Shown here in pieces: positions 1-51,588 of a DNA stretch of 51,588 nucleotides. The notes under the pieces were generated by a model, which was not told the origin of the DNA, did not search any database, and saw nothing but the letters and a program-made list of their open reading frames with translations. The stretch comes from Meiothermus sp. Pnk-1 (lineage in GTDB: Bacteria; Deinococcota; Deinococci; Deinococcales; Thermaceae), in NCBI RefSeq assembly GCF_003226535.1, contig NZ_QKOB01000014.1, positions 1 through 51,588 on the forward strand, in the 5' to 3' direction. Positions within the stretch are counted from its first letter, which is position 1, and every line of letters starts with the position of its first letter. The translations under genes and the position numbers were made by a program.

Positions 1-86
1 GAACCCCCCTAAAAAGGGTTCCGACGCAGGGTGGGGGAAGGTGAGGGGAAAACGGGTTTTCAATGTCCCCTAGCCGATTTCTCGGC

Positions 87-133
87 TTGCGCGAACCCCC
101 CCGGGTTTTGGTGCTTGCTTGGGGTTCGCGCAA
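87..133 (-). terminator. Inverted repeat downstream of pxpBC
   Basis: A perfect 13-bp stem (TTGCGCGAACCCC at 87-99, its complement at 121-133) encloses a 21-nt loop, 64 nt after the pxpBC stop on the minus strand. Two smaller hairpins lie next to it: AGCCGA/TCGGCT at 72-87 and GAACCC/GGGTTC at 1-21. No clear T-run follows, so this may be a terminator without a U-tract, an mRNA 3' stabiliser, or part of a repeat family. The rest of 1-196 shows no coding signal that I can support. Confidence 0.45.
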
Positions 134-196
134 CTTCAGACTACCAAAGGAACTCCGGGAAACGCAGAGCGATTTGATCGTTTCATCTCTAGCTCG

Positions 197-1738
197 TCAT
201 ACACCGACTTGTGAAGCCGATAGCTCGGCCCTGTGCTGGGGCTCGAGGCCCTCCACGAACCACACCCGCTGCCCCGGGCGCAACTGGGCCAGTTGGGGCA
301 GATCGGCTGGATGAACCAGCGCCGGTTTGGCGTAGCCGCCGAGGCGCCCCCGGTCGTTGAGCAAAACGATGGGCTGGCCCTGGGGGGTGATCTGCAAGGC
401 CCCTAGCGGGGTGGCCTCGCTGATGAGTTCGCCGCCCGGCACCTCGGGCCCCGCGAGCCGCAAACCCATGCGATCCCCCGACTCGAGGGTGAAGGGGGCA
501 CTGCACAGAACCCGCAGGGCCTCCGGGCTGTACTGCGGTCCGGGCAGCAGCCGGATGCGGGCTTGGGCGGGCAGCGCAGTCTGAGCGAAGCCAAACCCGG
601 CCCGCACCGCTTTAGGCTCTACCACCCCCAGCACGTCCCCGGCCCGCAAGGGCTGGCCGATCAGGCCCTTGACGTCGGTGCTGGCGCTGCCCCAGAACAC
701 CCCGCTCTCGAGGCCACCGGCCAGGGCCAGATAGCCCCGCACCCCCTCTGGGGTCTGCCGAAAGCTCAGCACATCCCCCTTGCGCAGGGCAAAGCTCCGG
801 GCCGGCTCCACCGGCTCACGGTTGACCAGCGGCACCAGACCATAGCCGGCGAAGGCCGCCACCACCGGCGAGAGCACGCGCAGGACGGGGCCTTTGAGGG
901 TGATCTCCAGCAAGGGTGCATCGGCGGGGTTGCCCAGCAGCGCGTTGGCGATGCGGGCCGAGTGCCCATCCAGCGCTCCCGCCATGGCCAGCCCCAAGCG
1001 CCCCCCCATACGCCGTCCCTGATCCACCACCAGGTCCAGCAGTCCCGGTTCCTCCACCTGCAAGACCGGATGGCGTGGCGCTGTGGGCAACAGGGAGATC
1101 GCCTGTGGCAGGGCCGGGGTAGGGCCCTCGGCGCTCACCAGGCGCACCCGGTCGCCCGCGCGCAGGTAGAAGGGCTCCTCGCGGTGGGGATCGTACATCG
1201 GTACCAAAGCCGTGCCGATGAGGTGCCATCCGCCTGGCGAGGCTAGCGGATAGATGCCGGTCTGGTTGCCGGCCACCGCCACCGCATGGGCCGGTACCAG
1301 CGGGCGCGGGTTGCGGCGGCGGGGCAGCCACAGACGCTCGTCCAAAGGTCCCAGGAAGGGAAAGCCCGGCGTGAAGCCGGTGGCGAAGACGCGGTACTCG
1401 GGCTGGCTGTGCAGGCGAACCACCTCGTCCACGGACAAGCCCGTCTGCGCCGCTACCCAGGGCAGGTCTATCCCGTCGTAGCGTACCGGAACCTCCACCC
1501 GCCTTCCCTCCGCCGCCGCGGGGGGGTGGTGCAGGTGCTGCTTCAGCCAGCGCTCCACCTGGGCCCTGGAAACCCGCTCGGCATCGAACTCGACATACAC
1601 GTTGACGTATCCGGGCACGATGTCGCTGATCCCCGGCAGCAGGTCGGAGAGCAAGGCCTGTACCAAAGCCAGCAGCCGGGCATTGGCCGAGGGGTCGAGC
1701 CGCTCGGAGAAGCGCAGGTAGAGGCCGGTGAGGGTCAT
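197..1738 (-). CDS. pxpBC: 5-oxoprolinase subunit B/C fusion (PxpB-PxpC)
   Basis: ATP-dependent 5-oxoprolinase converts 5-oxo-L-proline to L-glutamate in the cytoplasm. The first ~225 residues match the KipI/PxpB (allophanate hydrolase subunit 1) family, with the typical stretch YRVFATGFTPGFPFLG and later the PGGWHLIGTA segment. From about residue 230 the protein continues as the KipA/PxpC (biotin-dependent carboxyltransferase-like) domain, starting HPVLQVEEPGLLDLVVDQGR. Many bacteria encode the two subunits separately; here they are fused in 513 aa. The ATG at 1738 lies 3 nt after the pxpA stop, so the two genes are probably translationally coupled. The fusion is read directly from an uninterrupted frame. 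The function is by family resemblance. Confidence 0.93.
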   Translation of the reverse strand: MTLTGLYLRFSERLDPSANARLLALVQALLSDLLPGISDIVPGYVNVYVEFDAERVSRAQVERWLKQHLHHPPAAAEGRRVEVPVRYDGIDLPWVAAQTGLSVDEVVRLHSQPEYRVFATGFTPGFPFLGPLDERLWLPRRRNPRPLVPAHAVAVAGNQTGIYPLASPGGWHLIGTALVPMYDPHREEPFYLRAGDRVRLVSAEGPTPALPQAISLLPTAPRHPVLQVEEPGLLDLVVDQGRRMGGRLGLAMAGALDGHSARIANALLGNPADAPLLEITLKGPVLRVLSPVVAAFAGYGLVPLVNREPVEPARSFALRKGDVLSFRQTPEGVRGYLALAGGLESGVFWGSASTDVKGLIGQPLRAGDVLGVVEPKAVRAGFGFAQTALPAQARIRLLPGPQYSPEALRVLCSAPFTLESGDRMGLRLAGPEVPGGELISEATPLGALQITPQGQPIVLLNDRGRLGGYAKPALVHPADLPQLAQLRPGQRVWFVEGLEPQHRAELSASQVGV

Positions 1739-1741
1739 GCG

Positions 1742-2494
1742 TCAGTAGGTCCCGATGGCCACACCCTCGGCCAGCAGGGCCTCCCGCACGGCCTTGGCGA
1801 TCTCCACCGCCTGGGGGTTGTCGCCGTGGATGCATAGGGTTTGTGCGCGTACCGGCACCAGGCCCCCCTCCACCGCCTCCACCTGGCCTTCGACCACCAT
1901 CTGCACGGCCCGTCGTGCGGCCAGGGCGGGGTCGTGAATCCAGGCCCCGGCGCTGCCCCGCGGAGCCAAGCGCCCGTCGCGGCTGTACCCGCGCTCGGGG
2001 AAGGCCTCGGCCACGGTGGAGAGCCCCAGCTCTTGTGCCTCGGACTCCAGCGGCGTACCGGGCAGCACCACCAGCGGAACCCTGGGGTCGAAGTCCTTGA
2101 CCGCCTGGGCGATGGCCCTGGCCGTCTGGGGGTCTTTGGTGGCCCGGTTGTACAGCGCGCCGTGGGGCTTGACGTGGTGCAGGGGGATGCCCATCACCTT
2201 CAAAAAGGCGCTCAAGGCCCCCACCTGGTAGAGCACGTCGGCATAGACCTCCTCGGGCGTGGCCGCCAGCTCGCGCCGCCCAAAGCCCACCAGGTCGGGG
2301 AAGCCGGGGTGGGCTCCCACCGCCAGGCCGGTTTTTTGGGCCAGGGCCAGGGTGTGTTTGATGGTCAGGGGGTCGCCGGCGTGAAAGCCGCAGGCCAGGT
2401 TGACCGAGCTGATCAGGGGAAACAGCGCCTCGTCCCGGCCTAACTTCCAGGGGCCGAAGGATTCGCCGGCGTCGGCATTCAGGTCTATACGCAT
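1742..2494 (-). CDS. pxpA: 5-oxoprolinase subunit A (LamB/YcsF family)
   Basis: The 250-aa protein opens with MRIDLNADAGESFGPWKLG, the hallmark of the LamB/YcsF (PxpA) family. The metal-site style motif NLACGFHAGD and the KPHGALYN segment follow. It forms the 5-oxoprolinase complex with PxpBC, encoded immediately downstream. The length is usual for the family. The region just upstream (from 2495) is transposase debris, so the native promoter may have been displaced. I see no convincing promoter or strong ribosome binding site before the ATG (only GAGAG). Confidence 0.95.
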   Translation of the reverse strand: MRIDLNADAGESFGPWKLGRDEALFPLISSVNLACGFHAGDPLTIKHTLALAQKTGLAVGAHPGFPDLVGFGRRELAATPEEVYADVLYQVGALSAFLKVMGIPLHHVKPHGALYNRATKDPQTARAIAQAVKDFDPRVPLVVLPGTPLESEAQELGLSTVAEAFPERGYSRDGRLAPRGSAGAWIHDPALAARRAVQMVVEGQVEAVEGGLVPVRAQTLCIHGDNPQAVEIAKAVREALLAEGVAIGTY

Positions 2495-2990
2495 AGAGGC
2501 TCTCGAGGGCTTGGGTGACCCACAGGCCAGCCGCAGGATGGGTAAAGGCGGCGCCGAAGGGGCAATAAAGAGTATATCCCGGCCCGAGCGTCCCCAGCTG
2601 CCTCAGGAGGGTTTGGAAGAGGTAGGGGGCTTCCAGGACAGCCCTCGGAGCGGCCCATCTTGGGCACGCTCAGGAGGTCGGCGGCCCCGCGGGTGTTGGG
2701 CCCGGGGGGTGGTGCTGCCGATCCTTCAGGGCCTCAAGGTACGCTTTCGCGTGGTCGGGGCCTCCCCGGTTATAGCGCCTCACGATCTCCTGTATCCCGC
2801 GAGGGGTGTTCGGCGCGGTCTTGACCCTCCGCCATAGCTCGTTCAGGGTCAAGGGAATCGTCCCCTCCCCAAGGCCGCATGCCCACAGGCCCCGTTTTGA
2901 CAAAACCGAAGGGGGCTTGGGGTGGGGTCCTCCGGGCGGCCTCTTTCAGGCGGTCCTGGGGGATGTGTAGGCGCAAGTTTTGGGTTAGCG
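2495..2990 (-). pseudogene. IS630-like transposase N-terminal remnant
   Basis: On the minus strand, 2670-2903 encodes LTLNELWRRVKTAPNTPRGI followed by QEIVRRYNRGGPD and a KDRQHHPPG segment. This resembles the helix-turn-helix and linker of IS630-type transposases (RRYNxxGxxALxDRRHxxPG). The reading is broken: an apparent upstream part (AQDPLTQNLRLHIPQ, 2940-2990) lies in another frame, and nothing resembling a DDE catalytic domain follows before pxpA. It therefore looks like a truncated, frameshifted insertion-sequence relic between pxpA and the four-gene cassette. The family assignment is from memory of motif style and is tentative; an unrelated HTH gene fragment is possible. Confidence 0.45.
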
Positions 2991-3521
2991 GATCTTGCGC
3001 CGGGGCAAAGCCAAAGCTCTTCCACCTAGGAACCTTTGCGGAAGGGGAAGGCCCGGCCAGCGTAGCATCCACCAGGCCATAGGTGGACGTTCCCTGACCT
3101 CCGGTGCCCTGGCTGCCTCTGGGGGGATGGTCTCGGGGAAAGCCTGGGGCGCGGGCGGGGCAGGGCTCTCCAGGAAGGCTACCCTGGCCGCCCACTCCTC
3201 GCGGCTGTACAACCCCTGGCGCTCCAGGGCGGCGAGAAGCCTTCCCACGAGGGCCTTTCCCTCGAGGAAGGCCCAGGGGGGTACCTCGGCTCTCTCATGC
3301 AGGACGGCGTTACGAAGCTCCACCAAGCGCCAGAGCCTTCCTCGCAGGGCTCCGCGATCAGGGTAGCTCTGGAGGAAAGCCTCCACCGCCCCCGAACGCA
3401 GCTTGCCCCCCAGGGTCTCCCCCTTTGGGGCCCCGAGGCGTTCCAGGAGCTCCTCCAGGAGGAGGACCAACCGCACGAAATCCCCCAAGAGGTCGCCGGT
3501 GCGCTGCCAAACGGCTTCCAT
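2985..3521 (-). CDS. HEPN-like protein (putative RNase), last gene of a 4-gene cassette
   Basis: The 178-aa protein is mostly helical in its first 115 residues and carries VELRNAVLHERAEVPP. R70-N71-x3-H75 fits the R-x4-6-H active-site motif of HEPN nucleases, including the common Asn after Arg. The ATG lies 3 nt after the stop of the vWA-like gene with no ribosome binding site, which implies translational coupling. The last ~60 residues are Pro/Ala-rich, and the end overlaps the edge of the transposase relic, so the C-terminus may have been altered. HEPN domains occur in toxins, abortive-infection proteins and CRISPR RNases. Assignment here is inference from a short motif and context; the family is not otherwise recognised. 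Confidence 0.6.
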   Translation of the reverse strand: MEAVWQRTGDLLGDFVRLVLLLEELLERLGAPKGETLGGKLRSGAVEAFLQSYPDRGALRGRLWRLVELRNAVLHERAEVPPWAFLEGKALVGRLLAALERQGLYSREEWAARVAFLESPAPPAPQAFPETIPPEAARAPEVRERPPMAWWMLRWPGLPLPQRFLGGRALALPRRKIR

Positions 3522-3524
3522 GGT

Positions 3525-4250
3525 CTACAAAAAGGGGCAGACCCGGGGCGAGGCCCCGTAGCCCACCAGCCTCCCCCCCGAGGCGGCGATGAGTTCCTCC
3601 CAGAAGGCCTTAATGGAGGTGGTCAACCGGGCGTTGGCGTTGCGGTCGTCTCCAGCGGTGATCCCGGCAATGCAGACCTCCTGGCCCCTGAGCTTGGGAA
3701 GCCCCAGACGCACCTTTGCTCGCTCGAGGAGGTTTTGCCGCACCTCCCTTCGCTCGAGCCGCAGGCGGTAGTCGTAGAGGTTCACCAACTCCGACTGCTC
3801 AAACCCGTGGACCAAGACCAGGATGTAACCGGGTCCCCTAACCCGTTCCCCCGCTGCCTCGAGGGCGGCCAGGATCTCGGTGCCTTTGGTGCACTCCGCC
3901 GTGGCCTGCTGGCGCAGCTCGTCAAAGGCCCGGAGGACCTCTTGCTTCCAGCCTTTTTTCTCTCGCTCCAGCTTGAACCTAGGGGTATTCAGGGGATCGG
4001 GGGTTTCTAGAATCCGGGCGGGAGCGGTATAGCTCCTGCCGGTGATAGGAGCCAGGGTGAGGCGGACCCGCTGGTTGAGGAGCTTCGCCGACAGGTTGGG
4101 AAGGATCTCCTGGGCTAGCATCTCCCGGTAACCGTTCTGCACGTACCGGGGGGCGCTGCATCCCAGGGCCACCAGGATCTGGTAGTCCTGCACCCCTCCC
4201 AGGAAAGGGAGGTTAAGGGCGAGGCTGAGGAACCAGGCGATCATCGGCAT
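3525..4250 (-). CDS. Degenerate vWA-like domain protein (cassette gene 3)
   Basis: I do not recognise the family. The order of elements resembles a von Willebrand A fold: a first strand YQILVALGCSAP (residues 23-34), a GTEILAALEAAG helix start (123-134), a strand PGYILVLVHGFEQSEL (140-155), and a final FWEEL...ASGGRLVG end (216-230). The metal site looks degenerate: Gly30 sits where DxSxS would have its first Asp, and His148-Gly149 sits where the third-loop Asp is expected. The first ~18 residues are hydrophobic and overlap the preceding membrane-protein gene by 38 nt. Alternative starts are ATG 4244 (GGGAAG 6 nt upstream) and GTG 4193. It is probably co-expressed with its neighbours. Confidence 0.65.
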   Translation of the reverse strand: MPMIAWFLSLALNLPFLGGVQDYQILVALGCSAPRYVQNGYREMLAQEILPNLSAKLLNQRVRLTLAPITGRSYTAPARILETPDPLNTPRFKLEREKKGWKQEVLRAFDELRQQATAECTKGTEILAALEAAGERVRGPGYILVLVHGFEQSELVNLYDYRLRLERREVRQNLLERAKVRLGLPKLRGQEVCIAGITAGDDRNANARLTTSIKAFWEELIAASGGRLVGYGASPRVCPFL

Positions 4251-5187
4251 CTTCCCGCGTGAGGGGGTCGGTGGGGGGCTCGAGGTCCAGAGGCGGCAGG
4301 GCGGGCCGGTTCAGGGGTGGAACGTAGCCCACGAACTCGGGGGCCGGGTCCCACCGGGGCCAGGCCCGGGCAAAGCCCCGCCAGTAGGCGGCCACGATCT
4401 CGCGGTAATAGGCGAGAAGCTGGTCCAGGGTTCGCTCGGTGCTGCGGTGTAGCGCCTGGAGCCGGGCCCAGAGCCGCCTTTCGGCGCGGGCGGTGAGGAA
4501 GAGCCGGCGCATGAGGGACTCCCGCTCGTGGGGGCTCTTGTAGCCCAGGAAGAAGGTGAAGGCCACCAGGCCGAGGCCCAGGATCAGGAGGGCGGGTAGG
4601 GTCCAGGGGGAAGGAAGGGGGTCGCCCTGGACCTCGGCCATACGCCGGGAAAACTCCGCCCGCAGCACAGCGAAGGTGACCGCGATGAGAACGGGAAAGA
4701 CAGCCGTGCCCGCCGCCAGGAGGGGGTGGCCTTTGCGGTACTGGTTGCCGGCCTCGTGCCCCAGCCAGAACATGGTTAGGGTGGCGATGAAGGCCACGAT
4801 GTAAGCCTCCATCTGGGAGAGTTCCAGGGTGTCCATGGCCAGCTTGTTGAAGACCAGCTCGGCGAAAAACACCATTGCCAGGAGCCCATACCGTCCCGCA
4901 TACCCCCAGACGTGGGCGAAGACCTCGGGGGTGGGCTCGTCCTGGCCTACGATCCGCTCCAAAGCCTTTCGCTGGTGGCGCACCTGGTTGAGGCGCTCCT
5001 CCAGGTGGCCGCGCCGGGAGAGGTAGCGGCGCACCACCCCTTCCATCCAGTGCCCGAACCGCTCCTTGAGCTGCCCCGGGTAGGGGTTAGGGGTGAGGTA
5101 GGCTAGGCTGGCGTGCTTCTTGGCCAAGGCTTTGCTGTCCCTGTGGCCGATCCAGTAGGCGCGGAGGATACGAAGCCTAGTGAGCAT
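4213..5187 (-). CDS. Four-TM membrane protein (cassette gene 2)
   Basis: The 324-aa protein has a basic N-terminal ~95 residues with coiled-coil-like stretches. Four hydrophobic segments follow at about 99-117, 127-144, 156-175 and 196-215, then a long cytoplasmic-type C-terminal tail that is basic then Pro-rich. No known motif is recognised. The start overlaps the end of the coiled-coil gene by 11 nt, and its end overlaps the vWA-like gene by 38 nt, so the genes are translationally linked. In a defence-type or conflict cassette this would be the membrane-anchored component. That role is inference; transporter or plasmid-maintenance functions cannot be excluded. Confidence 0.7.
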   Translation of the reverse strand: MLTRLRILRAYWIGHRDSKALAKKHASLAYLTPNPYPGQLKERFGHWMEGVVRRYLSRRGHLEERLNQVRHQRKALERIVGQDEPTPEVFAHVWGYAGRYGLLAMVFFAELVFNKLAMDTLELSQMEAYIVAFIATLTMFWLGHEAGNQYRKGHPLLAAGTAVFPVLIAVTFAVLRAEFSRRMAEVQGDPLPSPWTLPALLILGLGLVAFTFFLGYKSPHERESLMRRLFLTARAERRLWARLQALHRSTERTLDQLLAYYREIVAAYWRGFARAWPRWDPAPEFVGYVPPLNRPALPPLDLEPPTDPLTREDADDRLVPQPRP

Positions 5188-5572
5188 AAGGTTCCTCCTT
5201 CTTATCCAAGGGGAAAAGCCGGTCTAGTTCCCCTTCCGCTTCGGCCAAGACCGCTAGCCGGGCGGCCCTAAGCCGGGCCTTGGCCAGAATCCGGGCTACC
5301 TTCCTTCGGTGGGCTGCTTCGAGGCGGGCGATCTCCTGCTCTACATACCGGATCCGCAACTCCTCCCGGGCCAAAGCGGGGCGGAGGGCAGCTTCAGGGT
5401 AACGGCCCTCCGCCCCCAGGCGCCCAAGGTGCTCCAGCACCTTTCGGTACTCCTGGAGGGCCTGTTCCAAGGGGGCTTTCCTCTGGGCCAGGCGGGCCTC
5501 GAGGTCCACCACCTGCCGCCCTACCTTTTCCTTGAGCAAAAGAAAACGCGACCGGGCTTCCTCCGAACCCAT
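5177..5572 (-). CDS. Coiled-coil protein (cassette gene 1)
   Basis: From the ATG at 5572 the product is 131 aa and nearly all charged helix (for example LKEKVGRQVVDLEARLAQRK, REELRIRYVEQEIARLEAAH), which suggests a long coiled coil. No enzymatic motif is visible. The frame is open upstream to a GTG at 5638, and an ATG at 5587 is also possible; none has a clear ribosome binding site. A TAGAAT hexamer on the minus strand near 5600 could be a -10 element for the cassette. The gene overlaps the membrane-protein gene by 11 nt. It is probably a structural or adaptor partner of that protein (inference). Confidence 0.6.
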   Translation of the reverse strand: MGSEEARSRFLLLKEKVGRQVVDLEARLAQRKAPLEQALQEYRKVLEHLGRLGAEGRYPEAALRPALAREELRIRYVEQEIARLEAAHRRKVARILAKARLRAARLAVLAEAEGELDRLFPLDKKEEPYAH

Positions 5573-5696
5573 ACGCCGCCAAAGCATAACCAAGACCAAT
5601 TCTAGCCAGGGCTGGGCTACACCGTGTGATATGTGCACCTAAAAACAAGCCGTCTCCCTCTGAAACGACCGAGGTCTACGGCCGTGGTCAGGGAGG

Positions 5697-5753
5697 ATGA
5701 AGGTGCTCAAGGCGCTGGGGCTCAGGCTGCGGGCCGAACCCGTCGGCGCTTGA
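5697..5753 (+). pseudogene. Possible antitoxin C-terminal scrap
   Basis: A short frame reads MKVLKALGLRLRAEPVGA and stops. The string VLKALGLRLRAEP resembles the tail of HigA/prophage-type addiction-module antitoxins. No upstream part is preserved in frame. It lies between the cassette promoter region and the recombinase relic, which fits a decayed mobile region. The match is short, so this is a weak call. Confidence 0.25.
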
Positions 5754-5868
5754 GCGGGCGATGCCGCCCAGGTCGCGCACCACGCCGGCGGTTGTCGGGC
5801 GCGGCGGAAAAGCCATCACGACAGCCGCTTGCCCCCCTCCTACCCACCGCGGGGGCAAGGTATTCCCA

Positions 5869-6116
5869 TCCACCTACGCCCGCTACCTCCAGCTCGAGCG
5901 GGGCCACAGCCCGCGGGGGGTGCGGCGCTACCTCTACGACCTCAAATGCACCCGCGGCCTGATCTTCGTCTCCCTCAACCCCCAAGAACCGGCCCCCGCC
6001 TACTTCGCCGCGCAGGTCGAGGCGGGGGTGAGCCTGGAGGCGGTCAAGGACCTGCTGGCCACGCCTCCATCAGCACCACCCAGATCTACCTCCACGCCGC
6101 CCGGTGGGCGGCGTGA
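5869..6116 (+). pseudogene. Tyrosine recombinase (Xer-like) remnant
   Basis: One frame encodes STYARYLQLERGHSPRGVRR followed by YLYDLK, typical of the N-terminal core-binding domain of XerC/D-like integrases. It then passes to AQVEAGVSLEAVKDLL, part of the C-terminal catalytic domain. At about 6057-6060 a one-base loss shifts the frame, and the next frame continues GHASISTTQIYLHAARWAA and a stop. This segment contains the GHASISTTQIY box just before the nucleophilic Tyr. The middle of the enzyme (most of the catalytic domain) is missing. The relic therefore combines an internal deletion with a frameshift. It marks the right edge of the accessory island and ends 8 nt before the -35 of the ABC transporter promoter. 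Confidence 0.7.
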
Positions 6117-6123
6117 AGATAGC

Positions 6124-6151
6124 TTGCACAACCCGGCAAATTCGATAAGAT
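6124..6151 (+). promoter_or_regulatory. Sigma70-type promoter of the ABC transporter operon
   Basis: TTGCAC (6124-6129) and TAAGAT (6146-6151) are separated by 16 nt. A ribosome binding site GGGGAGG (6165-6171) follows, 5 nt before the ATG at 6177. The match to consensus is visible in the sequence; use in vivo is inference. Confidence 0.55.
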
Positions 6152-6176
6152 ACTCGTCAAACTTGGGGAGGGCCAC

Positions 6177-7706
6177 ATGAGGAAACGCTGGATCGGTGCT
6201 TTGTTGGGATTCGCGCTTATAGGTGGGGCTTTTGCGCAAAGCAGGTCTGACACGGTCGTAATCGCTCAAGGGGTAGATGTAACCGTTCTGGATCCTAACA
6301 ACCAACTCGAGACCCCTACGGCCAACGTTCTGTCCAATATCTTCGACCCTCTGTATCTTCGTATGCCCGACGGCAGCGCCAAGCCCTGGCTGGCAACCGG
6401 GGTGCGGGCCGTCAACCCCACCACTTGGGAAATGACCATCCGCCCGGGGATCAAGTTCCACAATGGCGAAGAGCTCACCGCCGAGACGGTCAAATGGAAC
6501 TTCGACCGGGTGATCGACCCGGCTAAGCCGCTGCGTATATCTAACTCTTGGGCGGCTTTATCCAAGGTAGAAGTGGTCAACCCCACTACCTTGCGCTTTA
6601 CTTTCCGGAACCCTTTTCCGCTGTTCCAGACCCGCCTGACCGGATTTTTTATCCTGCCGCAGAAGTACGTTACCGAAAACGGCAACAAGTACCTGCAGGA
6701 GCCCGTCGGCACCGGCCCCTACAAGTTTGTGCGCTGGGTGCGGGATCAACAGTTTGAGCTCGAGGCCAACCCTAATTACTGGAACGGTGCCCCCAAGATC
6801 AAGCGGGTCATTTTCCGTCCGATCCCCGAGGCGAGCAGCCGGGTGGCCGAGCTGATCTCGGGCGGGGTGGACATCATCACCAACCTGGTCCCCGAGGCGG
6901 TGAGCGCGGTGCGGGCTTCCAATGTCGCCGAGGTGCGCACCGTGCCCAGCATCCGCAACATATTCGTCATCCTCAATACCCAGGCCAAGCCCGGCAGCCC
7001 GCTCGCTAACCCCAAGGTGCGCCTGGCCCTCAACTATGCCGTAGACAAACGGGCCATCGTCAAGAACGTGCTGGGAGGCTTCGGCCAACCCACCGGGTGT
7101 GCGCTCAACCCTTACATCTTCGGCTACGACCCGCGCGCCTGCCAGCCCTACGAGTACAACCCGGAGCGCGCCAAACAGCTGCTGGCCGAGGCCGGTTATC
7201 CAGGCGGATTCAGTATGACCCTGGGCTCCCCCAACGGGCGCTACCTCAACGACCGCCAGGTGGCGGAGGCCATCGTGGGCCAGCTGGCCCAGATCGGGGT
7301 AAAGGTGGAGCTGCGGGTGCAGGAATGGAGCACCTATGTCGGGCAGATCTTAGAGCGTAAGATCCCCACCGATGCGGTGCTGCTGGGCTGGGGCAACAAC
7401 GAGTTCGACGCCGACAACTCGCTCTATAGCCTTTTCTACGGAGGCACGGTGCGGGGTGGCCCCCGCCAGGTGGCCTTCAGCTACGTGCGCTCGGTCCCCC
7501 TCGACAACGCTCTGTTGCAGGCCCAGCGCACCATCGACCCCGAACAACGCAAAAAGCTCTACCTGGACGCCCTGAAAGTGCTGCGCGCCGAGGCTCCTTG
7601 GCTATTCCTGTATCAGCAGGAAGACCTCTACGGGGTGTCCAAGCGCATAGACTGGAAGCCCAGACCCGATGAGCGGCTGCTGGTTGCGGACATGGCGATC
7701 AAGTAG
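6177..7706 (+). CDS. ABC transporter substrate-binding protein, family 5 (peptide/nickel type)
   Basis: Periplasmic or lipid-free extracellular binding protein for a DppA/OppA-type importer. It has a signal peptide at residues 1-20 ending AFAQ. Then come typical family-5 features: DPLYLRMPDGSAKPWLATG, IRPGIKFHNGEELTAETVKW, and a C-terminal APWLFLYQQEDLYGV segment. The 509-aa length is normal. The start has the ribosome binding site GGGGAGG. Two permease genes follow in the same direction. The ligand cannot be read from the sequence; di- or oligopeptides are likely. The pxp genes, which salvage pyroglutamate, lie across the accessory island on the other strand, so a shared ancestral peptide-use locus is possible. 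Confidence 0.9.
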   Translation: MRKRWIGALLGFALIGGAFAQSRSDTVVIAQGVDVTVLDPNNQLETPTANVLSNIFDPLYLRMPDGSAKPWLATGVRAVNPTTWEMTIRPGIKFHNGEELTAETVKWNFDRVIDPAKPLRISNSWAALSKVEVVNPTTLRFTFRNPFPLFQTRLTGFFILPQKYVTENGNKYLQEPVGTGPYKFVRWVRDQQFELEANPNYWNGAPKIKRVIFRPIPEASSRVAELISGGVDIITNLVPEAVSAVRASNVAEVRTVPSIRNIFVILNTQAKPGSPLANPKVRLALNYAVDKRAIVKNVLGGFGQPTGCALNPYIFGYDPRACQPYEYNPERAKQLLAEAGYPGGFSMTLGSPNGRYLNDRQVAEAIVGQLAQIGVKVELRVQEWSTYVGQILERKIPTDAVLLGWGNNEFDADNSLYSLFYGGTVRGGPRQVAFSYVRSVPLDNALLQAQRTIDPEQRKKLYLDALKVLRAEAPWLFLYQQEDLYGVSKRIDWKPRPDERLLVADMAIK

Positions 7707-7767
7707 ATCGTGGTTTGTGGCAATGAAAGATACCGGCCCATAAGGCGTAAGGCTCTACCACCCCATC

Positions 7768-8685
7768 ATGCTTGCCTACCTTGCCCGCCGCCTGATCCTG
7801 GTGCTGGTCGTCGTCTGGGGAGCAGCGACCCTGGCTTTCTTCTTACTCTTCTTCTCGGGAGACCCGGTTAACTTGCTGCTGCCGCTCGATGCAAGCCCCG
7901 AGGTGCGCGCGCAGTTCCGTAGGGCTAATGGCTTTGACCGACCCGTGGCGGAGCAGTACCTGCACTATCTGAGCCGGGTTGTCCAGGGCGATTTGGGCGT
8001 CTCGTTGCGCAACCAGACCCCGGCGCTGCGGCTGGTCCTCGAGCGCATGCCCGCGAGCATGCTCCTGGCGGCCGCCGCCTTGCTGTTTGCGGTGGTGTTC
8101 GGGGTGTTGGCCGGGGTACTGGCGGCCGTACGTAAAGGCACGGCCTCCGAGTTCATCGTGCTGTTCTTGGCGCTTTTGGGGCAATCGATGCCGGTGTTCT
8201 GGCTGGGCCTGATGCTCATCCTGGTATTCGGGCTCGAGCTGCGCTGGCTCCCTATATCCGGGTATGGCACCTGGCAACACCTGGTTCTGCCCACCCTCGC
8301 GGTTGGAACCTTCTCGATGGCGGCCATCGCCCGGCTCACCCGAGGCGGGGTGCTCCGCGAGCTGCGCAGCGACCACGTGCGCACCGCAAGGGCCAAGGGG
8401 CTCTCCGAGCGGGTGGTGATCTACAAGCACGCCCTCCGGAACGCGGCGATCCCGGTGGTCACGGTGGTGGGCTTGCAGCTCGGCAACCTGCTTTCCGGGG
8501 CGGTCATCACCGAGACCATCTTCGCCTGGCCGGGGGTGGGGCGGCTGGTGCTTACCGCGGTCACTCAGAAAGACTTCCCCGTAGTGCAAGCGGCGGTAAT
8601 CGTGTTTGCCGTGCTATTGGCGGTTATCAACTTGGCGGTGGATCTGCTTTACTCGCTGCTGGATCCCCGGGTGAGGTACCACTGA
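7768..8685 (+). CDS. ABC transporter permease, DppB/OppB type
   Basis: The 305-aa inner-membrane permease has the family N-terminus MLAYLARRLILVLVVVWGAA with a strong first membrane segment. An ordered set of further segments follows, with the EAA-type cytoplasmic loop near DHVRTARAKGLSERVVIYKHALRNA and the closing LLYSLLDPRVRYH. It forms the channel together with the DppC-type protein downstream; the stop and the next start overlap (TGATG). The start is 61 nt after the binding-protein stop and lacks an obvious ribosome binding site. Confidence 0.92.
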   Translation: MLAYLARRLILVLVVVWGAATLAFFLLFFSGDPVNLLLPLDASPEVRAQFRRANGFDRPVAEQYLHYLSRVVQGDLGVSLRNQTPALRLVLERMPASMLLAAAALLFAVVFGVLAGVLAAVRKGTASEFIVLFLALLGQSMPVFWLGLMLILVFGLELRWLPISGYGTWQHLVLPTLAVGTFSMAAIARLTRGGVLRELRSDHVRTARAKGLSERVVIYKHALRNAAIPVVTVVGLQLGNLLSGAVITETIFAWPGVGRLVLTAVTQKDFPVVQAAVIVFAVLLAVINLAVDLLYSLLDPRVRYH

Positions 8686-9509
8686 TGCGCCGGGTTTTGC
8701 GAACCCCCTCCGCCATCGTCGGTCTGCTGCTGATTATGGTCTTCGTGCTGATGGCGGTTACGGCCCCCCTTATCAGCCCCACCGACCCCACCCGTCAGGA
8801 TCTCACCGCCATCACCCAACCTCCCGGAAGCGAAGGGCACCCTCTAGGTACCGATCGGCTGGGGCGAGATATGCTCTCGAGGATCATCTACGGTACCCGG
8901 CTCTCTCTCGTCGTCGCGGTAGCCGGGGTGTTGATCGGCATGGCCATAGGGGTGCCTTTAGGCCTGATGGCCGGATACCTTGGTGGACGGGCGGATGACC
9001 TCCTTATGCGGCTGGGCGATATCCAGCTCTCTTTGCCTTTTATCCTGTTGGTGATCGCTATCATCGCTGCCCTAGGGCCCAGCTTGATCAATACCATCCT
9101 GACGTTGGGGATTACCAGTTGGGTCCTGTACGCCCGAGTGGTGCGGGGGGAGGTGCTGTCGCTCAAAGAACGCGAGTTTGTACAGGCCGCGCACGCTCTG
9201 GGGGCATCGGGTCCGCGTATCATGCTCCTCCACCTTCTGCCCAACGCGGCGGGGCCTCTGATTGTGGTGGCCACGCTCGAGCTAGCCCGCCTTATCGTCA
9301 CCGAGGCCGCGCTCTCTTTCCTGGGGCTTTCGGGAGTTCCCCCGGAGATCCCCAGCTGGGGGCAGATGCTCGCCGACGGACGAGAGGTGCTGTTCTTCGG
9401 CGGCTGGTGGGTGGCGACTTTTCCCGGAATCGCCATCAGCCTGCTGGTGCTGGGGATAAACCTCTTTGGGGACACCCTGGCGGAAGTGCTCGATCCGCGC
9501 AGCCGGTAA
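8685..9509 (+). CDS. ABC transporter permease, DppC/OppC type
   Basis: The 274-aa second permease begins with one membrane segment and the conserved PTDPTRQDL / HPLGTDRLGRDMLSRIIYGT region of DppC proteins. It carries an EAA loop (REFVQAAHALGASGPRIMLLHLLPNA) and ends GDTLAEVLDPRSR. Its ATG overlaps the DppB-type stop by one base. No ATP-binding subunit follows. Either ATPases are supplied from elsewhere in the genome or they were lost here. Confidence 0.92.
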   Translation: MRRVLRTPSAIVGLLLIMVFVLMAVTAPLISPTDPTRQDLTAITQPPGSEGHPLGTDRLGRDMLSRIIYGTRLSLVVAVAGVLIGMAIGVPLGLMAGYLGGRADDLLMRLGDIQLSLPFILLVIAIIAALGPSLINTILTLGITSWVLYARVVRGEVLSLKEREFVQAAHALGASGPRIMLLHLLPNAAGPLIVVATLELARLIVTEAALSFLGLSGVPPEIPSWGQMLADGREVLFFGGWWVATFPGIAISLLVLGINLFGDTLAEVLDPRSR

Positions 9510-9883
9510 GGGGAAGGCTCGGCTGCAACTGGAAGCAGCGTGCACCCCTCTCTTCCTGAGGTAGACGGTGGTTGCAGCGATAAGGGCGTAGCAGAACTGG
9601 TAGCCTCTTCTCAGGGCCTTGGCCGCCATCTGGTCTCCCTGAAACCCGATGTCCAGGCCGTAAGGCCGAAAGTGCCCTCCCAAGCCCACCTGCGCACCTC
9701 GGAGACGGGGGGCAATTCAACATGGGGGGCTCGATCTCCGTGGACTTTCTCCCGTGAGCGAACCCGCGGTAAACTCCCGCCCCAAGAGCCCTCTCCAGGG
9801 AGGACGTGGCGGTGAAATCCCGCGTCCTGAGCTCGAGAACCTTGCCCCAGAAACCCCGGGGAAGCGGTGACCGACCAAGGGGC
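9510..9883. other. Gene-free stretch with a possible transposase scrap
   Basis: No intact gene is visible between the permease and the metallo-hydrolase. On the minus strand around 9540-9690 a frame reads GHFRPYGLDIGFQGDQMAAK followed by ALRRGYQFCYALIAATTVYL. In outline this resembles the C-terminal end of IS4-type transposases (G-[FL]-D-x..RL..L..). The resemblance is weak. The rest shows nothing I can name. Confidence 0.25.
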
Positions 9884-10468
9884 TCAGGATGGCATCGGCC
9901 TGACAGGACCGTGCCCGGGGTACACCCGGGTGGCCCCCTTCTCCCGCAGGAGCCTCCAGCTCGCCAGGGCCACAGGATTGTCGAAAGCATGGGCTTCCGG
10001 CGGGAGGTCCCCGGTGAAGGCCGACCCATCGTCGAGGAGAAGCGAGACGCAATGATCGGTGTGGCCGGGCGTATGCAGGATCTCTCCGGCAATTCCGATC
10101 CGGCCCAGCAACGAACGGCTCTGTTCGCACGAGATGAGGACGTTGCCCCTCTCGGTGATATCCACGTAGTTGTCCCCTGGTTTGGTCCAGGTTTTCATCC
10201 TGGGGATGGCGCCCAGTTGAACCTCGAGCACGAGCAGGGGAACACCCTCCCTCTTCAACTCCTCGGCCAGCCCCGTGTGGTCTATGTGGTAGTGGGTGGC
10301 GAGGGCGTAGCGAATCTCGTGGAGGGGTATGCCCATCCTCCTGAGGTTCGCCTTCATGGTCCCGAGGGTCCCTGGCCAGCCGATGTCAACCAGCAAGCGA
10401 GAAGGGCCTGCGCTTATCACCCAGTAGTTGGTTGAGCGGTAGCCAACGTTCACGATGGTCTGGTCCAT
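9884..10468 (-). CDS. MBL-fold metallo-hydrolase
   Basis: The protein (194 aa from the ATG at 10468; a TTG at 10480 would add 4 residues) is a metallo-beta-lactamase-fold hydrolase. The metal-binding box is THYHIDHTG (His59, His61, Asp63, His64). It is followed by TPGHTDHCVSLLL with a further His ligand, SAFTGDLPPE with the bridging Asp, and YPGHGP at the end. The fold covers thioesterases, glyoxalase II-like enzymes, RNases and flavo-diiron NO reductase domains. The substrate is not evident. It lies next to the denitrification regulator but on the opposite strand, so a role in nitric oxide detoxification is only a suggestion. The 279-bp gap to the regulator shows nothing certain. Confidence 0.85.
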   Translation of the reverse strand: MDQTIVNVGYRSTNYWVISAGPSRLLVDIGWPGTLGTMKANLRRMGIPLHEIRYALATHYHIDHTGLAEELKREGVPLLVLEVQLGAIPRMKTWTKPGDNYVDITERGNVLISCEQSRSLLGRIGIAGEILHTPGHTDHCVSLLLDDGSAFTGDLPPEAHAFDNPVALASWRLLREKGATRVYPGHGPVRPMPS

Positions 10469-10747
10469 GGTCTCGCACAACCCGCGGCCGTTGTAGAGAA
10501 TGGCCCTACAGTGCTATCTTACCTGCCGCAGCGCCAGGGGTGTCCGTCAAGGATCGAGAAAAAGCCACCGACCATCCAACAAGATTCGCACCCCCTTCTC
10601 TGCTGAGGCTGATCCACCGCGTTTGGCGTACGATGGACGGCGCACAGCGCCCCAACAATCAACCCGCCAGACCCCTCTCCGATCCCACGGCTCGAGACCC
10701 GCGGACTTGCCCATCAACCCCGAGCTTGTCAGACTGGTACAACCGGT

Positions 10748-11428
10748 ATGACCCATAGCCCCCAGATCCAGGAGATCCTGGCCCAAAGCCCCCTCTTCCA
10801 GGGCCTCGAGCCCGCCGCCCTCGAGGCCCTAGCTGCCGTGGCCAGCCTGCGGCGGTTGTCCAAGGGCCAGAGCCTGTTCCTCGAGGGCGACCCCGCCCGC
10901 ACCCTGTTCATCGTGGCCCGGGGGATGATCAAGGTCTACAAGATGGACCCCCAGGGACGGCGCCAGATGGTGCTGCACCTCGACGGCCCCTACCAAGCGG
11001 TGGCCGCGGTGGCGATCTTCCTGGAGCAGCCCCGCTACCCGGCCTCGGCCGAAGCCCTGGAGGACAGCCTGCTGCTGGCCCTGCCCACCGAGGCCTTCCA
11101 CCGGCTGCTCGAGACCCACCCCGCCCTCTCCCGCGCCCTCATCCGCTTCCTGGCCCGCCGCCAGGGGCAGCTCGTGCACCTGCTCGACCGGTTGGTCTTC
11201 CACGAGGTCGCAGCCCGCCTGGCCGAGTACCTGCTGGGACGGCTGGAGGCCGAGGGGCAGGGCTTTGGCCTGCCCACCAACCCCGAACTCGCCGCGCTGC
11301 TGGGCACGGTGCCCGAGGCCGTCAGCCGCAAACTGGGCGAGCTGTTCCGCCAGGGGCTCATCCGGCTCGCCGAGCGCCGGGTCTGGGTCGATGACCCCGC
11401 CGCCCTGCGCGAGTTGGCCGAAGGGTAA
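10748..11428 (+). CDS. Crp/Fnr-family regulator, DNR-like
   Basis: The 226-aa protein has an N-terminal cyclic-nucleotide-binding-type beta-barrel (residues ~15-120), a dimer helix and a C-terminal winged helix. The recognition helix TVPEAVSRKLGEL contains Glu190, Ser193 and Arg194, the E-x-x-S-R set that FNR/DNR proteins use to read TTGAT/TTGAC half-sites. There is no cysteine at all, so an FNR-type [4Fe-4S] cluster is impossible. A haem-based NO sensor such as DNR is the likelier type (inference). TTGAC-N4-GTCAT boxes at 11440, 14694 and 16524 are its probable targets. It heads the denitrification region and is followed by the cupin and ywiC-like genes. Confidence 0.9.
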   Translation: MTHSPQIQEILAQSPLFQGLEPAALEALAAVASLRRLSKGQSLFLEGDPARTLFIVARGMIKVYKMDPQGRRQMVLHLDGPYQAVAAVAIFLEQPRYPASAEALEDSLLLALPTEAFHRLLETHPALSRALIRFLARRQGQLVHLLDRLVFHEVAARLAEYLLGRLEAEGQGFGLPTNPELAALLGTVPEAVSRKLGELFRQGLIRLAERRVWVDDPAALRELAEG

Positions 11429-11439
11429 GCTTCCAGGCC

Positions 11440-11453
11440 TTGACCCAGGTCAT
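11440..11453 (+). promoter_or_regulatory. FNR/DNR-type box plus leaderless -10 before the cupin gene
   Basis: TTGAC-CCAG-GTCAT at 11440-11453 is a near-palindromic FNR-like site. Its centre is 42.5 nt before the cupin ATG. A TGCAAT hexamer at 11477-11482 ends exactly 6 nt before that ATG. If transcription starts at or next to the ATG, the box sits at the class II activator position (about -41.5). Confidence 0.6.
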
Positions 11454-11488
11454 GGCCCGCACCCCGGCGGCGGGAGTGCAATGAGGCC

Positions 11489-11800
11489 ATGACCGCGACC
11501 CCCGACCTCCACCGGGAAGCCGCCGTCCAGCCGGACGGCATCTTGAGCCGCGTGCTGCACAACGAGGGCGGCGTCCGCGTAGTAATTTTCGCCTTCGACG
11601 CAGGTCAAGAGCTCACCGAGCACACCGCCAGCAGGCCCGCCATCGTCCAGGTGCTCTGTGGCACGGGCACCCTCAGGCTGGGGCCGGACGAGCTCGAGGC
11701 CCGCCCCGGCACCTGGGCTTACCTGCCCGCCGGGCTGGTCCACGCCGTCCGGGCCGAAAGCCCCCTCACCCTGCTGCTAACCTTGTTGCCCAAGGAGTGA
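11489..11800 (+). CDS. Small cupin-domain protein
   Basis: The 103-aa protein is a single conserved beta-barrel (cupin 2). It contains the strand pattern RVVIFAFDAGQELTEHTAS, then a GTGTLRLGPDELEARPGTWAYLP-type turn and GLVHAVRAESP. The first motif has Glu615-type acid and one His (TEHTA) and the second has a His (LVHAV), enough for a metal site. Small cupins of this kind are common in Thermus-group nitrate/nitrite clusters; the function is unknown. It lies behind a DNR-type box and 4 nt before the ywiC-like start, so the two are probably one transcript. Confidence 0.85.
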   Translation: MTATPDLHREAAVQPDGILSRVLHNEGGVRVVIFAFDAGQELTEHTASRPAIVQVLCGTGTLRLGPDELEARPGTWAYLPAGLVHAVRAESPLTLLLTLLPKE

Positions 11801-11804
11801 ACCC

Positions 11805-12599
11805 ATGACCGCACAGCCCAACACCGTCAAAGTTCCGCTCAAGACCGTGGCCCTGCCCAACGAACACGGGGGCTGGGGATTTACGCTCGAGCCCATCCTG
11901 CTGGGGCTGCTCGTCGCCCCTACACTCGCCGGGCTGGGGCTGGGCCTCTTCGCGCTGGCGGCCTTCTTCACCCGCCACCCCTTGAAGCTATGGCTCGCCG
12001 ACGTGCGTAAGGGCAAGCGCTTCCCCCGCACGCCCGTCGCGGGGCGCTTCGCCCTGGCCTACGGCAGTGCCGGGGTGCTGGGCCTGCTTTTGGCCTTGGT
12101 GAGGGCCGAGGGGCCCTTCTACTGGCCCTTGCTTGCCGCCCTCCCGCTGATCGCCGTGCAGCTTTGGTTCGACGCGCACAACAAAAGCCGCAACCTGCTG
12201 CCCGAGCTTGCCGGGGCCATCGCGATGGGCTCGGTGGCGGCGGGGATGGGGCTGGCGGGGGGCCTCGAGCCCTCTGTGGCGCTGGGCCTGTGGCTGGTGC
12301 TGGCCGCCCGTGCGTATGCCGCCATCCACTACGCCCGCACCCAGGTGATGCGGGCCAGGGGGCTCGCCGTCCCCTTCCGCCCCGCCTACCTGGCCCAGCT
12401 CATCGCCATCGGCGGGCTGCTGCTGGGGGCCGCCGCCGGCTGGGTTCCCTGGCTGAGCCTGCTGGCCGTGGGGCTGCTGCTGCCCTTCTCGGCCTACACC
12501 TTCGCCCATCCCCCGGTGCCCGCCAGGGTGGTGGGCTGGAGCCAGATGGCTTTCGGGCTGCTGGTGGTGGTGCTCACGGCGCTGGGCGTGCGGGCATAG
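11805..12599 (+). CDS. YwiC-like family membrane protein
   Basis: The 264-aa integral membrane protein has about eight hydrophobic segments. It opens with the family signature LPNEHGGWGFTLEPILLGLL and continues with a TRHPLKLWL loop. YwiC-like proteins are found next to fnr, narK and other anaerobic-respiration genes in Bacillus and many denitrifiers; the biochemical role is not established. The ribosome binding site AAGGAG lies 6 nt before the ATG. It is co-directional with the cupin gene and probably under the same DNR box. Confidence 0.9.
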   Translation: MTAQPNTVKVPLKTVALPNEHGGWGFTLEPILLGLLVAPTLAGLGLGLFALAAFFTRHPLKLWLADVRKGKRFPRTPVAGRFALAYGSAGVLGLLLALVRAEGPFYWPLLAALPLIAVQLWFDAHNKSRNLLPELAGAIAMGSVAAGMGLAGGLEPSVALGLWLVLAARAYAAIHYARTQVMRARGLAVPFRPAYLAQLIAIGGLLLGAAAGWVPWLSLLAVGLLLPFSAYTFAHPPVPARVVGWSQMAFGLLVVVLTALGVRA

Positions 12600-12639
12600 C
12601 CCGACGCTGGGTGCAGGAGGGAAAAGACGAACTCGAGGC

Positions 12640-13089
12640 TCAGGAAGACCCCTGCTGTCGGCGTTTGCGCTCCTCGGCCATCTGGAACAGGCGCTCTTTG
12701 GTGAAGACCCGCCGGCTCATGGCGTAGGCGAACACCGCCACCGCCCCGGCCTGCAACAGCCCACTCGCGGCCAGCACCAGGCGCAGGTCAGCATTGCCGG
12801 TGTAAAGCATCAGCGGCTCGAGCACCAGCCGCAGCAGCAACCCGGCGTTGAGCAGCACATAGGTCAGGCCCTCGAGGCCCTCCTGGCGGATCTGACCGGG
12901 ACGCGGCATCATCCAGTAGGCCACGCCCATCACCATCGAGAGGAAAAAGCCCACCAGCCCGGCGTGGACGTGGGTGGTCTTGAAGTAGCCCACCAACGCG
13001 GGCCAGATATAGAAGGCCGAGCCGGTGAGGGTGGTGTAGAGCAGGTAGAACAGGCTCGAGCGCACGAACAGGAATTGCCAGAACGACAC
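12640..13089 (-). CDS. Small haem-copper-oxidase-like membrane protein
   Basis: From a GTG at 13089 with GAGGAG upstream, the product is 149 aa with four membrane segments. The motif THVHAGLVGFFLSMVMGV with AYWMMPRPG right after it looks like a haem-copper oxidase/NorB-like or NnrS-like helix pair (H-x-H-x-G-x-x-G ... P). The protein is far too short to be a full oxidase subunit I, which has 12 helices. The frame is open upstream through the ferredoxin genes, but that extension is only their shadow. It is the last gene of a five-gene minus-strand unit with two ferredoxins and two DUF2249 proteins. A membrane redox partner in nitrogen-oxide metabolism is plausible. Confidence 0.75.
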   Translation of the reverse strand: MSFWQFLFVRSSLFYLLYTTLTGSAFYIWPALVGYFKTTHVHAGLVGFFLSMVMGVAYWMMPRPGQIRQEGLEGLTYVLLNAGLLLRLVLEPLMLYTGNADLRLVLAASGLLQAGAVAVFAYAMSRRVFTKERLFQMAEERKRRQQGSS

Positions 13090-13106
13090 GGGGAACTCCT
13101 CAGGGG

Positions 13107-13358
13107 TCAGGTTGTGGGCCGGCGAAAGTACTCCCGGTTGAGCCGGGCATACTCGGCCCAGGCTTCGGGGAGGTCTTCCTCGAGGAAGATGGCCCCGCTG
13201 GGGCAGACCTCCTGGCACAGGCCGCACTCGATGCAGCGGTCGGGGTCGATGTACATCTGCTCCTCGTGGTAATCGCCGCCGATGGCCTCCGCCGGGCAGA
13301 CCGCGTAGCAGGCCGCGCAGCGCTGGCTGCGGCAGGGTTCGGCGATCACGTAGGCCAC
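13107..13358 (-). CDS. 4Fe-4S ferredoxin (YfhL-like small ferredoxin)
   Basis: The 83-aa protein carries a first, variant cluster motif CRSQRCAACYAVCP and a canonical second motif CIECGLCQEVCP. The C-terminal helix LPEAWAEYARLNREYF is shared with its paralogue directly upstream. It probably carries two iron-sulfur clusters and acts as a soluble electron carrier. It sits 3 nt after the other ferredoxin and 17 nt before the small membrane protein gene, so it is likely co-translated with both. The tandem duplication is seen directly. Confidence 0.9.
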   Translation of the reverse strand: MAYVIAEPCRSQRCAACYAVCPAEAIGGDYHEEQMYIDPDRCIECGLCQEVCPSGAIFLEEDLPEAWAEYARLNREYFRRPTT

Positions 13359-13361
13359 GGC

Positions 13362-13622
13362 TCAGTCCTCGAGGCGGTGCAGGTTGGGGCCCTGCGAGAG
13401 GAGGCGGTTTTTCTCGATGTAGCTCTCCCACTGCTCGGGCAGGTCTTCCTCGGGATAGATGGCCGAAACCGGGCAGACCGGCACACAAGCGCCGCAGTCG
13501 ATGCACTCGTCGGGGTGGATGTAAAGCTGGTCGCCTCCGTCGTAGATGCACTCCACCGGGCAGACTTCCTGGCAACTGCGATCCTTCACGCCGATACAGG
13601 GCTCAGCGATCACGTGGGGCAT
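13362..13622 (-). CDS. 7Fe-type ferredoxin
   Basis: The 86-aa protein begins MPHVIAEPCIGVKDRSCQEV and has CQEVCPVECI for the first cluster and CIDCGACVPVCPVSAI for the second. This is the arrangement of Thermus/Azotobacter-type [3Fe-4S][4Fe-4S] ferredoxins. The C-terminal part (LPEQWESYIEKNRLLSQGP) parallels the next gene. It follows the DUF2249 gene by 3 nt. It is likely an electron donor for enzymes of this cluster or a general 7Fe ferredoxin. Confidence 0.92.
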   Translation of the reverse strand: MPHVIAEPCIGVKDRSCQEVCPVECIYDGGDQLYIHPDECIDCGACVPVCPVSAIYPEEDLPEQWESYIEKNRLLSQGPNLHRLED

Positions 13623-13625
13623 GGC

Positions 13626-14417
13626 TCAGCTCGCTTTCTCAATGAGCAACTCCACCCGGCCTGGCCCCAAATCGCGCAGCGCGTAGGGGTGGCCATCCTG
13701 CTCCAGCCGCGCCAGCAGGTGCACCGGGCGGCGCACGTGGTGCACCAGCAGGCGCTGGCCGGGCTCGAGGCGCGCCAACGCCTCCAGCACCCGCATCATG
13801 GGCAGGGGGGGCTCGAGGTTGGTCTCGATAGTGACCTCGGCGGCGTAGACCGCCCAGTCGGCTTCGCTCAGGGTTCGCGCCACGCGCTCCTCCGCCCCTG
13901 GTCCCAGGCGCAGGAAGTGCACCCGGTAGTGCTCAGGGCCCTCCTGTTCGCACCAAGCCTCGAAGCCCTTGCGCTCCATCACCCGGTACAGCGGCAGCGG
14001 CTCGAAAGGGACCTCCAGGCACAGGCGCTGGCCCGGGGCCACCTCGCGGGCGGCGGCCATGATGGCCCCGAAGGGCTCGCCCCCGGCGGCCAGGATGGGC
14101 CGCACGTCGAGGTGAAAGCCCACCGGAGCGGCCAGCCAGTCGGGTGGCGGGGTTCCCAATTTCGATTCGTTGCCCGCCGAAGCCTCCTCCGCTCTCGGCG
14201 TCTGGACGCCCAGCGCCCGGTTGAGCCGCTCAACGAGCACGGCAGGCTCGAGCCCCCCAATCCGCGCGGCCTGGGCCAGGGTGACCAGGCGGGGCATGGT
14301 GCGGCGCAGCAGGGGGTTTTTGAGCTTGGCGAAGGCCGGGCTGGCCTCGATGAGCACCTCCAGCAGCTCGGGGTGCTCGTCGAGCAGTTGGCTCACCCGC
14401 ATCTCGGGCCGGATCAC
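13626..14417 (-). CDS. DUF1858-like/DUF2249 double-domain protein
   Basis: The protein is 263 aa. The GTG start at 14417 is chosen because AAAAGGAGT lies just upstream. Residues ~5-75 resemble DUF1858 (MRVSQLLDEHPELLEVLIEA). Two DUF2249 units follow: one around FHLDVRPILAAGGEPFGAIM ... LCLEVPFEPLPLYRVMERKG, and one around LPMMRVLEALARLEPGQRLLV with HHVRRPVHLLARLEQDG. DUF2249 proteins are sulfur-carrier (TusA)-like in fold and are common near denitrification genes, often with hemerythrin domains. The function is unknown. It is the second gene of the minus-strand unit. Confidence 0.85.
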   Translation of the reverse strand: MIRPEMRVSQLLDEHPELLEVLIEASPAFAKLKNPLLRRTMPRLVTLAQAARIGGLEPAVLVERLNRALGVQTPRAEEASAGNESKLGTPPPDWLAAPVGFHLDVRPILAAGGEPFGAIMAAAREVAPGQRLCLEVPFEPLPLYRVMERKGFEAWCEQEGPEHYRVHFLRLGPGAEERVARTLSEADWAVYAAEVTIETNLEPPLPMMRVLEALARLEPGQRLLVHHVRRPVHLLARLEQDGHPYALRDLGPGRVELLIEKAS

Positions 14418-14419
14418 CG

Positions 14420-14644
14420 CTACTCCTTTTTGCCGATCCTCACCCGCCAGACCTCGGGGCCTTGCTCGAGGTATTCCCAGGCGAAGCGCCCGCTGCGCTC
14501 GGCGCTGAACTGGTAGTACAGCGGCTTGGGGTCGTGGTCGTTGACGAGCTCGAAGGCCTGGCCGGGCTCGAGGCTGTCGAAGAGGTGGAAGATGGTGGGG
14601 TGGCGCTCACGGGGGGCGATGGTGCGGACGTCCAGGGTTTTCAT
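14420..14644 (-). CDS. Single-domain DUF2249 protein
   Basis: From ATG 14644, with GGAGGCAAGC upstream, the product is 74 aa: MKTLDVRTIAPRERHPTIFH, then LFDSLEPGQAFELVNDHDPK and a C-terminal WRVRIGKKE. This is a complete DUF2249 domain with the conserved LEPGQ...NDHDPKPL core. The frame is open further upstream, but there is no ribosome binding site there. It is the first gene of the five-gene unit and ends 3 nt before the next start. The DNR-type box at 14694-14707 lies about 56 nt upstream. Confidence 0.88.
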   Translation of the reverse strand: MKTLDVRTIAPRERHPTIFHLFDSLEPGQAFELVNDHDPKPLYYQFSAERSGRFAWEYLEQGPEVWRVRIGKKE

Positions 14645-14693
14645 GCTTGCCTCCTTCACGCCCCCACTCTGGCCCAAGCCCCACCCCCGCGCG

Positions 14694-14707
14694 ATGACTT
14701 GAGTCAA
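14694..14707 (-). promoter_or_regulatory. FNR/DNR-type box before the DUF2249-ferredoxin unit
   Basis: On the minus strand the sequence reads TTGAC-TCAA-GTCAT, the best palindrome of the three boxes in this cluster. The centre is 56.5 nt before the ATG at 14644. A class II position would place the start of transcription near 14659, leaving a short leader that holds the ribosome binding site. Confidence 0.6.
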
Positions 14708-14801
14708 ACCCCCTGGCGGTTACCGGGCGGCGAAGGTTCTGAGCAGGTGCTCGCGGCCTGCCCGGATGATGCGGTCGGCTGCTGGGTCGTGGAGCAAAAG
14801 C

Positions 14802-14830
14802 GACGGGTGCGGTGAATAGCCGCACCCGTC
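14802..14830 (-). terminator. Intrinsic terminator of nirK
   Basis: A perfect 11-bp stem (GACGGGTGCGG at 14802-14812, complement at 14820-14830) with a 7-nt loop lies 18 nt after the nirK stop. On the minus strand it is followed by GCTTTTGC. This is a textbook intrinsic terminator apart from a short T-run. Confidence 0.8.
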
Positions 14831-14847
14831 CGCAACTACCGGCGCCT

Positions 14848-15990
14848 CTAGTGGCCGCCGGAGTTGGTCACGGGGGTCTGGGCGTGGAAGATGCTGGGGT
14901 CTTCCTTGCCCTCGACCACCAAGTACCCCACCAGGCCGCGGGCCGCGCGGGAGAGGGCGTGGTCGACGAGCATGTACTTGCCGGGGTAGTCGAGCTTCAT
15001 CTCCACGATGGAGGCGCTGCCGGGGCCGGTGATAGCACTCTGGGTGCCGGTGAGGGGGCTGCTGAAGGAGGCCTGGTTGTAGACGGTGTCGAAGACCTCG
15101 CCGATGACGTGGAAGGTGGAGATCACGTTGGGGCCGCCGACGCCGAAGAAGAGCCGGACTGTCTCGCCCACCTTAGCCTTCAAGGGGTAATCCTCGGTGA
15201 GGGCGGTGGTGGAACCGTTGAAGACGAAGTACTCGGGGCGCTCGTCGAGGAGCTTGCGGATATCGAAGCTCTGGCGGCCGGGGGTGTTGTAGGGGGCGGC
15301 TGTGTACATCTCACCCTGCATCACGTAGAACTCGCGGTCCACCTTGGGCAGCCCGCCCTCGGGCTCGACCAGGATCAGGCCGTATTGCCCGTTGGCGATG
15401 TGCTGGGCGGCCAGGGGGGTGGCGCAGTGGTAGACGAAGAGGCCGGGGGCCAGCGCCTTGAAGCTGAAGACCTTGGTCTCGCCGGGGGCCGCCTGCGTCA
15501 CCGCGCCGCCGCCGCCGGGGCCGGTGGCCGAGTGGAAGTCCACGGAGTGGTACATGCTGTTCTTGGCGTTGTTGGTGAAACTCACCTCGACCGTGTCGCC
15601 CACCCGGACGCGGATGAAGGGGCCGGGCACCTTGCCACCGAAGGTGTAGTAGGTGTAGCTCACGCCGGGGGCTAGTTCGGCCTCGACCTCGAGCGCCTCG
15701 ATGCTGACCTTGACCAATCCAGGCGCGCGCTTGCCGATGGGGGCGGGGATGTCGGCCGGATCATGGGCGATCTTGGGCAGGTTGGCGGGGACGGGCTCGA
15801 GGGCGACGGGGGCCGCGGCCGCCGGGGCGGTGGTTTGGGCCTGGGCGGGCGCCGGGGCCTGCGCCGCGTTGCCGCCCTTGCCGGCCATGATCTGAACCGT
15901 GAGCAGGACTGCCGCCGAGGCCAGCGCCCCGAGGATGAGCATGAGGAGGAGGGGGGCGGCGTTGCGTTGGGTTTTTTTCGTCTCGATCAT
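14848..15990 (-). CDS. nirK: Copper-containing nitrite reductase NirK
   Basis: Reduces nitrite to nitric oxide. The 380-aa protein has an N-terminal membrane anchor (12-32), an Ala/Pro linker and two cupredoxin domains. Visible ligands are type 1 Cu His148, Cys189 and His197, and type 2 Cu His153, His188 and His344. Catalytic Asp151 (HSVDFH) and His294 (STFHVIG) are also present. The position normally held by the axial Met of type 1 Cu is Gln202 (HIANGQYG, codon CAA), as in stellacyanin-like sites. A good ribosome binding site (AAAGGAAATAAG) precedes the ATG. The gene is divergent from an NsrR-like regulator and ends in a strong hairpin. No NO reductase gene is visible nearby. Confidence 0.97.
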   Translation of the reverse strand: MIETKKTQRNAAPLLLMLILGALASAAVLLTVQIMAGKGGNAAQAPAPAQAQTTAPAAAAPVALEPVPANLPKIAHDPADIPAPIGKRAPGLVKVSIEALEVEAELAPGVSYTYYTFGGKVPGPFIRVRVGDTVEVSFTNNAKNSMYHSVDFHSATGPGGGGAVTQAAPGETKVFSFKALAPGLFVYHCATPLAAQHIANGQYGLILVEPEGGLPKVDREFYVMQGEMYTAAPYNTPGRQSFDIRKLLDERPEYFVFNGSTTALTEDYPLKAKVGETVRLFFGVGGPNVISTFHVIGEVFDTVYNQASFSSPLTGTQSAITGPGSASIVEMKLDYPGKYMLVDHALSRAARGLVGYLVVEGKEDPSIFHAQTPVTNSGGH

Positions 15991-16054
15991 CTTATTTCCT
16001 TTCGGCCCTAAACTCGGACCTTTTTGTCTGAGATAAGATTAGCCCACGAGCGTC

Positions 16055-16084
16055 GGGACAGATGTCTTGGGAATAATGTCCCAA
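16055..16084. promoter_or_regulatory. Palindromic operator between nirK and the Rrf2 gene
   Basis: Overlapping inverted repeats occur in the 126-bp divergent promoter region: TTGGGA-N6-TCCCAA (16067-16084) and GGGACA...TGTCCC (16055-16060 and 16077-16082). Also visible is GACA-GA-TGTC (16057-16066). They are 33-62 nt upstream of the Rrf2 ATG and are a likely binding site for that regulator. Which repeat is used cannot be decided from the sequence. Confidence 0.5.
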
Positions 16085-16116
16085 AAGGGCTCGAGCAAAT
16101 TAGGTAAGGAGGGCCC

Positions 16117-16527
16117 ATGAGAGCCTTACGCACCCTGTTAAAACGTGAAGAAAGCTACGGCGTGCACGCCCTGATGAGCGCCGCCGAGAGCCCCGGAATC
16201 CCCGCCACCGAGATCGCCCAGCGGCTGCAAGCCCCGCCTGCCTTCTTGGCGAAGGTGCTCGCCAAGCTCGCCAAGGCCGGGCTGATCGAGAACCGCCCCG
16301 GGCGCGGGGGGGGCGTGTGGCTCAAGGCCGACCCCAAGAGCATCTCGCTGCTCAGCGTCATCGAGGCGCTGTCCGGGCCGGTGGTGATGGACACCTGCCA
16401 GACCAAGCCCCGCTGCGCCACCGAGCAGCGGCGGGGCTTCTGCTACCTCAAGCCGGTGTGGAACGAGAGCAGCCGCAAGGTGCGCGAGGTGCTCGGCAGC
16501 TACACCCTCGACCAGATGATGGCTTGA
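16117..16527 (+). CDS. Rrf2-family regulator, NsrR-like
   Basis: The 136-aa protein has the Rrf2 winged helix (ATEIAQRLQAPPAFLAKVLA, then GLIENRPGRGGGVWL with the wing). Three cysteines, Cys94, Cys100 and Cys109 (C-x5-C-x8-C), match the iron-sulfur ligands of NsrR/IscR-type sensors. NsrR senses nitric oxide through its cluster and represses NO-response genes. Divergent placement from nirK supports that role. The ribosome binding site AAGGAGGG lies before the ATG. The spacing C-x8-C is one residue longer than I recall for classical NsrR (x7), so "NsrR-like" is the safe name. Confidence 0.85.
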   Translation: MRALRTLLKREESYGVHALMSAAESPGIPATEIAQRLQAPPAFLAKVLAKLAKAGLIENRPGRGGGVWLKADPKSISLLSVIEALSGPVVMDTCQTKPRCATEQRRGFCYLKPVWNESSRKVREVLGSYTLDQMMA

Positions 16528-16537
16528 CGTGGGTCAT
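16524..16537 (+). promoter_or_regulatory. FNR/DNR-type box before the NnrS-like gene
   Basis: TTGAC-GTGG-GTCAT at 16524-16537 overlaps the last codons of the Rrf2 gene and shares flanks with the 11440 box (CTTGAC...GGTCATGGCCC). Its centre is 42.5 nt before the ATG at 16573. A TAAGGT hexamer at 16560-16565 ends 7 nt before that ATG. The geometry is almost identical to the cupin promoter. Confidence 0.6.
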
Positions 16538-16572
16538 GGCCCCTCGGCCCGTGCCGAACTAAGGTGGAAGCG

Positions 16573-17742
16573 ATGACCGGCCGGGCCCCCAGCCTCACCC
16601 CCACCCCCGCGGTGCCGCTCAGCCTGCCGCTGGGCTTCTTCGCGGCGGGGACGGCCTTCCTGCTGTGGGGCCTGCTGCTGCTGGCGATCCACCCCGAAGC
16701 CCTGCAGGCCGCCCGCCACCCGGTGCTGCTGGCCGCGAGCCACCTGCTGTTCTTGGGCTTTGGCGTGGGGGTGCTGGTGGGGGCCATGCATCCTCTGGTG
16801 CCGGTGGTGCTCGAGTCCCCCCTCCCCCGCCCCGCCCTGGGCTACCCCACGCTGGCCCTGTGGGGGGCGGGCCTGCCCTTGCAGGTGTGGGGCTTCCTCC
16901 AGGCCGAGCCCCGCTGGATCGCGCTGGGCGGCGGCCTGGTCCTGCTGGGCCTGCTGCTCTTCGCCTCTCACATGGCGCTGGCCTTCCGGCGGGCCTCGAG
17001 GTGGAGCCCCGTAGCCACCGCGCTGGCCTGGGTGAGCTTTTACTTGGTGCTCACCCCCCTGCTGGGAATGCTGCAAGCCCTCACCCTGCGAATGGGCTTC
17101 TACAACCCCGAGCGCCTGAGCTGGCATGTGCTGGCCGGGCTGGTGGGCGTGTTTGTGCTCTCCATCCTGGGCGTCGGGCACAAGCTGGTCTCGATGTTCA
17201 CCCTCAGCCACGGGGTGGATGAAAGCCTGCTGGGGCTGCTGCTGTGGCTGCTCAACCTGGGCCTGCTGGGCCTGGCCCTGAAGCAACCCATGGGGCTGGG
17301 CCTGCTGGCTGTGGGGGTCGGGCTGGCCTGCTACGACACCTTCCGCATCCTGCGCCACCGGGTGAAGCGGGCGCTGGACGTGGGGGTGCGGCACTACCTG
17401 GCCGGGCTGGCTTTCCTGGTGCTGGCGCTGCTGGCCCTGCTTGCTGGGCAGGCCCTGTGGGCCGGGTTGTGGTTTGGCCTGGGTTTTCTGACCCTGATCG
17501 TGAGCGGGATGCTCTACAAGATCGTGCCGTTCCTGGTCTGGACCTACCGCTATGCGCCCAGGGTGGGCCTGGAAACCGTGCCCGCGCTCAAGGCCATGCT
17601 CCCCGAGCAGGCCGCGGGCTGGGCGGGAATGCTGCTGGGTCTGGGAGCCTTGCTCGCTCCTTTCTGGCCACCCGCCTTCTGGCTGTGCCTGGCCGGGGGC
17701 CTGCTGTGCGCCTACGCCCTCGAGGAGGTGCTCCGCTCATGA
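16573..17742 (+). CDS. NnrS-like / haem-copper-oxidase-like 12-TM protein
   Basis: From the ATG at 16573 (GTG 16564 is possible but fits the promoter geometry less well) the product is 389 aa with about 12 hydrophobic helices. Repeated His-containing helices, [20 protein letters not shown] and [20 protein letters not shown], resemble the H-x-x-x-G-F...G...P pattern of NnrS and of oxidase subunit I-like proteins. NnrS is a haem-copper membrane protein of the nitric oxide stress response. The next gene overlaps by 4 nt (ATGA). It is also related in motif style to the small 149-aa membrane protein in this cluster. The family name is inferred from the motif pattern. Confidence 0.7.
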
Positions 17743-18041
17743 ACCCTTTGGAAGAACAAGCCCGTCGCCTGCTCACCCAGGTCTACGACCCCGAGCTTGG
17801 CCTCGACGTGGTCAACCTCGGCCTGATCTACGACATCCGCGTGGAGCCGCCCACCGCCTATGTACGTATGACCCTCACCACCCCCGGCTGCCCCCTGCAC
17901 GAATCCATGCCAGAAGCGGTGCGCCGGGCCCTCGGCGGGCTCCCCGGCGTCGAGGCGGTCACGGTCGAGCTCGTCTGGAACCCGCCCTGGACCCCCGCAA
18001 GGCTTTCGCCCGAGGCCCGCAAGGCACTGGGTTGGGACTAA
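17739..18041 (+). CDS. MIP18/DUF59 family protein (SufT/PaaD-like)
   Basis: The 100-aa protein shows the DUF59 signature [20 protein letters not shown] and [16 protein letters not shown] with the conserved Cys, then [19 protein letters not shown]. Members help mature iron-sulfur proteins (SufT, PaaD, MIP18). It overlaps the NnrS-like gene by ATGA, with GAGGAGG upstream. It probably assists Fe-S proteins of this cluster, such as the ferredoxins or the Rrf2 sensor; that is inference. Confidence 0.9.
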
Positions 18042-18112
18042 GCCGAGTCCTGGAAACAAAGCGCACGTAGAGGGAGCCATCCCGCCGCCGCCAGGGTAAA
18101 AGAACGATAGGC

Positions 18113-18612
18113 CCACCCTGCGCATCCTCGAGCCCTCCGCCAGCCAGACCTACTGCGCCGGTCAGCCCATCCCCTTCCGGGCCGAGAGCTACGACCCCAA
18201 CAACCCGCCCGACGGCGCCATCGCCTGGCCGGGCCTCAGCGGCACTGGCCACACCCACAGCCAGGCCCTCCCGGCGGGCGGCTACACCGTGATCGGGCGC
18301 GGCACCGACCTCGAGGTCTGGGCCGACCAGTCCGCACGGCCCGTACTGCGAGCTCGAGCTCGCCGGCACCGGCAGCGATCCCGAAGACGGCGCCCTCCCC
18401 GGCTCCAGCCTGAAGTGAACCACCAGCCTGGCCTCGGTACAGCCGGGCGGCTCCGCCGAGCTGGGCAGCGGCCACAGCCTGCGGTTCAAGCGCTCGCCAA
18501 CTACTGCGCCTCGCCCGCGCAGTACGAGCACCTCATCACCCTCACCGCGCGCGACAGCGCAGGCCAGATCGGCACCGACGTGGTGCGGGTAAGGGGCTAT
18601 CTGCTGTGCTGA
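18113..18612 (+). pseudogene. Broken Ig/PKD-like surface protein gene
   Basis: Frame by frame, pieces of Ig-like repeats can be read: PTLRILEPSASQTYCAGQPI and FRAESYDPNNPPDG, then CELELAGTGSDPEDGALPGS in a second frame. TSLASVQPGGSAELGSGHSL and ITLTARDSAGQIGTDVVRVR ending in a stop follow. The pieces need at least two frameshifts, and an in-frame TGA occurs near 18416. The motif style (GTGSDPEDG, LTARDSAGQ) is that of extracellular PKD/Ig domains. No start codon or signal peptide is preserved, so this is the C-terminal part of a decayed surface protein gene. Confidence 0.65.
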
Positions 18613-18621
18613 AGCCCGAGA

Positions 18622-18647
18622 CCGGGGGGGTGGGTTCACCCCCCCGG
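18622..18647 (+). terminator. G/C hairpin after the broken Ig-like gene
   Basis: A 9-bp stem CCGGGGGGG/CCCCCCCGG with an 8-nt loop lies 9 nt after the stop. No T-run follows, so it is a weak terminator candidate that separates the pseudogene from the next gene. Confidence 0.4.
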
Positions 18648-18691
18648 AGCGTGAGGCTAGAATTGGTGTAACTAGGTCAAAGGAGGTCGGG

Positions 18692-19348
18692 ATGTCCAAG
18701 CTCAAATTGGCAGCACTGGCGGTGTTGGCCCTGGGCGCGGGGTTGGCAGCGACGAATTACCGCCTGGTGATCAACGGCAAGGCCTCAAGCACCCCCGCCA
18801 TCGTGGTGGGCGGCAAGACCTACGTGCCCCTCGAGGCCCTCAAGGCCGCCGGGGTGAGCGTGAGCGTCTCGGGCTCCACCCTCAGCCTCACCCTGCCGGG
18901 TGCCCCGCAGGCGCAGGGCGGGGCCAACCAGGTGGCGGCGCTGGAGGGCTGCGTAAACGAGTGGCTCTTCAACGGCATCTGGCGCTTCAGGGTGCTATCG
19001 GTGGAGCCCTTGCCCGCCGGCGGGCGCGGGGGCTGGAAGGCCATGGTGGAGCTGCGCAACGGCACCACCGCCAACGGCGCAGCCCTGGCCGGCACCGGCT
19101 GGCAGGGCCTGCTGCTGGCGCTTGACAACGGCAACACCATCGAGTCGGGCTACGTCCAGATGCGCGACAAGCCCTTTGCCCCGGGTACCGGCATGGTGCA
19201 GGAGGCGGTGTTCTACTCCGAGGAAACCGACAAAACCCCCACCAAGCTGCTCTTGCTGCTCGACCCCAACAAGATGAACACCTCGCTCAAGATCCGCTAC
19301 AGCGTCGCCGACCCCAGCTTCCGGGTACGGCTGGACTGCCGCAGGTGA
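18692..19348 (+). CDS. Secreted protein with copper-amine-oxidase-N-like domain
   Basis: The 218-aa product starts with a signal peptide (about residues 1-20, KLKLAALAVLALGAGLAA). A copper amine oxidase N-terminal-like (stalk) domain follows: YRLVINGKASSTPAIVVGGK, then TYVPLEALKAAGVSVSVSGS. The rest (about 85-218) contains two Cys (GCVNEW near 90 and DCRR at the C-terminus) that could form a disulfide. It has a beta-rich look with no known motif. The start has AAAGGAGG. It stands alone, and the function is unknown. Such domains occur in many extracellular proteins of Firmicutes and Deinococcus-Thermus. Confidence 0.8.
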   Translation: MSKLKLAALAVLALGAGLAATNYRLVINGKASSTPAIVVGGKTYVPLEALKAAGVSVSVSGSTLSLTLPGAPQAQGGANQVAALEGCVNEWLFNGIWRFRVLSVEPLPAGGRGGWKAMVELRNGTTANGAALAGTGWQGLLLALDNGNTIESGYVQMRDKPFAPGTGMVQEAVFYSEETDKTPTKLLLLLDPNKMNTSLKIRYSVADPSFRVRLDCRR

Positions 19349-19372
19349 TTCACCCCCCCACCCAGCCCGCGT

Positions 19373-21196
19373 TTATGAGCGTATCAGGCGGCTCTGGGCC
19401 GCGATCCGAACGGGCGCGTTGACCGCTCCGTAGTCGTTGTAACCCCGGCGCTCGACGATCTCGATGAAAAACAGGTCGTCGAAGGTCTGGGTATAGGCGT
19501 GGAAGAACTCGCCCTCCGGGCTTTGGTCGTAGAGGATATTCAGCCGCCTGAGGCGCTGCAGGAGCTCTGGGTCCAGCCCGTAGCGGGCCTCCAGGTCGTC
19601 ATAGTAGTTCGGCGGGATCGGCAGCAGTCTAACCCCGGCGGCGAGGAGGTTTTCCAGGGTGGTAAAGATGTCCCGGGTCGAAAACGCGATATGCTGCACA
19701 CCGCCATGGGACTCGCTCAGGAAGCGTGAGGCCAGGGTACCCCCGCCCTGGGAGGTGTTGAGCACCAGCCGTAACGACCGGTCGGCGTTCTCTACCGCCT
19801 GGCTCTGGATCAGGCCGGCGGGGTCGGGGATGTCGAGCAGGTTGGAGGCCTCGAGCCCCAGGATGGTGCGGTAGAACAGCACCCACGAGGGAACTTGGGT
19901 CGTAGGCATCACCTGGGCCAGGTGATCTACGCGCTCCAGGCCTGCTTGGAGGGGCAGGCCTTCCTCGAGCACGAAGTCCACCGACCAAAACTGGCGGTAG
20001 TCTGCGGGCGGCTCGAGCAGGTAGATCAGGATGCCCTCCGGCCCGCGCAGGGCGGGTATCTGGTGCTCATTGGGGCCGGTCGGACCCAGGAACAGAGAAG
20101 CTTTGTACGTCTGGGCACGGCGCAACACCGCAGGGAGGTCAGCGACCTCGAGCCCAACTGCACAAACCGAGGTGCCGTGAAGCTGGTTGTAGGCCTGGGC
20201 GAAGCTGCCGGCTTCGGCGTTGAGAATGAGGTGGATCTGGCCCTGCTGCCACAGGCTCACCCCCTCCTTGGAGCGGTGCTGGCCGGTTTTACGAAACCCT
20301 AAGCCCTTCAGGAAATCCCCCAAGACGGGGGCCATTTGCTCGCTTACCGCGAACTCCACGAAGGCCACTCCGGAAGTTCTGATCTTGGGGGGCTCGTCCT
20401 CTTGCAAATAGACGAGCGAGCGGTAGCCGTCGAGCGCCGTTTCCTTGGGGGGCGCCGTACGGAACTGGTCGTTGAAGACCTCCAGGGAGAGATAACCCCC
20501 ATAGCCGGTCTCCCGCAGCGCGGCCATGAACTGCCTCAGCGGGAACTGACCCTGCCCGGGGAAATTGCGAAAGTGGCGGCTCCAGGGCAGGGCTCCCATC
20601 TCCAGGGCGGGCGCGTCGGCCACCTGGACCAGGTAGATCTTCTCCCCGGGGATCCGGCGCAGCGTCGAGAGCTCGAGGTTTTTGCAAAAGATGTGAAAGG
20701 TATCCAGAATAAGGCCCACGGCAGGGTGATTGGCGCGGCGCACGACTTCCCAGGCGTCGCGGTAGTCGTGGATGTGCCGGCCCCAGGCCAGCGCTTCATA
20801 GCCCACCCGCAGGCCCCGCTGCCGTGCCCGCTCCCCCAGCTCGTAGAGATCTTCGGCGATGCGCTCCAGCCCGCCCAGGCTGTGGGGAGAAACGTTGGAG
20901 CAGACGAAGAACAGGTCGGTGCCCAGCTCCTGTAACAGGTCAAATTTGCGCTCAGCCCGGCTAAAAGCTCGTGAGCGCAGCGGTTCGGGCAAGCCCTCAA
21001 AATCCCGAAAAGGTTGCAAGGTCACGATCTCTAGGCCCAGATCCTCGCAGAGGCGGCGCACATCCCTGGCCTGACCCTCGAACGTCAGCAGGTCGGTCTC
21101 GAAGATCTCGACCCCGTCGAAGCCCGCCGCGGCGATGGCCTCGAGCTTGCTCCGCAGGTCGCCGCTGAGAGATACCGTGGCGATGGAGGTGCGCAT
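19373..21196 (-). CDS. 3-Dehydroshikimate dehydratase fused to an HPPD-like domain
   Basis: Converts 3-dehydroshikimate to protocatechuate (QuiC-type). Residues 1-~270 form an AP-endonuclease-2-type TIM barrel with metal-site patches GYEALAWGRHIHDYRDAWEV, GLILDTFHIF and SLEVFNDQF. Residues ~280-607 form a vicinal-oxygen-chelate part like 4-hydroxyphenylpyruvate dioxygenase, with RVDHLAQVM, GGVQHIAFSTRDIFTTLENL and DDLFFIEIVERRG. This matches the known two-domain QuiC1 architecture and length. HVH/E-like ligands (His in VDHLAQ and VQHIAF, Glu in FFIEIV) remain. The ATG has AAGGAGGAAGC. It is the last gene of a five-gene unit with TctABC and a zinc dehydrogenase. Confidence 0.9.
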   Translation of the reverse strand: MRTSIATVSLSGDLRSKLEAIAAAGFDGVEIFETDLLTFEGQARDVRRLCEDLGLEIVTLQPFRDFEGLPEPLRSRAFSRAERKFDLLQELGTDLFFVCSNVSPHSLGGLERIAEDLYELGERARQRGLRVGYEALAWGRHIHDYRDAWEVVRRANHPAVGLILDTFHIFCKNLELSTLRRIPGEKIYLVQVADAPALEMGALPWSRHFRNFPGQGQFPLRQFMAALRETGYGGYLSLEVFNDQFRTAPPKETALDGYRSLVYLQEDEPPKIRTSGVAFVEFAVSEQMAPVLGDFLKGLGFRKTGQHRSKEGVSLWQQGQIHLILNAEAGSFAQAYNQLHGTSVCAVGLEVADLPAVLRRAQTYKASLFLGPTGPNEHQIPALRGPEGILIYLLEPPADYRQFWSVDFVLEEGLPLQAGLERVDHLAQVMPTTQVPSWVLFYRTILGLEASNLLDIPDPAGLIQSQAVENADRSLRLVLNTSQGGGTLASRFLSESHGGVQHIAFSTRDIFTTLENLLAAGVRLLPIPPNYYDDLEARYGLDPELLQRLRRLNILYDQSPEGEFFHAYTQTFDDLFFIEIVERRGYNDYGAVNAPVRIAAQSRLIRS

Positions 21197-21205
21197 GCTT
21201 CCTCC

Positions 21206-22165
21206 TTACCAAACCAATACCGCCTTGGCCTGGGGCAGCTGCCCTTCCAGCAGCTCCTGAAAAGTCTGCGGGCAGGCGCCAAACGGGCGTACCGCCGCCA
21301 GCGCGTCGGGTAGCTGGGCCACCAACCCCACCGCGCGGGAAAAGTCGTCGTGGGTGAAGACGTAAGCCCCCTTGAGGCTGATCTCCTGCAATACCACGCG
21401 CTGCAAAGGCAGGGCCGCCGAGGTGGCCTCGAGGCCCACCAGCACCACCACCCCCCCCGGCTCCACCGCGTCGACCGCCAGCTCCGCCGTTTTGGCGCTA
21501 CCCACGCAGTCCAGCACTACCTCGAAGCTTCCCTCCGGAACCTCCAACACCTTTGGGGCGAAGCCGAAGCCCTCCAACCACTCCCGCCGCAGAGGGTTAC
21601 GCTCGGCCACCTGGACTTGCGCTCCTCCCCGGTGCAACAGCCAGGCCACCAGGGTGCCGATGGCCCCCCCGCCCAGCACCAGCGCCCGGCGCCCCAGCAC
21701 CGCGCCCGCCAGTTCCACCGCCCGCAGCGCCACCGCCAGCGGCTCGCATAAGGCTCCCTTCCAAAGGGGCAAGCCCTCGGGCAGCGGATAAAGCTGGGTT
21801 GGGGGCAGCCTTATCTGCTGGGCAAAGCCCCCAGGGTAGTGAAAACCCACGTTGGTGCGGTTCGCGCAGAGGTTGGAGAGTCCCCGGCGGCAAGGGTCGC
21901 ACCGGCCGCAGGCCACCAACGGGTTTACCGTCACCGCCCGGCCCAGCCACTCCGGCGGGCCTTCCTGCACTGTGGCGGCGATCTCGTGCCCCAACACCAG
22001 CGGCGGGCGCCAGCGGGCCCGCATGGCGGGAGTGCCCTTGTAGACGCTGAGGTCGCTGCCGCAGATCCCGGCGGCCGCCACCCGGAGCAAAAGTCCAGGC
22101 CCTTCCGGCAGGGGGCGCTCTTCTAAGGCGAGACTCCCGTAGTCTTGCAGAACCCAGGCTTTCAC
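21206..22165 (-). CDS. Zinc-dependent MDR alcohol dehydrogenase
   Basis: The 319-aa medium-chain dehydrogenase has catalytic-zinc residues in GICGSDLSVYKG and LGHEIAA. The structural zinc loop is CGRCDPCRRGLSNLC (four Cys) and the Rossmann motif is VLGGGAIGTL. The GTG start overlaps the TctA stop by 4 nt. In this operon it may oxidise quinate or shikimate, or a related polyol, to feed the dehydratase downstream. Classical quinate dehydrogenases are PQQ enzymes or SDH-like, so this substrate is a guess from context. Confidence 0.85.
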   Translation of the reverse strand: MKAWVLQDYGSLALEERPLPEGPGLLLRVAAAGICGSDLSVYKGTPAMRARWRPPLVLGHEIAATVQEGPPEWLGRAVTVNPLVACGRCDPCRRGLSNLCANRTNVGFHYPGGFAQQIRLPPTQLYPLPEGLPLWKGALCEPLAVALRAVELAGAVLGRRALVLGGGAIGTLVAWLLHRGGAQVQVAERNPLRREWLEGFGFAPKVLEVPEGSFEVVLDCVGSAKTAELAVDAVEPGGVVVLVGLEATSAALPLQRVVLQEISLKGAYVFTHDDFSRAVGLVAQLPDALAAVRPFGACPQTFQELLEGQLPQAKAVLVW

Positions 22166-23658
22166 TCCTCGTACCCCCCAACCAGGCTGGTCTGAGGCTT
22201 GGCGGCGGCTTCCCGACGGCGCAGGTATAGGAGGCTGAGCACCAATACCACGTCGACCAGCGCCAAGGCTGCGGCCAGAGGACGATCAAAGAAGGCCAGC
22301 AGGTCACCGTTGGCCTTGATCAGGCTCATGGTGACGTTCTGCTCCAAAAGCGGCCCCAGCACCAGACCCAGCACGATAGGCCCCAGGGTGAAGCCGCTCT
22401 TGCGGAGCAGGAAACCGAAAAGCCCCAGCACAGGCAGCAGGTAGAGGTCGTCGGGGTTGCGGTTGATGGCGTAGGCCCCCACGATGCACAGGCTCGTCAC
22501 CGCACCCAGAAGGAGATAGCGAGGGATCTGGGTAATGCGGCTCACCAGCATCACCGCCAGGAAGCCCACCACGGGCCTGAATACCACGGCGCTCAAGAAG
22601 AAGGCCAGGTAGATCTGGAAGACCAGACCTAGCTGGTCCTTGAACAGCGCCGGGCCCGGGGTGATGCCGAGGGCCATAAACATGCCCAGCACCACGGTAG
22701 TCATGGTGTCCCCCGGGATACCCAGGGCGAGGGTAGGGATCCAGTCCCCGGCGATGGTGGAGTCGCTGCCCGCTGCCCCGGCGATCGTCACCTGTTCCGG
22801 TTTATGGTCCCGGCGTAACCGGGCAAAGTTGGCGCTCATCCAGGCCGCGGTGTCCGACCCCGCCCCCGGCATGAGGCCTATAAAAACGCCGATCAGGCTC
22901 GAGCGCAAAAGGAGCCAACGCTCCCGCAGCACCGCCCTGGGGGCCTCGAGGAAGAAGGTGCGCAAAAGTTGCCGGAAGCCGGAGCCCGCCTGGGCCCGGG
23001 CCCGCGCCTCTCGGGAGGAGAAAGCGTACAAGGCATAAAGCCCCTCGCTAACCCCAAAAAGAGCGATCAGCGCTACGATAAACTCTATGCCCCCCAGAAG
23101 GTAGGGGTTGTTGAAGGTGAAGCGAGGGGTGCCGAAGGAGGGATCCACCCCCACGGTGCCCAAGAGCATGCCAAAGGCGAACCCCAACACCCCCTTCAGC
23201 AAGGAAGCAGCCCCGAAGATACCGCTGATGACCCCCATCATCACCACCCAGGTGTTCTCCACCGAGGAGAAGAGCTTGGCCACCTGGGCAAGCCCCAAGG
23301 AACCCACCACCAAAAACAGGATGCTAATCAACCCCCCCACGGTGGCCGCCACGGTGGAAAGACCCAGGGCAAAGGCGGGGGAACGGGTCCGGCCCACCTC
23401 GTGGATCTCTTCGGTGTAGGCCGCCGAGGCCGGCGTGCCCGGAACCCGCACCATCACCGAACCGGCGTCCCCGGTGAAGATGGCCGTGGTGGTGAGGCCG
23501 ATGACCGCGGCGCAGGCCTCGGCCGGGCTCAGGAAAATCAGGATGGGGAGGACCAAGACTAGGCTTAAGGTGGCCGGGATGCCCGGGAAGAGAACCCCCT
23601 TGAGGAGGCCGTAGACCACTCCCAGGAGCAGGGCAAAAAAAGCGTCAAGACCAAACAC
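22162..23658 (-). CDS. tctA: Tripartite tricarboxylate transporter, large permease TctA
   Basis: The 498-aa membrane protein has the TctA hallmarks: LLGVVYGLLKGVLFPGIPAT, the twin Gly-rich segments GLMPGAGSDTAAWMSANFAR and AGSDSTIAGDWIPTLALGIP, and the VRVPGTPASAAY turn. It imports carboxylates together with TctB and the periplasmic TctC using an ion gradient. The GTG start is 3 nt after the tctB stop. The cargo in this operon is probably a cyclic carboxylate (quinate, shikimate or dehydroshikimate), inferred from the dehydratase gene. Confidence 0.93.
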   Translation of the reverse strand: MFGLDAFFALLLGVVYGLLKGVLFPGIPATLSLVLVLPILIFLSPAEACAAVIGLTTTAIFTGDAGSVMVRVPGTPASAAYTEEIHEVGRTRSPAFALGLSTVAATVGGLISILFLVVGSLGLAQVAKLFSSVENTWVVMMGVISGIFGAASLLKGVLGFAFGMLLGTVGVDPSFGTPRFTFNNPYLLGGIEFIVALIALFGVSEGLYALYAFSSREARARAQAGSGFRQLLRTFFLEAPRAVLRERWLLLRSSLIGVFIGLMPGAGSDTAAWMSANFARLRRDHKPEQVTIAGAAGSDSTIAGDWIPTLALGIPGDTMTTVVLGMFMALGITPGPALFKDQLGLVFQIYLAFFLSAVVFRPVVGFLAVMLVSRITQIPRYLLLGAVTSLCIVGAYAINRNPDDLYLLPVLGLFGFLLRKSGFTLGPIVLGLVLGPLLEQNVTMSLIKANGDLLAFFDRPLAAALALVDVVLVLSLLYLRRREAAAKPQTSLVGGYEE

Positions 23659-23661
23659 GCT

Positions 23662-24096
23662 TCACCTCACCTTGAGGAGTTCGGCAAAGACGAGCTGCAC
23701 CAGCACACCCACCACCACGCCGAGGGAAAGGACCTCTGACCAGCGGGCCCCCAGCAGGGCCGCGGTCAACATGCTGTATACGACCGCGGTGAGGACTAAA
23801 CCGAGCTTGGGAAGGAGCCAGGGCACCAGCCAAAGGGCCCCCCAGAGCAAACCCATCCGCCAAAATGAACCCATACTGGGCGCGCGTACGGGCCTAAATC
23901 CACCTTGCCGCCCGACGGCGGCGAGAAGGGCCAAGCCCCCTAGCACCAGGATCCCGGCCAGGATCCTGGGGAAGAAGGCCGGACCCGGGGTACCCCCCTG
24001 GCCCGGAGGGAGGTTCCCGCTCAGGTACCAAGCGGCGAGGCCAAGGAACACGGCGACAAGGGCTACGACGCCTTCCCAAACCCGTTGTTGTTGCAT
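23662..24096 (-). CDS. tctB: Tripartite tricarboxylate transporter, small subunit TctB
   Basis: The 144-aa protein has four hydrophobic segments and the TctB opening, GVVALVAVFLGLAAWYLSGN followed by LPPGQGGTPGPAFFPRILAG (the PGPGFFP-type motif). It lies between tctC and tctA with spacings of 11 and 3 nt. It is an essential small membrane subunit of the same importer. Confidence 0.92.
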   Translation of the reverse strand: MQQQRVWEGVVALVAVFLGLAAWYLSGNLPPGQGGTPGPAFFPRILAGILVLGGLALLAAVGRQGGFRPVRAPSMGSFWRMGLLWGALWLVPWLLPKLGLVLTAVVYSMLTAALLGARWSEVLSLGVVVGVLVQLVFAELLKVR

Positions 24097-24107
24097 CCTC
24101 TCTCCCT

Positions 24108-25070
24108 TTAGAACTTAAGCCCCAGCTCTTGGGTGATCTGGTTCATGGTCTTCGCTCGCTCCTGGAGGAAGGCTAAGCTTTGTTTGCGGTCCAGGTGGTT
24201 GATGACCAGGTTGGCGTTCTGCATGAAGCGCACAAAATCTGGATCCTGAACCGCCTGGGCGAAGGCCTTGTCCAGCACGTCAATCACCGAAGGTAGCGTG
24301 TACTTCGGCGCGGCGGCCATCAAGAAAGAGGCGAACGTCCAATCCACCCCCACTTCTTTGAGGGTGGGCACCTCGGGAAAGCTGGGGAAGCGCTTATCGG
24401 TCATGAAGGCCAAGAAGCGGGCCTCGCCGGACTTGACCAACGCGCTGGCCTCGCCAATGGAGACGAAGGCCACGTTAATTCCCCCGGAAAGGAGTTCTTG
24501 CATCGCCGCCGCCGCCCCCTGGGTGGGCACCCAAGGAAGGGCTTCGTCCTTGAGGCCCAACTTCCACAGGAAACCCAGGCGCGCGAAGTCGTAAGAACCC
24601 CACTTGGCCGTACCGGAGGCCTTGTACTTCCCCGGGTTCTGCTTGAGGTCGGCGATGAACTCCTGAGCGCTTTTCCAGGGGGCATCCTTGCGTACGACGA
24701 TGGCCACCGGGTTGAGCACCAGCAAGGAGACGGGCGCAAAGGCCGAAGCGTCGATTTTGGTCTGGGCGACCCAGGGGGGCAGGACCACTTCCAGGGTGAT
24801 GATGCCGAGGGTGTAGCCGTCGGGTCGGCCCTGGGCGATGGCCCCGTGCCCGATTGCTCCCCCACCCCCGGTGCGGTTGACCACCTGCACCGGTTGGCCC
24901 AGGATCTTCTCCAGCACCGGCGCCAGGGCCCTGGCCGTGAGGTCCGTCGACCCCCCCGCCGACCAGGGCACGATCAGGGTAATGGGGCGCGCAGGGTACC
25001 TTTGCGCAATTCCAGTCGCCGCCGACAGCGCTACCCCCAGGACGGCCAGCAGAACAAACCACCTCTTCAT
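24108..25070 (-). CDS. tctC: TctC/Bug-family substrate-binding protein
   Basis: The 320-aa protein has a signal peptide (about 1-22, ending GIAQ), then RYPARPITLIVPWSAGGSTD. This is the Bug-family start, with the PWxxGGxxD loop that binds carboxylate, and VVNRTGGGGAIGHGAIAQGR follows. The ribosome binding site AAGGAGG precedes the ATG. It is the first gene of the minus-strand operon and is divergent from the GntR regulator. The ligand is unknown. Confidence 0.93.
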   Translation of the reverse strand: MKRWFVLLAVLGVALSAATGIAQRYPARPITLIVPWSAGGSTDLTARALAPVLEKILGQPVQVVNRTGGGGAIGHGAIAQGRPDGYTLGIITLEVVLPPWVAQTKIDASAFAPVSLLVLNPVAIVVRKDAPWKSAQEFIADLKQNPGKYKASGTAKWGSYDFARLGFLWKLGLKDEALPWVPTQGAAAAMQELLSGGINVAFVSIGEASALVKSGEARFLAFMTDKRFPSFPEVPTLKEVGVDWTFASFLMAAAPKYTLPSVIDVLDKAFAQAVQDPDFVRFMQNANLVINHLDRKQSLAFLQERAKTMNQITQELGLKF

Positions 25071-25195
25071 CGCATTCCTCCTTGGCTTCGCTCACAGCAA
25101 GATCCAGCGGGAAAAGGACTTGGTTGTAAGAGAAGCAGGGTCAATATAACCGAAGTCCCGCTAAAGTTCAACTGGCATCTCAGAAGGATTTGAGA

Positions 25196-25201
25196 TAGAC
25201 T
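25196..25201 (+). promoter_or_regulatory. Leaderless -10 element of the GntR gene
   Basis: TAGACT ends 6 nt before the GTG at 25208, and no ribosome binding site is present. This is the arrangement of leaderless mRNAs common in Deinococcus-Thermus. The same hexamer and spacing occur before araD. Confidence 0.55.
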
Positions 25202-25207
25202 GTTCCT

Positions 25208-25858
25208 GTGACCGCCCTCGAGGCCCTCCCCCTGCGCGAGCAAGCCTATCAGCGCATCAAACAGCTCATTTTGGACGAGGAGATTCCGGTCAACAGCTTT
25301 CTCTCCGAGCGCACCCTGGCGGAGCAGCTGGGCATGAGCAAAACTCCGGTGCGCCTGGCCATCGCCCGCCTGGAAAACGAGGGCTACGTGCGGGTTTCCC
25401 CCCAGCAGGGTATCGTGGTCCTGGCGCTGACCTTGGAGGACATCCTAGACTACATCGACTACCGCCTGGCCCTGGAGAGCTTCGTGGTGCGCAGCCTCAC
25501 CGGGGCGCTGAGTGATGAACAGGCGCGGGCTTTGGAGGAGCACCTGCTGGCCCAGGCCCAGGTCGTGCATGACCCCAAGAGCACCCGCCAGGCCCTGGTG
25601 GGTGCCGACATGGCCTTCCACAAGTTCCTGGCCTCCCTCAAGGGCAACCGCCAGATCGTGCAGGCCCTCGAGCGCCAGCAGGAGATGCTCTACCGCATCG
25701 CCATGCGCATCTTTCAAAAGCACCCAGGCCGCCGGGAGCAGAGCTTTGTCGAGCACCAGACCCTCGCCCGTCTCATCATCGAAGGCCAACGGCAAGCAGC
25801 CACAGAGCTTATCGAGCAGCACATCCTGCGCATCAAGTCGCTGTTGGTAGGAACATAA
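25208..25858 (+). CDS. GntR-family regulator (FadR/FCD type)
   Basis: The 216-aa protein has an N-terminal winged helix (REQAYQRIKQLILDEEIPVN, LAEQLGMSKTPVRLAIARLE, a typical GntR helix-turn-helix). The all-helical FCD effector domain follows (DYRLALESFVVRSLTGALSD ... HKFLASLKGNRQI ... EHQTLARLIIEG), which usually holds a metal and binds a small carboxylate. It is divergent from tctC and probably controls the TctABC/dehydratase operon. The GTG start appears leaderless. Confidence 0.92.
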   Translation: MTALEALPLREQAYQRIKQLILDEEIPVNSFLSERTLAEQLGMSKTPVRLAIARLENEGYVRVSPQQGIVVLALTLEDILDYIDYRLALESFVVRSLTGALSDEQARALEEHLLAQAQVVHDPKSTRQALVGADMAFHKFLASLKGNRQIVQALERQQEMLYRIAMRIFQKHPGRREQSFVEHQTLARLIIEGQRQAATELIEQHILRIKSLLVGT

Positions 25859-25916
25859 GGCCGTGGCTTTCGGCCTGGCCTCGAGGTCGTCCAGGACCGG
25901 CGCCGAGAGGCAGGGG

Positions 25917-26127
25917 GTGGCTGAACGGGTACTGCTGGACGCCTCGGCCCTACTTGCCTACCTCCACCGGGAGCCGGGATTTGAGGTCGTCCGCGCCGCC
26001 CTCCGCGAGGGGGCCGCGATCGGGGCGGTCAACCTCGCCGAGGTCCTGCCCTTTGACGAGGTCACCGCCGCGCCGGGGGATGCCGGTGCTGACCGCCGAC
26101 CAGGTCTGGGCCGGGCTGGGTCAGTAA
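25917..26127 (+). pseudogene. VapC (PIN domain) toxin remnant
   Basis: The gene starts GTG at 25917 with ERVLLDASALLAYLHREPGF and VVRAALREGAAIGAVNLAEV, the normal first half of a VapC PIN nuclease with its first catalytic Asp. After LPFDE, near 26060, the frame shifts. The last piece, in another frame, reads MPVLTADQVWAGLGQ and stops at 26127, which is the normal PIN C-terminus with TAD. The middle (about 50 residues with two catalytic acids) is missing. It is a decayed toxin gene. No VapB partner is visible. Confidence 0.75.
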
Positions 26128-26158
26128 CCAGACCCCTTGTCCTAGCTCAAACGGCGAA

Positions 26159-26195
26159 ATTGTATCTATACAATCCGTCCCGCGCCCTCTATAGT
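26159..26195 (+). promoter_or_regulatory. MocR/GntR-type operator and promoter of the amine operon
   Basis: ATTGTAT-CT-ATACAAT (26159-26174) is a perfect 7+2+7 inverted repeat of the type bound by GntR/MocR regulators. A TATAGT -10 element (26190-26195) follows, so the repeat overlaps the -35 region of a promoter for the permease operon. The MocR protein encoded in the operon is the likely ligand (inference). Confidence 0.6.
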
Positions 26196-26275
26196 GCCTA
26201 GCAACGCCACCAGCAAGCTGATGCGAAGGCATCCCCATGCCGTTTACCGCTGGCTTGCGGCTCAAGGAGGGACGG

Positions 26276-27835
26276 ATGCGCCAGGACGAATCTTCAGCCC
26301 ACCATGAGGACGTGAAGCGCCTGCACGAGTTGGGGTACGCCCAGGTCCTGCGCCGACAGATGAGGTCGTTTTCCAACTTCGCCGTCTCCTTCACCATCAT
26401 CTCGGTGCTCTCGGGCTGCTTGACCCTGTTCGGCTACGGCATGAACACCGGCGGGCCGGTGGTGATGACCCTGGGCTGGCCGCTGGTGGGGCTGCTGGTG
26501 ACCTTCGTGGGCCTGGCCATGGCCGAGGTGTGCTCGAGCTATCCGACTGCCGGCGGGCTGTACTTCTGGTCGGCCAAGCTGGCCCGCAAAAACCCCGCGG
26601 CCTGGAGTTGGTTCACCGGCTGGTTCAACCTGCTGGGCGAGGTGGCGGTGACGGCGGGGATTGACTTCGGGCTAGCCTATTCCATCGGGGCCTTGCTCTA
26701 CTTGACCACCGGACTCAACCCCACCCCACCGGTCATCATCACCATCTACGGCCTGGTGTTACTGACCCACGCGCTGCTCAATACCTTGGGAATCCGCTTG
26801 GTGGCACTGCTCAACGACGTGAGCGTTTGGTGGCATGTGCTGGGAGTGGTCATCATCGTGGCCGCGGTGATGCTTGGAGCTCCCCGTTTGAACTCCCCCG
26901 AATGGGTATTTACCCACTTCGTCAACAACACTGGCTTCGCTTCGGGCTTATATGTGTTCCTGCTGGGCTTGCTCTTGGCCCAATACACCTTTACCGGCTA
27001 CGACGCTTCGGCCCACATGGCCGAGGAAACGGTCAACGCCGCGGTGGCCGCTCCCCGCGGCATCGTCAACTCCATCCTGGTCTCCTTGGTAGCGGGCTGG
27101 GTCTTGCTGATCGGTCTGAACTTTGCCATCCAGGACTATAAAGCCGTGCTAGGCACCGCCACCGGGGTACCTCCGGTACAGATCTTTATCGACGCGGTGG
27201 GCAAAACCGGCGGGATACTGCTCCTGCTTATCGTAATCGGGGCACAGTTTTTCTGCGGTATGTCCAGCGTGACCGCCAACAGCCGTATGCTCTACGCCTT
27301 CTCCCGCGACGGGGCCGTGCCAGGAGCCCAGCTGTGGCACAAGATCAACCCCAAAACCCGCACCCCTACCAACTCCATCTGGTTTTGCGTGGTATTCTCC
27401 TTTATCCTGGGCCTTCCCTACCTCTGGAACGCCACCGCCTACGCCGCGGTGACCTCCATCGCGGTGATTGGCCTGTACATCGCCTACATCATCCCGGTCT
27501 ATCTGCGGGTGCGGGCTGGCAATAGCTTCCAGCGCGGACCCTGGCACCTGGGACGTTGGAGCTTGATAGTGGGCTGGATCGCGGTGGTCTGGGTGGCCTT
27601 TATCTCGGTGTTGTTCTGCTTGCCCCAGGTCAGCCCCATCACCTGGAGCACCTTCAATTATGCCCCTGTAGCGGTGGCGGTGGTGCTGGCTTTTTCGGGA
27701 GGGTGGTGGTTGCTCTCGGCCCGTCGCTGGTTTAAGGGGCCCAAGGTGCAGGGCACTCCCGAGGAACTCGCGGCTATAGAGCGCGAGCTCGAGAATCTGG
27801 GCAAGGCCGCCCCGGCAAGCTCGAGTACGGATTGA
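26276..27835 (+). CDS. APC-family amino acid/amine permease
   Basis: The 519-aa transporter has about 12 membrane segments. The ATG at 26276 is preferred because AAGGAGGGACGG lies right before it; an upstream ATG at 26237 lacks one. Family features are the first helix SFSNFAVSFTIISVLSGCLT, SSYPTAGGLYFWSAKLARKN, FTGYDASAHMAEETVNAAVA and the SRDGAVPGAQLWHKINPKTR loop. These place it with the GABA/choline/polyamine-type (ACT/UGA4-like) permeases. It is the first gene of an operon with MocR, a GS-like ligase, SDR and aldehyde dehydrogenase, so the cargo is probably an amine or amino acid that ends as an aldehyde. Confidence 0.92.
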   Translation: MRQDESSAHHEDVKRLHELGYAQVLRRQMRSFSNFAVSFTIISVLSGCLTLFGYGMNTGGPVVMTLGWPLVGLLVTFVGLAMAEVCSSYPTAGGLYFWSAKLARKNPAAWSWFTGWFNLLGEVAVTAGIDFGLAYSIGALLYLTTGLNPTPPVIITIYGLVLLTHALLNTLGIRLVALLNDVSVWWHVLGVVIIVAAVMLGAPRLNSPEWVFTHFVNNTGFASGLYVFLLGLLLAQYTFTGYDASAHMAEETVNAAVAAPRGIVNSILVSLVAGWVLLIGLNFAIQDYKAVLGTATGVPPVQIFIDAVGKTGGILLLLIVIGAQFFCGMSSVTANSRMLYAFSRDGAVPGAQLWHKINPKTRTPTNSIWFCVVFSFILGLPYLWNATAYAAVTSIAVIGLYIAYIIPVYLRVRAGNSFQRGPWHLGRWSLIVGWIAVVWVAFISVLFCLPQVSPITWSTFNYAPVAVAVVLAFSGGWWLLSARRWFKGPKVQGTPEELAAIERELENLGKAAPASSSTD

Positions 27836-27849
27836 GCGCAGGACTGGCG

Positions 27850-29322
27850 ATGCTCGAGCCCAAATCCCGCCCCGATCTAAAGCTCAACCGGCGCCACCCC
27901 CAGGCCCTGTATCGGCAGATCGCCGAGCAGATCAAGACCCGCATCGCCAGCGGAGAGCTGCCCGGAGGAGCCCGCTTGCCGCCCATCCGTACGCTGGCCG
28001 CCGAGCTTGGGGTCACCCGCTTGACGGTACAAAACGCCTACCGCGAGCTCCAAGCCGAAGGTCTGGTAGAGGCCACGGTAGGGCGGGGAACCTTTGTAGG
28101 AGCAGAAACCCACCCCTCGCTGTTGCACTTGCACCTGGGCGAGCGGCTTACCCCGATGGGAGTCCTCCACGACGTACACAAGGTGCAGCAGGTACGCGGA
28201 GTGCGCAACCTGGCCCTGGCCAGCCCGGATCCTCACCTTTTCCCGACCGAGGAGTTCTGGGCGAGCCTGGAAGCATTGCACCCTCAGGGCAGCGAGGTAT
28301 TTCAGTATGGGCCGGTGATCGGCGACCCGCACCTGCGCCTGGCCATCTCCGGGATGTTGGCGCAGCGGGGCCTGGAAGTGTCGGCCGAAGAGGTGCTGAT
28401 CACGGTGGGAGGATTGCAGGGGCTGGCCCTGACCGCCCGGATGCTCTGTCAGCCAGGGGACGAGGTCATCATCGAACAACCTACCTATCTGGGCTTCCTC
28501 AACATCCTCCACACCCTGAAGCTGCGCCCGCTCCCGGTGCCGCTGGACGAGGAAGGCCCCTCCCTGCGCCACCTCGAGGCCCTGCTGAAAAAACACCGGC
28601 CACGCTTTTACTACACCCTACCCAACTTCCACAACCCCACCGGAATGTGCTTCACCCCCGAACGGCGCCAAGCGCTGGTGGATCTGGCCGTCCGCTATGG
28701 CCTGACGCTGGTGGAGGACGATACCTATGCCCACCTGGCCTACGATATGCCCCCGCCACTGCCGCTCCGGGCGCTGGACCGCTCCCACGTGCTCTATCTC
28801 TCCAGCTTCTCCAAGGTGCTGATGCCGGGGCTGCGAATCGGCTTTGTGCTGGCACCGCCCAGGCTGCTGGAGGGATTGCTGGCCCTGCACAGCGCCTCGG
28901 ACATCTGCGGCCCACCGCTACTTTTGCAGCGGGCCACGGCCCGGTTTATCCAACAGGGGAGCCTCGAGCGCCACCTGCGCAAGGTGGTGCCCGTCTACCG
29001 CGAGCGCCGGGATGTCTTGCTCGATGCGCTCCGGGCCCATATGCCCGGGGCAGTACGGTGGACTCGGCCCAAGGGGGGCTTCTCCTGCTGGCTGAGCCTA
29101 CCGGCCTATTTCCCTCCAGGAGCGCTATACCAGGCGGCTTTGCGCCGGGGAGTGGCGATCACCCCGGGAGAGGCCTTTCTGACCCAAACCCAGCACTTCA
29201 CCCATGTGCGGCTATGTTTTGGCTACCAGGGCCTCGAGGCGCTACGCGAGGGAGTAGCCCAGCTTGGCCAGTTGCTACACGAACAGTCCGCCCGGCTTAC
29301 CCAGATAACGGAGGTACCATGA
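27850..29322 (+). CDS. MocR-type regulator (GntR HTH fused to aminotransferase fold)
   Basis: From the ATG at 27850 (AGGA 6 nt upstream; a TTG at 27832 overlaps the permease stop) the product is 490 aa. Residues ~15-80 are a GntR winged helix (LPPIRTLAAELGVTRLTVQN). The rest is a fold-type I PLP domain with LPNFHNPTGM and the PLP-lysine region SSFSKVLMPGLRIGFVLAP. This is the layout of GabR/PdxR. It could be an aminotransferase with an extra HTH, but such proteins act mainly as activators or repressors. It probably senses the imported amine and binds 26159-26174. Confidence 0.9.
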   Translation: MLEPKSRPDLKLNRRHPQALYRQIAEQIKTRIASGELPGGARLPPIRTLAAELGVTRLTVQNAYRELQAEGLVEATVGRGTFVGAETHPSLLHLHLGERLTPMGVLHDVHKVQQVRGVRNLALASPDPHLFPTEEFWASLEALHPQGSEVFQYGPVIGDPHLRLAISGMLAQRGLEVSAEEVLITVGGLQGLALTARMLCQPGDEVIIEQPTYLGFLNILHTLKLRPLPVPLDEEGPSLRHLEALLKKHRPRFYYTLPNFHNPTGMCFTPERRQALVDLAVRYGLTLVEDDTYAHLAYDMPPPLPLRALDRSHVLYLSSFSKVLMPGLRIGFVLAPPRLLEGLLALHSASDICGPPLLLQRATARFIQQGSLERHLRKVVPVYRERRDVLLDALRAHMPGAVRWTRPKGGFSCWLSLPAYFPPGALYQAALRRGVAITPGEAFLTQTQHFTHVRLCFGYQGLEALREGVAQLGQLLHEQSARLTQITEVP

Positions 29323-30692
29323 GTCAGCCACCCAAAGCCCAAGGTCTGCTCAGCCTCGAGGCCCTGGCCCAGCAGGTGCAAGCGGGAGCCATTGACACCG
29401 TGATCGCCGCGTTTCCCGATCACTACGGCCGCCTGCTGGGCAAGCGCTTCGATGCCGAGTACTTCCTCGAGGAGGTAGGCGAGCACGGCACCCACGGCTG
29501 CGACTACCTGCTCACCACCGATATGGAGATGAATCCGGTGCCGGGATACCGCTTCGCCAGCTGGGAGCTGGGGTATGGCGACTTTCACCTGGTGCCCGAC
29601 CTCTCCACCTTGCGCCTGGCGAGCTGGCTGGAGAAGAGCGCCATCGTCCTGTGCGATCTCGAGCGCGAATCCGAAGGGGCGGTCCGGGTAGCCCCTCGCG
29701 CCTTGCTCAAGGAGCAGGCGGGGCGGATGGCAGAGTTGGGTTACCAAGCTCTGGCCGCCTCCGAGCTGGAGTACTACCTCTTCACCACCCCGTATCGGGA
29801 AGCCCAGGCCCAGGGGTATCGGGGGCTCGAGCCCGCCGGATGGTACATCGAGGACTATCACCTGCTGCAGGGCAGCCGGGTTGAAGAGTACACCGGCGCG
29901 GTACGCCGCCACCTCAAGCTCTCGGGAATCCCGGTGGAGAACTCCAAGGGAGAGTGGGGGCTGGGCCAGCACGAGATCAACGTGCGCTACGCCGAGGTGC
30001 TGGAGATGGCCGACCGCCACGTGCTGTACAAGCAGTGCATGAAGGAGATTGCCGACCAGATGGGGCTTTCGGTGACCTTCATGGCCAAATTCGCCAACGG
30101 CCAGGCCGGCTCCAGCAGCCACCTGCACCTGAGCCTCTGGCGGGATGGACAAAACGCCTTCGCCGGGCAGGGGGCCGAGGGCTCAGCAGTGTTTCGCTGG
30201 TTTCTAGCCGGTTGGATCGCCCACGCCGAAGAGTTCATGCCCTTCTATGCCCCTACCGTCAACTCCTACAAGCGCTACGAGGATGGCTCCTGGGCCCCCA
30301 CCCGCCTGGCCTGGAGCCTCGACAACCGCACCGCCGGTTTCCGGGTGGTGGGCCGGGGCCAGAGCCTGCGCATCGAGTGCCGCCTTCCCGGGGCCGACTG
30401 CAACCCTTACCTGGCCTTCACCGCAGCCCTGGCTTCCGGCCTGGACGGTATCCGTCAGCGCCTCGAGCCCCCTTCTGCCTTCCGCGGAGACATCTACGCG
30501 GCCCAACACCTGCCGCGGGTTCCTTACACCCTGGGGGAAGCCTGCCAGCGCTTTGCCCAAAGCCCGTTTGTGCGCGAGATGTTGGGCGCTGAGGTACAGG
30601 AGCACTACGCGCACTTTTTTCACAGCGAATGGCAGGCTTACCACCGAGCCGTGAGCGACTGGGAGCGGCAACGTTACTTCGAGCGTATCTAA
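29319..30692 (+). CDS. Glutamine-synthetase-like gamma-glutamyl-amine ligase
   Basis: The 457-aa protein starts at ATG 29319 with GGAGG, overlapping the MocR stop by 4 nt. The frame is open far upstream, but that part is only a shadow of the MocR gene. GS fold features are TDMEMNPVPG, ASELEYYLF, GLGQHEINVRYAEVLEMADR, ANGQAGSSSHLHLSL, NSYKRYEDGSWAPTRLAWSLDN and ECRLPGADCNPYLAF. It is the GlnA-like group (PuuA, GlnA4-like) rather than true GS; it ligates glutamate to an amine such as putrescine or ethanolamine. Its neighbours (permease, SDR, ALDH) suggest a gamma-glutamylated catabolic route. Confidence 0.85.
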   Translation: MSQPPKAQGLLSLEALAQQVQAGAIDTVIAAFPDHYGRLLGKRFDAEYFLEEVGEHGTHGCDYLLTTDMEMNPVPGYRFASWELGYGDFHLVPDLSTLRLASWLEKSAIVLCDLERESEGAVRVAPRALLKEQAGRMAELGYQALAASELEYYLFTTPYREAQAQGYRGLEPAGWYIEDYHLLQGSRVEEYTGAVRRHLKLSGIPVENSKGEWGLGQHEINVRYAEVLEMADRHVLYKQCMKEIADQMGLSVTFMAKFANGQAGSSSHLHLSLWRDGQNAFAGQGAEGSAVFRWFLAGWIAHAEEFMPFYAPTVNSYKRYEDGSWAPTRLAWSLDNRTAGFRVVGRGQSLRIECRLPGADCNPYLAFTAALASGLDGIRQRLEPPSAFRGDIYAAQHLPRVPYTLGEACQRFAQSPFVREMLGAEVQEHYAHFFHSEWQAYHRAVSDWERQRYFERI

Positions 30693-30709
30693 AGCGAAAG
30701 GAGAGCTTT

Positions 30710-31483
30710 ATGCGACTGCGTGACAAAGTGGCCCTGATCACCGGGGTAGGCAGCGGCATTGGCCGCGCATCGGCCCTGCTGTTCGCCCGGGAGGGGGCCA
30801 AGATAGTGGGGGTGGATCTCAACCCGGAAACCGGGGAAAGAGCCTGCCAGGAGATCCGCGAGTCCGGAGGGCAGGCCCTCTTCGTCCAGGCCGATGTCTC
30901 CCGGGCCCCTGACGCCGAGCGCATGGTCAAGGCTGCCGAGGAGCGCTTTGGCCGACTGGATATCCTGTTCAACAACGCCGGAATCTCCCATGCCCAAGAC
31001 GACGACGCCGTTCATACCGCCGAGGAGGTGTGGGATCTGACCTTCCAGGTCAACGTCAAGGGCGTGTTCTTAGGATGCAAGTATGGCATTCCCGCGTTGC
31101 GGCGGGCGGGAGGGGGCTCGGTGATCAACACCGCTTCCTTTGTGGCCCTGTTGGGCGCCGCCACTCCGCAGCTGGCCTATACCGCCAGCAAGGGAGCCGT
31201 GCTGGCGATGAGCCGAGAGCTGGCGGTGATCCACGCCCGCGAGGGCATCCGGGTCAATGCTCTGTGCCCCGGCCCCTTAGAGACCGAGCTGCTGATGAAG
31301 TACCTCGACACCCCAGAAAAGCGCCAGCGGCGCTTGGTACACATCCCCATGGGCCGCTTTGGCCAGGCTAAGGAGATTGCCCAAGCCGCGCTTTATCTGG
31401 CCTCCGATGAGTCCTCCTTCGTTACCGGCAGCACTTTCTTGGTTGACGGCGGCATCACCGCCGCATACGTAACCCCGGAGTGA
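30710..31483 (+). CDS. Short-chain dehydrogenase/reductase (SDR)
   Basis: The 257-aa classical SDR has the cofactor loop TGVGSGIGRA, Asp58-type NAD preference hints in VGVDLNP, NNAGI, and the catalytic YTASKGA (Tyr-x3-Lys). The C-terminus is the usual SSFVTGSTFLVDGG. The ATG has AAAGGAG. It is 17 nt after the GS-like gene and 4 nt before the aldehyde dehydrogenase. It probably oxidises a hydroxyl or amine-derived intermediate of the pathway; the substrate is unknown. Confidence 0.92.
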   Translation: MRLRDKVALITGVGSGIGRASALLFAREGAKIVGVDLNPETGERACQEIRESGGQALFVQADVSRAPDAERMVKAAEERFGRLDILFNNAGISHAQDDDAVHTAEEVWDLTFQVNVKGVFLGCKYGIPALRRAGGGSVINTASFVALLGAATPQLAYTASKGAVLAMSRELAVIHAREGIRVNALCPGPLETELLMKYLDTPEKRQRRLVHIPMGRFGQAKEIAQAALYLASDESSFVTGSTFLVDGGITAAYVTPE

Positions 31484-31487
31484 CGCT

Positions 31488-32912
31488 GTGGCCGAGATCC
31501 AGCTGACCATCACCCCCGTAGACGGCAGCGTGTATGTGGAGCGCCCCCTGGCCACACCAGCAGAGGTCGAACGCCGCCTCGAGGTCGCAGTCCAAGCCCA
31601 GCGCCGCTGGCGCAGCGTCCCCTTGAGCGAACGGGCCGAAATCTGCAGCCGCATGGTGGAGTCCCTGACCCGCCGGGCCGACCACCTGGCCCTCGAGCTC
31701 ACCTGGCAGATGGGCCGCCCGGTGCGCTACACCCCTAAAGAGATCCTGGGGGGCTTTGCCGAGCGGGCTCGCTACATGATCGCCGCCGCTCATACCGCCC
31801 TAGCCGACCTACCCGCTGAGCCCAGAGAGGGCTTTGTGCGTTTTATCCGGCGGGAACCTTTGGGGGTGGTGCTGGTGCTGGCTCCCTGGAACTACCCTTA
31901 CCTGACCTCGGTCAACACGGTGATCCCCGCCATCATGGCCGGCAACAGCGTGGTGCTCAAACACTCCGCCCAGACCCCCCTGGTGGCCGAGCGCTACGCG
32001 GAGGCTTTTGCCGAGGCCGGCTTACCCGAGGGAGTGTTCCAGTACCTTCACCTGAGCCATCCGCAAGTAGCCCAGCTGATCGCCGATCCGCGCATCGCCT
32101 TCGTGGCTTTCACCGGATCGGTGGAAGGAGGTAGGGCTGTGCAACAAGCCGCCAGCCACCGCTTTATCGGGCTGGGCCTCGAGCTCGGCGGCAAGGACCC
32201 CGCTTACGTGCGGGCCGATGCCGACTTGAGCTTCAGCCTGGAAAACCTGGTGGACGGCGCCATGTTCAACTCTGGGCAAAGCTGCTGTGGGGTCAAGCGC
32301 ATCTATGTCCATCACAGCCGCTTCGAAGAGTTCGTGGAGGGCTTCGTAGCCCTCACCTTACAGTATCGCCTGGGCAATCCCCTCGAGCCCGAAACTACCT
32401 TAGGACCTCTGGTGCGCAGCAGCGCCGCTGAAGCTATCCGGGCGCAGGTAGCCGAAGCCGTGAGCCAGGGCGCCCAGGCCCTCATCGATCCTAGAAAATT
32501 CCCCGCCGACGCGCCGGGCACGCCTTATCTGGCTCCCCAGGTGCTAATCCGGGTGAACCACCGTATGCGGATTATGCGCGAGGAGACCTTCGGCCCCGTA
32601 GTCGGGATCATGCCGGTACAGGGGGACCAGGAAGCCCTAAAGCTGATGAACGACTCTCCTTACGGGCTCACTGCCTCGATCTGGAGCCGAGACCTCGAGG
32701 CTGCGCTGCGCCTGGGGGAGCAGCTCGAGACCGGAACCTGCTTCCAGAACCGCTGTGACTATCTGGATCCGGCTCTGGCCTGGACTGGGGTGAAGGATTC
32801 CGGAAAGGGATGCACCCTCTCGGTGGTCGGCTATGAGCAGCTAACCCGACCCAAGTCATTCCACATGCGTGCCCTTCGCTCTAAGTACCTCACGGAAGGC
32901 TTCTCCCCTTAG
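31488..32912 (+). CDS. Aldehyde dehydrogenase (NAD(P)+)
   Basis: The 474-aa ALDH superfamily enzyme has APWNYPYLTSVNTVIPAIMA (cofactor and oxyanion region), FTGSVEGGRAV, the general base motif LGLELGGKDPAYV and the nucleophile loop FNSGQSCCGVKRIYV with two adjacent Cys. EETFGPVVGI and the PYGLTASIWS end are also present. It starts with GTG at 31488, 4 nt after the SDR stop. It finishes the operon, converting an aldehyde from amine breakdown to the acid. Confidence 0.93.
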   Translation: MAEIQLTITPVDGSVYVERPLATPAEVERRLEVAVQAQRRWRSVPLSERAEICSRMVESLTRRADHLALELTWQMGRPVRYTPKEILGGFAERARYMIAAAHTALADLPAEPREGFVRFIRREPLGVVLVLAPWNYPYLTSVNTVIPAIMAGNSVVLKHSAQTPLVAERYAEAFAEAGLPEGVFQYLHLSHPQVAQLIADPRIAFVAFTGSVEGGRAVQQAASHRFIGLGLELGGKDPAYVRADADLSFSLENLVDGAMFNSGQSCCGVKRIYVHHSRFEEFVEGFVALTLQYRLGNPLEPETTLGPLVRSSAAEAIRAQVAEAVSQGAQALIDPRKFPADAPGTPYLAPQVLIRVNHRMRIMREETFGPVVGIMPVQGDQEALKLMNDSPYGLTASIWSRDLEAALRLGEQLETGTCFQNRCDYLDPALAWTGVKDSGKGCTLSVVGYEQLTRPKSFHMRALRSKYLTEGFSP

Positions 32913-32919
32913 TGTTGGA

Positions 32920-33180
32920 GACCCCCCCCTCGGATGAAACACGGTTACTCAAGCTGGTGGGCATTACCTCTGAGGAGTGAGTCAGAGATATCGCGGGCAA
33001 ATACTGGCCCCCCACCTTGGGCGGAGACGTAACGGCGCGGCTCAATACTATTCCTGCGGCTATGGTAGCCCACCAGCTAGGTACGCCGCTGGTGGTGATG
33101 CCCATCAACTACCGCGACGACGCCAACCATCACCCCCCTGGTCTGCAAAGGCAAGGCTGATCTGGTACTCTTTCCCGAGA
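32920..33180 (+). pseudogene. Decayed gene C-terminal remnant, unknown family
   Basis: One frame reads PPSDETRLLKLVGITSEE, then an in-frame TGA (32978-32980), then VRDIAGKYWPPTLGGDVTAR and LNTIPAAMVAHQLGTPLVVM, PINYRDDAN. Near 33125 a frameshift leads to PLVCKGKADLVLFPEIR and a stop at about 33180. The protein-like character (no clusters of stops, sensible composition) suggests a real ancestral gene of ~85+ codons lacking its 5' part. I do not recognise the family. Confidence 0.45.
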
Positions 33181-33196
33181 TAAGGACGTGTGTGGA

Positions 33197-33706
33197 ATGG
33201 CCTTGGAAGGTGGGGTAAAAGCTCGAGTGGTCATCGTGATGGGGGTTTCAGGATCGGGCAAGACCACCCTGGGGAGAGCCCTCGCCCAGCGCTTGGGCTG
33301 GGATTTTGCTGATGCCGACGATTATCACTCCCAGGGCAACCGGGACAAAATGCGTCGGGGTGAGCCGCTCAACGATGCCGATCGCGAGCCTTGGCTGCTC
33401 CGCTTACGGGCCCTAATCGAGGAGCATCTGGCTAAGGGCAAGCCGCTGGTACTGGCCTGCTCGGCCTTAAAAGAACGCTACCGGGCCATACTGAGCGAGG
33501 GCTTGGAAAGCGTTCGGTTTGTCTTTCTACACGGGGATCCTCACCTAATCGCTGTACGGATGCAGCAACGGGAGCACTTTATGCCGGTGAATCTGCTAAA
33601 AAGCCAGCTGGAAACCCTCGAGCCCCCTCGAGAAGCTATCTGGATCGACGTCAGAGATCCGCTTCCGGCGAGCGTACGAAAAGTGCTTCAGGAACTCCAC
33701 CGATAG
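33197..33706 (+). CDS. gntK: Gluconokinase
   Basis: Phosphorylates gluconate to 6-phosphogluconate. The ~169-aa protein has the P-loop MGVSGSGKTTLGRALAQRLG, DADDYHSQGNRDKMRRGEPL (substrate site) and ACSALKERYR, all typical of the GntK family. The start at ATG 33197 is chosen for AAGGA 10 nt upstream; GTG 33188 is possible. It is followed by a polyol dehydrogenase, suggesting a short route for gluconate/idonate. Confidence 0.92.
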   Translation: MALEGGVKARVVIVMGVSGSGKTTLGRALAQRLGWDFADADDYHSQGNRDKMRRGEPLNDADREPWLLRLRALIEEHLAKGKPLVLACSALKERYRAILSEGLESVRFVFLHGDPHLIAVRMQQREHFMPVNLLKSQLETLEPPREAIWIDVRDPLPASVRKVLQELHR

Positions 33707-33727
33707 CCATGACGAGCGAGGAGAAGC

Positions 33728-34759
33728 ATGCGGGCTTTGTTCTTAGACCGACCGGGAGTTATGCGGCTGGGAGAGTTTCAGGAAACCCAGCCCGTTGAAG
33801 GGCGCTTACGGCTGCGGGTGCAGGCAGTGAGCGTGTGCGGATCCGACATTCACTACTACAAAGAAGGGCGCATCGGCAGCGCTATAGCAGAGGAACCCTT
33901 TGTGCTAGGGCATGAGTTCTCCGCCGTGGTAGACGATCCTGATGGAGAACGTTGGGGGCTACCCCCTAGCACGCTGGTGGCGGTAGACCCCGCTGAGCCT
34001 TGTGGCGAATGCGAGTGGTGCTCGCAAGGCTATGCCAACTTGTGTCCACACGTGCGCTTCGCTGGCTCGGCACCGGTAGCCGGAGCCTTGCGGGAATACT
34101 ACTATGCCAAGCCAAGTTCGCTATTCCCTCTCCCGGAGGGTTTCGATGCTACGGCGGCAGCCCTGCTCGAGCCCCTCGGGGTGGCTATTCACGGGGTAGA
34201 TTTGGCCAAAATTCGCCTGGGCGATACAGTAGCGGTGGTGGGAGCGGGAGCGATTGGCCTATACCTGCTCCAGGTAGCCCGGCTCGCTGGCGCCTTCAAA
34301 GTCCTGGCGCTAGAGCCGCTAGCCTATCGCCGCGAGCTGGCCTTGCGGCTTGGAGCCGATGCCGCGTACGTACAACCCGAAGCGCTGCTTGAAGCCACCG
34401 CCGGACGGGGAGCCGATGTGGTGCTGGAGGCTACGGATAGCCCAGAAGGCCCCGAAACCGCCTGCGCGGTGGCCCGTATCGGCGGAACGGTGGTACTGGT
34501 AGGAATTCCTGACGGAGACCGCTTTACCCTTACTGCTTCCATGGTGCGCCGCAAGGGCCTAACCCTCAAGCTCTCCCGCCGCATGGGACACGTGTACCCC
34601 CGGGCTATCCAGATGGTGGCTTCGCAAAAGGTTAACCTAAAAGCCGTCGCTACCCATCACTTTCCTCTCGAGCAAGGAGCGCAGGCCTTCGCTCTGCAAG
34701 CCCACCGCACCGAGGGCGTAATCAAGACGGTCATCCACATTGATCCGGCAAGCCGCTAA
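33728..34759 (+). CDS. Zinc-dependent sorbitol/L-idonate-type dehydrogenase
   Basis: The 343-aa MDR enzyme has VCGSDIHYYKEGRIG (catalytic Zn Cys), LGHEFSAVV (His-Glu), structural zinc Cys in EPCGECEWCSQGYANLC and a Rossmann VVGAGAIGLYLLQ. The sequence HYYKEGRIG is typical of L-idonate 5-dehydrogenase, sorbitol and xylitol dehydrogenases. With gluconokinase right before it (21-nt gap), an idonate or related sugar-acid/polyol route is likely. The gene converges with araA; the 169 bp between them show no clear terminator. Confidence 0.88.
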   Translation: MRALFLDRPGVMRLGEFQETQPVEGRLRLRVQAVSVCGSDIHYYKEGRIGSAIAEEPFVLGHEFSAVVDDPDGERWGLPPSTLVAVDPAEPCGECEWCSQGYANLCPHVRFAGSAPVAGALREYYYAKPSSLFPLPEGFDATAAALLEPLGVAIHGVDLAKIRLGDTVAVVGAGAIGLYLLQVARLAGAFKVLALEPLAYRRELALRLGADAAYVQPEALLEATAGRGADVVLEATDSPEGPETACAVARIGGTVVLVGIPDGDRFTLTASMVRRKGLTLKLSRRMGHVYPRAIQMVASQKVNLKAVATHHFPLEQGAQAFALQAHRTEGVIKTVIHIDPASR

Positions 34760-34928
34760 CGGGCTTTCCACGGCGGAGCACAACCACCAACAATAGGGGT
34801 AATGACGAAATCCGTAACTCAACCCACAAAGACTGGAATGCTGAGGCCAGGGCAAAGCGGCACCCAAAAGCGCTAATACCTGACCGCAACCCAATGTTCC
34901 AAACATCGAGTTGCCGGATATCAGACGC

Positions 34929-36437
34929 TCAACCCCGTAACCCCTGAGCCAATGTATAGTACAAATCGTTCTGCCGCAACTCGTTCTTGAAGCTCCGCAG
35001 GTCGGTGCTCGCGTCAATAACCGCCACCTCAATCCCCGCAATCTCGGCAAAATCCTCCATCATCTCGGCGGTGACAGCGTAGCTGTAGCCGGTATGGTGT
35101 GCTCCACCCGCATAAATCCAAGCGGCAATACCGGTTTTGAAATCGGGCTGGACTTCCCAAAGCGCACGGGCCACCGGCAGTTTAGGCAACGGGGGCAGCT
35201 CTACCGCCTTGACCTCATGAACAACCAGCCGAAAGCGGTTACCAAGATCTACTAGCGAGGCATTGATGGCTTTACCTGGAGGAGCGTCAAATATCAGGCG
35301 TACCGGGTCTTCTTTTCCTCCGATGCTTAAAGGATGAATCTCGAGCCTAGGCTTGTCTGCGGCAATACTGGGGCAGACCTCGAGCATATGCGCCCCCAGC
35401 ACCCGCTGCTGTCCTGGAACGAGGTGATAGGTGTAGTCCTCCATGAAGGAAGTCCCGCCCGGCAGGCCGTCGCCCATCACCTTCATAGCCCGCACCAGGG
35501 CAGCGGTTTTCCAGTCGCCCTCTCCGCCAAAGCCATATCCGTCAGCCATCAAGCGCTGGATGGGCAGTCCGGGAAGCTGCCGGAGACCGTGCAGGTCCTG
35601 AAAAGTGTCGGTGAAGCCTTTGAAGCCGCCTTCTTCCAAAAACGATCTCAAACCCAGCTCGAGGCGGGCTCCGTAGCGCAAGGCGTCGTGTCGTGACCCG
35701 CCCTTTTTTAGCTCTCCAGCAACGCTGTACTGCTCTTGGTACTCCTCTACAAGATCGTCAATCGCCGACTCTGAGACCGCCTTCACCCGCTCTACCAGAT
35801 CGCCCACTCCATAGCCGTTGACCGAAAAGCCAAAGCGCATCTCCGCTGCCACCTTGTCACCCTCAGTAACCGCCACCTCGCGCATGTTGTCACCGAAACG
35901 AGCAAACTTGGCTCCTTGCAGATCGTGCCAAGCATGGGCCGCTCGAGCCCACACACCAAGCCGCTCCTGCACCTCGGGATCGGCGTAGTGCCCCACTACC
36001 ACCTTGCGTCCCAAACGCATACGGGTGTGTAAGAACCCCACTTCGCGATCTCCATGGGCAGCTTGGTTAAGGTTCATAAAATCCATGTCGATGGTCTGCC
36101 AGGGCAAGTCGCGGTTAGCCTGGGTATGCAGATGCACAAAAGGCTTGCTCAATACCGACAATCCACGAATCCACATCTTGGCAGGAGAAAAGGTATGCAT
36201 CCACAAGATCAGCCCCGCGCAACGAGGTTCAGCATTGGCCTCCTGGGCCAGCCGATAGATCTCCTCCGGCGTAGTGAGGAGGGCTTTGAACTTTACCTCG
36301 AGCGGGATCTGCCTCGAGGTGTTCAAAGCTTGCGCAATCTCTCGAGCATTGGTCTCCACTTGCCGCAAAAGCCCTTCCCCGTAAAGATGCTGCGAACCGC
36401 AAATAAACCAAAGCTCCGGCTTGGATAAATGAACCAT
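34929..36437 (-). CDS. araA: L-arabinose isomerase
   Basis: Converts L-arabinose to L-ribulose. The 502-aa protein has the family start [20 protein letters not shown], the [15 protein letters not shown] motif and [20 protein letters not shown] (the GEGDWK metal/substrate region). VEVCP-like (MLEVCPSIA) and [14 protein letters not shown] follow. Expected Mn2+ ligands (Glu in GEGDW and [10 protein letters not shown], and two His) are present. It lies downstream of araB in the same direction, 28 nt apart. Confidence 0.96.
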
Positions 36438-36465
36438 AGCTACTTGACTCTCCTCTGCTTTGTCT

Positions 36466-38106
36466 TCAAGCCCTTACCTGCTGCGACAAACGTTTGAGCC
36501 GCCGCATAACATCGTTGCCACCGCGCCCGAAGTAGTCATGCAAGGTCACGTATTCCGCATAAAGCTGGTCATAAATGATCTGGTGCTCGGCTATGGGCAT
36601 ATAAACGTTTTTGCGTAGTTTGCCCATCCGTCTAGCCGCAGCTCGGATATCGGGATACACCCCCGCCGCCACCGCTGCATGCATCGCACTGCCCAGAGCC
36701 GGGCCCTGCTCGCTGCCTATAACACTGATCGGCATGCCTAACACATCGGCGTAAATCTGCATCAACATGCGATTTTTGGGCAACCCTCCCGCCGCCACAT
36801 ACTCCTCAACAGCGACCCCGTGTTGCCGGAAGGTCTCGATAATCAAGCGCGTTCCGTAAGCAGTGGCTTCAATCAGTGCCCGGTAGATATCGGGGGGACG
36901 GGTGGCCAAGGTCAACCCTAGGATCATCCCGCTGAGCGACGCGTCCACCAACACACTGCGGTTACCGTTGACCCAATCTAGCGCCAGGAGACCGTGCTCA
37001 CCAGGTTTTTGCTGCGCAGCTTCCCGTTCAAGGCGTTCGTGAACGCTCACATCGGCAGAAGCATACTCTGGGGGAAGCGCATGTTTGATAAACCAAGCAA
37101 AGATGTCCCCTACCCCACTCTGCCCGGCTTCATAGCCGTAGAGGCCGGGGATGATCCCACCTTCTACCACCCCGCACATCCCCGGTACCTCGCGCAGGGA
37201 ATCGCTCATCACCATATGGCAGGTACTTGTGCCCATGATGGCCACCATCCGCCCCGGTTCTACCACCCCCGCCGCCGGCACGGTCACATGGGCGTCCACG
37301 TTGGCCACCGCTACCGCGATACCCGGCCTGAGACCGGTCCAAGCCGCGGCTTCCTCGGTCAGCTCTCCGGCTTTACTCCCGAGAGGGGATAGCTCCCTAC
37401 CCAAGCGGGTTTCTACCAAATCGGCAAATTCGGGGTTTAGGGCGGCCAAGTATTCCCTCGAAGGGTAATGTCCATCTTGATAAATGGCTTTATATCCGGC
37501 GGTACAGGTATTGCGCGTTTCCCGCCCACATAGGCGCCATACCACCCAGTCTGCTGCCTCTATGATCCGCTCGGCACGAGCATATACCTCCGGAGCTTCC
37601 TCTAAGAGCTGCAAGCTTTTGGCCAACAGCCATTCGCTAGAAATCTTGCCGCCGTAGCGAGGTAACCAAGCCTCGCCGCGCTCCGCTGCCAAAGCGTTGA
37701 TACGGTCAGCCTGAGGCTGCGCAGCGTGATGCTTCCATAGCTTGACATACGCGTGAGGTTCATCAGCAAACTCCGACAACAAGCACAACGGGGTGCCATC
37801 GGAAAGGGTGGGCAAAATGGTACAGGCAGTGAAATCTATACCAATACCCACTACCCGGCTGGGATCTATCCCACTTTTCTTTAGGGCTTCCGGCACCGCC
37901 TGCTTGAAGACCAAAAGGTAATCTTCAGGATGCTGTAAGGCCCACTCTGGAGGCAAAGGTTTGCCGCTAGGCAACGCGGTGTCCATTACCCCGTGCGGAT
38001 AGACACATACCGCACTAGCCAACTCTAATCCATCGGAAACCCGCACCACTACCGCTCTCCCCGACTCGGTGCCAAAATCCACGCCTACCGTATACCGCTC
38101 ACTCAT
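36466..38106 (-). CDS. araB: L-ribulokinase
   Basis: Phosphorylates L-ribulose. The 546-aa FGGY-family kinase begins [20 protein letters not shown] and carries [20 protein letters not shown], the [11 protein letters not shown] region and the C-terminal [20 protein letters not shown]. The ATG overlaps the LacI-type regulator stop by 8 nt, so the operon order is lacI-araB-araA. Length is normal for AraB. Confidence 0.95.
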
Positions 38107-39160
38107 TCGTTTTCTCCCGTTTGGATGAGAAGATCTTTTGCCTTCCTGCCTTGATCCCCGCCGTACTGGCCCGCACCACCAGTTTTGGTTGAATGAGGCG
38201 AGGGGCTTTAGCCTCAGCTGGAGCTTCGATGAGGGTGAGCAATTGGGCCAAACTGCTCTGCCCTAAGCTGGGGAAATCTTGGTAAACGGTAGTAAGGGGC
38301 GGATCAAAAAACTCCGATTCAGGGATGTTATCAAACCCCACCACCGAGACCTCCCCCGGCACCCTCAACCCAGCCTCCCGCAAAGCCCGCAAAGCTCCCA
38401 AGGCCATTTGGTCATTGGCCACCAACAAGCCGGTAAAGGGCTGTTTTGTCTCAAGCAGGGCCCGTGCGGCAGCGTAACCACTTCGAGCGCTCCAGTCTCC
38501 AAAGGCCTGGGATACTGGCCTTAACCCCGCCTCGAGGAGAGCTTCCTTCCAGCCTTGGTGGCGTTGGCGAGCATTATTCCACTGCTGAGGGCCGCCGATT
38601 AAAGCTAAGCGACGGTGGCCTAATTGTAGTAGATGCTCCACCCCCAACCGTGCCCCGTGTAGCTGGTCAATGCCGCTAGTCGGTAGCCCTGCCGAAGGAT
38701 CAGCGTCTACTAATACGATCGGTACGGTGAACTCACGTAGAAACCCGGTTTCGGCCTCCAGTAGGGGAGCGATGATTAAGATACCATCCACCCGCTGGCG
38801 CCGCAGGGCGTTGACCGCCAATCCTAATTCCCTCCGGCTCAAAGCGGGGATGCTGCTAATGCTTACGTGATAACCGCGCATCTGGGCAGCCTGCTCGATG
38901 TTGTAGAGCATCTGGGTGGGGCCAAACTCAGGCGAGCCAAAGCTTACTACCCCGATCAGGTTGCTGCGCCGGGTCGCTAAGCTACGGGCCACGCTCGAGG
39001 GCTGGTATTTAAGCCGACGGATGGCGTCCTTAACCCGCTGCCGAGTGTCTTCCCGCACCGAAGGGTGGTTGTTAATGACCCTCGAAACTGTTTGATAAGA
39101 AACTCCTGCCGCTCGAGCTACGTCTTTGATAGTGGCGGGTTTCTGGTCAGGGTCTATCAT
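38099..39160 (-). CDS. LacI/GalR-family regulator of arabinose genes
   Basis: The 353-aa protein has an N-terminal helix-turn-helix KDVARAAGVSYQTVSRVINN. Its recognition-helix residues Tyr22, Gln23 and Arg27 are identical to E. coli LacI (YQTVSRV). The hinge KYQPSSVARSLATRRS and a periplasmic-binding-protein-like sugar domain follow. The two lac-like operators at 39483-39507 and 40436-40460 fit this code. The ATG is preceded by TAAGAT exactly 6 nt away, so the mRNA is probably leaderless. It likely represses the ara genes in the absence of arabinose (effector inferred). Confidence 0.93.
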   Translation of the reverse strand: MIDPDQKPATIKDVARAAGVSYQTVSRVINNHPSVREDTRQRVKDAIRRLKYQPSSVARSLATRRSNLIGVVSFGSPEFGPTQMLYNIEQAAQMRGYHVSISSIPALSRRELGLAVNALRRQRVDGILIIAPLLEAETGFLREFTVPIVLVDADPSAGLPTSGIDQLHGARLGVEHLLQLGHRRLALIGGPQQWNNARQRHQGWKEALLEAGLRPVSQAFGDWSARSGYAAARALLETKQPFTGLLVANDQMALGALRALREAGLRVPGEVSVVGFDNIPESEFFDPPLTTVYQDFPSLGQSSLAQLLTLIEAPAEAKAPRLIQPKLVVRASTAGIKAGRQKIFSSKREKTNE

Positions 39161-39166
39161 AAAAGC

Positions 39167-39172
39167 ATCTTA
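39167..39172 (-). promoter_or_regulatory. Leaderless -10 element of the lacI-araBA operon
   Basis: TAAGAT on the minus strand ends 6 nt before the ATG at 39160 with no ribosome binding site between. It matches the layout at the GntR gene and araD. Confidence 0.55.
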
Positions 39173-39482
39173 TTCTTATGAACCCCGCAGTAGCTACGAT
39201 CCCTTTAGTAGCTTTCCGCTGGAACAGCAAGTTGGCAACTCTGACCACACCGACACGGTTTAGGGACAAAAACGCCAAAGGGTATCCAAAGCTTGTCGGC
39301 GGCATCGCCAAGTTCCTTGGGTATCTGACCAAAACGAACTTATTGGGCAACGGCCATCCCTCCCAAGGATATTCTCAACGCTAAAGTGATTGACCAACAC
39401 GCATTTTTCTCCCATGGTATCTAGCACCTCCAAGGCCTTAAACGCCGTCTAGCACATCGTCTACTTCGGCAATCCCAGAAGC
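39173..39482. other. Gene-free stretch upstream of the LacI-type gene
   Basis: Both strands carry short open frames (plus 39178-39384, minus 39147-39350) but no recognisable protein, start signal or codon bias. It lies between the operator at 39483 and the regulator's leaderless promoter, and may be a remnant of an inserted or deleted element. I see nothing that can be named. The remaining 140 nt up to the araD stop (39508-39649) likewise hold no gene. Confidence 0.4.
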
Positions 39483-39507
39483 TTTGTGATCGCTCACATG
39501 TTAACAT
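39483..39507 (-). promoter_or_regulatory. lac-like operator O1
   Basis: The core TGTGATCGCTCACA (39485-39498) is a 5+4+5 inverted repeat with a central CG, close to the symmetric lac operator. The flanks extend the match so that 23 of 25 positions are identical, in inverted orientation, to the operator at 40436-40460. It lies 325 nt upstream of the LacI-type gene. Confidence 0.75.
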
Positions 39508-39649
39508 CCTCGGAGAGAAGGGTCAAGTCAAGCCAAACATCCAGGTACCCGCCCAACAATTGGGGCTCCCACAACAGGGGTTTTATAGCCCATCCATCCG
39601 TGTGTAATGGGCACGAGGCGATTAAGGAGCGTTGATACAGCCTTGGGTT

Positions 39650-40354
39650 TCACGGGTTATTTTGTCCGTAGTAGGCGTCGGGGCCATGCTTACGGCGATA
39701 GTGCTTCTGGAGCAAAGCTGGAGGGATCTCGCTCAGATCAGGGTTGAGTAAGCGGGCATACAGCGCCATCCGGGCAACCTCCTCGAGTACTACCGCGTTA
39801 TGTACTGCTTCCTTCGCATCCTTACCCCATACAAAAGAAGCATGGTTACGCAGTAGCACCGCAGGTACGTCACAGGGATTAATTCCCCTACGGCGAAATT
39901 CCTCAACAATCACCTGCCCGCTATGGTACTCATAGCTTTGGCGGATCTCCTCAGGCGTAAGGTCACGGGTACAAGGAATAGTATGGCCGAAGTAATCGGC
40001 CTGGGTGGTGCCGTAGCAGGGCAAGTCCAGGCCAGCTTGTGCCCAAGCTGTGGCATAAGGCGAATGTGTATGGACAATTCCTCCTACCCCGAACTCCCGA
40101 GCCAGCACCAGATGCGTAGGGGTGTCGGAAGAGGGTCGCAAATCGCCCTCGACCACCCTACCACTGCTCACTTCTACTACCACCATACTTTCTATGCGCA
40201 AATCCTCGTAGGCTACGCCACTGGGCTTGATGGCTAAAAGGCCAGTCGTAGGATCATAGGCCGAAGCATTGCCCCAGGTAAACACCACCAGCCCGTACCG
40301 GGGCAGAGCCAGATTTGCTTCCAGGGCTCGTTCGCGTAATTCTTTGGCCACCAT
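39650..40354 (-). CDS. araD: L-ribulose-5-phosphate 4-epimerase
   Basis: Converts L-ribulose 5-phosphate to D-xylulose 5-phosphate, completing the pathway. The 234-aa class II aldolase/epimerase has FTWGNASAYDP, IKPSGVAYEDL, the zinc site GIVHTHSPYATAWAQ with His pair, FGHTIPCTRDL and LLRNHASFVWG with the third His. It is separated from araBA by the regulator gene and 489 bp. It starts at ATG 40354 with a leaderless TAGACT -10 element at 40361-40366, and has its own operator region upstream, shared with the ABC transporter. Confidence 0.94.
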   Translation of the reverse strand: MVAKELRERALEANLALPRYGLVVFTWGNASAYDPTTGLLAIKPSGVAYEDLRIESMVVVEVSSGRVVEGDLRPSSDTPTHLVLAREFGVGGIVHTHSPYATAWAQAGLDLPCYGTTQADYFGHTIPCTRDLTPEEIRQSYEYHSGQVIVEEFRRRGINPCDVPAVLLRNHASFVWGKDAKEAVHNAVVLEEVARMALYARLLNPDLSEIPPALLQKHYRRKHGPDAYYGQNNP

Positions 40355-40360
40355 GCCGTA

Positions 40361-40366
40361 AGTCTA
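40361..40366 (-). promoter_or_regulatory. Leaderless -10 element of araD
   Basis: TAGACT on the minus strand ends exactly 6 nt before the araD ATG. A weak -35, TTACCG, lies 17 nt further upstream (40384-40389). Confidence 0.55.
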
Positions 40367-40435
40367 CGCCACCATAGCAATCCCGGTAAAGCTCCAAGTA
40401 CCTTAACCCGCCCGTCTTGACTATTTTTGGGGCTA

Positions 40436-40469
40436 ATGTTAGGATGTGAGCGATCACAAAATTTGTGAT
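40436..40469 (+). promoter_or_regulatory. lac-like operator O2 with an overlapping second palindrome
   Basis: The core TGTGAGCGATCACA (40445-40458) is the reverse complement of the O1 core. It overlaps a perfect 8+1+8 palindrome ATCACAAA-A-TTTGTGAT (40453-40469). The pair sits in the divergent region between araD and the sugar-binding protein gene, about 85-100 nt upstream of araD. It could control both directions. The remainder up to 40681 holds only the GAGGAGG ribosome binding site at 40669-ish; no other clear promoter was identified. Confidence 0.7.
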
Positions 40470-40681
40470 GAAAAACTCGAGTAAGCGAGAAGGTTAAGCT
40501 TTAAAACCACATACACGCCCCTTATAGGAGCGTCGTGAAATTCTCGCTGCTAGAAACTCACAGGGAAGGAGGAGGATAATCAAAAAATCATCGGTTAATA
40601 GCTCAAAGATGACCAGCTCTGCCAAGCTTACCCACAAAATTTCGACTAAGGTGAAAAACTGGGCTCGAGGAGGTTAAGTCA

Positions 40682-41743
40682 ATGAAACGTCTGCTCTTAA
40701 ACATCTTTTTTGCCAGCGTGGCTCTGTCTTTGCTAGGGGTGGCTAATGCACAAAATAAAGGCTTGGTCGGCATATCCATGCCAACCAAGTCTTCTGCCCG
40801 ATGGATATCCGACGGGAACAACCTCGTCAAGTACCTCAAAGATAAGGGCTATACCACCGATCTTCAATATGCCGAAGATGACATTCCCAACCAGATTGCG
40901 CAAATCGAGGCCATGATTGCCAAGAAACCCAAAGTACTAGTAATCGCTCCCATAGATGGCACAACCCTTACCGATATACTCAAGAAGGCGCATGACGCAA
41001 ACATAAAGATTATCGCCTACGACCGACTCATCAGAAATAGTCCCTACGTAGATTACTATGTAACCTTCGACAATTTTAAAGTTGGTGTCCTGCAAGCGCA
41101 GTCCATCGTGGACAAATTGGGTCTAAAAGCAGGCAAAGGTCCCTTCAACATTGAACTGTTTGGGGGTTCCCCCGACGATAATAACGCCTACTTCTTCTAT
41201 AACGGCGCTATGAGCATACTAGAGCCGTACATCAAAAGCGGCAAGCTGGTGGTTCGCAGTAAACAGATGGGCATGGATAAAGTGGGTACGCTGCGCTGGG
41301 ATGGAGCAACGGCCCAAGCCCGCATGGATAACCTCCTATCGGCCTACTACACTACAGAAAAGGTGGACGCGGTGTTAAGCCCTTATGACGGCTTGAGCAT
41401 CGGTATTCTCTCTTCTTTAAAAGGGGTGGGCTACTGTACTCCTAAACAACCTTGTCCCGTCGTCACTGGTCAAGATGCGGAAATACCTTCAGTAAAATCC
41501 ATTTTGCGTGGTGAGCAGTATTCGACTATTTTCAAAGATACGCGTGAACTGGCCAAGGCCACAGCCGACATGATTGACGCGATAATGAGCGGCAAACCAC
41601 CCAAAGTCAATGACACCAAAACCTACAACAACGGTGTAAAAGTCGTGCCATCTTACCTGCTCGAGCCAGTACTGGTGACTGCTTCTAACTGGAAGCAAGT
41701 ACTCATAGACAGCGGCTACTACACCGAAGCGCAACTCAAATAA
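40682..41743 (+). CDS. Sugar ABC transporter binding protein (ChvE/XylF-like)
   Basis: The 353-aa periplasmic-binding protein has a signal peptide ending VANAQ (about 1-21), then the sugar-binding fold: [40 protein letters not shown], the [19 protein letters not shown] ligand loop and a GKPPKVND C-terminal region. It is the multiple-monosaccharide (ChvE) type that binds L-arabinose, xylose and others. The neighbourhood (ara genes) points to L-arabinose. Its AT-richer base use differs from the rest of the window. The ATPase gene follows after a hairpin at 41762-41787. Confidence 0.92.
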
Positions 41744-41761
41744 ACGAAGCTATAACTCCCT

Positions 41762-41787
41762 CCCTGGTGGCTTAGACGCCACCAGGG
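41762..41787 (+). terminator. Attenuating hairpin between binding protein and ATPase genes
   Basis: A perfect 9-bp stem CCCTGGTGG/CCACCAGGG with an 8-nt loop lies 18 nt after the binding-protein stop and is followed by GTTTG. It probably reduces read-through or protects the 5' message, giving excess binding protein. Confidence 0.55.
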
Positions 41788-41804
41788 GTTTGCCAGGAGG
41801 TAGT

Positions 41805-43370
41805 GTGGAACAAGAACCCATTCTATCCATGCGCAACATTAGTAAAAGCTTCCCTGGGGTCAAAGCCTTGGATAACGTCAATTTGACAGTTTATCCCGGT
41901 GAAATTCACGCCATAGTGGGAGAAAACGGGGCGGGGAAATCTACCCTCATGAAGGTGCTAAGCGGCGTATATCCGCATGGCCAATACGAGGGAGAGATCT
42001 ATTTCGAGGGCAAATTACAGCGCTTTGAAAACATTCGAGACAGCGAGGCCCAAGGAATCATCATCATCCACCAAGAACTCGCCCTGGTTCCCATGCTTTC
42101 GATTGCAGAAAACATTTTTCTGGGCAACGAGCCGGCGAAGGCCGGGGTGATCGATTGGCACGCTGCTCATAGCCGTGCACAAGAACTCTTAGACCGAGTC
42201 GGATTAAGAGAATCTCCCTCCGCCATTGTAGGTAAGCTAGGAGTAGGGAAACAACAACTAGTGGAGATCGCCAAAGCATTGGCCAAACGGGTAAGGTTGT
42301 TGATTCTCGATGAACCTACGGCAAGCCTTAACGAAACCGATAGCGAAGCGTTACTCCAACTCTTATTGGATCTAAAAGCTCAGGGCATCGCTTGTATTCT
42401 TATCTCACATAAGCTCAACGAGGTCACACAAATAGCCGATCGAATTACCATACTTCGTGACGGCACAACGATCGAGACCCTAAACTGCGCCGAGGAGTTG
42501 GTCAGCGAAGACCGCATCATTCGAGGCATGGTAGGAAGGGACATGCAACATCGTTACCCACAACGTCACCCACAGATCGGAGAGGTGATATTCGAGGTGC
42601 GCGATTGGCGTGTGTACCACGAACAATATACCGACCGCGAAGTTATTAAAGGGGTGAGTTTTTATGTGCGTAGAGGGGAAATTGTAGGAATTGCGGGGCT
42701 AATGGGCTCAGGGCGCACAGAATTAGCTATGAGCCTATTTGGTCGTGCTTATGGCAGGCGCGTGAGTGGTCGGATTTTTATTGACGGGAAGGAGGTGGAC
42801 GCCTCAACCATCGGCAGGGCTATTCGCTGTGGCTTAGCTTACGTCACCGAGGATCGCAAGGGTTGGGGGTTGATCCTGGAACAGGAAATCCGCAAAAACG
42901 TAACCTTGGCCAACCTACCTAAGGTTGCTCAGCGGGGGGTTATTGACGAGAATGCCGAAGCCAAGGTGACGCAGAGATTTCGTGAAGCTTTACGTATACG
43001 CTGCTCGAGCATCGAGCAACCTGTGGTGAACCTCTCGGGCGGTAATCAGCAAAAGGTACTGCTTAGCAAGTGGCTATTTACCCAACCGCGCTTGCTGATC
43101 TTGGACGAACCCACCCGAGGCATTGACGTTGGCGCCAAATACGATATCTACACCCTCATGGACGAGCTAGCATCGGAAGGTAAAGGCATTCTGCTAATCT
43201 CTTCCGAGATGCCTGAGTTGCTTGGTATGTGTGACCGTATCTATGTGATGAGCGAAGGACAGCTCGTAGCCGAATTGCCCAGAAGCGAGGCCAGCCAAGA
43301 ACGCATTATGCGCGCCATCGTCAACGCTGTTCAAGCCCAAACATCATACAACAGAGAAATCCACCTATGA
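41805..43370 (+). CDS. Sugar ABC transporter ATP-binding protein (MmsA/GguA type)
   Basis: A double ATPase of about 521 aa from GTG 41805 (AGGAGG just upstream; TTG 41790 is also possible). The first half has P-loop GENGAGKST and DEPTASLN. The second has the degenerate P-loop GLMGSGRTE typical of these proteins and [15 protein letters not shown] with DEPTRGID. This is the usual RbsA/XylG/GguA architecture. The gene overlaps the permease start by 4 nt. Confidence 0.94.
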
Positions 43371-44521
43371 GACCGAGCGCTTTGAGAACCAACCTTCGCG
43401 ATTACGGACTTTTGATTTCTTTAGTCATCATAATAGGATTTTTCCAGGTTGCAACCAAAGGTATCTTGTTGCAGCCGCTGAACCTGACCAACCTCATATT
43501 GCAAAACAGCTATATCGTGGTCATGGCCTTAGGGATGCTGCTAGTAATTGTGGCCGGACACATTGACCTGTCAGTGGGAGCAGTAAGTGGCTTTATTGGC
43601 GGCTTGGCTGCAGTATTAATGGTGCACTACGAATGGCCAGTGGCCCCTACCATCATCGTGGCTTTGTTAGCAGGTATATTCATTGGCGCGGTTCAGGGGT
43701 GGTTTGTAGCGTATGCACGTATTCCGTCATTTATTGTAACTTTAGCCGGTATGCTGGTATTCAAAGGCTCCGCTCTAGCGTTGCTACAAGGCCAATCAGT
43801 AGGCCCCTTCCCCCTAGCATTTCAAAGCATCAGCACGGGTTTTCTGCCTGACCCCTTAGGGGGAAAGGATATACGTCTGCTCTCGCTGATTATCGGCATA
43901 GTATTGGCGGGGATCTTGGTAGGGATAGATTGGCGCCAGCATGTCAGAGCACGAATGCATGGTTTGGCTAATGAGCCTACAGTACTTTTCGGAATCAGAA
44001 ATCTGCTTTTTGCGGCCGTAATCATCTATTTGGCTTGGCAATTGGCCACATACAAGGGATTGCCCACTGTGCTAGTACTCATGGGAGGGCTAATCCTGCT
44101 TTACCAGTTTGTCGCTAGCCGTACGGTTATTGGTCGGCGCATCTATGCGTTAGGTGGTAATGAGAAGGCGGCTCGTCTATCAGGCATAGATACTTCCCGG
44201 CTGATCTTCTTGACTTTTGCAAATATGGGCTTTTTGGCGGCAGTCGCGGGCATCATCTTTGCGGCACGACTCAATACGGCCACCCCTAAAGCAGGAACGG
44301 GATTTGAGCTCGATGTGATTGCCGCATGCTTTATTGGTGGAGCCTCTGCATCAGGCGGCGTGGGCAGAGTGATGGGTGCGGTCATCGGCGCTTTTATCAT
44401 GGGCGTGATGAACAATGGAATGTCTATTCTGGGTATTGGCATTGACTACCAGCAAGTCATCAAAGGTCTAGTGTTGTTAGCCGCAGTGTTTGTTGACGTC
44501 TACAACCGTAACCGCGCATGA
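43367..44521 (+). CDS. Sugar ABC transporter permease (GguB/XylH type)
   Basis: The 384-aa permease has about ten membrane segments. Its family marks are [20 protein letters not shown] (first helices), [40 protein letters not shown] and [20 protein letters not shown]. It completes the importer; the length is usual for the multiple-sugar branch. It converges with the cas operon, with a terminator-like hairpin between. Confidence 0.94.
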
Positions 44522-44601
44522 CCCCGCTTGGTAAAGAGTTTCTTCGACAAGGAGGCACCGGCTCGCTCGCCGCACCATGAAGCACTTCTTGTAAAGCGCT
44601 A

Positions 44602-44630
44602 AGCCTGGGTGACTTTCCCCAACCCGGGCT
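44602..44630. terminator. Hairpin between the converging sugar permease and cas6 genes
   Basis: AGCCTGGGT (44602-44610) pairs with ACCCGGGCT (44622-44630) through one G-T wobble, with an 11-nt loop. It lies between two converging transcription units and may stop both. No strong T-run is seen on either strand. Confidence 0.35.
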
Positions 44631-44673
44631 GACTGCTTCAGGACGGTAAAAGCCCCTTTCAGCATCGGAAGCT

Positions 44674-45510
44674 TCAGCAGGGGATGGTGAGCCCGAGGCC
44701 GTAGGCGGTCTTGGCCCCTACTCCGGCGTAAAAGGCGTATGCCTGGAGGATCCCCAGCGCCCGCTGCACCTCGAGGCTGTCGCTGTGGCAGTACACCTCC
44801 ACCGCCCCGGTGAAGCCGGGGAAGAACCCCTTGGCCGCCTGGACCCGCTCGAACCGGAGGCCAGCGAAGCGGGTGAGCTCGAGGTCGAGCTCGAAGACCG
44901 CCAGGAGGGCAGCGGCCTCGACCTCCGGGAAGCGCAAGGGGCTGTGGTGCTGCCAGCTCGACAACAGGGACTTGGCGATGAGGAGGGGGTCCGGCAGCGG
45001 GGTGTGGCGGGCGCGCCGCCCGGGCTTGGAGGTCGCGAACACGGTGGGGGTGCAAAAGCGCAGGCGCAGGCAGCGGGTAGGCGGCGCCGCGGCCAGCTCT
45101 TCCCAGGTGCGGCGGCCGGCGAGAGGGCTGCCCTGGGGGGTGGCCAGGACCCGGGCCAGGCGGTAGGGGTGGTCGCCCAAGGCCAAGCCGTTCACGCCCT
45201 CGCGGAGGAGGACCCCCAGCAGCGGGCTGAACAGACCGTCATCGAGGGTGGTGATCCGCAGCACCACCTCCCCGGGAGACCTGGCCGCTGCTATCGCAGG
45301 GACTACGCCAACCCCTCCCCTACCCGTTGGCGGGGAGGGCTCGAGCGCCGCCAACGTGAAGGGCTTGCGGGGGGCCGCGTGGAGCGCGGCAGCCAGGCCC
45401 GGATCGAGCTTACCCAACAGCGCGAAGAACAGGCCATGCGCGTAAAGCCCGGGGTAACGCGGAGGGCGGGGGTCGCTCGAGGTCAGGTGGAGCAGGAAGG
45501 CGTGGGGCAT
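44674..45510 (-). CDS. cas6: CRISPR-associated endoribonuclease Cas6
   Basis: Processes CRISPR precursor RNA. The 278-aa protein has two ferredoxin-like halves. The C-terminal Gly-rich G-loop region GILQAYAFYAGVGAKTAYGL is typical of Cas6, and an N-terminal His (YAHGLFFALL) is a candidate catalytic residue. Residues ~56-80 (EPSPPTGRGGVGVV...RSPGE) look inserted between two conserved strands and coincide with a palindromic DNA element. The start overlaps the cas5 stop. It is the last gene of the cas operon. Confidence 0.85.
   Translation of the reverse strand: MPHAFLLHLTSSDPRPPRYPGLYAHGLFFALLGKLDPGLAAALHAAPRKPFTLAALEPSPPTGRGGVGVVPAIAAARSPGEVVLRITTLDDGLFSPLLGVLLREGVNGLALGDHPYRLARVLATPQGSPLAGRRTWEELAAAPPTRCLRLRFCTPTVFATSKPGRRARHTPLPDPLLIAKSLLSSWQHHSPLRFPEVEAAALLAVFELDLELTRFAGLRFERVQAAKGFFPGFTGAVEVYCHSDSLEVQRALGILQAYAFYAGVGAKTAYGLGLTIPC
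45307..45339 (-). repeat. Interlocked inverted repeats inside cas6
   Basis: GCCAAC (45307-45312) and CCCTCCCC (45313-45320) are followed after 5 nt by GTTGGC (45326-45331) and GGGGAGGG (45332-45339). Each first arm is complementary to the matching later arm, giving an A-B-A'-B' (pseudoknot-type) order. The stretch encodes the odd PSPPTGRGG segment of Cas6 and looks like an in-frame inserted small repeat. Confidence 0.6.
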
Positions 45511-46256
45511 CAGTCTCTCCCACTGCGGCGGAATATCTTCACGTTACCAGAAGAGTAAACCCGCCCCTCGACCAGGTAAGTGTTCAGCCGGTAGTGCTCC
45601 TTGAGCCTCTGGCTAGGCAGTAACCGCTCCAGGGTAAGCGCCTTGTCCTGGGCCTTCTGCTTGCCCTTAGGGGGAGGGAACAGGTGCTCGCGCGCTCCGA
45701 AATCGGCGAGTTGCAGCACCACATAGTCAGCAACCCTGGTCACGTCGGCGTCCTCCAGAAGCACCGCACAGTCAGGTGGGGGTCCGGAAACCTCTTCCAC
45801 TCCCAAGCAACTCACCAGGGAGTCCTTGGCGCCGAGGTAGGGGATGCGCTCGAGGGCCTCCACTACAATCTCACGGCGCTCGGCTGGGGCTAGCACGTAG
45901 ACCTCGAGGGGCCCGTCGAGCAGGGCGAACTCGCGGAAGTGCGGCGAGATCTTGTAGCCCGCGCCGGTGTTTTTGTCGAGATCGCCCGCATCCTTGGGCG
46001 GTCGCACATAGCGCATGATGCCCCGGTAGATGACGGCACCCTGCGGGGGGCGCACCTGCACCTTCAAGGGCAACAGCTCCAGCAGGGCCTGGGCCTTTCC
46101 CCGCTCACCCTCGCGCAGGTACGCGGCCAGCATGGCCATCTGCACCGTGAGGGGCGAGGGCACCGCCGGGTTGACGGCGCTGATGGCTACCGTGTCGGGC
46201 ATGCGGTAGTGGAAGGAGTGCGCAAGGAAGCGGGCCCGCAGCCAAATCTCCGACAT
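45510..46256 (-). CDS. cas5: CRISPR-associated protein Cas5
   Basis: The 248-aa Cascade subunit binds the 5' handle of the crRNA. It begins IWLRARFLAHSFHYRMPDTV (Cas5 first strand), has MAMLAAYLREGERGKAQALL and ends with an NTYLVEGRVYSSGNVKIFRR segment. The form resembles the Cas5 of type I-A/I-B-like systems rather than Cas5e. It lies 8 nt after cas7, with GGAG before the ATG. The subtype call is tentative. Confidence 0.85.
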   Translation of the reverse strand: MSEIWLRARFLAHSFHYRMPDTVAISAVNPAVPSPLTVQMAMLAAYLREGERGKAQALLELLPLKVQVRPPQGAVIYRGIMRYVRPPKDAGDLDKNTGAGYKISPHFREFALLDGPLEVYVLAPAERREIVVEALERIPYLGAKDSLVSCLGVEEVSGPPPDCAVLLEDADVTRVADYVVLQLADFGAREHLFPPPKGKQKAQDKALTLERLLPSQRLKEHYRLNTYLVEGRVYSSGNVKIFRRSGRD

Positions 46257-46264
46257 GGCCGCTC

Positions 46265-47254
46265 CTACAGGCCGATCGCGGCCCGGGCTTGGTCGAAAGC
46301 CTTAGCCAAACCGGCCAGGTTGTCGAACTCGAGCGCGCGGTAGCGCTCGGGCTTGGCCTCCGCCAGCGTGGTGAGCTCGGCCCTGTAGCGCGGGTTGGGC
46401 TTGATCCGCTCGGCGTCGTACCTGAGCTCGACCTCAATGGGAGAACGGAAAGGGGCGGGCCCGAAGTTTGAGAGCACCAAGACACCCTCGAGCTGCCCCG
46501 TGTGCTGCAACCAACCGGCTTGCTTTGCCCCTGCCGGGGAGAGCAGCCATTGCTCCCAGGCGTCGAGCAGGGCCGCCGCCCGCTGGCGACGCTGCTCATC
46601 GCTCAGGTGGAGGTCGTTGCGGTCCGGCGCGAGCCAGGCCCAGTCGTTGTAGCCGATGCGCCCCAGGTCGAGCCGGGCCACCCCGCCATACATTGCCGCC
46701 CGCATGTTCTGGGTAAAGAGGTTGTGCTGTCCGTCAGGGCGGTAGGCGGCATGCTGCGAGAACTCCACGACGGCTGGTTCCTCGGAGATCAGCCACCCCA
46801 CGTCGAAAACCGAATCACGCTTAGGCGTGGCACCCTTTACCTTCTCGCTGGACTCGAAGGCCGCCAGGTAGCCGCCGATGTCGGTGATGGTGCAGCGCTC
46901 GAGCGCAGCCTTGGTGACCAGGGGGAGGTGGGCGGGCTCGAGCTCAAAAACCTCTCCCTTTGCCTTCACCTCGCTAGCCGGACTGCTTAGGTAGGCCTTG
47001 ATGACCCGTTTGCCGCGGTCCGGGAGCAACCCCTCGCCGTCGGGCGAGAGCGGGAGGCCTCTAGCCTTGGCGATCTGGACCAGGTTCTCGAAGACGTGGC
47101 GGCGGATCATCTCGCCCGAAATGCCGTCGTAATTGTGGCCGCCCACGCTGATGCGCCGCGGCTCCATCACGTTGGTCCCGCTGCTACCCTCGTTGTTCAT
47201 GGCGTGAAACGCCAGGCCGATGCGGAAGCTGATCGAAAGACTGGTGTAATTCAT
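46265..47254 (-). CDS. cas7: CRISPR-associated protein Cas7 (DevR/Csa2 type)
   Basis: The 329-aa backbone subunit of Cascade begins MNYTSLSISFRIGLAFHAMN with NNEGSSGTN and SVGGHNYDGISGEMIRRHVF, the DevR-family signature. It continues with TKRDS-like (TPKRDSVFDVGWLISEE), QNMRAAMYGGVARLDLGRIG and a C-terminal helix. Several copies coat the guide RNA. The ATG overlaps the cas8 stop by 4 nt. Confidence 0.92.
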   Translation of the reverse strand: MNYTSLSISFRIGLAFHAMNNEGSSGTNVMEPRRISVGGHNYDGISGEMIRRHVFENLVQIAKARGLPLSPDGEGLLPDRGKRVIKAYLSSPASEVKAKGEVFELEPAHLPLVTKAALERCTITDIGGYLAAFESSEKVKGATPKRDSVFDVGWLISEEPAVVEFSQHAAYRPDGQHNLFTQNMRAAMYGGVARLDLGRIGYNDWAWLAPDRNDLHLSDEQRRQRAAALLDAWEQWLLSPAGAKQAGWLQHTGQLEGVLVLSNFGPAPFRSPIEVELRYDAERIKPNPRYRAELTTLAEAKPERYRALEFDNLAGLAKAFDQARAAIGL

Positions 47255-48642
47255 GCTTCTTCTCCTTGGGCGGCTTCGACAGCCTCGAGTTTGGCGGACT
47301 GGTACTTCATGCTGGCCAGCACGCGCAGTAAGAAAGCGGTCTTATGCGCAGGGAAAGTACGCTGGTCATAGGCCGACAAAACTTCCTCGGAACTCAGCGA
47401 ATCCATGGCCTCCTTGAGGTTCTTCGCCAGCCATTTCCGCTCCTTCTCCGCCTTCGCGAGTGCCCTCGAGAGGATCTTGGCGACCTCCGCGTAGAACTTC
47501 TCGGGCTTGTCGGCGCGCTCGAGGCCGATGTACGCTCCGATCCAATCGCCATTGCCCTCACCGCGGAAAACCTCACCCAATGCCTTCACCAGAGCCTCGC
47601 TGGGGGGTGGGATCTGCCTAATTTCTGCCATTCTCATCGCCTCCTGTATTGATACCGGGGTACCTAAAAGCCCACTGGCCGCCGCCCGCACATTAACGGG
47701 CAGACTTTCGTCCACCAGCACCCTCGCCTTGGCCCGCGCCATCGCCGCCAGGGTGTCCGGCGAGGGGTTCTTGAGGAAGTCCGCCAGCAGCCGCGCCAGG
47801 TCGAGCGGCACACCCTTCTCGAGGCTGCGGGTGCGCTCGAGGTAATCTAGGGCCTCGTGGGCGAATTTCTTCACGCCCGCGAAGGCCGCGCACAACCGGT
47901 GCAACCCGAGGAGGCCGCTGTAGTAAAACCCCCTCCCGCCGTGGTAGGCGAAGGCAAAGTCCTGTATGCGGTACCTCAGGCCGAGGTCGGCAAGGATCCC
48001 CACGGCGGCGAACACCGCCGAGACCGCACCACCCGCCTGGTGCTGGTAGCGCTGCTTGAAGGTGATGAAAGGGGTCATGGGTTGGACCGAGTTTTCCAAC
48101 ACGGGCAGCACGGTGGTAACCTCGTCGTTGCCGTAGGCTAGGGCGGCCTGGGTGAGCCCCAAGGTCGCCACGAGGATCTCAGGGACAGGGCGCTTGCTCG
48201 GCAGCCCCCGCTGGGACGCGAGCACCCCATGCTGGGCGGCGTCGGGGCTGCGAGCTCCCATCTGCCAGGCGGGCTCGAGGTAGCGCGAGACGCCCTCTTG
48301 CCTAGCCCTTTGCAGCACCTCGGCCTTCGGGGGCCTGGCCTCGAAAAAGCTTTCGATATCGCCCCGGGAGGCCTCGAGCTCGTCCAGGACGGCCAGAGTT
48401 GTCTGCTCCACACGTTCCAAGCCCTTGCCCTTGAGGCGCTCGCCGTAGTTGGCGGGGTTGGCCCCCGCCACGGGGCCGGAAAGCTCCCAGTGCGTGCGCA
48501 GGTCGCGCAGGCTCGAGGCCCCCGAGCCGAAGAACAGGTGCATCGCCCCTACCAGTTGGCAGGCGTCGTAGAAGGGGAAACCCGTCTTCTGGACGTAGTA
48601 GGTCTTGGTCGCTACGCCTAGCCGTCCGAACTTCAGCGGCAC
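47251..48642 (-). CDS. cas8: CRISPR-associated large subunit Cas8
   Basis: From GTG 48642 (VPLKFGRLG), overlapping the cas3 stop by 10 nt, the product is 463 aa. The frame is open further upstream, but that portion is a shadow of cas3. Features include TYYVQKTGFPFYDACQLVGA near the N-terminus and a central TPFITFKQRYQHQAGGAVSA region. The helical C-terminus (about the last 130 residues) might replace a separate small subunit. Position between cas3 and cas7 and size identify it as the Cascade large subunit. Sequence of this subunit diverges widely, so the subtype (I-A or I-B-like) is uncertain. Confidence 0.8.
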   Translation of the reverse strand: MPLKFGRLGVATKTYYVQKTGFPFYDACQLVGAMHLFFGSGASSLRDLRTHWELSGPVAGANPANYGERLKGKGLERVEQTTLAVLDELEASRGDIESFFEARPPKAEVLQRARQEGVSRYLEPAWQMGARSPDAAQHGVLASQRGLPSKRPVPEILVATLGLTQAALAYGNDEVTTVLPVLENSVQPMTPFITFKQRYQHQAGGAVSAVFAAVGILADLGLRYRIQDFAFAYHGGRGFYYSGLLGLHRLCAAFAGVKKFAHEALDYLERTRSLEKGVPLDLARLLADFLKNPSPDTLAAMARAKARVLVDESLPVNVRAAASGLLGTPVSIQEAMRMAEIRQIPPPSEALVKALGEVFRGEGNGDWIGAYIGLERADKPEKFYAEVAKILSRALAKAEKERKWLAKNLKEAMDSLSSEEVLSAYDQRTFPAHKTAFLLRVLASMKYQSAKLEAVEAAQGEEA

Positions 48643-51191
48643 AGCTCCACCTCCCGCTCCCCGCTCGCCTCCCAGTCGCCCACCTTGATCATCCGGTTGG
48701 CGAGCACGTAGAAGGGGTAGTAGTCCTCGGATGGGCTCGGCGTGTCGAGGACGTAGGTGTGTTTCCCCTTTTCCAGCTTGTAAGTGCTGTCGTCGTTGAT
48801 GTGGTCGAAAAGCTCCGGGGTGATCAGCGCCCGTATCGGCTCGGAGTCCTCGCCGAGCTCGTCCTGCAGGAGCTGCCGAATTTCCTCGAGAACCCCCGCG
48901 TGCAGCTCGAAGGGCGGCCATTGCAGCGTCCCGTCCGGGTTGCCCAGCGAGTGGTGCCGCGCAGCGGCCAGGGCGATCAGCTCGGCCAGCCGGTCTACCT
49001 TGCCCTGCTCGTCGACCACGCCGAGTTTACGGAACAAGTAGCGCAGGACAGGCAGGGCGTGGAAGGCGTGGGGCGGGAGCTCCCCGACCTCCACCCCCTC
49101 CTTGCTTTTCGCCCAGAACTCCTCGCCTGTTCCTTCCCTCCAGCCGATTTCTCGCTGCCAGCCCCGGCTCAGTTTCCCGACATCGTGCAGCAGCGCGGCC
49201 AGGCGGATCATGCTCTCGAGGGTCTGGGCGAACTGCTCAGCGCTTTCCAACACCCCTCTCGCCTGCATCTGCTTGGCGATGTGGAGGATCCAGGCCAAGT
49301 ACTTCGACTTCAGCATCGCGTCCACGGCGCGGTAGACCCTCGAGCAGTGCTCCCGCCAGCTCTGAAAGTTGTGCTTGGGCGGCTGGTCCTGCTCACCGTC
49401 GCGAGGTACCACGGGCGTGATCAGGCCGTGGACAGGCTCCACGTAGTCCACCTCGCCAAAGCTCAGGCCCACCGTGGGTGAGTAACCCGCGTCGGCCTGG
49501 GTCAGAAGGTAGGTGCGGTTGGACCGCACCCGCTCGGCCCGCTGCAGCACGTAGAGGGGCTTGTCGTGCTCTTCTTCCTTCACTAGCTTGAGCTCCCACA
49601 GGTCCTGCTCCTCGAGCCTGCGGGCGAAGCGGCCGTAGCTCACCGGGATGCTCTCGAGGGTGTCACGCTGGTAGGGCTTGAGCCGGTTTTGCTGGTCGAG
49701 GTAGCGCTCGAACTCCGAGAGGTTCTCCGTGCCCTCGGCACCGACGATCTCCGCGCCTGCGGCGTTCCGGGGAGGCTCGCTGACCACCACCACCTGAACG
49801 TTGTTGATCTCGCGCAGGGTGCCCTCGAGCACGTCCGCGCTGCGGCTGTGGAAGGTTTGGTCGAGCAGGCCGAGCGCGTCCGCGATGGTGATGGACTTTG
49901 TCTTCGGCGCGGGCTGCGGAAGTTCCCCTCGCTCGCCCTTTTTGGCTTTCTTGATCTCGGCGTCCTTGCGGCTGACGGTCTCGCCGCGGATGAAGTGTGC
50001 ATAGTAGGCGTCCAAGACCTCATCCACCAGCTCGTTCTCGGCGGTCCAGTCGAGCCGGAAGCCGTCGCCGCGGTTGTGCAGGGCGACTTCGGTGCGTTTC
50101 ACCAGGTCTTCGCTGTAGGGGGTGTGGCTCCGCTCACGTCTGGGCCGGTAGACCACGAACCGGCCTTCCGGCTGGGTGTCGAACCGGGCACAGCGCCCCG
50201 CCCGCTGGATCAGGCTGTCGATGGGGGCGAGCTCGGAGAGCACGACCGGGGCGGAGATGTTGATCCCCGCTTCGCCGACCTGGGTGAGGACGCAGACGGC
50301 CCGGGCCGTAGAGCCCCGGCCGAACACCTCGAGCAGGCGCTCCTCAAGGGCCTTGCGGTGACTGGGCGCGAAGTTGGAGTGGACCAGGAACAACTCTCCG
50401 TCCTCGGGGCCGAGCTTGGCCTGAAGCTGCCGGTAAAGCTCGATGGCGGCTTCAACCGTGTTGACGAAGGCGATCACCCGCCCGTGGGCCTTGAACTCCT
50501 CGAGGACGCGCTCGGCGGGCTCCTCGATCTCTTCCAGGCTCAAGGTAACCTCCCGCCAACCGTCGCGGGCCTGGATGTCGGCATAGGTCAACTCTACGGG
50601 CTCTAGACCTACTTGCTCCACCAGGAAATCGCGCACCGACTTCGGCAGCGTCGCCGTCATCACCGTCGAGAGCAGGCCCCAGCGCCTGCGCTGCTGCAGC
50701 ACGGCGTACAACAGGGGCAAGCCGCGCTCGGGCCCCAGGAGGTGCACCTCGTCAAACACGCTGTACGAGGCCACGACCGCCCCTGCCACGGCGTGCCCGC
50801 TCCTGCTGGAGAAGCTCAGGGGTGCCCCCGCGAACCCCGCGAGGTACTGGTCGATGGTGGTGACCCCTACCCGCTCGGCGAAGATCTCGCTCTCTTGCTG
50901 CTGACCGTGGTGGATGGCGGGTCGGTACATCTCGCCAAAGCCTTGCTGCTCGAGTAACCCCGCGATGTCCTTAGCCACGCTGCTGGCCAGGGCCCGCATA
51001 GGGAGGACGTGCAGCAGCCGCGTCCCCAAAAGGGGGTTGCGAGGCGTGTCTGCCGGATTCTTCGGTAGCGCTTGGGTGAACCCTAACGCGCTCCCCACGG
51101 ATTTTCCTATGCCTGTGGGGGCGTGCAACAGCACTGAGCTACCGCGTTTCAGCGCTTCGGCGGCTCTGGTTTGAAACGACCGGAAATCCAT
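48633..51191 (-). CDS. cas3: CRISPR-associated helicase-nuclease Cas3 (helicase first, HD last)
   Basis: The 852-aa enzyme unwinds and cuts target DNA. The helicase comes first: APTGIGKSV (Walker A, Lys near residue 30), DEVHLL (motif II), VMTATLP (motif III) and QRAGRCAR (motif VI). The HD nuclease lies in the C-terminal third: LAALLHDVGKLSRGW, then HAFHALPVL and ALAAARHHSLG. In most Cas3 proteins the HD domain is N-terminal, so the order is reversed. The ATG follows GGAGGTGCA. It is the first gene of the operon, with palindrome 51205-51217 just upstream. Confidence 0.93.
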   Translation of the reverse strand: MDFRSFQTRAAEALKRGSSVLLHAPTGIGKSVGSALGFTQALPKNPADTPRNPLLGTRLLHVLPMRALASSVAKDIAGLLEQQGFGEMYRPAIHHGQQQESEIFAERVGVTTIDQYLAGFAGAPLSFSSRSGHAVAGAVVASYSVFDEVHLLGPERGLPLLYAVLQQRRRWGLLSTVMTATLPKSVRDFLVEQVGLEPVELTYADIQARDGWREVTLSLEEIEEPAERVLEEFKAHGRVIAFVNTVEAAIELYRQLQAKLGPEDGELFLVHSNFAPSHRKALEERLLEVFGRGSTARAVCVLTQVGEAGINISAPVVLSELAPIDSLIQRAGRCARFDTQPEGRFVVYRPRRERSHTPYSEDLVKRTEVALHNRGDGFRLDWTAENELVDEVLDAYYAHFIRGETVSRKDAEIKKAKKGERGELPQPAPKTKSITIADALGLLDQTFHSRSADVLEGTLREINNVQVVVVSEPPRNAAGAEIVGAEGTENLSEFERYLDQQNRLKPYQRDTLESIPVSYGRFARRLEEQDLWELKLVKEEEHDKPLYVLQRAERVRSNRTYLLTQADAGYSPTVGLSFGEVDYVEPVHGLITPVVPRDGEQDQPPKHNFQSWREHCSRVYRAVDAMLKSKYLAWILHIAKQMQARGVLESAEQFAQTLESMIRLAALLHDVGKLSRGWQREIGWREGTGEEFWAKSKEGVEVGELPPHAFHALPVLRYLFRKLGVVDEQGKVDRLAELIALAAARHHSLGNPDGTLQWPPFELHAGVLEEIRQLLQDELGEDSEPIRALITPELFDHINDDSTYKLEKGKHTYVLDTPSPSEDYYPFYVLANRMIKVGDWEASGEREVELCR

Positions 51192-51204
51192 TGCACCTCC
51201 GTAC

Positions 51205-51217
51205 GTTCAATATGAAC
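51205..51217. promoter_or_regulatory. Small palindrome in the cas promoter region
   Basis: GTTCA-ATA-TGAAC lies 14-26 nt upstream of the cas3 ATG. It could be an operator or the start of a transcript leader. The match is short (5+3+5). Confidence 0.3.
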
Positions 51218-51253
51218 AAAGGTTGTCGCACCGTTCGGTAACAAGCTAAATCG

Positions 51254-51278
51254 GTGGCCTCGACAATCTCGAGGCCAC
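51254..51278 (-). terminator. Terminator of the truncated right-edge gene
   Basis: A perfect 10-bp stem GTGGCCTCGA/TCGAGGCCAC with a 5-nt loop lies 9 nt after the stop of the minus-strand gene at 51287. It is followed by a mixed AT stretch (CCGATTTAGCTTGTTA on the minus strand). It isolates the cas operon from upstream transcription. Confidence 0.65.
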
Positions 51279-51286
51279 TCCTCTGG

Positions 51287-51421
51287 CTAGTCGTCCAGGC
51301 CGTACTCGGGCAAAACCCGATACTCAAAATCTAGATCGGACTTTACCTGCTCGAGCGCTGCTGCCGCAGCCTCCCTATCGTGGGGATTAACAAACTCCAG
51401 GGCGATCTCGATGAGGGGGGG
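51287..51421 (-). pseudogene. Gene cut off by an insertion, C-terminal 44 codons
   Basis: A minus-strand frame ends PPLIEIALEFVNPHDREAAA, then AALEQVKSDLDFEYRVLPEY and GLDD, with a stop at 51287 followed by a good terminator. Upstream of about 51421 the coding character ends abruptly at the GTGTGTCCTG boundary of the plus-strand element. The family is not recognised; the Glu/Ala/Asp-rich helix suggests a small soluble protein. Confidence 0.55.
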
Positions 51422-51588
51422 GTGTGTCCTGAAAATAGGCAAACAGCCTAAACTGTTGGAATGAGCGAAATACGGGAACGGATGCATCAGTTGGTGGATG
51501 AGTACGAGCGGCTGGGAGAGGGGAAGAATATAGCCGAGCAGGAGTTGCTGGTGATTGAGTTTGGCAAACAGATCCAGCGGCTGATGAT
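51421..51588 (+). mobile_element. Possible left end of an insertion sequence (partial)
   Basis: Starting near 51421 (GTGTGTCCTGAAAATAGGC) the sequence changes character and interrupts the gene on its left. Forty nt inside, a plus-strand gene begins at ATG 51461: MSEIRERMHQLVDEYERLGE then GKNIAEQELLVIEFGKQIQR LM, open to the window edge. The layout (short end, then transposase start) and the helical N-terminus with ...ELLVIEFGKQIQRL recall ISKra4-like transposases. The identification is tentative because the element runs out of the window. Confidence 0.4.
51461..51588 (+). CDS. Partial gene, possibly a transposase N-terminus
   Basis: The first 42 codons are present and the gene continues beyond the window. 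The piece is an amphipathic, charged helix pair without a motif. It has no clear ribosome binding site. A transposase start is proposed only from position 40 nt inside a presumed insertion boundary; a small antitoxin-like or regulatory protein is also possible. Confidence 0.4.
   Translation, partial: MSEIRERMHQLVDEYERLGEGKNIAEQELLVIEFGKQIQRLM

Follow-up and report, generated by a model that had tools for sequence, protein, structure and literature searches.

Meiothermus sp. Pnk-1 encodes a two-domain copper nitrite reductase (NirK) with glutamine in the axial place of the type 1 copper site, where most NirK sampled carry methionine, and a comparison of relatives suggests that bacteria have made this exchange on several occasions. 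We consider it probable that the gene is best explained jointly by a two-domain copper NirK with an axial Gln202, a cytochrome c donor and a Met-type ancestor of proteobacterial kind. An axial Gln in NirK is already known from Thermus scotoductus SA-01 (TsNirK), from whose type the Pnk-1 enzyme differs. The window in what follows is the whole stretch of DNA that was analysed, 51,588 nucleotides in length.

The nirK gene of Meiothermus sp. Pnk-1

The gene is an ORF at 14848-15990 on the minus strand with an ATG start and encodes 380 amino acids. Its product passes the NCBIfam profile for copper-containing nitrite reductase (TIGR02376; score 312.2 bits, threshold 296.3) and nearly all of its best 60 phmmer matches in the PDB are copper nitrite reductases, the best with an E-value of 2.8e-121. 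An AlphaFold2 model built from 23 sequences has a mean pLDDT of 87.6 and in this predicted model the two-cupredoxin core fold is present, with a Z score of 48.7 and an rmsd of 0.6 over 298 residues against 6the. The last strand of the model finishes at residue 360 and the protein stops at residue 380, leaving it without a third cupredoxin domain, and a fused donor domain was not found in the protein sequence. At the N-terminus a hydrophobic helix (residues 12-36; 15883..15957, minus strand) is predicted at low-to-middling confidence, with a hydropathy peak from residue 10, and is followed by a linker rich in Ala, Pro and Gln. Because of this predicted helix the protein is likely to have a membrane anchor.

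Axial glutamine and the remaining copper ligands

The axial loop of the Pnk-1 enzyme reads VYHCATPLAAQHIANGQYGLILVEP. Gln202 is encoded by CAA (15385..15387, minus strand; TTG on the plus strand) and its column holds Met in 6tfd, 2dv6, 6the and 1kbv, with the loop aligned by phmmer without a gap. With the exception of the usual axial Met the NirK ligand set is complete. The type 1 copper ligands His148 (15547..15549), Cys189 and His197 (15400..15402), the type 2 copper ligands His153 (15532..15534), His188 and His344 (14959..14961) and the catalytic His294 (15109..15111) are invariant in an alignment of 23 rows, in which the catalytic Asp151 (15538..15540) is nearly so; all lie on the minus strand, and the adjoining His188 and Cys189 form the Cys-His bridge (15424..15429). 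In known NirK the equivalent of His344 serves the neighbouring subunit, as given for TsNirK in the accessible text of its report (PMC6400189). The initial annotation had proposed that Gln202 replaces the expected axial Met in an otherwise intact set of copper ligands and catalytic residues (Asp and His), and both the codon and the gapless alignment to structurally known NirK bear this out.

Comparison at the sequence level confirms that the axial Gln is real and correctly read. A sequencing slip is unlikely because the NirK of Calidithermus chliarophilus also has Gln from a different codon, CAG, and because Met to Gln requires at least two base changes, three in the case of CAA. That another Met might be the true axial ligand is very improbable. 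The candidate for this role would be Met146, which sits two residues ahead of the type 1 ligand His148, but Met is also aligned at 146 in 44 of the 89 rows that have an axial Met, both Mets are present in 6the and 6tfd too, and we rejected it as a substitute since the same residue is common in enzymes of the Met type. The remaining Mets of the core (224, 228, 331 and 340) fall outside both type 1 ligand loops, and in the TsNirK crystal the homologous Gln130 is a ligand of the type 1 copper, according to the portion of the report available (PMC6400189).

Comparison with known systems

TsNirK (PDB 6hbe), published in 2019, was presented as the first NirK whose core type 1 copper is coordinated by Gln, and the text available describes a blue, active enzyme whose apparent turnover is 65 per second (PMC6400189). 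It resembles the Pnk-1 enzyme in the axial Gln of the homologous loop, in the two-domain core and in coming from the same bacterial family, and at the type 1 site the two probably function alike. They differ in that TsNirK shows Ser where the catalytic Asp is expected and carries a fused C-terminal cupredoxin domain, whereas the Pnk-1 enzyme keeps Asp151 and ends after the core; because of these two features the Pnk-1 protein is, judged by its sequence, not a member of the TsNirK group. Copies of the TsNirK type were found in six genomes of one genus of the family and are 34-36% identical to the Pnk-1 protein. One of them (L007; 33% identity to Pnk-1 in a separate comparison) is near-identical to TsNirK, with 1009 bits to 6hbe and the motif MAHTMGGQFG, and for this reason we take the genus to be Thermus.

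Among enzymes of known structure the core of the four-domain NirK of Bradyrhizobium ORS 375 (6the) and the NirK of Hyphomicrobium denitrificans (2dv6, 6tfd) are 58-59% identical to the Pnk-1 protein, with which they share a near-identical predicted fold and the other ligands. They differ from it in having an axial Met and, according to their titles, extra fused domains, where the Pnk-1 enzyme has Gln and no such domains. Stellacyanin, a single-domain electron carrier and not a nitrite reductase, shares with the Pnk-1 enzyme a His2-Cys-Gln type 1 copper; identity of the Pnk-1 protein as a stellacyanin or phytocyanin is excluded by its two-domain NirK core with type 2 ligands. The stellacyanin comparison had been made when the sequence was initially annotated and it holds, with the available text of the TsNirK report drawing the same one for its own Gln site (PMC6400189). 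A description of an axial Gln in a NirK that retains the catalytic Asp was not found in the accessible text of six papers (PMC6400189, PMC5581439, PMC13324648, PMC5698706, PMC11881046, PMC10989939).

Distribution of axial glutamine

With a view to how common the Gln form is, genomes were searched around four loci bearing it, belonging by title to Alphaproteobacteria (L097; 289 genomes), Patescibacteria (L035; 379), Gammaproteobacteria (L043; 369) and Actinomycetota (L106; 296). The searches listed 88 loci, two of them giving the best 30 of 49 and the best 30 of 44 places, and after leaving out the four centre genomes, which had been chosen for their Gln, 84 NirK loci remained. Of the loci listed 76 have an axial Met, five Gln, two Leu and one Gly. 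Alphaproteobacteria account for 16 Met, one Leu and one Gly (n=18), Patescibacteria for four Met and four Gln (n=8) and Gammaproteobacteria for 27 Met, one Leu and one Gln (n=29), and all 29 loci of Actinomycetota have Met. The remaining ligands are intact in the loci with Leu (L168, L195) and Gly (L176). In Deinococcota a search of 111 genomes at E-values up to 1e-40 returned 18 places, nine with Met, seven with Gln and Asp, the Pnk-1 and Calidithermus copies included, and two with Gln and Ser.

A scan of 84,980 species with a DNA pattern for the Gln form returned 105 stretches, and apart from L069 and L089 all of them (103) are NirK-like. Going by their names, 42 stretches belong to Patescibacteria lineages and 26 to Pseudomonadota, 17 of the latter being Idiomarinaceae, and others belong to Actinomycetota (9), Deinococcota (6), Acidobacteriota (5), Gemmatimonadota (3) and Balneolota (3); Trueperaceae and Nitriliruptoraceae also appear in the scan. 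The figure of 105 is a lower bound because the pattern fixes the seven-residue loop, demands Tyr or Phe after the Gln and so misses the TsNirK forms. Many NirK of Patescibacteria have an axial Gln, often in the motif NSHGQYG. Outside Patescibacteria many carriers seem to stem from saline or soda-lake sources, as we presume for the Idiomarinaceae, the Nitriliruptoraceae and the MAGs of Trueperaceae, and a link to habitat is possible. A 2017 paper on nirK in CPR bacteria describes, in its accessible part, conserved type 1 and type 2 ligand sites (PMC5581439).

Origin of the Gln form

The only close relative found is the NirK of Calidithermus chliarophilus DSM 9957, at 94% identity, and TIGR02376 at an E-value of 1e-40 gave no match in a congeneric genome of Pnk-1. 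The 19 sampled rows next nearest to the Pnk-1 protein, with identities of 57.8-62.8% over the core, all have Met; they come from plasmids of Ciceribacter, Deinococcus sp. NW-56, D. ficus and Azospirillum and from further Alpha- and Gammaproteobacteria, and because of them the change from Met to Gln looks, on the aligned sequences, local. In a published tree, as far as the text available describes it, Calidithermus NirK is placed inside Proteobacteria and apart from Thermus NirK (PMC10989939), and none of the terms axial, ligand, Gln, glutamine, residue or copper turned up in a search of that text. The gene probably came by horizontal transfer from a Met-type enzyme of proteobacterial kind, with the exchange for Gln taking place in or before the lineage common to the Pnk-1 and Calidithermus copies. 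A phage origin was looked for with blastn and gave no match in the phage collection.

For the number of changes we collected 244 ORF hits as relatives, of which 208 plus Pnk-1 were kept after leaving out those with E-values above 1e-20 and identical copies. A quick tree with the axial residue masked was built from 108 rows, 107 of them clustered from 189 together with L002, and a careful search was made on 43 rows hand-picked from the larger set. The pair of Pnk-1 and Calidithermus falls in a clade of 19 Met, three Gln and one Leu in the 108-row tree (99, starred) and of 17 Met and three Gln in the 43-row tree (99/98, starred). The third Gln of that clade belongs to a protein of an alphaproteobacterial MAG (L097; 54.5% identity), which groups with the Met row L167 and not with Pnk-1. 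Two deep Gln clades are present in the 108-row tree, one of 12 rows, mostly Patescibacteria (99, starred), and one of nine rows from Balneolota, Acidobacteriota, Trueperaceae, Gemmatimonadota and Alkalilimnicola (98, starred).

Mapped as a label, Gln changes seven times on the 108 rows with at least seven changes forced by the starred branches, and six times on the 43 rows with at least five forced; the bootstrap trees give five or six changes and none gives one. On the quick tree a grouping of the Pnk-1 pair with L097 (p 0.142) or with two rows of the TsNirK type (p 0.179) survived the AU test, which rejected one with 13 Gln rows of the Patescibacteria type only weakly (p 0.035). Several changes of the label are therefore supported, and as the AU tests keep or only weakly reject such joint groupings we are unsure of their exact number and of the independence of any two origins. 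The direction would be from Met to Gln, as the Gln rows appear nested.

Type 1 potential and electron donor

The Pnk-1 enzyme would be a two-domain protein that converts nitrite to nitric oxide (NO) and is probably tethered to the membrane on its outer side. The side-chain oxygen of Gln202 would bind the type 1 copper as Gln130 of TsNirK does, and electrons donated by a c-type cytochrome would enter at the type 1 copper and reach the type 2 copper by way of the bridging pair Cys189 and His188. Less certain, though plausible by analogy, is a stellacyanin-like lowering of the type 1 potential by Gln202. It would hamper electron uptake from the donor and ease their passage on to the type 2 copper, and it would suit a donor of lower potential.

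Published values bear on this in both directions. In the text available the M148Q variant of rusticyanin has 563 mV against 667 mV (PMC11881046), a table entry for azurin M121Q reads as a decrease in potential (PMC5698706) and Met144Leu in AxNiR raises the potential by 96 mV (PMC13324648). Type 1 potentials of NirK lie at about 240-266 mV in the accessible text of two sources (PMC13324648, PMC11881046), and at 265 mV cucumber stellacyanin with its Gln is not below the Met enzyme AcNIR at 240 mV in the portion seen of one of them (PMC11881046). A potential for a natural Gln NirK was not found in the accessible parts of the literature consulted.

A search of the Pnk-1 genome with the cupredoxin family PF00127 gave no matches, with a positive control in Thermus composti, and PF00034 matched at 12 places. 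Taking cupredoxins as the PF00127 family the donor is therefore likely to be a c-type cytochrome, and of the haem donor in a thermophile that the initial annotation had put forward the haem donor is plausible on these counts. In Deinococcus sp. NW-56 a sulfocyanin-like gene adjoins nirK, an observation that counts against a reading of the donor as cytochrome only. Where the core ligand set of a row is complete, a haem motif beyond the core occurs in none of 100 Gln rows and eight of 89 Met rows, an N-terminal cupredoxin-like motif in none and 11 and a C-terminal one in five and ten, these being crude motif counts that ignore kinship and include some rows cut by contig ends.

Genomic neighbourhood of nirK

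Divergent from nirK lies a gene for an Rrf2-family regulator (16117..16527, plus strand; PF02082), 99% identical to its counterpart adjacent to nirK in Calidithermus, and an Rrf2 gene also adjoins nirK in Deinococcus ficus; the regulator is a possible Fe-S or NO sensor. It is followed by a gene for a 392-aa multi-pass membrane protein (16564..17742, plus strand), with no Pfam or NCBIfam match and 88% identical to a protein encoded beside nirK in Calidithermus, which is possibly linked to the handling of NO or nitrite. On the other side are genes for a DUF2249 protein (14420..14707, minus strand; PF10006), a DUF1858-DUF2249 protein (13626..14417, minus strand; PF08984, PF10006) and a membrane protein of 155 aa that matches COX1 weakly (12640-13107; E 0.0068) next to two FdxA-like ferredoxins, and a SufT-like protein is also encoded near nirK.

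When 14 Pnk-1 proteins were compared with a 17-kb stretch of Calidithermus chliarophilus nine matched, nirK counted, with identities of 87-99% and a conserved gene order. In Calidithermus the DUF2249 gene is separated from nirK by three additional genes that are absent from Pnk-1 and that appear from their translations to be dihydrolipoamide-dehydrogenase-like, hydrolase-like and TetR-like (L251, 8206-11085). The five outer Pnk-1 proteins (metallo-beta-lactamase-like, Crp, cupin, YwiC and a 218-aa protein) have no match in this 17-kb stretch.

A search of the Pnk-1 genome with PF00115 (COX1), which presumably also picks up NorB, found three genes whose best NCBIfam match is cytochrome c oxidase subunit I, with 667.1, 663.1 (cut-off 670.75) and 100.7 bits. 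An NO reductase is likely to be absent from the genome, since these genes match oxidase models and no NO reductase model is among their best NCBIfam matches. Two matches to cytochrome cd1 fell below the cut-off, and with neither a cd1 nitrite reductase nor an NO reductase recognised by profile searches of the genome we rejected a full denitrification cluster in Pnk-1.

Elsewhere in the window the G+C content falls to 0.49 against about 0.65 across 33728-44521, a region with what by reading appear to be arabinose-use and sugar-transport genes and which was perhaps acquired. A row of genes at 44674-51191, named from their translations alone, may be a type I CRISPR-Cas set, and a CRISPR-like repeat array was searched for in 32900-44700 and not found.

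Discussion

Heat adaptation, or adaptation to a donor of low potential particular to thermophiles, would fit the presence of the axial Gln in two distant NirK types of the same family, those of Pnk-1 and TsNirK. We regard this reading as improbable. By name 42 of the 105 pattern stretches are from Patescibacteria and 17 from Idiomarinaceae, groups that we take not to be thermophiles, and because most carriers belong to them the thermophile part of the initial annotation is unsupported; on the habitats so assumed the genome scan also rejects the idea that Gln is unique to thermophiles. Alternatively the residue may be near-neutral, with the fold setting the type 1 potential, Gln being tolerated and its recurrence reflecting mutational access, for example via Leu. 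Leu (CTG) is indeed a single base away from both Met (ATG) and Gln (CAG), and so an intermediate, and was found with an otherwise intact ligand set in L168 and L195, and the potentials of cucumber stellacyanin and AcNIR given above are close. Against this Gln has been retained across two deep clades, and through a synonymous codon change between Pnk-1 and Calidithermus, and we hold near-neutrality to be possible though doubtful.

It is tentatively conceivable, at a confidence we would call low, that the axial Gln is a second convergent type 1 state in otherwise canonical NirK of the Asp type, gained from Met repeatedly across unrelated phyla and kept as an adaptation to low-potential donors such as c-type cytochromes in cells without a cupredoxin. 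Gln in any case probably represents a recurrent and stable alternative ligand of NirK and not a one-off. The axial ligand is a main handle on the potential of type 1 copper, and natural pairs of Met and Gln enzymes, about 60% identical and with the same other ligands, would allow the effect of the swap to be asked in a working enzyme and not in engineered azurin or rusticyanin. Checks of NirK motifs that require an axial Met would discard real candidates, notably in Patescibacteria, and the profile TIGR02376 accepts the Pnk-1 protein. The wider recurrence of the Gln is the more interesting part of the finding.
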